DNA of 44,158 nucleotides from Candidatus Zixiibacteriota bacterium (lineage in GTDB: Bacteria; Zixibacteria; MSB-5A5; RBG-16-43-9), in NCBI GenBank assembly GCA_030692925.1, contig JAUYBY010000065.1, positions 1-44,158 on the forward strand, in the 5' to 3' direction. Below, one piece after another: positions 1-44,158 of this stretch. How positions within the stretch are numbered: position 1 is the stretch's first letter; each line of letters starts with the position of its first letter. The notes beneath the pieces are model-generated. The model worked only from the letters and a program-made list of their open reading frames with translations. It was not told the origin of the DNA and searched no databases. The position numbers and the translations under genes are program-made.

Positions 1-4
1 GAGG

Positions 5-41
5 TGTTACCCATGTCAGTTGATACTTATGTTACCGATGT
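5..41. repeat. Two direct copies of TGTTACC(C/G)ATGT
   Basis: The 12-base word TGTTACCCATGT at 5-16 recurs with one change at 30-41. It may be the outer end of a mobile element lying left of the window, but no transposase fragment is visible. I see only the repeat. Confidence 0.3.
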
Positions 42-80
42 AGCTTGATAATACACTTTAGCCTTCCAGCATTATTGTCT

Positions 81-186
81 TCGTGGAGGTCTGAAGATCT
101 CCGCTACATTGCTCTTGAGCGAAATACCTCGTCCCGCATAAAGCGGGACGCTACGTCTCTGGCGACCCTGAAAGGGTCGCGCTACG
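81..186. repeat. Cluster of three GTAG/CTAC palindromes
   Basis: This gene-free stretch (1-335) holds three short palindromes that end in GCTAC. Their cores are GGAGGTCTgaaGATCTCC (85-102), GTCCCGCataaaGCGGGAC (131-149) and GCGACCCtgaaaGGGTCGC (162-180). The same cores recur elsewhere in the window, for example at 18380, 36033, 36260 and 38601. No coding sequence is seen here. The following 190-260 is made of TTGAAC/CTTAAAC-like low-complexity sequence. Confidence 0.8.
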
Positions 187-260
187 CTTTCTAAACCTTA
201 AACTCTTGAACCCTTAAACCTTTGAACCTTGTTTTCCCGAACAATATACAAATATTTAGC

Positions 261-303
261 AAAAAGAAAAACGCCATTCTTCGCTATTTAAAGAATGACG
301 TTT
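261..303 (-). terminator. Rho-independent terminator after yqeY
   Basis: Read on the minus strand, the arms at 291-303 and 268-281 pair as a stem of about 13 bases with one G-U or mismatch. A T-rich run from the complement of 261-270 follows. It lies just past the yqeY stop and would end the rpsU-yqeY transcript. Confidence 0.75.
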
Positions 304-335
304 CAGTCAGTCTCAGACATCAAGAAAGCCCTTCA

Positions 336-815
336 CTATGAAGGATCATTAGACGCAGATTCTCTTTGAGCAGATTTGAGCCTGGAGGAAACTAAAAGGC
401 TGACTACCTTGCCATCGGCTTTACCTTTTACTTTAGGCATCAGAACCTTCATCACCTTGCCTATATCTTTTTCGCCCTCAGCGCCGACCTCGGTTATGGC
501 CTCCTCAACTAATTTTCCCACCTCCTCCACACTGAGTTGTTCAGGCATATATTCCAGGATCATTTTCAGTTCATCTTCCTCTTGTTTTACTAAATCTTCC
601 CTCCCACCTTTTCTGAACTGTTCAATAGAATCCCGATGTTTTTTTGCCGAAGAAGTTAGAACTTCGACCACCTCCTCGTCAGAAAGCTCCTTGCCTTTAT
701 CGATCTCCTTGTAGCGGATGTCCGATTTCAGAAGACGGGCGAGACTCAACTTCAATTTCTCACCCGACTTCTGTGCCTGTCTCATATCCTGATCGATTCT
801 TTCCTTGAGGGTCAT
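336..815 (-). CDS. yqeY: GatB/YqeY domain protein
   Basis: The 159-residue protein matches the YqeY family end to end: an N-terminal helical segment (MTLKERIDQDMRQA) followed by the small helical domain also found at the C-terminus of GatB. In GatB that domain contacts tRNA during Glu-tRNA(Gln)/Asp-tRNA(Asn) amidation. The role of free-standing YqeY is not settled. The family length is about 150 residues, so this is full length. It begins 8 bases after the rpsU stop. The rpsU-yqeY pairing is common in bacteria and supports co-transcription from the rpsU promoter. A strong hairpin terminator follows at 261-303. The identification is secure; the exact function is not. Confidence 0.93.
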   Translation of the reverse strand: MTLKERIDQDMRQAQKSGEKLKLSLARLLKSDIRYKEIDKGKELSDEEVVEVLTSSAKKHRDSIEQFRKGGREDLVKQEEDELKMILEYMPEQLSVEEVGKLVEEAITEVGAEGEKDIGKVMKVLMPKVKGKADGKVVSLLVSSRLKSAQRESASNDPS

Positions 816-823
816 TTTATGCC

Positions 824-1021
824 TTAGAATGATTCCTCGTAAAATCTGCGACGGCTTTTTCTCCGGGCAGCAGCCATTTTTCTTTTCCGTTTTTCAGACG
901 GTTTCTCGAAATGCTGATGTTTTCTTATATCTGCCAGGATACCGGATCTTTCGCAGGATTTCGTAAAACGCCGCAGGGCTTTCTCGAAACTCTCATCCTC
1001 TCGGATTTTGACAACGGTCAT
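824..1021 (-). CDS. rpsU: 30S ribosomal protein S21
   Basis: The 65-residue, very basic protein has the S21 pattern: a start like MTVVKIREDESFEKALRRF, a central cysteine-containing segment (KSCERSGI), and a C-terminal arginine/lysine-rich tail (KRKRKMAAARRKSRRR). S21 sits on the 30S platform near the anti-Shine-Dalgarno end of 16S rRNA and helps translation initiation. The length is normal. It is the first gene after a good sigma-70-type promoter (1096-1124) and is followed by yqeY after 8 bases. Confidence 0.95.
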   Translation of the reverse strand: MTVVKIREDESFEKALRRFTKSCERSGILADIRKHQHFEKPSEKRKRKMAAARRKSRRRFYEESF

Positions 1022-1095
1022 CTCATCTCTAACCCCCTTTCAATTCTCCCGTTAAATGTTGGATTTGTGTTATCATAATTTCTTTTTAAACAACT

Positions 1096-1124
1096 ATAAT
1101 ATAATAACTTACTAACCCTGTCAA
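1096..1124 (-). promoter_or_regulatory. Sigma-70-type promoter for rpsU-yqeY
   Basis: On the minus strand a perfect TTGACA (-35, 1124-1119) is followed by a 17-base spacer and TATTAT (-10, 1101-1096), in a very AT-rich region. Transcription would start near 1090, about 70 bases before the rpsU ATG. The rest of the 357-base gap 1022-1378 is AT-rich and shows no gene. Confidence 0.7.
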
Positions 1125-1378
1125 GTAAAAATTTTAGAATCGGTAATTTTTTTAACTTCTCGCCTTTAAAGAACTTAGAAAGTCATACTTAAAGATACTT
1201 TTCATATATGTAAACCCGAAAAATGCATTTCATGAGCCTAACGTCTTTTAAGCCTTATATTTATCACCAATCTAAAAATACGTAACAAGTGAAGAATATT
1301 CTGGAGAAAAACCTGTCAATCAAGAAAAAATTTAACGGCCCGGATGACTATAACCTCACCGCGTAAATTAGTAAACTA

Positions 1379-2122
1379 TCAGAGGTCTCCCAATTCATGT
1401 AGCACCAAAGAGGAAAAAACAATTCCGGCGGTTTCAGAGCGAAGCCTTCTTGGCCCTAAGGAAACAGGGATAATTCCGGATTTGAATGATAAATCTAATT
1501 CCTCCTGAGTAAACCCGCTTTCAGGACCAACTAAGAGCAAAACATCCTTTACTCCTTTTTTCCCTTCAAGAATTTCTTTCAAGAATTTTGAGCCTTTAGC
1601 CTGACAGGCAATAAGAGACAAATCATAATCTTTGACTTTAGCTAATAGTTCTTGAAATGATACAGGATCCTGGATTTCTGGCAGCTTTGAGCGTAAAGAT
1701 TGCTTCATCCCGCTTATGGCAATCCTCTTCCACCGATTCACCCGCGAAATCACTTTAGAATCCTTATCCAGTTTAATCAAGCCTTTCTCGGTGATCAGAG
1801 GAATAATCGAAGATACGCCGATTTCTGTGACCTTTTCCACCAAGAAATCCATCCTTACACCTTTGATTAAAGCCTGAGCTAAAGTCAAATGAGTGAAAGG
1901 CTCGTTTTCCTTTCTGGTCTGGCTGATGATTTTACCCTGCACCCAATCTTTTCCCTTAGCTGTAACCTGAACCTGATATTTCATCCCCTCACCGTCCACC
2001 ACATCGATGATCTCCCCTTCCCCCTTTCTCAATACCAGACAGATATGCTTAGCTTCTTCCCCTTCGATCCTGAGAAAGTCTTTGCTAACATTTTTTGGGT
2101 CTACATAAAAATAAGTGATCAT
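1379..2122 (-). CDS. rsmE: 16S rRNA m3U1498 methyltransferase
   Basis: The 247-residue SPOUT-class protein N3-methylates U1498 of 16S rRNA using S-adenosylmethionine. Visible are the N-terminal PUA-like region (FLRIEGEEAKHICLVLRKGEGE) and the C-terminal SPOUT knot motifs LLVGPESGFTQEE (about residues 195-208) and SLGPRRLRSETAG (about 221-233), both diagnostic of RsmE. The length is normal for the family (about 240-250). It follows prmA on the same strand after a 117-base spacer carrying two palindromes, the usual prmA-rsmE partnership. The ATG at 2122 fits the family N-terminus (MITYFYVDP). Confidence 0.95.
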   Translation of the reverse strand: MITYFYVDPKNVSKDFLRIEGEEAKHICLVLRKGEGEIIDVVDGEGMKYQVQVTAKGKDWVQGKIISQTRKENEPFTHLTLAQALIKGVRMDFLVEKVTEIGVSSIIPLITEKGLIKLDKDSKVISRVNRWKRIAISGMKQSLRSKLPEIQDPVSFQELLAKVKDYDLSLIACQAKGSKFLKEILEGKKGVKDVLLLVGPESGFTQEELDLSFKSGIIPVSLGPRRLRSETAGIVFSSLVLHELGDL

Positions 2123-2155
2123 ATGGTTTCTCTCTGCTTAGAAAATATCAGACCT

Positions 2156-2228
2156 GCAGGGCTGGGAGCCCTGCCTACGAGTAAAAAACATATTGACTCT
2201 CGTAGGTCGGGCACCCTTGCCCGACTAC
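2156..2228. repeat. Two palindromes between prmA and rsmE
   Basis: GCAGGGCtgggaGCCCTGC at 2156-2174 and GTAGGTCGGGCacccttGCCCGACTAC at 2202-2228 lie back to back. The second has the constant GTAG/CTAC ends seen across the window. Both would form stable hairpins in the prmA-rsmE transcript. Confidence 0.8.
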
Positions 2229-2239
2229 TTTTTCCCTTT

Positions 2240-3130
2240 TTAGAATTCTTCATCTGACTTTTTTTCACCTACAAAACAAACCCATTCCTTTTCAGACACA
2301 ATTTCTTTCAACAAAACCTTTTTTGTCAAAAGAAACTTTTTCATCTCTTTATTTTCCTCGTTTTGAATTCCGGATAAGATAAAAATCCCTTCTTTTTTCA
2401 AAACTCGATTCATTCCATCAAAGAACTTCGCTATCTGGGTCTTGGTCAGGTTTGCAACGATCAGGTCGAAATAATTAGCTGATATTTTATTGTTTAGAGT
2501 CCCTAATTTCAAATCCACGGTTTTCTGAACTTTGTTCCTTTTGATATTTTCTTGCGCATTGTTGATCGCGTCCTGGTCAATATCCAGAGCCAGCACATAA
2601 GAAGCACCTAATTTAGCTGCGGCGATAGCCAGAATACCGCTTCCAGTCCCCAGGTCTAAAACCCGAACACCAGCTCTTATATATTTCTCTAGTACTCTTA
2701 AACAGAGCCTGGTTGTGGAGTGCTCTCCGGTCCCGAAAGCCATCTTGGGTTCCATCTCGATCACAAGCTTCTGAGGAAATCCTTTCTTGATCCAGCTCGG
2801 TTTGACAACAATTCTATCTGTCGCCCGAATTGGCTTAAAAGTTCTTCTCCATTTTTTTGACCAGTCCTCCTCTTTTATTTCTGTTAACTCGACCTTGACC
2901 TCTATATCGTTTTTATCAAGTTTTCTGAGCGATTCGGCATATTTGTTCACCTTGTCAAGTAAAGATTCAGCCTTTAGTTTACCCTTAAGATAGCCCTTCA
3001 AAACTACCTTGTCTCTTCCCCTTTCCTCTGTGACGTACCCTTTACAGCCATTGTCTACCAACAGATTACCAAAAAGCTCAGAGAAGGTTTTGGGGAGGGC
3101 CAACTTGATCTCAACAAAGCTTTTGTTCAT
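2240..3130 (-). CDS. prmA: Ribosomal protein L11 methyltransferase
   Basis: This 296-residue class I SAM-dependent methyltransferase belongs to the PrmA family, which methylates ribosomal protein L11. The N-terminal substrate-recognition domain ends near residue 110. The catalytic domain shows the PrmA signature EMEPKMAFGTGEHSTTRLCL (about 126-145) and the SAM motif VLDLGTGSGILAIAAAKLGA (about 158-177). An ANLTKTQI segment replaces the more usual ANIL. The length is typical. Its ATG at 3130 overlaps the mtaB stop by 4 bases, so the two are translationally coupled. Downstream rsmE also acts on ribosomes. Confidence 0.95.
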   Translation of the reverse strand: MNKSFVEIKLALPKTFSELFGNLLVDNGCKGYVTEERGRDKVVLKGYLKGKLKAESLLDKVNKYAESLRKLDKNDIEVKVELTEIKEEDWSKKWRRTFKPIRATDRIVVKPSWIKKGFPQKLVIEMEPKMAFGTGEHSTTRLCLRVLEKYIRAGVRVLDLGTGSGILAIAAAKLGASYVLALDIDQDAINNAQENIKRNKVQKTVDLKLGTLNNKISANYFDLIVANLTKTQIAKFFDGMNRVLKKEGIFILSGIQNEENKEMKKFLLTKKVLLKEIVSEKEWVCFVGEKKSDEEF

Positions 3131-4416
3131 ACGTGCTGAAATCTTTGAATCTCCCCGGTTAGAAATTTCCCCTCTCTTTTGACAATGTTGACTATTAAGA
3201 TTTTATTTTTCAGTCCCTCATCACCATCGATCAGGATACGGATATAATTATCTGTCAACCCAATCAACCTGCCAGTTTTCTTGTCCTTAGTGCCCTCCAC
3301 TAAAATCTCCATCTTTTTTCCGGTAAAGCGTTCCAGATGTTTTTCCCACTTTTCTTTTCCAATCTGATGAAGAATTTCACTCCTCTTATGAATCACCTGA
3401 GGCGTTAGTTTATCTTTCATCTCCGAGGCTGAGGTTCCCCTTCTATCCGAATAACTGAAAACATGAAGATAAGAAAGGGGTGAGGACAAAATAAATCCGC
3501 AAGTCTTTTCAAAATCCTCTTCGCTTTCTCCTGGAAATCCAACCATAACATCCGCACCTAAGGTTACGTTTTCAATCCTGTTCGACACATCATAAATCAA
3601 ATCTCTGTATTCCTCTACAGTATAATTCCTTCTCATCCTTGTGAGAATTTCGTTACTTCCAGCTTGCAGAGGCAAATGCAGGTGCCGGCAGATTCTTTTT
3701 TCTTCGACCAGAAGCCTGATCAATCCCTCACCCAACTCTTTTGGCTCGGTTGAGCTCAGCCTGATCCTCTCCACTTGAGTCTCGGATAAGATTTTCTTTA
3801 GAAGAGCAGTAAGGTTCATTCCGTCTTGTGAATATTTACCAATGTGAACACCAGTCAGCACCACTTCCTTAAACCCTTTATCCCTTAATCCCTTTATCTC
3901 TTCAACGATTTCATTCGCATCTCTTGACCTTTCCCTTCCGCGTGCCCTAGGAACGATACAATAAGCACAACTTTCATTACACCCATCCTGAATCTTCACC
4001 AGGGCACGGGTATGCTTAAATCTTCCAGCTATCCTGTTCTTTTGCTCATTTATCTTTGATGACTCGCTGTATAATCTCTCAAGTATAACCTCTCCTATCC
4101 TTTTCTTTTCCTCGTTTCCCAGAACCAGGATAACGCCTGGCAGTCTGTTCAGCAAATCCGGCTCGACTTCAGAATAGCAGCCTACAACAGCAATTTTCGA
4201 GTCTGGAGACCTCCTAAAAGCCCTGTAAATCGCTTGTCTGGAAGAATAGTCGCTCTGAGCCGTTACTGTACAGGTATTGATTATATATAAATCCGCCTGC
4301 TCTGAGAAACCAACCCTCTTGAAACCGGCTTTCTCAAGACTTTCCCCCATCCATTCGGTTTCATACTGGTTGAGCTTACATCCTACAGTGAATAAGGCAA
4401 CTTTTCTCTGGCTCAT
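3127..4416 (-). CDS. mtaB: tRNA t6A37 methylthiotransferase MtaB
   Basis: This 429-residue radical-SAM methylthiotransferase makes ms2t6A at tRNA position 37. The N-terminal UPF0004 domain carries the three cluster cysteines (C13 in VGCKLNQYE, C49 in NTCTVT, and the cysteine of VVGCYSE). The radical-SAM CxxxCxxC motif is CNESCAYC (about residues 145-152). A TRAM-like domain occupies about 365-429. The GCKLNQYE signature separates MtaB from MiaB and RimO. It leads the mtaB-prmA-rsmE run. A possible promoter (TTTACA at 4471-4466, 17 bases, TAAATT) lies upstream but is weak. Confidence 0.94.
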   Translation of the reverse strand: MSQRKVALFTVGCKLNQYETEWMGESLEKAGFKRVGFSEQADLYIINTCTVTAQSDYSSRQAIYRAFRRSPDSKIAVVGCYSEVEPDLLNRLPGVILVLGNEEKKRIGEVILERLYSESSKINEQKNRIAGRFKHTRALVKIQDGCNESCAYCIVPRARGRERSRDANEIVEEIKGLRDKGFKEVVLTGVHIGKYSQDGMNLTALLKKILSETQVERIRLSSTEPKELGEGLIRLLVEEKRICRHLHLPLQAGSNEILTRMRRNYTVEEYRDLIYDVSNRIENVTLGADVMVGFPGESEEDFEKTCGFILSSPLSYLHVFSYSDRRGTSASEMKDKLTPQVIHKRSEILHQIGKEKWEKHLERFTGKKMEILVEGTKDKKTGRLIGLTDNYIRILIDGDEGLKNKILIVNIVKREGKFLTGEIQRFQHV

Positions 4417-4931
4417 AATGATTAAAGTTAAACGACAATTAAAATTTAATCTTTGGAGTTAAATTTGTAAATAAAAAAAGTGGCCTAGGGGCAATTATAT
4501 CCATTTGGATCTATCTGGAAATTGCCCCAACAATTACATCCTCATCGAGTGTTCGCTCTAGCCGGCTCTGCAAGAAAAAACCCGCCTTGTGGGCAAGGCC
4601 GGACTACCAATTATGGCGTATCTTGTCACATTCGGTAGACCCATCTTGCCCTCAAGATGGGTCAGGGGCTGATAGTAACGAACGGGCATAGATGCCTGTT
4701 CCACCTCATTCTGCTACAAGAAGATACCCTAACCTGAAAGAGAATTAGGCAAACGGAGAATGGACCATATCTCTATATAAGTCATTGGAAATTACACCCT
4801 TTAACATTATAGACAGCTTTTCTTTTTACACCAGTTCTGATAAAGAATTTTACCCGAAAGTCGATAATAGTAAAAGAACAATCCAGAACTTGGATTAAGC
4901 AATTTTCATTCCTTAAACCCCTGGAGAACCT
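4417..4931. repeat. 515-base gene-free spacer with hairpins
   Basis: This divergent spacer between mtaB and pilT holds no plausible gene. It contains an imperfect nested hairpin (GGGGCAATT at 4488-4496 pairing with AATTGCCCC at 4520-4528, with ATCC/GGAT inside), a palindrome GACCCATCTTG/CAAGATGGGTC (4638-4663) and another around GAACGGGCAT/ATGCCTGTTC (4680-4701). The last 130 bases are AT-rich and probably carry the pilT promoter, but no clear -35/-10 or sigma-54 site was found. I could not fold any tRNA here. Confidence 0.6.
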
Positions 4932-6011
4932 ATGGTAGGCTTAAGAGAACTATTAGAAACGATGGTCAAAAAGAATGCCTCTGATCTTCATCTAACCGTG
5001 GGCAGTCCTCCTCAATTAAGGATTGACGGCAAACTGATAAAGACCAGCCATGACCTTCTGACTCCGGAGGATACCAAGAAGCTGGCTTATTCCATTATGA
5101 GCGAGAAACAGCGTCAGAAGTTCGAGGAGAAGAGTGAGTTGGACCTTTCTTTCGGGATAGAGAACCTCAGCCGGTTTAGATGTAATGTATATATGCAAAG
5201 GGGAAACGTAGCTATAGCCTTGCGTATGATTCCCCACCGCATACCCAGCTTTGAGGAATTAGGCTTATCCAAGGTGATAACCGAATTCGCCAACCTGCCC
5301 AGAGGATTAGTATTAATCACCGGGCCTACCGGAATGGGTAAATCCACTACTTTAGCTGCACTTATTGACAAAATCAACAAGGAGAGGCATTGTCACATCA
5401 TCACAGTTGAAGACCCAATAGAATACCTGCACCGCCATAACTGTGCTTTGATAAACCAGAGAGAAGTTTATTCAGATACAACTTCCTTTGCCTCGGCTTT
5501 AAAATATGCCCTACGGGAAGACCCGGATGTGGTTCTCATAGGTGAGATGAGGGATTTAGAGACCATAGAGGCGGCTTTGAATATATCCGAAACCGGACAT
5601 TTAGCCTTTGCTACCCTGCATACTAATTCCTGCGTTGAATCGATAAACCGAATAATCGACGTTTTCCCGGTCAATCAGCAGGAGCAGGTGCGAGTTACCA
5701 TTTCTTTTGTTTTGCAGGCAGTGGTAGCCCAGCAGCTGATTCCCAAGATCGGTGGTGGGAGAGTCCTGGCTCTGGAGATTATGGTCTGTACCCCGGCTAT
5801 CCGGGCTTTGGTCCGGGATGATAAAGTTCACCAGATCTACTCTATGATGCAGGCCGGGCAGAAATATGGTATGAAGACTATGAATCAATCCTTAGCAGAG
5901 CTTTATCTGACCCATAAGATAACGATTGGGGATGCGATGGGGAGAAGCTCCAACCCGCAGGAGTTGAATGAGACCTTGTCCAAAAAAGAGCAGATCTCTA
6001 ACCTGGTGTGA
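4932..6011 (+). CDS. pilT: Type IV pilus retraction ATPase PilT
   Basis: This 359-residue hexameric secretion ATPase drives pilus disassembly at the inner-membrane base of the pilus. It starts with the PilT-type sequence LLETMVKKNASDLHLTVGSPP. It carries Walker A GPTGMGKSTT (about residues 136-145), the Asp box TVEDPIE, Walker B VVLIGEMRD, and the His box HLAFATLHT. Met replaces the usual Ser in GxGKST. The length is standard. A GGAG sequence precedes the ATG. pilC follows after 26 bases and a PilS-like kinase after that. The extension ATPase pilB is at 18598 in a separate transcription unit. Confidence 0.95.
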   Translation: MVGLRELLETMVKKNASDLHLTVGSPPQLRIDGKLIKTSHDLLTPEDTKKLAYSIMSEKQRQKFEEKSELDLSFGIENLSRFRCNVYMQRGNVAIALRMIPHRIPSFEELGLSKVITEFANLPRGLVLITGPTGMGKSTTLAALIDKINKERHCHIITVEDPIEYLHRHNCALINQREVYSDTTSFASALKYALREDPDVVLIGEMRDLETIEAALNISETGHLAFATLHTNSCVESINRIIDVFPVNQQEQVRVTISFVLQAVVAQQLIPKIGGGRVLALEIMVCTPAIRALVRDDKVHQIYSMMQAGQKYGMKTMNQSLAELYLTHKITIGDAMGRSSNPQELNETLSKKEQISNLV

Positions 6012-6037
6012 TTTTTTTGAAATGAAGGAGGAGTAAA

Positions 6038-7240
6038 TTGCCTATCTTCGAATACAAAGGAAAAACTTTAGCCGGAACGACTGTGTCCGGAGAGCTTAAG
6101 GCCAGAGACCGGGGCGAGCTGGAAAAGCTTCTGCGCAATAATAAGATCCTGGTAAGCTCGGTTATAAAGAAACCATCCAGCATCAAACTCAGCTTTGGTC
6201 GAAAAAGAATTAAAAAAGTTCATATCTCTAGGTTCACCCGGCAGTTCGCTACTATGATCGGGGCAGGATTGCCTATGGTTCAGTGTCTGGAGATTTTAGC
6301 TCAGCAGAGCGATTCTGCAGGGATGAGAAAAGTGATCGGACAGGTCAAGGAAAGTGTCCAGGCAGGCACCACCTTAGCTGAAGCTCTATCCAGGCACAAG
6401 AAGACCTTCGATGATCTTTATGTCAATATGGTGGATGCCGGTGAGATAGGAGGAGCTCTGGATTCCATCCTCATAAGATTAGCCGTCTATCGCGAGAAAG
6501 CGGATGCCTTAGTGCGAAAAGTGAGGGGCGCTTTGATCTATCCTGCGGTAATCCTTATAGTGGCTATTGGAGCTACTACCTTAATGCTTACTTACATTGT
6601 GCCCATCTTCGCCAAGATGTTTTCCGGAGTTGGAGCTGAGCTTCCCGGACCCACTAAATTCGTCCTGGGCTTAAGCCAGTTCTTAAGAGCCAACTTCCTG
6701 GCTGGCTTGATTTTCTTTGTCCTGGCTGCGGTTGGGTTCAGGTTCTATGTGCGGACCGATCAGGGCCGTTTGACTATCGATAAACTCCTTTTGAAGCTTC
6801 CCTTAATCGGTGATCTTTTAAGGAAAAGCGCAATTTCCAGATTTACCCGCACCCTCGGAACTTTGATCTCCTCTGGAGTATCGATACTGGAGGCGCTGGA
6901 CATCACTGCCAAGACTGCTGGTAACAAAGTTATCCAGAATGCCATAAAGAAATCGGTTGTCTCTATTGCTGAAGGAGAAACCATCACTCAGCCTTTGAAA
7001 GAGACCGGGGTATTTCCTCCTATGGTGACCCAGATGATTTCCGTAGGAGAAAAGACCGGCGGTTTGGATGATATGCTTAACAAAATAGCCGACTTCTATG
7101 AAGAGGAAGTGGATGCGGCCGTCTCAGCCTTGACCTCGATTATCGAGCCGGTGGTGATCATCTTTATGGGCGGTATAGTGGGAGGCATCCTGATCTCCAT
7201 GTATCTGCCTATGTTCGATATCATAGGTAAAATTGGATAA
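6038..7240 (+). CDS. pilC: Type IV pilus inner-membrane platform protein PilC
   Basis: This 400-residue GspF/PilC-family protein forms the inner-membrane platform on which PilB and PilT act. Both cytoplasmic GspF repeats are visible: FTRQFATMIGAGLPMVQCLE (about 68-87) and FTRTLGTLISSGVSILEALD (about 268-287). Three hydrophobic membrane segments lie near 170-195, 220-240 and 370-395. The start is TTG at 6038, chosen because AAGGAGGAG lies just upstream and the product begins with the family sequence MPIFEYKGKTLAG. A strong terminator at 7273-7302 ends the pilT-pilC unit. Confidence 0.95.
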   Translation: MPIFEYKGKTLAGTTVSGELKARDRGELEKLLRNNKILVSSVIKKPSSIKLSFGRKRIKKVHISRFTRQFATMIGAGLPMVQCLEILAQQSDSAGMRKVIGQVKESVQAGTTLAEALSRHKKTFDDLYVNMVDAGEIGGALDSILIRLAVYREKADALVRKVRGALIYPAVILIVAIGATTLMLTYIVPIFAKMFSGVGAELPGPTKFVLGLSQFLRANFLAGLIFFVLAAVGFRFYVRTDQGRLTIDKLLLKLPLIGDLLRKSAISRFTRTLGTLISSGVSILEALDITAKTAGNKVIQNAIKKSVVSIAEGETITQPLKETGVFPPMVTQMISVGEKTGGLDDMLNKIADFYEEEVDAAVSALTSIIEPVVIIFMGGIVGGILISMYLPMFDIIGKIG

Positions 7241-7272
7241 GAAAACAAAATGGCTTAATGATTGACGATCTC

Positions 7273-7302
7273 CTGCCCTGGGTAAAACCAGGGCAGTTTT
7301 TT
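7273..7302 (+). terminator. Rho-independent terminator after pilC
   Basis: The perfect 9-base stem CTGCCCTGG (7273-7281) / CCAGGGCAG (7288-7296) is followed by six Ts. It lies between pilC and the histidine kinase, so the kinase probably needs its own promoter or read-through. Confidence 0.85.
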
Positions 7303-7328
7303 AGGCAAACAGTTTTTTCCCGACTGCA

Positions 7329-9059
7329 ATGAATTCCAAAAAAAGAACACCTGAACCTGCTAAGATCTCTCTGCCGCTTTTCTTCAGGTTATTGATTTAC
7401 GTTTTTATACTTTTGACAGTAATCCTGTACTTCAAAGTTTCGAAAGAGCTTTTTCTTCCCTTTCTCTGCTATAGCCTGACAACCTTCGCCTTGCTTATGC
7501 TCCTGCTGTTCAAGGAACGGCTTAATTCTGAGCTGTTGTTCAAAGGGATGGTCGTTCTTCAGTTGATCTTCGAGGTCCTGGTGGAAACCGGCATAATGGC
7601 TGCAAGTGGCAGAGCGGAGAGTCCCTTTGTCATCCTCTTTCTTTTGACCATAGTGTCGGCCAGCCTGTTTTACAATCTGGCAGGCGCCTTGCTTGTGGCT
7701 ACTTTATCCAGCCTGGGATACGCCTCAACCATCATCTGGGGTAATCTTTTCGCCTTTAGAAATCTTCTATCAGTCAACTGGATAAAAAATATCTATCAGC
7801 TAAATGACCCTGATTTTTACAGGATATTCTTATATCTCTGTTCTTTTTACCTGATTGCTTTTTTGAGCGGCTACCTTTCCGAACGCTTAAAAGTAAAAGG
7901 GCGGGAGCTTTCCCTGGTCTCGCTGGAACTGGACCGGATGAAAATGGAGACGGATGACATACTCCAGCATATGCACAGCGGGCTTATCACCGTAGACACA
8001 ATGGGCAGGATAATCTATTACAACCAGACGGCAGAGGAGATCCTGGGATATTCTGCCAGAGAGCTGAAAGGCAGAAATTTTAATGAGGCTTTCAGCCGGA
8101 GAATGCCGGAGCTGTGTGAAAAGTTGGAGCAGGCTTTAAGTTCAGAACAGATTGACTCTCGAAGTGAGCTTCATATCAAAAATTCACTCGGACAGAAAAT
8201 ACCTTTAGGAATAAGCACCTCTATCCTCCAGGGAAAAAATAATCGGAAGAGAGGAGTGATCGCTGTATTTCAAGATTTAACCGAAGCTAAAAAAATAGAA
8301 GACCGGCTGAGAACTCAAGACCGTTTAGCCACTGTCGGTGAACTCTCTGCCCGAATCGCACATGAGATCAGGAATCCCCTGGCCTCAATTTCCGGCTCGG
8401 TTGAGGTCTTGAAAAACGAATTAAATCTTGAAGGCGAAAATAACAAACTCTTAGAATTGATTATCAAGGAAAGCAGCAGATTAAATACGATCTTAACCGA
8501 GTTCCTCCAGTACGCCAAATTGGGAGAGACCCCCTTAGGAAAAGTCGAATTGGGGAGAATTGTGGATGAGGTTATCGAGATCGCGAAAAAACATCCCTCC
8601 TATCAGGCAAGAATAGACCTCAGAAAAAGGCTGGGTGATTTCCCTCTTTATATCCTGGCAGAGGAAAATCAGCTCAAACAACTCCTGTTAAATCTCCTGG
8701 TGAACGCCCTGGAGGCGATGGAGGAAAAGGGAAATGAGTTAATAATCACCTGTATGCCTTCTGATCTGAAGATCGTCCGAAGTCATAGAGAAGAGAAGCT
8801 GAATGAAGACCTCTTCCTGCCCCTGGCTGTCATAGATCAGGGTAAAGGGATACCTGAAGAGCAGATGAGTAAAATTTTTCTCCCCTTTTATTCCACAAAA
8901 AAGAACGGAACCGGTTTGGGTTTAGCCATTGTTCAAAGAATAGTTACTAATCTAAATGGCAGAATAGAATGCAAAAGCAAATTGGGTCAGGGGACTGCAT
9001 TTATAGTCTATCTGCACAGGTATCATGGAGTGAAAAAAGAGGTAGCCCGGGTCTCATAA
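7329..9059 (+). CDS. PilS-like PAS sensor histidine kinase
   Basis: The 576-residue membrane kinase has about six N-terminal hydrophobic segments (residues 15-190), as in PilS. A PAS domain follows (ILQHMHSGLITVDTMGRIIYY onward, about 215-320). A HisKA region carries the phospho-acceptor H345 in HEIRNPLASISGS. An ATP-binding domain shows N box LLNLLVNALEAM, G1 DQGKGIP and G2 GTGLGLAIV. The position next to pilT and pilC and the architecture point to PilS, the kinase of the PilS/PilR system that controls pilin expression. No PilR-type regulator is adjacent, so its partner must be elsewhere. A hairpin with a T-run at 9189-9213 may end its message. Confidence 0.85.
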   Translation: MNSKKRTPEPAKISLPLFFRLLIYVFILLTVILYFKVSKELFLPFLCYSLTTFALLMLLLFKERLNSELLFKGMVVLQLIFEVLVETGIMAASGRAESPFVILFLLTIVSASLFYNLAGALLVATLSSLGYASTIIWGNLFAFRNLLSVNWIKNIYQLNDPDFYRIFLYLCSFYLIAFLSGYLSERLKVKGRELSLVSLELDRMKMETDDILQHMHSGLITVDTMGRIIYYNQTAEEILGYSARELKGRNFNEAFSRRMPELCEKLEQALSSEQIDSRSELHIKNSLGQKIPLGISTSILQGKNNRKRGVIAVFQDLTEAKKIEDRLRTQDRLATVGELSARIAHEIRNPLASISGSVEVLKNELNLEGENNKLLELIIKESSRLNTILTEFLQYAKLGETPLGKVELGRIVDEVIEIAKKHPSYQARIDLRKRLGDFPLYILAEENQLKQLLLNLLVNALEAMEEKGNELIITCMPSDLKIVRSHREEKLNEDLFLPLAVIDQGKGIPEEQMSKIFLPFYSTKKNGTGLGLAIVQRIVTNLNGRIECKSKLGQGTAFIVYLHRYHGVKKEVARVS

Positions 9060-9106
9060 AAGATAATGTAGAAAGGAAAATAGAAGAAGGAAGATGAAAA
9101 ATAAAT

Positions 9107-9250
9107 GACGGATGACGGATGATGAATGACGGATAAAAACTCGTAGGCGGAGCACCTTGCTCCGCCAGGGGAGTTGAAGAAATGTAGGGCAAGGCTTTTA
9201 GCCTTGTTTTTTTATTTAAAGAGAGGAGGGCGAGGAAACCTCGCCCCTAC
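9107..9250. repeat. GACGGATGA-type tandem string plus palindromes
   Basis: Between the kinase and the next gene are a short degenerate tandem string of ATGACGGATGA words (9107-9135) and three palindromes: GGCGGAGcaccttGCTCCGCC (9146-9166), CAAGGCttttaGCCTTG followed by seven Ts (9189-9212), and GGGCGAGGaaaCCTCGCCC (9228-9246). The middle one is also a good terminator for the kinase gene. No coding sequence is seen. Confidence 0.7.
9189..9213 (+). terminator. Terminator-like hairpin after the PilS-like kinase
   Basis: CAAGGC-TTTTA-GCCTTG followed by TTTTTTT has the form of an intrinsic terminator in the direction of the kinase gene. It is built from one of the dispersed palindromes. Confidence 0.6.
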
Positions 9251-9252
9251 CA

Positions 9253-10704
9253 CTAAAATACTTTCTCAAAACCTTTCGCTTTGAAAATATAGATATCCCC
9301 TTTATATCTTCCTTTCCAAGCCTCAAGCTCGTCATCCTTAAGCTGTCCTAAATCATAAACCTTGGTCTTGGATTCAGGATAGAAAAGAGAAATCGCTTCC
9401 TCAAAACCGATGTGGAAAGTGTAGGCTCCATTTATTCTCTGGGGTAGATTGGCAAAATAGATTTCTGAATCCTGGGGAGAGAGGATGATTATCTTACCTG
9501 TTTGATGGATGACCTCCTGACAGACCTTACCCGCTTTTCTCCACCAGACAGCTCTTTCATAAAGAACCAATCCATTGAAGATGAGGATACCAGTGATAAG
9601 CAAATTCAAGAACCTTAGTTTATTCACCCTCTCCAGGAAAAAGATGAGTAAGCTTGCCAGAGCCAGAGAAAATCCCAAGCAAGAAAAGTAAAGGAACCGC
9701 TGGCCATTTCCATTGACTAAGAGATAAGGCAAAATCCCGATGAGAATCAGGACCAAGCCCAATTTAAAACCAGGGATTCTCTTTCTCAGAAAATGAATTA
9801 TCAATGAAAGGAAACCCAGACTTATGACTGACACAATCAGAATTATCCAGGAATTATTCAATCTGAATTGAATTATGTTATTCAGATAAGAGTGCACCTT
9901 AAAACCCACCAGGTCAAAGAAGAGCCTGACCGGGAAAAGAAAGCTTATCCCAAAGTAGCATAAGTTCTTGATTACCACCACAGGATTAAGGGTTAAGAAC
10001 TTTGACATTATAGCCTCAGGCACGGTAAGATACCTGATAATCGAATAAAGCGCAGTCAATCCGAAAAACGGAGACGAGAGCAAAATCCCCCTTTTGATCT
10101 TCGATTTGATACCTCCGGATGATTTTAATGCTGTCAGGAGAAAAACTGCCAGGAAAATAGTTATTCCATCCTCTTTGGAAAGCAAAGCTAAAGAGGATAG
10201 TACAAAAGACAGGAAATATAATCTGAGCTTTTTATTCTCAAGATACTCCCATAAAGCCCAAATTGAACATAGGTAAAAGAAAGTAACCAGTGGGCTGGAA
10301 AGGGCTGAAATCCATAGGACGGTCTCCTCCTGGGCAAAATGGGACACGAAAATCAAGGAGGCAAAAAGTGAGAATTTGCTTTCTGAGGTGAACTTCAAAA
10401 GAATAGCATAGAAAATCAGTGCATTTATTATATGTAAAAAGAGACTGGCGATGTGATAACCCAGAGGGTTTAGCTGGAAAATCGCATAAAGAAACTGGAA
10501 AAGAAGATGAGTAAAAGGCCTGAACTTTAAAACCGGGTTATAATTCACGGCGAAATGAGAGATGGATTCGAAGCTTATCCTCTGAGAGTTTCTCAGCCAG
10601 ACAAAATCATCCGAATTGAAAAATGAGAAAATGCCGGGCAAGAAAATAAAAATGCCGGCTAAGGCGATTATAAAATAATGCAGATATTTAACGGATTTAT
10701 CCAT
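9253..10704 (-). CDS. GT-C type membrane glycosyltransferase-like protein
   Basis: The 483-residue integral membrane protein has about ten hydrophobic segments. After the first segment comes SFFNSDDFVWLR, an acidic DD in the first large external loop as in GT-C glycosyltransferases (PMT/ArnT/TMTC group). The following FRPFTHLLFQFLYAIFQLNPLGYH and LHIINALIFYAILL stretches match the pattern of bacterial proteins related to O-mannosyl TMTC enzymes, as does SLALLSKEDGITIF. It probably transfers sugar from a polyprenyl-phosphate donor outside the inner membrane; the substrate is unknown. It stands alone, convergent with the PilS-like kinase gene. The C-terminal 100 residues are soluble. Confidence 0.7.
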   Translation of the reverse strand: MDKSVKYLHYFIIALAGIFIFLPGIFSFFNSDDFVWLRNSQRISFESISHFAVNYNPVLKFRPFTHLLFQFLYAIFQLNPLGYHIASLFLHIINALIFYAILLKFTSESKFSLFASLIFVSHFAQEETVLWISALSSPLVTFFYLCSIWALWEYLENKKLRLYFLSFVLSSLALLSKEDGITIFLAVFLLTALKSSGGIKSKIKRGILLSSPFFGLTALYSIIRYLTVPEAIMSKFLTLNPVVVIKNLCYFGISFLFPVRLFFDLVGFKVHSYLNNIIQFRLNNSWIILIVSVISLGFLSLIIHFLRKRIPGFKLGLVLILIGILPYLLVNGNGQRFLYFSCLGFSLALASLLIFFLERVNKLRFLNLLITGILIFNGLVLYERAVWWRKAGKVCQEVIHQTGKIIILSPQDSEIYFANLPQRINGAYTFHIGFEEAISLFYPESKTKVYDLGQLKDDELEAWKGRYKGDIYIFKAKGFEKVF

Positions 10705-10715
10705 CAGTTTTTATA

Positions 10716-10834
10716 GTAGGGGCGGGGTTACCCCGCCCCTACAAAATAATAGTCATCTGGTCAAATCTGAATAGTCCATCCTGAAACCTGCTCCTTAGAA
10801 TTTAATATATGGAGGTCTAAAGACCTCCGCTACA
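10716..10834. repeat. Palindromes upstream of the atp genes
   Basis: GTAGGGGCGGGGttaCCCCGCCCCTAC (10716-10742) and GGAGGTCTaaaGACCTCCGCTAC (10811-10833) lie in the divergent spacer between the glycosyltransferase and atpZ. Both belong to the GTAG/CTAC family. Confidence 0.8.
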
Positions 10835-10849
10835 TATTTTTAAAAATAC

Positions 10850-10877
10850 TTGACTTTTTTTGTTTTGAATGTATTTT
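10850..10877 (+). promoter_or_regulatory. Candidate promoter of the ATP synthase genes
   Basis: TTGACT at 10850-10855 is followed after 16 bases by TATTTT at 10872-10877 in a T-rich tract. Transcription would begin near 10884. That leaves room for an AAGGATT ribosome site before the ATG at 10915 but almost none before the ATG at 10894. The -10 element is far from consensus. Confidence 0.45.
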
Positions 10878-10914
10878 TATTGTTTTTAAGATTATGCAGG
10901 GAATAAGGATTGAA

Positions 10915-11166
10915 ATGGAGAATAAGGATAAGTTTTATTCCAACCTGAGGCAGGCGGGTATTTACACGGTTATACCTTTAATCCTGGCAGTAGGACCGAT
11001 AATCGGTTATTTCATAGGAAATTTTCTGGACAAGAAGCTACACACTTCCCCCTACCTGATGATACTTTTTATCTTATTTGGATTCATTGCCTCAGGCAAA
11101 GAGGTCTATAACCTGACTAAGAGAGCTATGCAGGAGATGGATAACGAAAATAAAGGGGATAACTGA
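10915..11166 (+). CDS. atpZ: AtpZ-family ATP synthase accessory protein
   Basis: The 83-residue protein has two membrane segments (about residues 13-33 and 43-64) joined by the typical GYFIGNFLDKKLHTSPY hairpin, the pattern of AtpZ/AtpI-like proteins. Such proteins sit at the head of many atp operons and help assembly or ion supply. The ATG at 10915 is preferred because AAGGATT precedes it at good spacing. An ATG at 10894 in the same frame would add seven residues (MQGIRIE) but has no ribosome site. It is the first gene of the atp set, 12 bases before atpI. Confidence 0.8.
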   Translation: MENKDKFYSNLRQAGIYTVIPLILAVGPIIGYFIGNFLDKKLHTSPYLMILFILFGFIASGKEVYNLTKRAMQEMDNENKGDN

Positions 11167-11178
11167 AAAGCAAAACCT

Positions 11179-11613
11179 ATGGGTCTGGAATTCATAAATA
11201 GAATCATCCGTACCTCTTTGATTGTCTCAGCCCTTTCATTTCTGTTCGTGGCGGTTTACCGGAGTTTCCCTTTTGGGCTGGGACTGTTCCTGGGCACAGC
11301 CTGGGGATGTTTGAATCTGTTTTTCATCACCCAGCTTGTAGTCGAGGCTTTCAGCCTGAAAAAGCCGAACAAGGGCAAACTCACCTTGATACTTCTGGTC
11401 AAATTTCCACTGCTCTATTCTGCGGGATACATTCTTCTCAGGCTCAAATATTTTCCAGTGGAGAGCTTGCTTATTGGATTCACCCTGATTTTCGCCATCA
11501 CTTTTCTAAAGGCGTTAGGCCAGGTGCTGCTCTCTTCTTTTTCCAGAGAAGAGAAAAAGATCTCACTCCTGAACCCGGACAAAGTCAATCCCACTAATAA
11601 AAGTTTAAGATGA
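11179..11613 (+). CDS. atpI: ATP synthase subunit I-like membrane protein
   Basis: The 144-residue protein has four hydrophobic segments (about 13-28, 33-55, 70-88, 92-116) and a charged tail. This is the form of the ATP synthase I family, a poorly conserved assembly factor for the c-ring. The assignment rests mainly on position between atpZ and atpB and on the membrane pattern (LFLGTAWGCLNLFFITQLV). Its stop overlaps the atpB start as ATGA, so the two are coupled. Confidence 0.7.
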   Translation: MGLEFINRIIRTSLIVSALSFLFVAVYRSFPFGLGLFLGTAWGCLNLFFITQLVVEAFSLKKPNKGKLTLILLVKFPLLYSAGYILLRLKYFPVESLLIGFTLIFAITFLKALGQVLLSSFSREEKKISLLNPDKVNPTNKSLR

Positions 11614-12446
11614 TAAGGACTCTAAATATTCTCTTCCTCCTGGTTTCTACTAAAGTGGAGGAAGCTGGCAAAAAGGCAGCCGAACAAGGCGCCCCGGAGC
11701 TTCCCAATTTCATAACCTTACTTTATGAAAGATATGGCAAGACCGCACTGGTTCAATTTCTGCATACCTGGCAGAATGTGGTCTTCTCGCTGATAATCAT
11801 CCTGATCCTGGGGTTCGTGGCCTATTTTTCTTCGAGACGAAAAACCCTGCTGCCGGGGAAATTACAGAACTTTATGGAAATGGCAGTCGAAAGCCTGGAT
11901 AATTTCTTCTGCGGGATTTTAGGACCAAGGGGAAGGAAATTTACGCCTTTCCTGGGTACCCTGTTCCTTTATATTCTGTGTATGAATTTTTTAGGGCTGA
12001 TTCCGGGAATGAAATCCCCCTCCTCTTCCTTAAATACCACAGTTGCCCTGGCAATCTGCGTATTTTTGTATGTCCAGTTTACCGGAATTAAAAACTTGGG
12101 TATTGTGGGTTATTTAGACCATTTAGCAGGTAATCCCAGAGATTTTATAACCTGGGTCTTAGTGCCGATAAACCTGCCTATTCATATCATTGGAGAGCTG
12201 GCAAAACCGATGAGTCTCTCTTTGCGACTTTTTGGAAATATAACCGGAGAGGATATCCTGATAGCTGTCTTCGTGAGCCTGGGTGTGATGGCGTTAAGTT
12301 TTTTGAATCTCCCGGTAGGATTGCCTTTGCAGGTTCCTTTTATCTTCTTGGCTTTGCTTACCGGGACCATTCAGGCTTTGGTTTTTACCCTGCTTTCTAC
12401 CATATACTTTTTACTTATGTTTCCGCATGAGGAAGAAAAACATTAA
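11610..12446 (+). CDS. atpB: ATP synthase F0 subunit a
   Basis: The 278-residue stator subunit of the membrane motor provides the proton half-channels against the c-ring. The essential arginine is R206 in LAKPMSLSLRLFGNITGED, matching E. coli R210. Other conserved segments are FLYILCMNFLGLIPG and the C-terminal FVFTLLSTIYFLLMF-like helix (here LVFTLLSTIYFLLMF). The N-terminus carries an Ala/Glu-rich segment before the first membrane helix. It overlaps atpI by four bases, and atpE follows after 37 bases with an AGAAGGAGG ribosome site. Confidence 0.97.
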   Translation: MIRTLNILFLLVSTKVEEAGKKAAEQGAPELPNFITLLYERYGKTALVQFLHTWQNVVFSLIIILILGFVAYFSSRRKTLLPGKLQNFMEMAVESLDNFFCGILGPRGRKFTPFLGTLFLYILCMNFLGLIPGMKSPSSSLNTTVALAICVFLYVQFTGIKNLGIVGYLDHLAGNPRDFITWVLVPINLPIHIIGELAKPMSLSLRLFGNITGEDILIAVFVSLGVMALSFLNLPVGLPLQVPFIFLALLTGTIQALVFTLLSTIYFLLMFPHEEEKH

Positions 12447-12483
12447 CCTATAACCTTTAACTTAACTTTTAGAAGGAGGATCT

Positions 12484-12717
12484 ATGACTTATCAAACCGC
12501 ACTGGCTTTAGCTTTACCCTTCGGCTTAGCCATAGCCGCTTTCGGCTCAGCTTTGGGTTTAGGCAGAGCTGTCACTGCCGCTATGGAAGCAATGGGAAGA
12601 CAGCCTGAAGCCGCAGGCAAAATCCAGGTAGGAATGATCATCGGCTGTGCCCTTTTAGAGGCTTTGACCATTTACGCTCTGGTAACCGTTTTCGTATTAT
12701 CTGGAAAGATTGGCTGA
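12484..12717 (+). CDS. atpE: ATP synthase F0 subunit c
   Basis: The 77-residue two-helix proteolipid forms the rotor ring. The ion-binding carboxylate is E59 (CALLEALTIY), and the polar loop is GRQPEA (38-43). Aligned on that loop with Na+-binding c subunits, the Na+ ligand Gln is Leu26 and the Ser/Thr after the Glu is Ala60. The ring should therefore bind protons, not sodium. The first helix has the GxGxG-type packing positions as GSALGLG. A strong AGAAGGAGG ribosome site precedes the ATG. A 122-base spacer with two hairpins separates it from atpF. Confidence 0.97.
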   Translation: MTYQTALALALPFGLAIAAFGSALGLGRAVTAAMEAMGRQPEAAGKIQVGMIIGCALLEALTIYALVTVFVLSGKIG

Positions 12718-12726
12718 GACGAATTC

Positions 12727-12794
12727 GTAGCGCGACCCCTTTTCCGGTAACGGATCCGTAGGATAGGGTCGCCTGAAAATTACCTTCTTTCAGG
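12727..12794 (+). repeat. Two hairpins between atpE and atpF
   Basis: GCGACCC (12731-12737) pairs with GGGTCGC (12766-12772), closing a GTAGCG-type element. CCTGAAA (12772-12778) pairs with TTTCAGG (12788-12794). They lie directly after the c-subunit gene. There is no T-run, so these are not classical terminators. Confidence 0.65.
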
Positions 12795-12839
12795 GAAGTA
12801 TTAACTTTTTATCTTCCCTTTTAGCCAAGAGGTAGATAT

Positions 12840-13322
12840 ATGAATTTAGAGATCGGACAGGTTATCACCCAGATTATCGGCTTTCTTATAGCTCTATTCA
12901 TTCTGAAGAGATTTGCCTGGAAGCCCCTTCTGGGCATATTGGAAGAGCGCAGGTCAAAGATAAAATCAGAGTTCGAAAAGATCGAGGATGAAAAAGAAGC
13001 AGTGAAAGGGCTGACTTCTGAGTATGAGGCGAAGCTTAAAGATATCGAGGGCTTAGCCCGTCAAAAGATACTGGAGGCGGCAAAAGAAGGTCAGCAGATG
13101 GCAAACCAGATAAAGGAGAATGCCCGCCAAGAGGCGCTGGAGATAATGGGCCGTTCCAAGGAGGAAATCCAGAGAGAGCTGGAAAAGGCAAAAGTCCAGC
13201 TCAAAAACGATCTGGTGAATCTCAGCCTGCAAGCCGCAGAGAAAATTATCCAGGAGCGACTGGATAAGGAGAAGGACAGAAAATACATCTCCGATTTCAT
13301 CCAGGGACTGGAGAAGACTTAG
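12840..13322 (+). CDS. atpF: ATP synthase F0 subunit b
   Basis: The 160-residue peripheral-stalk subunit has a single N-terminal membrane helix (about 5-25, ending in the family pattern FILKRFAWKPLLGILEERR) and a long charged coiled coil to the C-terminus. Two copies normally dimerise and hold delta and alpha against rotation. The length is normal. Its stop is immediately followed by the atpH ATG with no spacing, indicating coupling. Confidence 0.95.
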   Translation: MNLEIGQVITQIIGFLIALFILKRFAWKPLLGILEERRSKIKSEFEKIEDEKEAVKGLTSEYEAKLKDIEGLARQKILEAAKEGQQMANQIKENARQEALEIMGRSKEEIQRELEKAKVQLKNDLVNLSLQAAEKIIQERLDKEKDRKYISDFIQGLEKT

Positions 13323-13874
13323 ATGACTGACCAGATAGTCAGCAAAAGATACGCTCTCGCCCTTTTCAATGCGGCTGAGTCTGCTGAAGAAGGACTAACT
13401 GAACAGGTTCAGAAAGAGCTGAGTTTTATCTCAGACCTCTGGGAGAAAAATGCAGAGCTACGTGGCTTTCTGGAGGCTCCTCAGATTTCCGGGGATGACA
13501 AGGATAAGATGCTTCAGATGACTTTCCAGGGGAGAATATCTGAACTTCTTCTGCAATTTCTGCTTTTCCTTTTAAGCAAAGGCAGGCTTGTGCATATCCT
13601 CGGGATAAATACCCGGTATGACAAACTGTTGAAAGAGAAGGAAGGTCTGGTCGAAGCCCAGGTTATTACTGCCGCGCCTCTGGATGAGAAGCTCTCTTTA
13701 CCGCTAAAAGAGATTATGGAGAAAAAGACTGGGAAAAAAGTCAGTTTAATCTTCAAGCTCGATCCCGGAATAATTGGTGGAATAAGGGTGATAGTAGGCA
13801 ACCAGATCATCGATCACAGCATCAGAACCGAGCTCGACAAGTTGAGAGAGAATCTCCTCAACTTGAAAGTTTAA
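13323..13874 (+). CDS. atpH: ATP synthase F1 subunit delta
   Basis: The 183-residue protein has the OSCP/delta form. The N-terminal helical domain starts with the typical SKRYALALFNAAE. The C-terminal part ends with IIGGIRVIVGNQIIDHSIRTELDKLRENL, the diagnostic delta signature. It caps the F1 head and binds the b stalk. It starts directly at the atpF stop and is followed by atpA after 55 bases containing a degenerate AATAGCGAATAGCAAATAGCGAA string and a GAAGGAG ribosome site. Confidence 0.95.
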   Translation: MTDQIVSKRYALALFNAAESAEEGLTEQVQKELSFISDLWEKNAELRGFLEAPQISGDDKDKMLQMTFQGRISELLLQFLLFLLSKGRLVHILGINTRYDKLLKEKEGLVEAQVITAAPLDEKLSLPLKEIMEKKTGKKVSLIFKLDPGIIGGIRVIVGNQIIDHSIRTELDKLRENLLNLKV

Positions 13875-13929
13875 AAAGAATCAAGAAGCCAATAGCGAAT
13901 AGCAAATAGCGAACATCGAAGGAGCACTT

Positions 13930-15438
13930 ATGCCTTTAAGACCGGAAGAGGTCAGCCAGATAATTCAAAAGGAGATCGAGAAATACAAAACCAAGCTGGA
14001 GATGGAGAGTGTGGGCGTGGTTCTGCAGGTGGGAGACGGGATTGCCCGAATCTGGGGACTGGAAGATGCGATGATGAGCGAGCTAATCCAGTTCCCCAAC
14101 GATATAATCGGGGTCATCCTTAATTTAGAGGAGGACAATGTGGGGGCTGCCATTTTCGGCTCAGACCAGCAGATTAAGGAAGGGGACATAGTTAAAAGAA
14201 CAAGCAGGATCGCCTCTGTCCCGGTGGGAGAAGCTTTAATCGGAAGAGTAGTAAATGCTTTAGGTCAACCCTTAGATGGCAAAGGTCCTGTGGTCACTGA
14301 TAAATTCAGACCGATCGAAGGAAGGGCACCCAACGTGGTGCAGAGACAACCGGTCAAGGAGCCCGTGCAAACGGGACTTAAAGCTATCGACTCAATGATA
14401 CCAATCGGACGTGGTCAAAGAGAATTAATAATAGGCGATCGCCAGACCGGCAAAACTGCCCTGGCTTTGGATACCATAATCAATCAAAAAAACTCTGACA
14501 TCTATTGTATTTATGTAGCTATCGGACAGAAGGCTTCGACCATAGCCCAGGTGGTGAAGACCTTTGAGGACTACAAAGCTATGGAATATACAGCCGTAGT
14601 AGCTGCTACAGCTACAGACCCTGCTCCTTTGCAATATATCGCCCCCTATGCTGGCTGTGCGATGGGAGAGGAGTTTTTATATAATAAAAAACATGCGGTG
14701 GTGATATATGACGACCTTTCCAAACATGCTCAGGCGTATAGACAGCTTTCTTTGCTTTTGAGAAGGCCTCCTGGACGTGAAGCCTATCCCGGCGACATCT
14801 TTTATTTACACTCCAGACTTCTGGAACGAGCTGCAAAACTAAGAGACGATTTAGGAGGAGGCTCATTAACCGCTCTGCCCATAATCGAGACCCAGGCTGG
14901 TGACGTTACTGCTTATATCCCTACTAATGTCATCTCTATCACTGATGGCCAGATCTATCTGGAATCGGACCTTTTCTATGCTGGAGTCAGACCTGCTATT
15001 AACGTAGGAATCTCTGTCTCCAGAGTAGGTGGCAATGCTCAGACTAAAGCTATGAAAAAAGTGGCGGGGAAACTTAAGCTGGATTTAGCTCAATACCGGG
15101 AGTTGGCTGCTTTTGCCCAGTTTGGCTCAGAATTGGATGAGGCTTCCAGAGCCCAGTTGAATCGGGGTGAAAAGACCGTGGAGATTTTAAAGCAGCTTCA
15201 GTTCGAGCCTATGCCTCTGGAAAAGCAGGTGATGATTATTTATGTAGCCACTCACGGATATTTAGATGATGTCAAACTGGAACTGGTCAAATCCTTTGAG
15301 GTCGAATTCCATAAATTTATGGAGTCCCAATATCCGGATGTGGGACATTCCATCTCGCAGACTAAGAATCTGGACGAGGCAACTGAAAAGAAATTGAATG
15401 AAGCGATAAAAAGATTCAAGCAGGAGTTCCTAAAGTAG
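13930..15438 (+). CDS. atpA: ATP synthase F1 subunit alpha
   Basis: The 502-residue non-catalytic nucleotide-binding subunit has Walker A GDRQTGKT at 169-176. The alpha signature [17 protein letters not shown] lies near 357-373. The N-terminal beta-barrel and C-terminal helical domain are complete, ending in ...[12 protein letters not shown]. The length matches the family. The stop codon TAG (15436-15438) lies inside the first bases of a palindrome, GTAGGGCTCCGCC/GGCGGAGC. A 240-base repeat-filled spacer separates it from atpG, unusual for an atp operon. Confidence 0.97.
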
Positions 15439-15660
15439 GGCTCCGCCTTTGGCGGAGCAAATATACGCAACCCTAAAGTGTTGCTCTAAGAAAAAAGACC
15501 AGCTGTGCTCGTCGGGTCCCCTGACCCGATTCGCCAGAGGCGAACCAGGTCAGGGGACCTGGCAGGCACAAGATGTAGTTGTTCGATTAATTGAACAAAA
15601 TAGCTTGATAAATCAAGCAACTACACTGTGATGTAGGGGTTCGATTTATCGAACCCACTC
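15435..15660. repeat. Palindrome cluster between atpA and atpG
   Basis: The spacer holds GCTCCGCCtttGGCGGAGC (15440-15458), a GGTCCCCTGACC / GGTCAGGGGACC pair (about 15514-15561), and a nested element bounded by GTAGTTG and CAACTAC (about 15577-15625). Inside that are TTCGATTAATTGAA and GCTTGATAAATCAAGC. A further GGGTTCGATTTATCGAACCC lies at 15636-15655. No coding sequence is seen. Confidence 0.75.
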
Positions 15661-15678
15661 AGACGCGGTAACTAAAAT

Positions 15679-16536
15679 ATGGAATCATTGAAAATCCTAA
15701 GGCACAGGATAAGATCTGTTTCCAGCACTATGCAGCTTACCAGGGCAATGGAGCTGGTCTCTGCTGCCAAGCTTAGGAAAGCTCAGACCAAACTGGTATC
15801 CTCCAGACCCTATGCATCAAAAATGCAAACTATTTTGGAGAACCTCTCCTCGGCTTCGACCGCTTTGACTCATCCTTTGTTTGATAAAAGAGAGGTTAAG
15901 CATAAGGGCTTGGTCATAATATCTTCGGATAGAGGCCTTTGTGGCTCTTATAACGTGAATGTTTTTCGCAAGGCAGAGGAGTTCTTAAGTCAGGAGAGTA
16001 AGGACAAGATCAAGTTAGTACTCATAGGCAAAAAGGGATTCTACCATTACCGCAGAAGACCCTATGAGATAAGGTTGAAATATATAGATTTGGGAGGTAA
16101 GTTAGAGCTTACCAGAACAAAAGAGATAACCGCTAACCTGGTAAATCTTTTCTTATCCAGAGAGGTGGATGAGATCTTTTTGCTCTACACTAAATTTCTG
16201 ACCGTCACCTCTTACCGGGTAGCTCTGGAAAAGTTTCTGAATATAGAGAGGTTTGAGGATAAAGAAGAAAAAGGTTACCTCCAATATATCTTCGAACCCT
16301 CAGCGGATACGCTTTTTGATGATCTTTTACCCAGGTATTGCCTGACCCGTGTTCAGATAGCCTTATCTGAAGCATTTGCCTCAGAGCAGGGCTCCCGAAT
16401 GATTGCAATGGGAGCCGCTACCAGAAACGCCGAGGAGATGATTGACCAGTTGACTTTGCTCAGGAATAAAGCCCGGCAGGCTGCCATTACCAAGGAGATG
16501 GTGGAAATCGCCAGCGGAGTAGAGGCTCTGAGATAG
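15679..16536 (+). CDS. atpG: ATP synthase F1 subunit gamma
   Basis: The 285-residue central rotor shaft has the two conserved coiled-coil ends: RHRIRSVSSTMQLTRAMELVSAAKLRKAQ-type sequence at residues 8-36, and TRNAEEMIDQLTLLRNKARQ near 247-266. The Rossmann-like middle contains IISSDRGLCGSYN (about 77-89). The length is normal. Repeat-bearing spacers of 240 bases before and 210 bases after separate it from atpA and atpD. Confidence 0.96.
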   Translation: MESLKILRHRIRSVSSTMQLTRAMELVSAAKLRKAQTKLVSSRPYASKMQTILENLSSASTALTHPLFDKREVKHKGLVIISSDRGLCGSYNVNVFRKAEEFLSQESKDKIKLVLIGKKGFYHYRRRPYEIRLKYIDLGGKLELTRTKEITANLVNLFLSREVDEIFLLYTKFLTVTSYRVALEKFLNIERFEDKEEKGYLQYIFEPSADTLFDDLLPRYCLTRVQIALSEAFASEQGSRMIAMGAATRNAEEMIDQLTLLRNKARQAAITKEMVEIASGVEALR

Positions 16537-16650
16537 TTCCCTCTCCCCTCTACGAGGAGCGAAGCCCGGCGTAGCCGCCGTAAGGCTTTTATCGGCTTGC
16601 GGGAGAGGGATAGGGAGGCTACGCCCCCTTCCCCTCCCATCAAGGGAGGG
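16537..16650. repeat. Inverted CCCTCTCCC-type repeats between atpG and atpD
   Basis: TTCCCTCTCCC just after the atpG stop is inverted about 55 bases later as GGGAGAGGGA. Between them are CGGCGTAGCCGCCG-like palindromes. CCCCTCCC is inverted as GGGAGGGG near 16634-16650. No gene is seen, and there is room only for the atpD ribosome site (GAAGGAG). Confidence 0.6.
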
Positions 16651-16737
16651 GAATTTAAAACTCAGACCAGGTGATCAGGCAAAATGAACCTATTATCAGT
16701 CTCACTAAGAAATCAAATCTATCTATTGAAGGAGTAA

Positions 16738-18162
<1,425 letters not shown>

Positions 18163-18192
18163 TTCTTTCCTCTCCTAAAAAGAGAGGGGTCA

Positions 18193-18595
18193 GTCGTAGC
18201 GTCGGGCTTTACGCCCGACGTCCTGCTTCATAGGAAATATAGGGGCACGGCGTGCCGTGCCCCTACCACATTTTATAGTGTGAGGAGGTTACTCATAATC
18301 CCACCTTCAGGGCAAGGTGGGATTATTTTTTTTCTAAAAACAAGAATGGAAGGCTGAAGCCTTCCGTTACATAAAATTTTTAGCGACCCTGAAAGGGTCG
18401 CGCTACGATTCCCTCTCTTTCCAAGAGAGGGATTCAGGGTGAGTTCGCAAGCGATACAAAGGACAAAATCTAGAGAAGAATGGAAGGCTGAAGCCTTCCG
18501 CTACAAAAAAACGTCCGGGACAAATCCTGACGTTACGATACTTACACTACGTTGGTCAGGAGACCAACGTCGAGCATTAACGGTCACGGTTTTTA
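18193..18595. repeat. Repeat-filled gap after atpD
   Basis: This 435-base gap contains no gene. In order it holds GTAGCGTCGGGCtttacGCCCGACG (18195-18219), GGGGCACGGCGTGCCGTGCCCC (18242-18263), the terminator at 18295-18333, GGAAGGCTgaAGCCTTCC twice (18348-18365 and 18482-18499), GCGACCCtgaaaGGGTCGCGCTAC (about 18383-18406), CCCTCTCTttccAAGAGAGGG (18412-18432) and GTTGGTCaggaGACCAAC (18551-18568). It is the densest palindrome cluster in the window. Confidence 0.8.
18295..18333 (+). terminator. Strong terminator after atpD
   Basis: A perfect 13-base stem (18295-18307 with 18314-18326, core AATCCCACCTT) with a 6-base loop is followed by a run of Ts to 18333. It would end the atp message. Confidence 0.88.
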
Positions 18596-18597
18596 TC

Positions 18598-20292
18598 TTA
18601 GACTGTTGTCTCCGCTATTACCTCTTCGATGGAAGTTATGCCATTTTTGAGTTTCTCTATAGCGGCCATTCTTAGCGTCAGCATCCCATTAGCAACAGTA
18701 TATTCTTTTATCTCCTGACTGGATTTACCCTCTAAGATCATCTTCTCGATATCCGGAGTGATAGGCATAATCTCAAACAGACCGGTTCTGCCGGAAAAGC
18801 CGGTATTATTACATTCCTGACAACCCTTACCCTGATAAACCTTGAAATCTTTAATCTCGTTCTCCGGAACACCTAATCTCAAAAGTGTTTCCGGCCTCAC
18901 TTCAACTTCATCTTTGCAAAAATTGCAAATCTTCCTTACCATTCTCTGAGCCATTATCAATCTTACTGCTGAAGCCACCAGATAACCGGGCACTCCTATG
19001 TCTACAAGTCGGTTGATGGTACTCGCCGCATCATTAGTATGCACCGTAGAGAAAACTAAATGTCCGGTTAAAGCGGCTCGAATAGCGATATCGGCTGTTT
19101 CCCCGTCTCTTATCTCTCCCACCATGATAACATCCGGGTCCTGACGCAGAAAGGACCTCAGACAGGTGGCAAAGGTAAAACCTATGTCGCTCTTTATGGC
19201 TACCTGATTTATGCCATCAAAATTAAACTCAACGGGATCTTCAGCTGTCATTATATTTATATCCGGTTCATTAATCTGTTTTAAAGCCGAATACAAAGTG
19301 GTGGTTTTACCACTTCCCGTGGGACCGGTTACTAAAACCATTCCATAAGGTAACTTGATCGCTTCTGCAAATTGTTTTAATCCCTTTTCCGGAAATCCAA
19401 GTTTAGTCAGATCCACCATCAAGCTTCTAGGATCCAGAATACGCATAACCACTTTCTCTCCGAAAATGGTTGGCAGAACCGATACACGGATATCCACTGC
19501 CCGGTCTCCTATCTTGACTTTGATCCTTCCATCCTGTGGCAGTCTTCTCTCTGAAATATCCAAATCCGCCATAATCTTTACCCTGGAGACAATAGCCGGT
19601 CGATATTTGAAAGGTAAGGGTGACATCTCCTGCAGGTTACCGTCGAGTCGGTATCTTACCCTGATCCTTTTTTCGTAGCTCTCAATATGAATATCTGAAG
19701 CACCTCTTTTGATGGCATCAGAGATAATTCCATCTACTAATTTAACTAATGGCTTATCCTGTACTGCTGAGCGCAGGTCCTGTTCTGTGGGAACTTCTTC
19801 TGAGGTCTCGATGACTTCTAAATCATCATCCTTCATCCCTTTCAGGATCTCATCTATACCGGAGCTGTCCTGATAATAGGCGTCAATTGCCTTCTGGATA
19901 GCTTTTTCCGGGCTGATGACCGGCTGAATGGAACAGCCGGTGATGAATTTGACTGCGTCTAATACGTAGATGTTGCTGGGGTCTGAAATGGCGACTATTA
20001 AGGTGCGGCCTAACTTGCTGACTGCGATGACGTTGAATTTCCTGGCGATGTCCGCAGGAATGAGCTTGACGACTTCGGGGTTTAGCTCGATATCCGAAAT
20101 CCTCAGAGCTCCGATGTTAAGCTGTCTCCCGATGAATTCGGACAGCTCATCCTCATCCTGGATGGCACCCATCTTCACCAGGATCTGCCCTAATTTGGCA
20201 TCCCCTTTCTTCTGGAGCTCTAAAGCTTTAGCTAACTGCTCACGGCTGATCTTGCCAGCCTTGACCAGCATCTCCCCCAATTCTACTGACAT
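18598..20292 (-). CDS. pilB: Type IV pilus extension ATPase PilB
   Basis: The 564-residue GspE/PilB-family ATPase powers pilus polymerisation. The N-terminal MshEN-type domain (residues about 1-150, LGEMLVKAGKISREQLAKAL and an LGQILVKMG repeat) is of the kind that binds c-di-GMP in MshE and some PilBs. The catalytic part has Walker A GPTGSGKTTT, Asp box TAEDPVE, Walker B DVIMVGEIRD and His box HLVFSTVHT. The zinc tetracysteine motif is CNFC...CQEC. It is the last gene of the murJ-comEC-Roadblock-GTPase run, 37 bases after a Roadblock gene, linking that cluster to pili. The ribosome site is weak. It converges with the atp genes. Confidence 0.95.
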   Translation of the reverse strand: MSVELGEMLVKAGKISREQLAKALELQKKGDAKLGQILVKMGAIQDEDELSEFIGRQLNIGALRISDIELNPEVVKLIPADIARKFNVIAVSKLGRTLIVAISDPSNIYVLDAVKFITGCSIQPVISPEKAIQKAIDAYYQDSSGIDEILKGMKDDDLEVIETSEEVPTEQDLRSAVQDKPLVKLVDGIISDAIKRGASDIHIESYEKRIRVRYRLDGNLQEMSPLPFKYRPAIVSRVKIMADLDISERRLPQDGRIKVKIGDRAVDIRVSVLPTIFGEKVVMRILDPRSLMVDLTKLGFPEKGLKQFAEAIKLPYGMVLVTGPTGSGKTTTLYSALKQINEPDINIMTAEDPVEFNFDGINQVAIKSDIGFTFATCLRSFLRQDPDVIMVGEIRDGETADIAIRAALTGHLVFSTVHTNDAASTINRLVDIGVPGYLVASAVRLIMAQRMVRKICNFCKDEVEVRPETLLRLGVPENEIKDFKVYQGKGCQECNNTGFSGRTGLFEIMPITPDIEKMILEGKSSQEIKEYTVANGMLTLRMAAIEKLKNGITSIEEVIAETTV

Positions 20293-20329
20293 AGTTTTTT
20301 ACTCTGAATTGGCTCTAAGCTGATCCGCT

Positions 20330-20818
20330 TTAATCTCTGAAAATGTCATTTAACCGGTCTTCGGCTGATGCGGCAAAGCCAGAATCTATAGCCGGCTCGC
20401 TTTTCTTCTTGCTCTTGTGTGCCTGCCCCAGGATAGTGGCCAATTCCTCACCGCATTCCTTGGCGTAAAGCCTTACCATCCCGATGGTGGTCCGGTCATC
20501 AAAGATAGCCACCAGGATAGACCTTTCTCCTACCAAGGAGATATGAATATGGTCTCTTTTCCCTTGATGGAAAAGAACCGAAAATTCAGGTTCCCCGACT
20601 AGTCGGGCGATCTCCCGGGTAGAGGCAAAGCTTCCCGCAAGAAGGGCTGCCAAAGCCGTTGTATCCAGGGAATGAGTGAACCCCTGACGGGTTATCAGGT
20701 AACCGTCCTTATCCACCAGAAGAGCACATTTAGCTTCAGCCCCTTTGATCAGCTTAATCAAAGCTCGATCGATTTTCTCGATCTCTTCCTCATGGATAAT
20801 CAAGCTATCATCCTGCAA
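20330..20818 (-). CDS. Roadblock/LC7 domain protein (MglB-like), last of four
   Basis: The 162-residue protein has a Roadblock/LC7 domain (about residues 12-125: ALIKLIKGAEAKCALLVDKDG ... HIHISLVGERSILVAIFDDRTTIGMV) and a charged C-terminal tail. Roadblock dimers are partners and regulators of small GTPases; MglB of Myxococcus is a GAP for MglA. The start is placed at TTG 20818: AGGAGG lies at correct spacing, and the TTG comes two bases after the stop of the GTPase gene. The upstream in-frame ATG at 20878 would add 20 residues overlapping the GTPase gene and has no ribosome site. It is probably translationally coupled to the GTPase and followed by pilB. Confidence 0.85.
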   Translation of the reverse strand: MQDDSLIIHEEEIEKIDRALIKLIKGAEAKCALLVDKDGYLITRQGFTHSLDTTALAALLAGSFASTREIARLVGEPEFSVLFHQGKRDHIHISLVGERSILVAIFDDRTTIGMVRLYAKECGEELATILGQAHKSKKKSEPAIDSGFAASAEDRLNDIFRD

Positions 20819-20820
20819 TT

Positions 20821-22170
20821 TTACCTCCTGTTCTTTGGATCCAAATTCGGACCTGCTATTTTTTGTATCCATCTCCACAAGAATCCGCCTTTGGCGGGCT
20901 TGGTTTTCTTTTGCCTTAACATCGGCGAAATGATGATTTTACTCTGGAACGGAAGACCGGTTTCATCAGCTTTTACCGTTTGAACCGGCCCCTCCGGGAC
21001 TGCCTCTTTAGAAACTCTTTCAGCCTCGACAGTTTCCTTTTCGATCTCGGATTGACTTTGGATAAGCGTCTTTTTTTCTTCCTCCATCTTTTTCATTTTC
21101 TCGATTAGCGCTGCTTGTTCTTTTTTCCTCAACTCTTCTGCTTCTTTTATTTTTTCCAATTCCAAGGCCTTCTTTTGTCTTTCGACTCCCGCCATTTCTC
21201 TTTCCAGCCTTTCCAGGAACAGCTTCTTTCTTTCTGCTCCTTCTTTCTCCTTTCTTGCCTTCTCTTCCTGCTCTTTCAGTCTTACCTTGATTAATTCTTC
21301 CTCTTTCTCTTTTTGTAACCTTACTGTTTCTTTGGCCTGCTCTTCTTTTTCCCTTTCTCTTTCTCTCGCTTTTTCTAACTTTTCTTCCACCCGGTAGGTT
21401 TTCTCGGGCTGTTCCAGATCTCTTTCCACCTCTTCAAAAGAATCTTTCCCCAGCGGAGCTTCAGGTACAGATTCTCTTGCGGGAGCATACGGCTTTTTCT
21501 CCAGCTCTTCTCTCTCGGCTGATGGCATAACCGAAGATTTGGATTCTGCTGACACTGAGATCAGTTCTTTTTTCCCCTCTGGCTCAGATTTACCCCTGGC
21601 TTTTTCCAGCACCAGCTTGCTGATGGCTTTCAGAGTATCGAAGACACCTGTCCCTTTTACCGCCACAGCTTCAAAATAAGGAAGTCCCCTGGGGTTCAAG
21701 CACTTCTCCAGCTCTTCTAAACTGGATACCTCTTCTAAGTCCCTTTTATTATATTGAATAATCATAGGGAGCTCTTCCAGGACATAACCGTATTCTTCCA
21801 GATTCTCTATCAGATTATTCATGCTTTCGATATTCTCCTCTAACTTAGCTGCTTGCGAATCAACCACAAAGACCAGCCCATCCACTCCTCTCAAGACCAG
21901 TTTCCTGGTGGCATTGTAATAAACCTGGCCCGGAACCGTGTAGAGCTGAAATTTTGTCGAAAACCCCTGTACCGGACCTATATCGATGGGCAGAAAATCG
22001 AAATAAAGAGTTCTGTCCGCATCGGTTGCCAAAGAGATCAACTCTCCTTTAGTTTGAGGAGGGGCTTTCTTATGTATATAAATGAGGTTGGTGGTCTTAC
22101 CACTCAACCCCGGTCCGTAATAGACTATCTTACAGCAGATCTCTCTGAAAGCATAGTTTATCGAGACCAT
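20821..22170 (-). CDS. MglA-like small GTPase with long coiled-coil tail
   Basis: The 449-residue protein has an MglA-type GTPase domain at 1-195: P-loop GPGLSGKT (19-26), switch segment LATDADRTLYFDFLPIDIG, G3 TVPGQ with the glutamine at 82, and NKRD (141-144). MglA homologues usually stop near 195 residues. Here a proline/serine-rich linker (about 196-245) leads to a highly charged Glu/Lys/Arg coiled coil (about 245-395). The last 55 residues contain an aromatic, basic segment GGFLWRWIQKIAG that could be an amphipathic membrane helix. MglA-family GTPases control cell polarity, gliding and pili. Roadblock genes flank it on both sides. The fused tail is the unusual part; its partner is unknown. 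Confidence 0.88.
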   Translation of the reverse strand: MVSINYAFREICCKIVYYGPGLSGKTTNLIYIHKKAPPQTKGELISLATDADRTLYFDFLPIDIGPVQGFSTKFQLYTVPGQVYYNATRKLVLRGVDGLVFVVDSQAAKLEENIESMNNLIENLEEYGYVLEELPMIIQYNKRDLEEVSSLEELEKCLNPRGLPYFEAVAVKGTGVFDTLKAISKLVLEKARGKSEPEGKKELISVSAESKSSVMPSAEREELEKKPYAPARESVPEAPLGKDSFEEVERDLEQPEKTYRVEEKLEKAREREREKEEQAKETVRLQKEKEEELIKVRLKEQEEKARKEKEGAERKKLFLERLEREMAGVERQKKALELEKIKEAEELRKKEQAALIEKMKKMEEEKKTLIQSQSEIEKETVEAERVSKEAVPEGPVQTVKADETGLPFQSKIIISPMLRQKKTKPAKGGFLWRWIQKIAGPNLDPKNRR

Positions 22171-22191
22171 CTTCTGCTTTTTTCTCTTTTT

Positions 22192-22536
22192 TTAAAAATT
22201 CCGCTCTTTGATTTTAGAAGCAGTGTTTTTGATCTCCAACCGAACCAATCCGACATTCACGTTCGGCTCGGTTGTCACCACCAGTATGCCAAAACCCACA
22301 TCCGTCAGGAAAAGCTTCCCCTGCTCGGCTTCGATGGTCACCTGCTTCAGATGAGTACTTTTCAGCCTCTCCAGAGATTTCTGAACCGTGCTGACGATCG
22401 AAGCCGCCATGGCGCCCACGGTCTCATCTTGAAAACTGGTGTCCAGGTCCGCCGCGATAATTATACCATCATTCCCCACCAACATGCTTCCGGTGATACC
22501 GGTGGTTTTGTTAAGCTCCTCTAAGATCTGATACAT
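22192..22536 (-). CDS. Roadblock/LC7 domain protein (MglB-like), stand-alone
   Basis: The 114-residue protein is a single Roadblock domain of canonical form: MYQILEELNKTTGITGSMLV, then GIIIAADL, an MAASIVSTVQKSLERL helix, and GKLFLTDVGFGILVVTT. The start at ATG 22536 is chosen because GGAGG lies seven bases upstream and the family N-terminus begins there. An ATG 33 bases further up lacks a ribosome site. It overlaps the end of the membrane Roadblock gene by 26 bases and is 21 bases before the GTPase gene. This is the closest match to a classical MglB and the best candidate for the GTPase's GAP or partner. Confidence 0.9.
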   Translation of the reverse strand: MYQILEELNKTTGITGSMLVGNDGIIIAADLDTSFQDETVGAMAASIVSTVQKSLERLKSTHLKQVTIEAEQGKLFLTDVGFGILVVTTEPNVNVGLVRLEIKNTASKIKERNF

Positions 22537-23407
22537 TTCTTCCCTCCTCTGATCCCAGGAGTTTCCCATACCTTTCTTTTAAGAATTTCTTTAGCATCTC
22601 AGCTGATTTGATGATTCGGATATTCAGCAGTTCATCCGTATTGCGACTGGCTATGGTTACCAGCGTAAAATCTAAAACCCTATTCAGATTTATCCATCTT
22701 TTGGGGGTGAACAACTGAATTCTTTCTATCTTGGATTCTCCCAATTTTTTTAGCAGATTAGAATTTACATCCTCCAGGCTCAAGGCTAAAGGAGCAACTT
22801 TCTCGCCATCCATACCTTCCTCGCAAGCCTGTCCTATGATCAACCCTTCAGAGTCAACTAAAAACGCGCCCTCCACCCCGGAATATTCTTTGAGATAACT
22901 TAAGGCATTGTCCAAAGTCCCCTCTTTAGGTTCAGCCTTAGGATGGAGCGGAACTACTTCCTCCTTCACTTCCGGTATAGGCCTGGACCTCTCTAATTTC
23001 TTTTCCCTTTCATGTCTTATGATTTTGTCTCCAAAGGAAAACTTGAAAAGCAGGGGTAGCAATACCATCTGAAACAGAATCGCCGGAAGATAGGTCGAGA
23101 TTCCTGATTTTAAGGATAGAAGTAGATTTAAAGAGAACATGAAGGAAATGAGAACTCCGAAGATTATTCCGATCGAGACTCTGAGCAAAAGACTGAAAAA
23201 AGAATAAAGAGCGACCATAGGAAAGGAGAGAAAAGAGAAAAGGAGAAAGTAAATTAAAATATACCAGAGCAGTTCCAACGGAAAAAGCAAAAGAGGTTTT
23301 AATTCGAACCCGAGGTTCTTGGGAAAAAAGACCAGCGGGAAAACCGCCAGGAAGGCAGAAAGTATAAAGAACTGCCGGTATTCTTTTAAATTGTCTTTTC
23401 TTTCCAT
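22511..23407 (-). CDS. Membrane-anchored Roadblock/LC7 protein
   Basis: The 298-residue protein has about four hydrophobic segments in residues 11-125 (for example FFILSAFLAVFPLVFF and YLPAILFQMVLLPLLF). A charged, proline-rich linker spans about 130-162. A C-terminal Roadblock-like domain (about 165-285) reads LSYLKEYSGVEGAFLVDSEGLIIGQACEEG ... FTLVTIASRNTDELLNIRI. Roadblock proteins are normally soluble, so an integral anchor would tie a GTPase partner to the inner membrane. It is 21 bases downstream of the TPR-Roadblock gene and overlaps the stand-alone Roadblock gene. No named family was recognised for the membrane part. Confidence 0.75.
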   Translation of the reverse strand: MERKDNLKEYRQFFILSAFLAVFPLVFFPKNLGFELKPLLLFPLELLWYILIYFLLFSFLSFPMVALYSFFSLLLRVSIGIIFGVLISFMFSLNLLLSLKSGISTYLPAILFQMVLLPLLFKFSFGDKIIRHEREKKLERSRPIPEVKEEVVPLHPKAEPKEGTLDNALSYLKEYSGVEGAFLVDSEGLIIGQACEEGMDGEKVAPLALSLEDVNSNLLKKLGESKIERIQLFTPKRWINLNRVLDFTLVTIASRNTDELLNIRIIKSAEMLKKFLKERYGKLLGSEEGRNVSDLRGA

Positions 23408-23428
23408 GATTTTCAGCCCTTCTAAATT

Positions 23429-24280
23429 TTATTCTTCAGCCAGCCTCTCTAATATCTGGTCAACCTGTATCTTCAAAAACCCGAGATTGGCTTCGCTTCT
23501 ACATACTAACAGCAGAATATATTTTTTCAGTTTGATAGCCCAAAAGCACATCTCTTCGGTCTCGAGAAGGAACTGCTGGAGTCCTCCAAAACTGATCCGG
23601 GGAAGGCATTCTCTTATCTCCCTGAAAATCTGGGTGCCTGTAGCTCCAAGGCTTTCCTGGTCAAAATCGATCTTTAATCTGCTTTCCCGGACCAGACCAT
23701 CATCTCCTATCACTAATGCCGCCATAAGACTTGGCAGGGAGGTTAAGCTGAAAAGAGCCTCTGAAAAGGGAAGGTTTTTTTCGATTACTTTCGCCGGCTT
23801 CTTTTCCCGAGGCGTGAGCTCTTCCGGAGGCGTGAAAACCACTCCTCTTTTCTTTTCCTCTTTCAGACCTTTCTGAATTTCCTCCAGCAGGGTTTTGAGG
23901 ATTGAATTCTTTTTGTCGGTTGAAAGAAGTTTTTCAACTATATTTTTTGCCTCCTTGAATTCTCCTCTTTTAATCATTATCCGGGACAAAAGCTGCTCGG
24001 TTAAGCGAGTTCTTCCATCTAATTTTATAGCTAAAAGGAGCTCTTTCTCTGCCTCCGAATACATCTCCCGGTCAAAATTTATCTTAGCCATAATCTGATG
24101 TCCGGCCCCATAATCCGGATGGTTTCTCAGCCCGTTACGGCAGAATTCAAACGCCTTATCCAGTTCTCCTTTTTTCCTGTAAGCCTCTGCCAGAGCTGCA
24201 AATATCTGAGAATCTGGATGCTCAGAAAGGATCTTATGGCACTTTTCAATCCTCTCTTCTAATTCCAACAAATCGACCAT
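23429..24280 (-). CDS. TPR-Roadblock fusion protein
   Basis: The 283-residue protein begins with about three to four tetratricopeptide-like repeats (residues 1-135, for example SQIFAALAEAYRKKGELDKAFEFCRNGL and AKINFDREMYSEAEKELLLAI). A short linker follows. The C-terminal Roadblock-like domain (about 180-283) includes LMAALVIGDDGLVRESRLKIDFDQESLGATG and KKYILLLVCRSEANLGFLKI. The TPR part probably recruits other proteins, and the Roadblock part probably pairs with the other Roadblock proteins or with the GTPase encoded downstream. A 98-base gap separates it from the small membrane protein gene, the largest gap in this run. Confidence 0.78.
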   Translation of the reverse strand: MVDLLELEERIEKCHKILSEHPDSQIFAALAEAYRKKGELDKAFEFCRNGLRNHPDYGAGHQIMAKINFDREMYSEAEKELLLAIKLDGRTRLTEQLLSRIMIKRGEFKEAKNIVEKLLSTDKKNSILKTLLEEIQKGLKEEKKRGVVFTPPEELTPREKKPAKVIEKNLPFSEALFSLTSLPSLMAALVIGDDGLVRESRLKIDFDQESLGATGTQIFREIRECLPRISFGGLQQFLLETEEMCFWAIKLKKYILLLVCRSEANLGFLKIQVDQILERLAEE

Positions 24281-24378
24281 AATCTTTTCTCTCTAAAAAA
24301 GATATACCATAGAAATTATCGACATTCCAAGGGAATAACTTAACTTTAAAGAATAGAGCCTTAAGAGGAATGCACTTT

Positions 24379-24771
24379 TCAACTGAGTTTTTTCTTTAAA
24401 AGAATTAATCCAAAAACCAGAAGAAAAAAACCCAGAAGTTGAAAAAGGAAAACAAAAGTGGGCAGACCGCTTACCGCTCCTAAACTCTGCAGAAATTCCA
24501 GGAAAACCGAAATAAGCAAAATCGACAGAGCCAGACCTGAAAAAACCCAGACCGAAGAAAGCTCCCCTCCTTTAAGTAGTGAATGGATTTTGAGAGCAAA
24601 AAAGATACCGCTGCCCAGGATCAAGAGAATTATGAGGGTAAGCAAAGTCCCTAAAAAGGATGCCTCGCTTGTAGCCTGCTCCTCAGCCAGGCATCTGCTC
24701 CAGGGTAAAAAAAACAGGAGCAAAATTAACCAAATGGACCGAAATTTCGATTTTAACCCAGACGACTTCAT
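24379..24771 (-). CDS. Small membrane protein of unknown function
   Basis: The 130-residue protein has a signal peptide-like N-terminus (basic, then IWLILLLFFLPWSRCLAEE, with a plausible cut after CLA). Three hydrophobic segments follow (about 39-60, 75-92, 105-124), and the protein ends in KKKLS. I recognise no family. It starts three bases after the DUF4388 gene stop, so it is almost certainly co-transcribed with the Roadblock/GTPase genes. It may be a membrane partner of that system. The ribosome site is weak, so translation may depend on coupling. Confidence 0.65.
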   Translation of the reverse strand: MKSSGLKSKFRSIWLILLLFFLPWSRCLAEEQATSEASFLGTLLTLIILLILGSGIFFALKIHSLLKGGELSSVWVFSGLALSILLISVFLEFLQSLGAVSGLPTFVFLFQLLGFFLLVFGLILLKKKLS

Positions 24772-24774
24772 CCT

Positions 24775-25968
24775 CTAAACCGACTCCTCCCCTTTTAAAG
24801 CCAATTTAAGAGTTCTGAAAAGGTCATCTTCCAAACTGTATTTCTTTACCACTTCCCTTTCCTTCAGAAGAAAAGGAGCTGTGCTTTTCTTTATCTCAGT
24901 AGTGATCTGCCTGGTAATATCCTCTCCCAGGTAGTTATGGGCCAAGGTCAGATATCCTGAAAGCAGGCCCTGCAGGCCCTGGGAAACCTGGTGTAATCTT
25001 ACCTCTTCCGGGATGTTGTTTAGTCGCATTGCAAAATCTCCGGGCTGAAGTAAAGTCCCGTTTTTTAGCAAATGATTCAGAACCGGAAAAGAGGCTTGCT
25101 TTTGTATCAAAGCACGATCCCATAATTTTAACTGAACTTTACCTAATTTCTGCAACAGGATTTTATCCACTACCGAAAAACTGGTGGAGAAAACCTGAGT
25201 TAGTATCTCCAGCAGAGCCGATTCTTCCTTCCTCTTATCCTTTCTGGTCTGCCTTTTTTCTCCCGGAGTCACCATCCCCTGATCTATAAGCTTGAGCAGT
25301 GCCCTGGAGGTGCTATATTCACCCAGAGGGCTTTCCTCTAAGATATCTGGATAGGTTTTCTCTCCGTCAACCATAAGCAATACTTTGAACTCATCCAGAC
25401 TCAGGCTGACTGAAGAGGAGGAACCGATTTTGGGATTTGGATTCCCTTTCAGCAGCATATCATCTTTGGGAAGGATTTTCTGCATTTCTACCATTTCATC
25501 GATCTTTCTGGTCCCCTCCATAATGACATTGATGGTATTGAGATTGGTGGTAATCTGTCCTTCTGCTGGCTCTTTGTCGTCCTGGAAGATAAAATCCCCC
25601 TCCTTCCAGCTAAAAAGGTTGTAAACGATCTCTTCTATCTGCAGTTTCAGACAGGCGACCAGTTCTTCTTTTTTCAAAAGCCCCATCTCCACCACTGTTG
25701 CCCCGATCATTTTACCGGTTGCCCGGTGCAGCTTTATCACCTGATCTAATTCAGCCTGTGAAAGTTTGCCCAGCCTTATAAGCAGGTTACCGATCAGCTC
25801 CTCTTCGGTGTTGGAGGAAGTGGCATAGACAATGTTTCCTTCCCGGAAGTAGATCTCTTTTCTCTGTGCCTGACGCATCAGGGTCAGCACCCCGGTTTTC
25901 TTGCTGGAGCTGATCAACTGCAGCAAGTCCGGGAAGGAGAGGGTATTTAAATTGCCGTTTAAACTCAT
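24775..25968 (-). CDS. DUF4388 (PATAN) domain protein
   Basis: The 397-residue soluble protein has a clear N-terminal DUF4388/PATAN domain (residues 1-about 135: MSLNGNLNTLSFPDLLQLISSSKKTGVL, then KEIYFREGNIVYATS, and EEIVYNLFSWKEGDFIFQ). PATAN domains occur in response regulators and adaptors for pilus motility (for example PatA-type regulators in cyanobacteria) and in delta-proteobacterial motility proteins. A middle region (about 180-240, LDEFKVLLMVDGEKTYPDIL...STSRALLKLIDQG) resembles a winged-helix-like adaptor repeat. The C-terminal 150 residues are helical and unassigned. It lies one base after comEC and three bases before the small membrane protein. Confidence 0.85.
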   Translation of the reverse strand: MSLNGNLNTLSFPDLLQLISSSKKTGVLTLMRQAQRKEIYFREGNIVYATSSNTEEELIGNLLIRLGKLSQAELDQVIKLHRATGKMIGATVVEMGLLKKEELVACLKLQIEEIVYNLFSWKEGDFIFQDDKEPAEGQITTNLNTINVIMEGTRKIDEMVEMQKILPKDDMLLKGNPNPKIGSSSSVSLSLDEFKVLLMVDGEKTYPDILEESPLGEYSTSRALLKLIDQGMVTPGEKRQTRKDKRKEESALLEILTQVFSTSFSVVDKILLQKLGKVQLKLWDRALIQKQASFPVLNHLLKNGTLLQPGDFAMRLNNIPEEVRLHQVSQGLQGLLSGYLTLAHNYLGEDITRQITTEIKKSTAPFLLKEREVVKKYSLEDDLFRTLKLALKGEESV

Positions 25969-25969
25969 A

Positions 25970-28264
25970 CTAAAGACTATAGGTTATTTTTCTTTTTCCC
26001 AGCACTGTGCTGATATCGAATTTTTTACTGTTGACCTTGATTATCACTGCTCCGAGCCTGGAAGTCTGGAAAACTTTATTCTCAAAACTCTGAGAAAAAT
26101 TGAATTTATTATAGCCTGAAATTATTAATTCCTGGATTCCACTGTTTAATGCTAAGTGCTCTATATTGCTTGTATTAGCTCCTTGAGGATTAAAACTCAC
26201 CACATCCGGTTGAAGCTCAAAAACGGTGCTTTCAGGCAAAAACCGCTTACTCACCAGGAGCTTGAATTTTCCATAACTTACTATCAAAAGGGGACTTTCA
26301 ACTTCAGTCCCCCCTTCAGAGTTTTTATCGGGATAAATCGAAAAAACCTTAACCTTTCCGAAAAGTTGATTGAGTTCTTGTAGATTCCGTATGCGGATTT
26401 CCGGGCCATCTAATTTACGCGAGATTGGAACACTATCCATATCCATCCATACCTCTTTCACTTTAATCTCGCTCAAAAACTCAGATACCTTCTTCTCTTC
26501 CTCTTTTTTGTCGGTCAGGATAAGCCCATCCAGTCTGGTTATTCCCTTTTTGTAGAGAAAAGGAAGGATGATTTTTTCTACCTCAGAAGAATTATCCGAC
26601 AGGTTTACCAAAATCTTTTCATCTTGCGGAGTCTCTATCAGTACTGCCTCACCTGAAGCAGAAAGGTAAGTGATTTTCAATTCAGATGACTTATTGATTT
26701 GGAGGTTAAGAAATAGAGGCAGTCCTGTCAGGATTAAAACAGATACTAAGGAGGCGGTTGCGAACCGCTTTAAGTTTCTTTGAAAAATAATCGCCAAAAG
26801 AGAGAGATAAAAAACCAAGATGAACATATAGGAAGGGGAAGAGACCTTAAAAGCTGCAAATGGAAGGGAGGAAAAGAAAGACAAGATCTTTATAATAAAG
26901 TCCAGCCCCAGCCAGTTGAATGAAGTGAATAAAAGAGAAAGTTTAAGACTTAAAAGACTCAAGAGAGCAGAAATCACCCCTACCATAACTACCAGGCCGG
27001 TTAGCGGCACGATTAACAGGTTAGCAAAAAGAGAATAAGCAGAGATAAGGTTAAAATAATAGGCCGTAACAGGATAAGTGAATAACTGAGCTGACAGGGA
27101 AACGAAAAAAGGCAAGGCTACATAGGATTTTAAGAACCGATTCCGTAGCCTGGAAAGGAAAAGAGTCTCTAATTTAGGAACCCAGAGGATCAACCCCAGG
27201 GTAGCCATAAAGGATAATTGAAAACCCACATCATAGAGAGTGGAAGGAGTTATGAAAAGTATCACCAGGGCAGCTAAAGCCCAGAGGTTGAGGATATCCC
27301 TTTCCCTTTCGATCAATAGCGAAAGAAGAAAAAGAGAAGTCATAATAGAAGCCCTTACCACTGAGGGCTGGTTACCGGTCACAAAGGAGAAAATCAAGAT
27401 CAATGGAAAAACCAGAAGCAAAGAGAGCCGGTAAGGTATTCTTAAGAGTCGAAAAAGTCCAAAGAAGAGAAGGACAACCAGCGCCACGTTAGAGCCGGAG
27501 ATGGCTAAAAGATGAAGGGTGCCGGTATCGGTAAAGAGTTTATAGATCTCCCTGGGTATTCCTCTTCTTTCACCCAGGACAAAGCCGGAAAGAATCGCCT
27601 GATGCGGGTCCGTCAGGTTTCTCTTAAAAAAGCCGAGAATATAATGTTTTACCGGAAGAACTATTCCGGAGATAAAAAAATTCCCTCTTTCCTTTTCCAG
27701 AAGCGTAATTTCCGAGTCGTGCTTTAAGTTCATGCATGCGAAAATCTCTTTAGAGTTCAGATATTTCCTGTAGTCAAAAGCACTCGGATTTTTAGAGGGA
27801 GAAGGTGAATACAGGTAACCGCTGAAATGGATTAAATCGCCATAGTTGAAGAGGTTTGACGGATGTCTGATTCTCAGAAGTATCTTCCCGGTGGTCTTTA
27901 TTTTCTTCTGATTAATCGACAATTCCCGGGTAGCTATTTCAATAAAAGTCTTATCCTCCCTGATATCCGGGTCCCTGGAGATGCTGCCGGTCAAATCGAC
28001 TTTTCCGGTGAGCTGAGTGAATCTGGAGATATGATTTATGGGTAGGTCTTTGGTCTTCAGCTCGTATCTCCAGAATCCGGCTAAAGCCAGAAGAATCGTG
28101 ATAAATATTACTCTTAGACTTTGTTCCTTCCTGAAGGAGAACAGAAGAAAGAGAGTGATCAAGATTAGAAAAAGTAAGATCAGGGTGGATAAGTCGAAAT
28201 AATTTCCTAAAAAAATTCCAGCCACGTAAGCCAGAAGGGCTAAAAGGGCAGGCCTGCGTTTCAA
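25970..28264 (-). CDS. comEC: ComEC/Rec2-type DNA uptake channel with degenerate MBL domain
   Basis: The 764-residue membrane protein has the ComEC architecture: an N-terminal OB-like DUF4131 region (about 60-180), and the Competence domain with many membrane helices (about 215-510, TGTLHLLAISGSNVALVV and GNQPSVVRASIM). A C-terminal beta-lactamase-like domain follows (about 528-764). In canonical ComEC the last domain has DVGQGDA, a TH(x)DxDHxGG metal motif and a later HHGS. Here the matching places read YLSASGEA, LTDKKEEEKK and VSFNPQGA, so all metal ligands are missing. It should still form the channel but cannot bind metals as usual. The start is TTG 28264, with AGAGGT upstream. murJ ends four bases before it. 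Confidence 0.9.
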   Translation of the reverse strand: MKRRPALLALLAYVAGIFLGNYFDLSTLILLFLILITLFLLFSFRKEQSLRVIFITILLALAGFWRYELKTKDLPINHISRFTQLTGKVDLTGSISRDPDIREDKTFIEIATRELSINQKKIKTTGKILLRIRHPSNLFNYGDLIHFSGYLYSPSPSKNPSAFDYRKYLNSKEIFACMNLKHDSEITLLEKERGNFFISGIVLPVKHYILGFFKRNLTDPHQAILSGFVLGERRGIPREIYKLFTDTGTLHLLAISGSNVALVVLLFFGLFRLLRIPYRLSLLLVFPLILIFSFVTGNQPSVVRASIMTSLFLLSLLIERERDILNLWALAALVILFITPSTLYDVGFQLSFMATLGLILWVPKLETLFLSRLRNRFLKSYVALPFFVSLSAQLFTYPVTAYYFNLISAYSLFANLLIVPLTGLVVMVGVISALLSLLSLKLSLLFTSFNWLGLDFIIKILSFFSSLPFAAFKVSSPSYMFILVFYLSLLAIIFQRNLKRFATASLVSVLILTGLPLFLNLQINKSSELKITYLSASGEAVLIETPQDEKILVNLSDNSSEVEKIILPFLYKKGITRLDGLILTDKKEEEKKVSEFLSEIKVKEVWMDMDSVPISRKLDGPEIRIRNLQELNQLFGKVKVFSIYPDKNSEGGTEVESPLLIVSYGKFKLLVSKRFLPESTVFELQPDVVSFNPQGANTSNIEHLALNSGIQELIISGYNKFNFSQSFENKVFQTSRLGAVIIKVNSKKFDISTVLGKRKITYSL

Positions 28265-28268
28265 ATTT

Positions 28269-29837
28269 CTACCTCTTGAATCCTAAGATTCCCAGTACTC
28301 TTTTTACTTCTTTTATCTTAAATAAACTCGCAAGAGATAAATAGCTGAGCAGGGAAATTACCAGCATCAGAACTACCAATATCGTTTTTTGGATTAAGCT
28401 CCCCCTATCCAGGTCCACCGGATAAAGAAAAAGAAAAAGCTGTAACAGGATCCCCATAAGTAATGAAGTCAGCAGGATTTTTAAGAAAGCATTCCTTAAA
28501 TCCTTTTTATCAAAAGGTCCAATTCTTTTATCCAGGGTGAAAAAAAGAATAGCCATATTTAAAATGGCGGAAAAAGAGGTGGCAAAAGCCAATCCCCGAA
28601 AGCTTAAGGGACGCATAAGGATCAAATTTAGACCGATGTTAAAAACGACCGTTACGGCAGTGCTTATCACTGGAACTCTGGCATCACCCAAGGCATAGAA
28701 AACAGGGGCTAAAACCCGGACTGAAGCATAGGCAAAAAGACCGATGGAATAAAACAACAGTGCCTGAGAAGTAGCTTGTGTGTCCGCAAAAATGAATTTT
28801 CCATGCTGGTATAAAAGGGAGATTATCGGCTTTGCCCCTACCGCTAAAAATATGGTCGAAGGCAGAGTCAGGAAAAAGATAAGTTTTAAAGATGAGCTGC
28901 AGGTGGAGACAAGTTCAGTATAGTTTTTTTGAGCTGCCTGAGCCGCCAGAAATGGGAAAGTTACCGTTGCCACTGCAACTCCAAAGACCCCCAAGGGGAA
29001 ATTCATCAGCCTGAAACTATAATTTAGATATGAAACGCTTCCCTGCGGCAGAAGAGAGGCAATCAGTGTATTGACGAAGATATTCACCTGAGTAGAGGCC
29101 AAGCCCAGAATTGCGGGGGTCATCAACCAGAGGATTTTTCTTACCCCAGGGTCTTTCCAATCCAGAAGAGGTTTGTATTTATATCCTAACCTGAAAAGAA
29201 CAGGCAACTGTATACCTAATTGTCCTGCTCCGCCTAAAAGAACACCGAGAGCCATTCCAATAATCGGGGTTTTCAAAAATGGTGAGATCAAAAAACCGGC
29301 TAAGATCATACCCAGATTTAACATAGTAGGTGCTAAAGCAGGTGCGCCGAATCGTCCAAAAGAGTTCAGAATCCCCATACTCAGGGCAGCCAGGGAGACC
29401 AGAAGCAGGAACGGAAACATAATCCGGGTCAACAGGGTTGTAAGCTCTAACTTGCCTTGAATCTTGTCAAACCCCGGGGCAATGAGATTGACAATTGCCG
29501 GGGAGAATATTATGCCCAGGATGACGATTGCGGACAAAACGATCAAAAGTATATTCAGCACCAAGTTGACTAAGCGAAAAGCTTCCTCTTTCCCCTGAAG
29601 AGTCAGCTTCTCCGTGAAGACCGGAATAAAAGCTGAAGAAAGAGCGCCTTCTGCTAAAAGGTCCCTGAGAAGATTGGGAATTCGGAAAGCCGCCACAAAG
29701 GCATCCGTAGCCATCCCTGCCCCAAAAAGATAAGCAAAAACCTGCTCCCTTATAAGCCCGAAGACCCTGGATAAAAAGGTAGCCGAGCTAACCATTCCGG
29801 CAGATTTAGCGATTTTGTCTTTTGCGTAAACCTCCAT
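28269..29837 (-). CDS. murJ: Lipid II flippase MurJ (MviN family)
   Basis: The 522-residue MOP-superfamily transporter has about 14 hydrophobic segments. It contains the family start SAGMVSSATFLSRVFGLIREQVFAYLFGAG, the segment FVAAFRIPNLLRDLLAEGALSSAFIPVF, and the substrate-cavity arginines in those segments. It flips undecaprenyl-pyrophosphate-linked peptidoglycan precursors across the inner membrane. The length is normal. It is the first gene of the ten-gene minus-strand run ending with pilB, and its expression would therefore link envelope growth with the comEC and GTPase genes. The ribosome site AAGGAAAAGAG precedes the ATG. Confidence 0.95.
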   Translation of the reverse strand: MEVYAKDKIAKSAGMVSSATFLSRVFGLIREQVFAYLFGAGMATDAFVAAFRIPNLLRDLLAEGALSSAFIPVFTEKLTLQGKEEAFRLVNLVLNILLIVLSAIVILGIIFSPAIVNLIAPGFDKIQGKLELTTLLTRIMFPFLLLVSLAALSMGILNSFGRFGAPALAPTMLNLGMILAGFLISPFLKTPIIGMALGVLLGGAGQLGIQLPVLFRLGYKYKPLLDWKDPGVRKILWLMTPAILGLASTQVNIFVNTLIASLLPQGSVSYLNYSFRLMNFPLGVFGVAVATVTFPFLAAQAAQKNYTELVSTCSSSLKLIFFLTLPSTIFLAVGAKPIISLLYQHGKFIFADTQATSQALLFYSIGLFAYASVRVLAPVFYALGDARVPVISTAVTVVFNIGLNLILMRPLSFRGLAFATSFSAILNMAILFFTLDKRIGPFDKKDLRNAFLKILLTSLLMGILLQLFLFLYPVDLDRGSLIQKTILVVLMLVISLLSYLSLASLFKIKEVKRVLGILGFKR

Positions 29838-29935
29838 TCTCTTTTCCTTTTTTTATTTATTCGTCATTCGGTATCCGTCATTCGTCATTTTTTCTGTCTT
29901 CCTTCTTCCTTTTTTTATTTATTCGCCTTAGGTGG

Positions 29936-30165
29936 AACAGGCGTCTCGCCTGTTCTCAATTGTCAGAGAGCAAAGCCTGGCGCCCTACGGGCGGGCTGGC
30001 GCGTAGCCACAGGAATGTCTGACCTACCTCACAAAACCTGGGCAGGCACACAGGCCTGCCCCTACATTACTCCTGTTCTTAGTAGAAAACTTGCTGACCA
30101 TTATTTTTTTAATCGTTTTTTTTATCCTTGAACCTTTGAACTATTGAACTTTTGAACCTTTATTT
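29936..30165. repeat. Palindromes and TTGAAC tandem string upstream of rpsT
   Basis: The 398-base divergent gap between murJ and rpsT holds a degenerate ATTCGTCATTCGG string (about 29858-29890), AACAGGCGtctCGCCTGTT (29937-29955), GGGCAGGcacacaggCCTGCCC (about 30030-30051), and a tandem TTGAACCT/TTGAACTA/TTGAACTT string (30128-30160). No gene is seen. The last 60 bases carry the rpsT promoter. Confidence 0.7.
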
Positions 30166-30177
30166 CCTATTTTTAAA

Positions 30178-30205
30178 TTGACAAAAAAAGATTTTCCATT
30201 ATATT
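30178..30205 (+). promoter_or_regulatory. Promoter of rpsT
   Basis: TTGACA at 30178-30183 and TATATT at 30200-30205 are separated by 16 bases. A start near 30212 would leave a leader of about 25 bases with AGGAGG at the right place before the TTG start codon. Confidence 0.6.
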
Positions 30206-30235
30206 TAACCTTCGAAAATTAAACCAGGAGGTAGT

Positions 30236-30517
30236 TTGCCAGTACGTAAGGTCCATAAAGACGTTAAAAAAAGATTGAAAACCAGCTTAAAGGCAAAAGC
30301 TCGCAACCGGGAGATGAAATCCGAGCTGAGAAGTCTGGTAAAGAAAACAGAGGCCAATCCGGTTCAGGAGAATCTCAAGCCAGTATTCTCGCTTCTGGAT
30401 AAAGCCTCCCGGAAAAAAATCATACATAAAAATACTGCTTCCCGCATAAAGTCCAGACTTTCCCGGCTCTTGAATAAACCTACCACACCAGGTGCCGAAG
30501 CAAAAGCAGAAGCTTAG
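30236..30517 (+). CDS. rpsT: 30S ribosomal protein S20
   Basis: The 93-residue, lysine/arginine-rich three-helix protein has the S20 pattern: a KDVKKRLKTSLKAKARNREMKSELRSLVKK-like first helix and KKIIHKNTASRIKSRLSRLLNK near the end. It is an early-binding 16S rRNA protein. The start is TTG 30236, set by AGGAGG upstream; TTG is also the usual start for rpsT in E. coli. The Ala/Glu-rich tail beyond residue 80 is longer than usual, and its coding sequence overlaps the 3' end of the convergent flavoprotein gene by 38 bases. Confidence 0.93.
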   Translation: MPVRKVHKDVKKRLKTSLKAKARNREMKSELRSLVKKTEANPVQENLKPVFSLLDKASRKKIIHKNTASRIKSRLSRLLNKPTTPGAEAKAEA

Positions 30518-31673
30518 GATTTGACCTGAGAATAGCCTTCAAGGTCTGTATGGGAGTCAGCCTGGTCGAATCCTCATCCTTAAGATACTCCTTTAAAAAC
30601 TGGATAACCTCTTCAAAATCCTCATCTCTCATCTTAAGGTAAATCTTTCTGCAGTAAGAATAAAATCTCAACTCCCTTCCTTTTATCTTCAGAAACTCCT
30701 CTTCATATTTTTTCAGAAAGTCGGGTGAATTACCTCCATTGACCAGATATTCTGAGGCAACCTGGCCTGCGATCTTCCCGGAGAGAAGCGCATTGGCAAT
30801 CCCTGCACCGGAGAGTGAATCAACTAACCTGGCAGCATCTCCTGTGAGAAGTATATTCCCTTTGACTAACTGACTTCTACGGCTAAACGCTGGCACTCCT
30901 CCGGTCATCCATTCAACCACTGAGAAGTTCTTGAACCTTTTCATCACGAAAAAGTCTAAGAGTTCCTTGGCTTTTATGTTGTTGCCAAGGCTCGGAGTAA
31001 TAGCCAAGCCCACGTTTGCCAATCCTTTACCCTTGGGGAAAACCCAGGCATACCCTCCGGGAGCTATTTTGGTGCCAAGATGAAATTCAATGCACTCCTG
31101 GTCTAAAGGATCGGCCTTCAAAAGATACTGGTAAGCAGAATCAACCCCCTCTAATTTCAGGGCATTATCAATGCCTGCCCATCTTCCGACCATAGATTCA
31201 ATCCCGTCTGCAGCTATGACTATTTTGGTTTGATATTCCGATTCCCTTCCATCTTTTTTCATCCTTATTCCGCAAATCTCTCCCCTGTTGTTGTTGATTA
31301 ATCCCACAGCCTGGGCATTGACTTTCAGCTCAGCGCCTGAGGATTCTGCCCTCAGCGCTAAATCCCTGTCGAATATCTTTCTATCAAGCACCAGACCTGC
31401 GCTGGAGTAAGAAACCTTCAACTCTTTCCCCGAAGGGGGGCAGAGTGCAATTTTTTCGATTTTAGACCTTATCCAGGCAGGATTAACCTGCTCGCAAATT
31501 GAGAGTCCTCTGAAGCTGACAGCCTCAGCACAGCATAAAGGCAGCCCTACTTCCTTATGCTTTTCAAGTAAGAGAACTTTATGCTTATTCTTGGCTAAGA
31601 CCCAGGCAGCCATCGAGCCAGCAGGACCTGCTCCTACTACTATGCAATCGTACTTATCTTTCATCTTCTTCAT
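30480..31673 (-). CDS. Geranylgeranyl reductase family flavoprotein
   Basis: The 397-residue FAD-dependent oxidoreductase has a Rossmann motif VVGAGPAGSMAAW (about 12-24), a CCAEAVSFRGL segment near 47-57, the family signature GGYAWVFPKGKGLANVGLA (about 205-223), and GDAARLVDSLSGAGIANAL near 274-292. These place it in the geranylgeranyl reductase family, whose members saturate prenyl chains of chlorophyll, quinones or archaeal lipids. The actual substrate here is unknown and may be a menaquinone side chain. The preceding gene is a ferredoxin, a plausible electron donor as known for an archaeal homologue. The start at 31673 is uncertain: ATG 31664 is equally possible. Confidence 0.82.
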   Translation of the reverse strand: MKKMKDKYDCIVVGAGPAGSMAAWVLAKNKHKVLLLEKHKEVGLPLCCAEAVSFRGLSICEQVNPAWIRSKIEKIALCPPSGKELKVSYSSAGLVLDRKIFDRDLALRAESSGAELKVNAQAVGLINNNRGEICGIRMKKDGRESEYQTKIVIAADGIESMVGRWAGIDNALKLEGVDSAYQYLLKADPLDQECIEFHLGTKIAPGGYAWVFPKGKGLANVGLAITPSLGNNIKAKELLDFFVMKRFKNFSVVEWMTGGVPAFSRRSQLVKGNILLTGDAARLVDSLSGAGIANALLSGKIAGQVASEYLVNGGNSPDFLKKYEEEFLKIKGRELRFYSYCRKIYLKMRDEDFEEVIQFLKEYLKDEDSTRLTPIQTLKAILRSNPKLLLLLRHLVW

Positions 31674-31745
31674 TCGTCATTTGATATCCGTCATTCGTTA
31701 TTGTCTTTTTCATTTGTCATTCGTTATTCGTCATCCGTCATTCTT
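31670..31745. repeat. GTCATTCG-type tandem string
   Basis: The spacer between the ferredoxin and flavoprotein genes is built almost entirely of imperfect GTCATTCGTTATTC / GTCATCCGTCATTC words. The same words occur at 9107-9135 (other strand) and 29858-29890. The ferredoxin stop codon TGA lies in the first word. Confidence 0.75.
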
Positions 31746-31923
31746 TATCTGTGATTTCCAGAGCCCCTGAAGGACAAAACACCACACAGTCATTACAGAG
31801 AGTGCAAAGCTCCTCTTTTATTCTCAAACCCTGACTTTCTAAATCCAGAGATTCAAAGGCGCAAACTGCCACGCACCCCCCGCACTCTCCGCACAGATCC
31901 ATCTTTAAACTTAGTTTTTTCAT
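31738..31923 (-). CDS. 2[4Fe-4S] ferredoxin
   Basis: The 61-residue protein has two cysteine clusters, CGECGGCVAVC (C11, C14, C17, C21) and CTLCNDCVVFCP, the pattern of a bacterial-type double [4Fe-4S] ferredoxin. It lies upstream of the geranylgeranyl reductase family gene on the same strand with a 64-base spacer, so it is likely its electron donor. That pairing is an inference from position. The length is normal for the group. Confidence 0.9.
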   Translation of the reverse strand: MKKLSLKMDLCGECGGCVAVCAFESLDLESQGLRIKEELCTLCNDCVVFCPSGALEITDKE

Positions 31924-31978
31924 CTTCTATCAAAAAGCGTTGGAATAATTTAAGTCCCGTCCTCAAAAAATTCAAGTT

Positions 31979-32011
31979 AAAAATGCAAGTCTCCCTCATG
32001 CTTGCATTTTT
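31979..32011. repeat. Palindromic hairpin between ferredoxin and pyrR genes
   Basis: AAAAATGCAAG (31979-31989) and CTTGCATTTTT (32001-32011) form a perfect 11-base stem with a T-run on both strands. It lies between divergent gene starts, so it is not after any gene. It may insulate the two units. The gap 31924-32266 otherwise holds the pyrR promoter and leader. Confidence 0.6.
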
Positions 32012-32092
32012 CAACGGTCAAATCTTTTCTTCTTCCGTCTCACGTCTTACTTTCTTGACTGGTACTCTGAGGTGATTTTTTTAAAAAAGTAC

Positions 32093-32120
32093 TTGACAAA
32101 CTGTTTTCCTTAGGTATCAT
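32093..32120 (+). promoter_or_regulatory. Promoter of the pyr operon
   Basis: TTGACA (32093-32098), a 16-base spacer and TATCAT (32115-32120) give a good sigma-70-type promoter. Transcription would start just before the PyrR-type RNA element. Confidence 0.7.
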
Positions 32121-32130
32121 AGGTGACGAA

Positions 32131-32238
32131 ACCTTTTAAACCGATCCGGCGAGATCAGTAAAGGTAAAAGATAGAAGATGAGATTAGGAGATCCGATACA
32201 TAAATGCCCTCCTTGAATTATCAGGAGGGTATTTTTTT
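32131..32238 (+). promoter_or_regulatory. PyrR-type attenuator leader
   Basis: ACCTTT (32131-32136) pairs with AAAGGT (32160-32165) around a purine-rich loop CCGGCGAGA with an inner GATC/GATC stem. This closely resembles the PyrR-binding loop of pyr leaders (lower stem, bulge, CCAGAGAG-like loop). About 40 bases on is an intrinsic terminator: CCCTCCT (32207-32213), AGGAGGG (32223-32229), then a T-run to 32238. UMP-bound PyrR would stabilise the loop, free the terminator and stop transcription of pyrR-pyrB-pyrC. The terminator is certain; the binding loop is identified by resemblance. Confidence 0.75.
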
Positions 32239-32257
32239 GCCTTTTTTAGAAAAGTGA

Positions 32258-32818
<561 letters not shown>

Positions 32819-32822
32819 TCTT

Positions 32823-32969
32823 GTAGAGACGCATTGCATGCGTCTTTTATGTCATTGCGAGGAGGTCATTTGACCGACGAAGCAATCCGTTGCCTGTTAG
32901 GTAGAAGGATTGCTTCGCCTGTAAGGCTCGCAATGACCTCAGATACGTAGTTGCTCGATTTATCGAGCC
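32823..32969. repeat. Palindromes including an 87-base GTCATTGCGAGG element
   Basis: Between pyrR and pyrB lie GTAGAGACGCAttgcaTGCGTC (32823-32844), an 87-base element (32851-32937) that opens with GTCATTGCGAGG and closes with CTCGCAATGAC, with AGCAATC/GATTGCT inside, and GTTGCTCGATttATCGAGC (about 32949-32967). The 87-base element has a near copy at 38501-38582. No coding sequence is seen. Confidence 0.8.
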
Positions 32970-33010
32970 AAAGACAGCCTAGAATGAAAGTCTAAGATAA
33001 TGAGGAGAAG

Positions 33011-33943
33011 ATGAAATTAAAAAGCAGGCATCTTTTAGGCTTAGAAGGGATTTCAAAAGAGGAGATCGGGCTGATACTGGACACCGCTGAGACTTTCAAG
33101 GAGGTGTTGGAAAGACCCATCAAAAAAGTTCCTACCCTCAGAGGGGTAACTGTGGTCAATCTCTTTTACGAGGCATCCACCCGAACCAGAATCTCCTTTG
33201 AGCTGGCTGAAAAAAGATTATCTGCTGAGCTGGTAAACTTCTCTGCTTCCACCTCCAGCGTAAAAAAAGGAGAAACCCTTAAAGACACGGTCAAAAACAT
33301 CGAGGCGATGAAAATCGATATGGTGGTGATAAGACACCAGTCTTCAGGAACCCCTTATTTTCTCACCCAATGCCTTTCTTCCTCCATAATCAATGCCGGG
33401 GATGGGGCGCACGAACATCCCACCCAAGGGCTTTTGGATTTATTCACCCTGCGGGAAAAATATAAAAAGATCGAAGGCTTGAGAGTGGTAATAGTCGGGG
33501 ACATAAAGCATAGCCGGGTTGCCAGGTCAAATATCTGGGGCTTGAAAACCATGGGAGCTTCGGTAGCTGTATGCGGACCAACGACCCTGATGCCCTATGA
33601 AATCGATAAGATGGGGGTTGAGGTTTACTCAAATCTGGGCGAAGCTCTGCAGGGGGCAGATGTGGTCAACGTCCTGCGAATACAATTGGAAAGACAGAAA
33701 GGCGGTCTTTTACCTTCATTAAGAGAATATGCAAACGAGTTCGGGATAAACTCAGACCGCTTAAAAAGACTAAATCCGAATTTCACCATAATGCATCCCG
33801 GACCAATTAACCGGGGTGTAGAAATCACTCCAGAGGTCGCAGATGGTCCTTATTCAGTCATCTTAGACCAGGTGACCAATGGAGTAGCCATCCGTATGGC
33901 AGTTTTGTACCTTTTAAGTGGAGGAGAAGGAAAGGTTGAATAA
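33011..33943 (+). CDS. pyrB: Aspartate carbamoyltransferase catalytic subunit
   Basis: The 310-residue enzyme catalyses the second step of pyrimidine synthesis (carbamoyl phosphate plus aspartate). Diagnostic motifs are [19 protein letters not shown] (about 52-70), [14 protein letters not shown] (about 136-149) and [12 protein letters not shown] near the end. The length is typical of the catalytic chain. No regulatory chain pyrI is nearby, so it is probably of the unregulated trimer or PyrB-PyrC associated type. GAGGAGAAG precedes the ATG. Its end overlaps pyrC by 8 bases. Confidence 0.97.
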
Positions 33944-35249
33944 AAAAACCTCTATAGAAGCTGAACTGATTATTGTCGGGGGAAGAATCATAGACCCAGC
34001 ATCTAAGTTGGATAAGGTCGGTGATATATATATCCGGGACGGGAAGATCATTAAAATCGAAACCAAGAAATTGATCCCCAGGAAAAAGATTAGATTTTCT
34101 CCGGAAATAGTGGACGCATATGATAAGATTGTGACTCCGGGTTTGATCGATATGCATACCCATTTAAGAGAGCCGGGAAGAGAAGATGAGGAGACGATTT
34201 TAACCGGTTCAGAAGCTGCAGTTGCTGGAGGATTTACTGCTATCTGTTGTATGCCCAATACCCAGCCACCGATTGACAATCAGGGGTCAGTGAAATTCAT
34301 ATATGAGAAGGCGAAATCAGCTAAGTGCAAAGTCTACCCTGTTGCCGGTGCAACCAAAGGCTTAAAAGGCGAAGAATTGACTGAGATTGCAGATCTGGTT
34401 AAAGCCGGAGCTGTGGCTATCTCAGACGATGGCAGACCGATTTACAGCTCGAGTTTGATGAGGTATGCGCTCGAATATTCTAAAATGTATGACCTTCCGG
34501 TTATATCCCATTGTGAGGATTTAGCCTTATCCTCAGATGGGGTGATGAATGAAGGTTTTGTTTCCACGGTTCTGGGACTTAAAGGTATTCCCGGAGTGGC
34601 TGAGGAGGTAATGATTGCACGGGATATAAGATTGGCAGAATTCACCAAATCTCGTGTGCATATTGCCCATGTTTCCACTGAAGGCTCAGTAAATCTTATC
34701 CGGGAAGCAAAGAGAAAAGGAGTGAAGATTACCTGTGAGGTAACCCCGCACCATTTTTCTTTGACGGATGAGGTTATAAAAACTTTCGATACCAATGCTA
34801 AAGTAAATCCACCTTTGAGAACTAAAAAAGATATTGAGGCTTTAAAAAAGGGGCTGAAAGACGGGACTATCGACTGCATCGCCACAGACCACGCTCCGCA
34901 TTCAATCGAGGAAAAAGACGTGGAGTTCGATGCCGCGCCTTTCGGAATGGTTGGTCTGGAAACCGCTTTAGGTCTGGTCATAACAGAGCTGATTGAGAAA
35001 AAAGTCCTTACCTGGATTGAGGCTATTGCCAGGATGACGATCAATCCTGTCAAGATTTTGAAATTGAATGCTGGACAAATAAAGGTCGGTATGTCTGCGG
35101 ATCTGACAGTAATCGATCCGGAGGCAAACTGGGTAGTCGAGCCAAAAGAGTTCAAATCCAAATCGAAAAATTCACCCTTTGGTGGAAGAAAGCTAAAGGG
35201 GAGGGCAGTTCTTACAATTGTAGATGGGAAGATAGCCTACCAGATGTAG
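33936..35249 (+). CDS. pyrC: Dihydroorotase
   Basis: The 437-residue amidohydrolase catalyses the third step of pyrimidine synthesis. It has the zinc motif [10 protein letters not shown], a middle SDDGRPI segment, HVSTEGSV, and the catalytic ATDHAPHS near the C-terminal third, as in class I dihydroorotases. The start is set at TTG 33936, eight bases inside pyrB, with GGAGGAGAAGG upstream. A GTG at 33918 in the same frame would add six residues but has no ribosome site. The stop TAG is the TAG of an adjoining GTAGAGACGC palindrome. Confidence 0.95.
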
Positions 35250-35570
35250 AGACGCATTGCATGCGTCTCCAAGGTTAAAGTAGCGTCGGGTTTTATACCC
35301 GACGAGGAGGGAGAACGTCAGGGATAAACCCTGACCCAACGAAAAGGAACTCACCCTAAATCCCTCTCTTAAAAAGAGAGGGACTTTTACTCCCCTTCTC
35401 TTGGTAAGAGAAGAGGTCGGGGGATGAGTTCTGGAGATTAACGGTGAACTCACCCTGAATCTCCAGCCTTTGGCGGAGAACGACGAAGCCCAGTTGGGCT
35501 TCGCCACGGGCCCGCAATGACAAAAATAAAAAAGGGCGGGGAGACCCTGCCCCTACAATCACTTGACCCC
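35246..35570. repeat. Palindrome cluster after pyrC
   Basis: This 344-base convergent gap has no gene. It holds GTAGAGACGCAttgcaTGCGTCTC (35246-35269), GTAGCGTCGGGttttataCCCGACG (35281-35305), CCCTCTCttaaaaaGAGAGGG (about 35362-35383) and further CTCTTGGTAAGAG / CTCCGCC-like pairs to about 35520. The pyrC stop lies in the first. Confidence 0.75.
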
Positions 35571-35593
35571 TTGACTCCTTATATCCTACTCTA

Positions 35594-36205
35594 TCAGCAA
35601 ATTGGCTGAGGTCCTCCTTTAAACAGATAATTGACCAGATAAACCACATCTGACACCGTGACCTTGCCGTCGCAGTTGGCTTCTCCTGCCTCATACGGTT
35701 TAGCTACAGGTCCTCCCTTGAAAAGATAATTGACCAGGTAAACCACATCTGAAACGGTGACAGAACCGTCAGCATTGGCGTCTCCGCATTTAACCACAGT
35801 GGAATGGACAAAACCTGCATAGAGTTTGAAATTGGTGCTGGTGCCAGGACCAATGGCTGAAGACTGGCCTCCGGCAAAGATATATCTATCGCATCCGCTG
35901 TTAGACTTTTGTCCACCAAACCCATCTATCACATCCGTTACCAGTTTGAAATTTGCAGGAGTAAGGTTTTTCTCCTGAACCGAACCGTTTTCCGATTTAG
36001 TAACGCCCAGGTTTATCCCGGACGTTTTTCCTGTAGCGGAGGTCTTCAGACCTCCATCTTTCTCGTCGGGCATAAAGCCCGACGCTACGCTATTTTCCTT
36101 TTTCTTTACTGTAGAACCAGGTTTTTCCGGCAATCCTGCAAATGAAAGATCGAAGAGAAAGATTATGACCAGAAAAAACCAGAAGATAATTTTTGTTTTG
36201 TTCAT
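35594..36205 (-). CDS. Secreted protein with two dockerin repeats
   Basis: The 203-residue protein has a clear signal peptide (MNKTKIIFWFFLVIIFLFDLSFA, cut after A23). A middle region contains FKLVTDVIDGFGGQKSNSGCDRYIFAGGQSS and NFKLYAGF. A C-terminal double type-I dockerin has DANADGSVTVSDVVYLVNYLFKGG-type sequence, repeated 35 residues on. Each repeat has a calcium loop followed by a helix. Dockerins bind cohesins or calcium and anchor secreted proteins. Residues 40-69 are translated copies of three dispersed palindromes (VASGFMPD, GGLKTSAT, TSGINLGVT). The start is ATG 36205, with GAGGTG upstream. The frame stays open for 228 more bases upstream, but that is repeat and other-gene sequence. 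Confidence 0.8.
   Translation of the reverse strand: MNKTKIIFWFFLVIIFLFDLSFAGLPEKPGSTVKKKENSVASGFMPDEKDGGLKTSATGKTSGINLGVTKSENGSVQEKNLTPANFKLVTDVIDGFGGQKSNSGCDRYIFAGGQSSAIGPGTSTNFKLYAGFVHSTVVKCGDANADGSVTVSDVVYLVNYLFKGGPVAKPYEAGEANCDGKVTVSDVVYLVNYLFKGGPQPIC
36033..36088. repeat. Palindromes inside the dockerin gene
   Basis: On the plus strand, GTAGCGGAGGTCTtcAGACCTCC (36033-36055) and CGTCGGGCataaaGCCCGACGCTAC (36064-36088) lie inside the reading frame of the dockerin protein. They are identical in type to the intergenic palindromes at 84-107, 18195-18219 and 38604-38626. Confidence 0.85.
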
Positions 36206-36232
36206 TTTACACCTCATTTTTTTATTTGTAGC

Positions 36233-36286
36233 GTCTGGGTTTATCCCAGACGTCTCTTTTTCGTCCCGTATGAGGCGGGACGCTAC
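36233..36286. repeat. Palindrome pair between the two secreted-protein genes
   Basis: GTAGCGTCTGGGtttatCCCAGACG (36230-36253) and CGTCCCGtatgaggCGGGACGCTAC (36262-36286) fill the space upstream of the dockerin gene. The right-hand one contributes the TAG stop of the short frame at 36283-36420. Confidence 0.8.
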
Positions 36287-36420
36287 TCCTCCAGCTCTTT
36301 CTGAAGCGCGTCGAACCTGACCCGCATTTCCGCTAGTTCGCGTTCCAGCCGGGCCTGGTTGGCGGCGATGGATTCGGCCTGTTCGGCTGACACCGCTTCG
36401 TCCGTCAGAGGCTGGCGCAT
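36283..36420 (-). CDS. Short coiled-coil frame, in-frame continuation of the gene upstream
   Basis: A 45-residue frame begins MRQPLTDEAVSAEQAESIAA and ends in a heptad-like charged helix (RLERELAEMRVRFDALQKELEE split over residues 24-45). It is in the same frame as the 36430-37464 gene, separated only by a TGA (36430-36432) and three codons. Its base composition is equally GC-rich. It is therefore most likely the C-terminal coiled coil of that protein, cut off by a nonsense change, a sequencing error or a read-through stop. It may be a separate short gene, but no good ribosome site is seen. Confidence 0.5.
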   Translation of the reverse strand: MRQPLTDEAVSAEQAESIAANQARLERELAEMRVRFDALQKELEE

Positions 36421-36429
36421 TGATGCCGC

Positions 36430-37464
36430 TCATTCGCGGTCAGGCGCGTCGATCGCGCCGTCGTCCTGCTCGCTGGCACTGTTCTGGAATGTTCCAACCA
36501 CCGTGCCGTAGGCCGTCGGGAAGAACACCAGCGTGAGCTGCGAATCGAAGGCCGTTGCGTTGACCGATGTTGAAGCGACCTTCTCCCCGAGCAGATAAAA
36601 TGTGTTGGCGCCGGCGGAAACGACGAACAAGCCGTGCGGACTGACGACTTTCTGATAGATTCCGGTCGGCAGGGCTGCAATCACGCTCGTGAACAGATCC
36701 TGGTTTGCGGGCAGCGCCGTGGAAGAGCCGGAGACGCCGATGTTGTAGAGATCGCTTGTACCGGTCGTATGGCTGACCTCGAACTGAGTCGTCCCCAATA
36801 CAAGGACGAAACCCGCCGCCGGAGCGGTGATGGTGCGCGACAGAATGATGGCGAGCGCCGTACTGGTGATGGCTACACCATCGCTGTTTGCGTTGCTGGC
36901 CACGCCGGGTTCGTCTAGAATCTCCGCGGCGCTGATCGAGCCGTTGGGCAGAATCACCGACGAGTTCCCGCCCGTCGCGTCGGCGACGTGGAGCCGTCCG
37001 CTGGGAACCGTTGTCCCGATGCCGACATTGCCATTCAGATGATATATGATATCTCCGTTAATGGTCCAATCATTGTCACCAGCTCCAGTAGCTGAACGGT
37101 AAGCATAAGGAACACTCACCATCGGCTTTCTGGGTGTTATCTCCGGATCAACTCCTACTTTGACTCCCAAATATCTTATGTTCCCGTTGAAAACTGTATC
37201 CGGTATCGGGTTCAAATTTCCCAGGAGAACATTGAATATACCTTTTTCGACTACTACTGCCCCCTGGGTCTCTGTCCATTTAAGAATCGTTCCAGCAGAA
37301 TCTGCATAGATGGAGAAGACCATCGAAATGGTCGTATCCAGGGGCGCACCAGATGCCTTAGTCAGCTTCCCCTGATAATTAATCAACTGAGGCACCTGGG
37401 CAGAGGAATAAGAGAACAATACCAGCAAAAGCCCCGCAACGATTAAAAAGCATTTAGACTTCAT
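36430..37464 (-). CDS. Secreted protein with GC-rich, apparently acquired C-terminal part
   Basis: The 344-residue protein has a signal peptide (CFLIVAGLLLVLFSYSSAQ). An N-terminal domain (about 24-125) begins VPQLINYQGKLTKASGAPLD and ends VSVPYAYRS; this is common in secreted proteins of uncultivated bacteria that carry tail-fibre-like C-termini. Then comes GNVGIGTTVPSGRLHV, a typical tail-fibre junction. From there to the end (about residues 145-344) the DNA is markedly richer in GC: hand count 38 of 60 at 36901-36960 against 25 of 60 at 37201-37260. The C-terminal domain is a beta-rich, Ser/Thr/Ala-rich region of unknown fold. The frame resumes after the TGA as a coiled coil. Confidence 0.75.
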   Translation of the reverse strand: MKSKCFLIVAGLLLVLFSYSSAQVPQLINYQGKLTKASGAPLDTTISMVFSIYADSAGTILKWTETQGAVVVEKGIFNVLLGNLNPIPDTVFNGNIRYLGVKVGVDPEITPRKPMVSVPYAYRSATGAGDNDWTINGDIIYHLNGNVGIGTTVPSGRLHVADATGGNSSVILPNGSISAAEILDEPGVASNANSDGVAITSTALAIILSRTITAPAAGFVLVLGTTQFEVSHTTGTSDLYNIGVSGSSTALPANQDLFTSVIAALPTGIYQKVVSPHGLFVVSAGANTFYLLGEKVASTSVNATAFDSQLTLVFFPTAYGTVVGTFQNSASEQDDGAIDAPDRE

Positions 37465-37565
37465 TTTTAATACCTCCTTTATCTTCTGTAGTTGCCCAAT
37501 TCATTGGGCCCATTTTTGCTCGATAAATCGAGCAACTACAGTTTAAACTGAAAGCTTTTGTACCT

Positions 37566-37598
37566 TTAAATCCACCACACCAAAATTTTAGGTCTCAT
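37566..37598 (-). CDS. Possible 10-residue leader peptide MRPKILVWWI
   Basis: On the minus strand a near-perfect Shine-Dalgarno AAAGGAGGAGGTT stands directly before an ATG that opens an 11-codon frame (MRPKILVWWI, stop TAA at 37566). It lies about 100 bases upstream of the secreted-protein gene at 37464. The very strong ribosome site with a tiny frame containing two adjacent Trp codons looks like a leader peptide. It could equally be the remains of a deleted gene start. Nothing else supports it. Confidence 0.3.
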   Translation of the reverse strand: MRPKILVWWI

Positions 37599-37827
37599 AA
37601 CCTCCTCCTTTCGTTGGGAGTTTATTTTTTTTCGTAGCGTCCTCACTCCCGTCCTTCGGTGGCTACGCCAGACGTAGTCTCCGTTCCCAGGATGAGGACG
37701 TTTTTTCGTTTATGATTGACCAAAGATCAAAGCAGATTGCATGGTCTCGTCCTATACCGAGACTTGCAATGACAACCTATTCCCCCTCTGGATAACTGGC
37801 GCAGGTCAAAATGTCATTCTGACTATT

Positions 37828-37855
37828 AAGATAGACAATGTCTTAAATTTGTCAA
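37828..37855 (-). promoter_or_regulatory. Possible leftward promoter
   Basis: On the minus strand TTGACA (37855-37850), a 16-base spacer and TATCTT (37833-37828) could drive the leader frame and the secreted-protein gene to the left, with a leader of about 350 bases. Confidence 0.4.
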
Positions 37856-38056
37856 GCAAAAATGAGAGGTCTGAAAAACTCTTTTTGCAGGGCTGTCCCG
37901 CCAAAGGCGGGATTGATTTTTCGTCCTATAAACGGATCCGGAGCAAGCCCCCGTAGGGTAGGATAGGTCGGGCACCCCTGCTCGACCATTCCCTTTCACT
38001 TTTTCGCAGCAAAAAAGAGCTTGATAAATCAACCCTCTACCAGTATAATAATTATT

Positions 38057-38476
38057 ATGAACATAATCACCCAATCCTTCAAGATAAAAACTAAAGGAAA
38101 CACAGATATATTGGACATAACCTCCGAAATACAAAAGATCATCAGAGATTCCAACCTAAAGGAAGGACAGGCAACAGTACATATTCCTGGCTCAACTGCC
38201 GGTGTTACTACAATAGAATACGAACCTGGACTTTTGAAGGACTTGCCAAAGGCTTTTGAAAGGATTGCTCCAGAGAATATAGAGTATGCTCATCATCTGA
38301 CCTGGGGTGATCATAACGGACACGCTCACGTCCGGGCAGCTTTATTAGGTGCTTCAAAGACTTTCCCTTTTTCTGAAGGTGACCTGATCTTAGGCACCTG
38401 GCAGCAGATCGTATTAGTAGATTTTGACGAGCGTCCAAGAAGCAGAGAAGTCGTAGTGCAGATAATAGGAGCGTAG
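38057..38476 (+). CDS. YjbQ/UPF0047 family protein
   Basis: The 139-residue protein matches the YjbQ family: SFKIKTKGNTDILDITSEI at the start, HIPGSTAGVTTIEYEPG in the middle, and GDHNGHAHVRAALLGAS and LGTWQQIVLVDFDERPR near the end. Members have been reported to have weak thiamine-phosphate synthase activity; the true role is unclear. The start is ATG 38057, which fits the family length. A TTG at 38021 in the same frame lies inside repeat sequence. The stop TAG is part of a GTAGAGACGC palindrome that follows. Confidence 0.85.
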   Translation: MNIITQSFKIKTKGNTDILDITSEIQKIIRDSNLKEGQATVHIPGSTAGVTTIEYEPGLLKDLPKAFERIAPENIEYAHHLTWGDHNGHAHVRAALLGASKTFPFSEGDLILGTWQQIVLVDFDERPRSREVVVQIIGA

Positions 38477-38680
38477 AGACGCATTGCATGCATCTTTTTT
38501 GTCATTGCGAGGAGGTCATTTGACCGACGAAGCAATCTACTCAGAGCATAAGGATTGCTTCGCCCCAAGGGCTCGCAATGACATGCAATTCAAAAAACTA
38601 CGTGGAGGTCTGAAGACCTCCGCTACACTTGATATTTAAAAATGTAGTGGAAGGCCTCAAGGTCTTGAGACTTCAGCCTT
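38473..38680. repeat. Palindromes between the YjbQ-family gene and mtnA
   Basis: GTAGAGACGCAttgcaTGCATC (38473-38494), an 82-base copy of the GTCATTGCGAGG...CTCGCAATGAC element (38501-38582), and GGAGGTCTgaAGACCTCCGCTAC (38604-38626) lie in this order. A degraded GGAAGGC/GCCTTCC pair follows (38649-38681). Confidence 0.8.
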
Positions 38681-38708
38681 CCATCTTTGCCTTTACAAGG
38701 AGAAAACA

Positions 38709-39734
38709 GTGATCAAATTAAAATTCAAAACAGTCGAATGGTCAAAAAATAAGGTGAGAATTCTGGACCAGACGAAACTTCCTTTGAAGGTTTCCTATCT
38801 GGAGTATGACGATTATAAGAAACTGGCTATGGCTATCAAGGAGCTCAAAATCCGCGGTGCGCCAGCTATTGGCATTGCAGCGGCATACGGCGTAGTCCTG
38901 GGAATGATGCAGGGAAAGTATGCCGACAAGAAAGAGTACGAGAAAAGACTGGATTCGGTCATCTCGACTTTGAAATCCACCCGTCCCACCGCAGTAAATC
39001 TTTTCTGGGCTTTGGACCGGATGAAAAAAGTTGCCCTGGAATATGAGGGTTATGACATGGAGAGTAGAAACAAAAGACTCTTGCACGAGGCATTGCTGAT
39101 CCACCAGGAAGATAAGGTGATGTGCCGGAAGATCGGAGAATACGGGGCAAAGCTGCTGAAAAATGGATGTCGGGTACTTACTCACTGCAATGCCGGCGCC
39201 TTAGCTACGGGTGGAATAGGCACTGCCCTGGCTCCTTTATTCATTGCCAAAGCCCAGGGAAAAAAGATAAAGGTTTACGTGGATGAGACCCGTCCGGTCC
39301 TTCAGGGAGCGAGGCTGACCACCTGGGAGCTTCTCCAGCAGGGGATCGATACTGTGCTTATCTGCGATGATATGGCTGCTTTTTTAATGCAAAAAAAGAT
39401 GATCGACTGCATAATCACCGGGGCAGACAGGATCGTCAGGAATCTGGATGCGGCTAACAAGATCGGGACTTACAACCTGGCAGTGCTGGCGAAATTTCAT
39501 AAAATTCCCTTTTACCTTGCCGCACCCAGCTCCAGTTTTGACCATTCAGTCGAAAGCGGGGATAAAATAAAAATTGAGGAAAGATCCCCGAAGGAAGTCA
39601 CCAACTTCTGGGGCAGACGAACTGCCCCACAAAAGGTAAAAATCTTTTCCCCGGCATTTGATGTTACGCCTGCTAATTTGATTACCGCAATTATTACCGA
39701 TAAGGGAATAATTAAAGGAAAAAGAATGGACTGA
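38709..39734 (+). CDS. mtnA: S-methyl-5-thioribose-1-phosphate isomerase
   Basis: The 341-residue enzyme of the methionine salvage pathway converts 5-methylthioribose-1-phosphate to the ribulose form. It belongs to the eIF2B-related fold. Motifs include IKELKIRGAPAIGIAAAYG (about 44-62), LTHCNAGALATGGIGTAL with the catalytic cysteine (about 158-175), and CIITGADRIVRNLDAANKIGTY with the catalytic aspartate (about 236-257). The start is GTG 38709, with AAGGAG upstream. No other methionine salvage gene is in the window, so the pathway must continue elsewhere or the enzyme serves a shortened nucleoside-salvage route. Confidence 0.94.
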   Translation: MIKLKFKTVEWSKNKVRILDQTKLPLKVSYLEYDDYKKLAMAIKELKIRGAPAIGIAAAYGVVLGMMQGKYADKKEYEKRLDSVISTLKSTRPTAVNLFWALDRMKKVALEYEGYDMESRNKRLLHEALLIHQEDKVMCRKIGEYGAKLLKNGCRVLTHCNAGALATGGIGTALAPLFIAKAQGKKIKVYVDETRPVLQGARLTTWELLQQGIDTVLICDDMAAFLMQKKMIDCIITGADRIVRNLDAANKIGTYNLAVLAKFHKIPFYLAAPSSSFDHSVESGDKIKIEERSPKEVTNFWGRRTAPQKVKIFSPAFDVTPANLITAIITDKGIIKGKRMD

Positions 39735-39739
39735 AATAC

Positions 39740-39849
39740 GGGAGGGGACAAGCCCCTCCCCTACTAAAAAGAATGAAATTGTAGGGGCGACCCGGCAGTT
39801 CGACAGGCTCACTGCTCTGAGCGGAGCCGAAGAGCGGGTCGCCCCTATC
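39740..39849. repeat. Palindromes between mtnA and the GT-C/TPR gene
   Basis: GGGAGGGGacaagCCCCTCCC (39741-39761) and a larger element opening with GTAGGGGCGACCC (39781-39793) and closing with GGGTCGCCCCTA (39836-39847), with a TTCGACAGGCTCA / TGAGCGGAGCCGAA-like interior. No gene is seen. Confidence 0.75.
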
Positions 39850-39909
39850 CATATCTGTACCCTTCCTGATTATATTGACAAATCCTTTAGTCCAAGATAT
39901 ATTTTCAGT

Positions 39910-42216
39910 GTGAAATCAAAAATCGTTCAGGATAAAAAGGAATTATACTTTCTTTTCGGAATTTTCTTCTTCAGCTTTGTCCTGCGCCTGATTTATCTGT
40001 CACAGATGAGCTCTAATCCCTATTTTACCTTACCCACCATGGACGCATTATATCACGACCTCTGGGCACAATCGATTGCCCAGGGGAACTGGATTGGAGA
40101 CCAGGTTTTTTTCCGGGCGCCATTTTATCCTTATTTTTTAGGGACAGTTTACAAGCTCTTCGGGCATAACTATTTTATCCCTCGACTAATTCAGCATCTG
40201 ATCGGCTCTTTTTCTGTGATTTTGATTTACTTTCTCGCCAGGAGACTTTTCAATCGCAGAATTGCCACTCTGTCGGCTATCCTCACCTCTATTTATGGGG
40301 TCATGGTCTACTACGAGGACGAGCTACTTTTGGATTTCCTTTTGGTTTTCTTTGGCGTTTTGCTAATTCTACTTTTGCACAGGGCAGAAGACAATCCTGG
40401 AAAATCAAAGTTTTTTTTAGCCGGTTTAGTCACCAGCCTTTTTGCAATCACCCGTCCCAACATCTTGATCTTCATCCCCTTTGCCCTTGTCTGGATACTT
40501 TTTCTGCTAAAGTTCAATTTTAAGAAGAAAATTGTGTTTTCGTTATTCTTTCTTTTGGGACTTCTTGCTCTAATCTTGCCAGTAACCGCGAGAAACTATC
40601 TGGTCGGAAAGGACTTCGTTCTGATTTCCTCTCAGGGAGGGATCAATTTTTATATCGGAAATAACCCGCAAGCAGATGGGACCAGTGCTTTTTTGCCCCC
40701 TTATGGAGACGACTGGGAATATCAGGATGCAGTTTATGAGGTGCAGAAAAATACTAATAAACTACCCAGACCATCTGAGGTTTCGGATTATTATCTTAAG
40801 AAGGGAGTCGATTTCATACTTCATTCCCCTCGAAAGTTTTTATCACTCTTTATAAAAAAAACATACCTTTTCTGGAATTCCTTTGAGATCAGCAACAACC
40901 AGGATATTTATTTTTTCAAAAGATACTCAGCTTTAATCCGCATCCTCCCTCTTGGCTTCTGGATAATAGCCCCTTTGAGCCTTGTGGGAATTCTTCTTAG
41001 TCTTAAAAGCTGGAAAAAATACTTCCTGGTCCTGACTTTTGTCCTGTCCTATTCGTTTTCAGTACTCCTCTTTTTTGTCAACTCTCGGTTTCGTCTGCCG
41101 GTCCTGCCTTTTTTGATTGTTTTCTCCTCGTTTGCCTTGATCCAGTTATTTGAATATGCTCGAAGAGGTTCTTTCAAAAAGCTTGGCTTAGCTTTTCTTC
41201 TTTTTCTTTTATTCTTCCTTTTTTCTAATTCCAACTTTTATCATCTGGACAAAGCAAATTTCGCCCAATCCTATTTCAGCCTGGGCAATCTATTTTTGAA
41301 AAAAGGAAATCTTCAAAAAGCTGAAGAGGAATATCTCTTGGCTCTTAAGGAAAATCCTTCCCTTCAAAGAGCTCATCTCAATTTAGGGAACATCTATTTT
41401 CACCAGAAGGATTATTCCCGGGCTGAAAAAGAATTCCTGGAGGAGCTAAAAGCCAACCCCCGGCAGGAAAAAGCCTATAATAACCTTTCAGTCTTATATC
41501 GTATTCGGGGAGATTACCTTGAGGCGACAGCTCTGGCGAAGCAAGCTCTTGAGATCAAGCCCTATTACAAAGAAGCTTACATAAACTCAGCCCTGGCATA
41601 CCTGAAAACGGAAAATTACCTTTCAGCCGAAAGCTCGCTGGTTTCAGCCCTGGCCCTTTATCCGTCATTTATCGATCTCAAGTTCTACCTTGGTCTAATC
41701 TATCAGAGACAAGGAAAGGCGAACGAAGCTCTGCAACAATATGATGAGCTGCTGAGAGAAAAAGTAACAGGTGAAAACCTGGAATACAATTTAGGTCTGA
41801 TTTACTCGAAGGACGATCCGTCCCAGGGGGGATTAAGCGGTTTAAAAGCCTATGCGGCTTATAACTCCGGGCTGATCTATTTACAGAAAAAGGAAATCGA
41901 TCTTGCCCAGAAAAGCCTGATTCAATCAATTGAGTTGAAACCCAACTTTGCAGAAGCTCACGCTATCTTAGGAAACCTGTATGACTTAAGAAGAGAATAT
42001 GAACCTGCAGCCGACGAACTGGAAGAAGCGATAAAAGATTCTCCGGACAATCCTGTTTATCATTATAACCTGGGTTTGATTCTTGCCAAAACGAAGAACC
42101 TTACTCTTGCCAAACAGGAACTTGAGATGGCATTAAGACTTTCACCTGATTTTAAACTTGCCCAAGAGAAACTGAGACTGGTGGACTCCCTTCTTTCTAT
42201 CCAATCTCCCAAATAA
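39910..42216 (+). CDS. GT-C glycosyltransferase fused to eight TPRs
   Basis: The 768-residue protein has an N-terminal membrane part (about 1-440) with roughly ten hydrophobic segments and PMT/ArnT-like sequence: TMDALYHDLWAQSIAQGNW with the likely catalytic aspartate in the first loop, FFRAPFYPYFLGTVYKLFG, and ILTSIYGVMVYYEDELLLDF. From about 455 to 760 come about eight tetratricopeptide repeats (first: AQSYFSLGNLFLKKGNLQKAEEEYLLALKENP in two parts). This order resembles TMTC O-mannosyltransferases. It probably glycosylates proteins outside the inner membrane, with the TPRs recruiting the acceptor. The start is GTG 39910 with a weak ribosome site. Confidence 0.8.
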   Translation: MKSKIVQDKKELYFLFGIFFFSFVLRLIYLSQMSSNPYFTLPTMDALYHDLWAQSIAQGNWIGDQVFFRAPFYPYFLGTVYKLFGHNYFIPRLIQHLIGSFSVILIYFLARRLFNRRIATLSAILTSIYGVMVYYEDELLLDFLLVFFGVLLILLLHRAEDNPGKSKFFLAGLVTSLFAITRPNILIFIPFALVWILFLLKFNFKKKIVFSLFFLLGLLALILPVTARNYLVGKDFVLISSQGGINFYIGNNPQADGTSAFLPPYGDDWEYQDAVYEVQKNTNKLPRPSEVSDYYLKKGVDFILHSPRKFLSLFIKKTYLFWNSFEISNNQDIYFFKRYSALIRILPLGFWIIAPLSLVGILLSLKSWKKYFLVLTFVLSYSFSVLLFFVNSRFRLPVLPFLIVFSSFALIQLFEYARRGSFKKLGLAFLLFLLFFLFSNSNFYHLDKANFAQSYFSLGNLFLKKGNLQKAEEEYLLALKENPSLQRAHLNLGNIYFHQKDYSRAEKEFLEELKANPRQEKAYNNLSVLYRIRGDYLEATALAKQALEIKPYYKEAYINSALAYLKTENYLSAESSLVSALALYPSFIDLKFYLGLIYQRQGKANEALQQYDELLREKVTGENLEYNLGLIYSKDDPSQGGLSGLKAYAAYNSGLIYLQKKEIDLAQKSLIQSIELKPNFAEAHAILGNLYDLRREYEPAADELEEAIKDSPDNPVYHYNLGLILAKTKNLTLAKQELEMALRLSPDFKLAQEKLRLVDSLLSIQSPK

Positions 42217-42246
42217 AAGAGACCAGTCAGAAAACCTGGTCTCTTT
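42216..42246. terminator. Bidirectional terminator between convergent genes
   Basis: The perfect 11-base stem AAAGAGACCAG (42216-42226) / CTGGTCTCTTT (42236-42246) lies between the converging ends of the GT-C/TPR gene and the lipoprotein gene and has T/A tracts on both sides. Confidence 0.75.
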
Positions 42247-42277
42247 CAGTAAAAACGGAATTCTTTTTTTGAACAGC

Positions 42278-44143
42278 TTATGGATCGAGCCCTTCATTCA
42301 TAAACCATTCCACCATCTTCTCCATCATTAGTGTCATCTGTTCCTTCTTTATAGGGAAAGCCGGGAAACAGAACTCTGCGGTTTTCCACTGCAGGGTATA
42401 GGCTTGACCGTTTTCGATAAATACCACCGGCTTTGGCCCATAGGCTCTGGAAGCGCAGGGCCTTCCGTGTATTAAAGACAAAGCAGGGTCTTTATAGGAT
42501 ATGGCGGTATAAATCCTTTTATTGTAATTGGCATTCCAGATACCCTCATAGTTAGCCCGGGCAATTCCCTTTAAGGGTTTCGTAGCAGGAATGCCGGTGT
42601 AGTACGTGCTTGTTAACTTCGTAGTGTCGACTTCCAAGCGCGGCAGTCCGGTATAAGTTGAATCCCAAGGCTCAGCCGCAATCATCTCCTCATTCCGGTT
42701 CTGGGAGTCAAAGGCCGGCATAAAAATCCCGGTCACTCCGAAGAAATAGTTAGCCAGTCTCACCACTACCTCAGTGAAGCCGCTCTTGCGGGCACTGGAA
42801 ATAGGCATGTAAGATGCTTTAGAAGGAACAGCTACATCCCAGTTATTCTGCCCGATCATCCAGACTCTCCCACCAACTCTGAGGTACCTTTCGATCTGAA
42901 CAAACCCGGTGTCGGCACCGAAATTACTTCCCGTAGCGACTATTCCGGGGAACCTTCCCTCGTTAAAGTAAATAACTAATTTATAATGTGAAAGTGTATC
43001 TTCTGGCACAGGGTATGTTGCATCTAATGTAAAATTAACCCGGCACAAGTGATAACTATCGATCTTACCGCGAGCCTTAAGCGTATCCAGGATTCCTGTA
43101 TAGTAAGTCCTGATCAAGTCCTTTTTTGGTATGATGAATATGCCTCGATAGTCCGTAGCATCCACTAAAAGCACACTCTTATCCTTCGAAAACAGGAAAG
43201 GAGGTTTTATAATCTTGAAAGTAACCTTAGCAGCATTCGGGTCAGGCACAAAAGCATCGTCCCTTGCCCGCACTCTAAACTGATACCAGCCATAGTCTTT
43301 TCCCTGAGCGTTATCTAAATCAACCAATAGCCGGGAGGTATTATCCACCCAGGGTATACCTTTTATACTATCCCAGGAGGAATAATAAACTTTGGTCGTA
43401 TCGACTGCAGTTTTCGATTCGAAGGGCCCCACGAGCTGCCAGTAATAGCTGAATGCTGGCTGAGACCGCGGAGAGTAATCCGGATCCTCAGCGGACCAGT
43501 TAATTCTGATACCTTTCCAGTCAGCCGTAGTTTCGGGCAGGCAGTATTCGATCAACATAGTATCATAGATAGCTGTCGTATGGGGCGGACGGTTGGAACG
43601 AGTGAATAAGCGGAAATTGCTGCCTTTAGGCGAGTCCGGTTTCAATATTTTTGAAACGGCGCCTTCATTATCCACACCCCGCACGAAGAAATACTGAGCC
43701 ATGTAAACTGTAGTATCCAGGGAAGCGGAAAGCATGACATTGTCCCATGTTCCGACTGGGGTTCTGACTGAATCAACCGAATGCAGAGCAGCTCTGCTGA
43801 TCCCCAAAATTCTGGAGAGGGAGCTATCATTCCAGTCTCCGGGGCTAACCCGCTCTATAGTTTGTACAAATGCCGGGTCGATATAGCCACCAGATTTGGG
43901 GATTAAATTCCCGGTATCAGGAATTACCAGATGTTGATATTTAGAGATATACCCATCCTGGTCAAACCCGTACCAGTATATTTTGGCAAGAGTTGAAAAA
44001 TTAACCGAATCCGGGGGTACGTTTACCAGAAAAACCTCTGGAGCCACGTTTGCCGGGGCAGTCCCTTTCCGGCTGAGCTTACCGCAGGCAGAGAATAGTA
44101 AAAAGACCAGAAGCAAAAGGAATAACCAACTAAATCTTTTCAT
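42278..44143 (-). CDS. Large lipoprotein of unknown function
   Basis: The 621-residue protein has a lipoprotein-type leader (MKRFSWLFLLLLVFLLFSAC, cysteine 20). The N-terminal half (about 30-310) is beta-rich with Ig/fibronectin-like segments (APEVFLVNVPPDSVNF, KIYWYGFDQDGYISKYQ, WYQFRVRARDDAFVPDP). The C-terminal half (about 325-600) opens SVLLVDATDYRG and contains LSHYKLVIYFNEGRFPG and RYLRVGGRVWMIGQNNWD, a layout like a class I amidotransferase-type fold without visible catalytic residues. I recognise no named family. It is complete: AAAGGAG precedes the ATG at 44143, 15 bases from the window edge. It is probably a surface or periplasmic protein. Confidence 0.75.
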   Translation of the reverse strand: MKRFSWLFLLLLVFLLFSACGKLSRKGTAPANVAPEVFLVNVPPDSVNFSTLAKIYWYGFDQDGYISKYQHLVIPDTGNLIPKSGGYIDPAFVQTIERVSPGDWNDSSLSRILGISRAALHSVDSVRTPVGTWDNVMLSASLDTTVYMAQYFFVRGVDNEGAVSKILKPDSPKGSNFRLFTRSNRPPHTTAIYDTMLIEYCLPETTADWKGIRINWSAEDPDYSPRSQPAFSYYWQLVGPFESKTAVDTTKVYYSSWDSIKGIPWVDNTSRLLVDLDNAQGKDYGWYQFRVRARDDAFVPDPNAAKVTFKIIKPPFLFSKDKSVLLVDATDYRGIFIIPKKDLIRTYYTGILDTLKARGKIDSYHLCRVNFTLDATYPVPEDTLSHYKLVIYFNEGRFPGIVATGSNFGADTGFVQIERYLRVGGRVWMIGQNNWDVAVPSKASYMPISSARKSGFTEVVVRLANYFFGVTGIFMPAFDSQNRNEEMIAAEPWDSTYTGLPRLEVDTTKLTSTYYTGIPATKPLKGIARANYEGIWNANYNKRIYTAISYKDPALSLIHGRPCASRAYGPKPVVFIENGQAYTLQWKTAEFCFPAFPIKKEQMTLMMEKMVEWFMNEGLDP

Positions 44144-44158
44144 CTGTAAAACTCCTTT

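Follow-up and report, generated by a model that had tools for sequence, protein, structure and literature searches.

A predicted nuclease-dead ComEC with a retained metallo-beta-lactamase fold in Zixibacteria

How the non-transforming DNA strand is disposed of when ComEC lacks a nuclease domain has been described as an open question (Silale et al., PMC8579336). A related question, what such a domain does when it is present but has lost its catalytic residues, is raised by a comEC gene in a 44,158-nucleotide stretch of DNA from a Candidatus Zixiibacteriota bacterium (contig JAUYBY010000065.1, positions 1 to 44,158; hereafter, the window). The window is one contig of a 2.41 Mb draft genome (G000) that is 91% complete, and its closest named relative is RBG_16_43_9 (candidate division Zixibacteria bacterium), whose ComEC is 95% identical. 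The gene and its C-terminal domain are located as follows:

25970..28264, minus strand: comEC, 764 aa with a TTG start, encoding an OB fold, a channel and a degenerate metallo-beta-lactamase (MBL) domain
25973..26692, minus strand: degenerate MBL-fold C-terminal domain, residues 525-764, supported by AlphaFold, Foldseek and the ligand columns

The protein matched the channel domain PF03772 (E 6.7e-62; 209.7 bits against a curated cut-off of 23) and the N-terminal OB domain PF13567 (E 9.5e-31; 107.1 bits against a cut-off of 31.6), and by these matches it is a predicted DNA-import channel with intact OB and channel domains. A Pfam scan of the protein gave no match to PF00753 (Lactamase_B), and the ComEC model TIGR00361 scored 184.9 bits, slightly below its cut-off of 190.05, with a match that stops at residue 603, within the degenerate domain. 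Sequencing error or a pseudogene was considered and rejected, as the frame is open, dN/dS is below 1 and 88 relatives are concordant.

We then compared the C-terminal domain with intact ComEC domains. A preliminary description, made from the sequence by eye, had reported a full-length domain in which every metal ligand was lost. The strings that it quoted are present in the open reading frame and fall at the expected motif positions in the alignment, where DVGQGDA is replaced by S-ASGEA, THPDADH by TDKKEEE, TGDA by SKRF and GHHGS by NPQGA. The domain is indeed full length (240-244 aa, compared with 266 aa in PDB 9ic4). At the six ligand columns, where intact domains carry H, D, D, H, D and H, the window carries D, K, E, E, R and Q, so that none of the six is kept; the reported loss thus holds for the histidines and for all six tested columns, with the nuance that acidic residues persist in the former HxDxDH loop. 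These acidic residues could be taken to mean that a non-canonical metal site survives and that the domain is still a nuclease. This is highly improbable, given the change at all six ligands and the single histidine in 244 residues, which lies in IEHLAL, off every ligand column; therefore, no canonical histidine-rich site is hidden or displaced elsewhere in the domain. The isolated domain also gave no Pfam match even at E values up to 1, whereas Lactamase_B was found in 12 of the 50 domains scanned; these 12 are presumably the outgroups, since the alignment contains exactly 12 intact outgroup rows. On this residue-level evidence, the C-terminal domain of the window ComEC almost certainly performs no catalysis.

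Structure prediction indicates that the domain nevertheless retains the MBL fold of the ComEC nuclease. An AlphaFold model of 25973-26704 reached a pLDDT of 85.7 and a pTM of 0.88, with an input alignment of 50 sequences including the 12 intact ones, which may have aided the fold. Its top PDB match in Foldseek was the nuclease domain of Moorella glycerini ComEC (9ic4; E 1.7e-14, TM 0.72). Independently of the AlphaFold model, a profile built from Zixibacteria only aligned with one built from intact domains only over 243 columns (E 1.2e-21). A model of full-length ComEC (pLDDT 82.5) again matched 9ic4 first, and the Moorella OB domain 9iew was also matched. The window protein therefore shares its three-domain architecture and C-terminal fold with Moorella ComEC, but lacks the ligands of the M. 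glycerini and M. thermoacetica domains, which are Mn2+-dependent nucleases (PMC12455585, PMC8579336).

Is the loss peculiar to this protein? ComEC is present in 121 of 132 Zixibacteria genomes, and the C-terminal domains that we read number 88, drawn from 17 of the 19 families encountered. All are of the same degenerate kind: HxHxDH and HHGS occur in none of the 88, which excludes chance, and 86 have no ligand histidine, the other two having one alone. Out of six ligands, 36 domains keep none, 37 keep one, 14 keep two and one keeps three, compared with four to six in intact ComEC domains. The clearest relics are found in families f3 and f14, some members of which have DVGQG or DVGKG and some acidic ligands. 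Families f10, f17 and f19 have residues of their own at the old site, namely an invariant G in PGG (replacing GQG) and [DE][YF], a sequence pattern that hints at a changed role. In a phylogenetic tree, the Zixibacteria ComEC proteins lie on one side of a branch with support of 98/98, recovered in 100% of bootstrap trees. Because they form a single clade, a single loss in an ancestor explains the pattern most simply, and the ligand loss is probably ancestral to Zixibacteria. A basic-aromatic signature at loop 2 was present in 12 of 46 domains inside families f10, f17, f18 and f19, in 18 of 40 outside them and in nine of 14 intact domains; retention of this loop (the "pin") looked promising in f1, f3, f7, f12 and f14, but is not general and was rejected as a rule for the phylum.

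Similar losses occur outside Zixibacteria. We compared 50 named ComEC proteins of other groups whose C-terminal stretch reached 225 aa or more. Both histidine motifs are missing from 30 of them; since the 50 were chosen by similarity to the window, this proportion is not a frequency estimate. Most of the 30 are from Chloroflexota (Anaerolineae and Caldilineae), together with two Spirulina and one Gastranaerophilales genome. Profile comparison clearly identifies the Chloroflexota domains as degenerate MBL domains (E 4.4e-37), and the two cyanobacterial ones match only weakly (probability 61). Intact and degenerate proteins are intermixed in the tree (for example, L050 with L054, 100/99), and such grouping indicates that ligand losses recur. 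Separately, eight CPR genome loci (L048, L069, L070, L075, L088, L095, L102 and L103) encode a short ComEC followed within ~3 kb by an ORF of ~285-330 aa, which matches a ComEC profile and is possibly a split-off nuclease domain.

The preliminary description had suggested a possible link between the way this channel deals with the second strand and the unusual GTPase/pilus operon downstream. The neighbours of comEC in the window are:

28269..29837, minus strand: murJ, conserved as the gene upstream of comEC through most of the phylum (PF03023, E 4.7e-122)
24775..25968, minus strand: DUF4388 protein, the next operon gene after comEC and adjoining it in most of the phylum (PF14332, E 2.9e-33)
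23429..24280, minus strand: TPR protein of the conserved operon, from domain search and neighbourhood
22511..23407, minus strand: membrane protein of 298 aa in the conserved operon, without a family match
22192..22569, minus strand: Roadblock/LC7 protein (PF03259, E 5e-15)
20821..22170, minus strand: MglA-like small GTPase with a long C-terminal extension (PF00025, E 2.1e-7; PF00071, E 2.6e-6)
20330..20878, minus strand: roadblock protein resembling MglB (PF03259, E 8.2e-12; NF052242 MglB, E 2.3e-25, under the cut-off)
18598..20292, minus strand: pilB, type IVa pilus extension ATPase (TIGR02538, 724.8 bits, cut-off 675.65)

The gene order, which links the DNA channel to a pilus-polarity-type GTPase module, is real across the phylum: MurJ, ComEC, DUF4388, TPR, membrane/roadblock-like, roadblock, MglA-like GTPase, MglB-like and PilB follow one another in most of it, read as far as each fetched stretch extends. 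However, with window proteins as queries, which may miss diverged neighbours, none of these genes was detected next to comEC in f3, and PilB alone in f5. Because the f3 and f5 domains are degenerate without the gene run detected beside comEC, the operon does not explain the ligand loss. The same run raises the alternative that the locus no longer serves transformation and that ComEC has another membrane role, for example in the pilus or envelope, with the MglA/MglB/PilB operon. In its favor, most of the phylum carries comEC in a conserved run with genes for DUF4388, TPR, roadblock and GTPase proteins, and with pilB where it can be seen. Against it, both the OB and the channel domain show good conservation, the genomes encode DprA and ComEA-like proteins, and ComEC occurs in f3 and f5 without that adjoining run; we consider this role improbable. 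We found no published report of type IV pili in Zixibacteria in the open-access literature. The 20330-25968 segment forms a module, conserved in the phylum, that encodes DUF4388 and TPR proteins, a pair of roadblock proteins and an MglA-like GTPase with a long charged C-terminal tail, and it adjoins PilB.

With the ComEC nuclease dead, the unwanted strand must be handled otherwise, or no DNA is imported. Of the other competence genes, DprA was found in all 30 Zixibacteria genomes searched, ComEA-like proteins in 29 (19 above the cut-off) and ComF-like proteins in 30, none above the cut-off, the weak ones of which may be other phosphoribosyltransferases. An EndA-type nuclease (PF01223) was absent from the window's genome and found in one of the 30, and NucA/NucB-type nucleases in none. 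The suggestion that the channel relies on a separate nuclease or works without strand degradation follows from the lost catalysis, although no MBL replacement was found: the six PF00753 proteins of the window's genome include none that is secreted or ComEC-like, and all look like ordinary cytoplasmic enzymes. A second comEC, the other proposed source of activity, does exist in the assembly. Contig C5 of G000 (L188, 1-5339) carries a syntenic comEC-DUF4388-TPR copy with the same gene order and ~73% nucleotide identity over 5.3 kb; its nuclease domain is equally degenerate, so that it was rejected as an active second ComEC, and no second copy was found in G001-G003. C5 probably represents contamination by a related species, not a paralogue.

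A further candidate is a staphylococcal-type nuclease (SNase), and it is conceivable that a secreted SNase assumed the task of degrading the non-transforming strand and thereby allowed the ComEC nuclease to die. SNase matches occur in 111 of 132 Zixibacteria genomes, some being merely methylase fusions or fragments, and the 17 sequences that we read are short, with an N-terminal hydrophobic segment and the motifs DGDT, R..GI[DN][TS]PE-type and DRYGR-type. Short SNases that look secreted and carry catalytic motifs are thus found in most Zixibacteria families, and in Streptococcus pneumoniae, too, a separate nuclease, EndA, is used alongside a ComEC domain that is partly degenerate (PMC5031224, PMC8579336). 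However, neither f1, the family of the window, nor f2 has a secreted protein of this type, the matches there being DNA-methylase fusions or fragments; G054 (nearly complete) and G053 (a single contig) have no SNase match, yet both keep the ComEC domain; SNases are common elsewhere (eight of 14 control genomes); and no linkage to competence genes was seen. We therefore regard an SNase takeover as rather doubtful. In the window organism, no candidate for a strand-degrading nuclease was found in a genome from which, at 91% completeness, such a gene may be missed. Several features of these SNase genes are recorded here in their own right. The proteins of L238-L241 and L244-L256 share a conserved C-terminal tail (FHRPxC...SPCRxCKP), and in several families the gene is flanked by an SbcC/Rad50-like gene on one side and an NtrC-type regulator on the other. 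In the window's genome, L257:1338-2636 encodes a 433-aa DNA methyltransferase with an SNase-like C-terminal region, and several other Zixibacteria have ORFs of about that length that match SNase weakly.

Next, we asked whether the dead domain is still maintained. Almost every complete comEC gene of the phylum still encodes it at close to full length. For the window's pairs, its dN/dS was 0.17 against G001, 0.35 against G002 (from few changes) and 0.24 against the C5 copy, compared with 0.09-0.14 for the channel, so that the domain evolves faster. These ratios indicate purifying selection on the domain in the window's genus, weaker than that on the channel. Within the window's order, the domain is absent from f2 (G004 and G006; L192 and L193), where the comEC ORFs span 535 and 545 aa; in G003 (L191), the comEC ORF stops early and the domain is matched only as a 40-residue remnant with stop codons. 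The decaying remnant lies at L191:5382-5916, between comEC and the DUF4388 gene. Both the deletion and the decay appear to postdate the ligand loss, and the domain probably became expendable, being deleted or decayed in close relatives, because catalysis was gone. A serious rival to any guide or scaffold role is accordingly that the domain is vestigial, has drifted toward deletion since the ancestral loss of catalysis and serves only not to disturb folding of the channel. The losses in f2 and G003, the dN/dS above that of the channel and the divergence of f10 and its relatives, whose profile comparison covers just 90 columns, fit such drift; the near-full-length domain in nearly all complete genes, a dN/dS clearly below 1 and the family-specific residues retained at the old site in f10, f17 and f19 do not, and we judge a purely vestigial domain somewhat unlikely.

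We lean slightly toward the explanation that a pseudo-nuclease is retained as a scaffold or strand guide in a channel working without ComEC catalysis. The extracytoplasmic nuclease domain would have turned into a pseudo-enzyme, in the simplest case in the ancestor shared by Zixibacteria, and been retained as a surface for docking or for guiding a strand, lying between the OB fold and the mouth of the channel; one strand would enter, and the other would be displaced or degraded by a separate nuclease, for which the secreted SNase of most families, found nowhere in the window's family, is a candidate. The guide role itself, which the literature suggests for the inactive S. pneumoniae domain (PMC5031224, PMC8579336), seems to us evenly balanced, and patchy loop-2 retention lends it little weight. 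S. pneumoniae ComEC, like that of the window, has kept an MBL-like domain whose metal ligands are substituted and which is thought to be inactive; it differs in that only some ligands are changed, conservatively, and in that EndA cuts the DNA, whereas EndA-type nucleases are missing from nearly all Zixibacteria searched and the degenerate state is phylum-wide. S. pneumoniae is therefore a partial precedent, and the new element is the phylum-wide fixation of a dead domain, of which we found no published report in the open-access literature. Helicobacter pylori also has neither an active ComEC nuclease nor EndA (PMC12455585), but there the domain is wholly absent and transformability is experimentally established. 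To our knowledge, no member of Zixibacteria has been shown to be transformable. Full transformation of Legionella pneumophila and Bacillus subtilis needs the ComEC catalytic residues, and the F689/F691 loop of the L. pneumophila nuclease domain is also essential (PMC12455585, PMC8579336); because L. pneumophila catalytic mutants lose transformation, a nuclease-dead ComEC could be non-functional for transformation.

A phylum that retains the domain in a uniformly dead form, with its loss visible in sister families, allows the catalytic role to be told apart from any structural one. It also bears on surveys: DC-type ComEC is defined by OB and channel domains without a Pfam match to Lactamase_B (Pimentel and Zhang 2018, PMC6299819), and the window protein would score as DC although the fold is present, a true DC protein being seen only in f2. 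"No Lactamase_B" in Pfam surveys thus mixes true absence with a present but degenerate domain. In its broadest form, the proposal would be that the whole phylum imports DNA through a nuclease-dead ComEC with the domain re-purposed as a strand-separating guide, that in window-like lineages without a dedicated nuclease the second strand is displaced, not destroyed, and that many ComEC proteins catalogued as nuclease-less are such pseudo-nucleases; we hold this extension to be unlikely.

Finally, a comparison of window positions 18498-35243 with L201, L189 and L190 in 250-base windows showed that identity to two congeners ranges from ~75% to 99.6%. Among the window, G001 and G002, the closest relative alternates along the contig far beyond shuffles (z -19.6 and -14.3), a mosaic that could reflect frequent homologous recombination or, equally, chimeric metagenome assembly.
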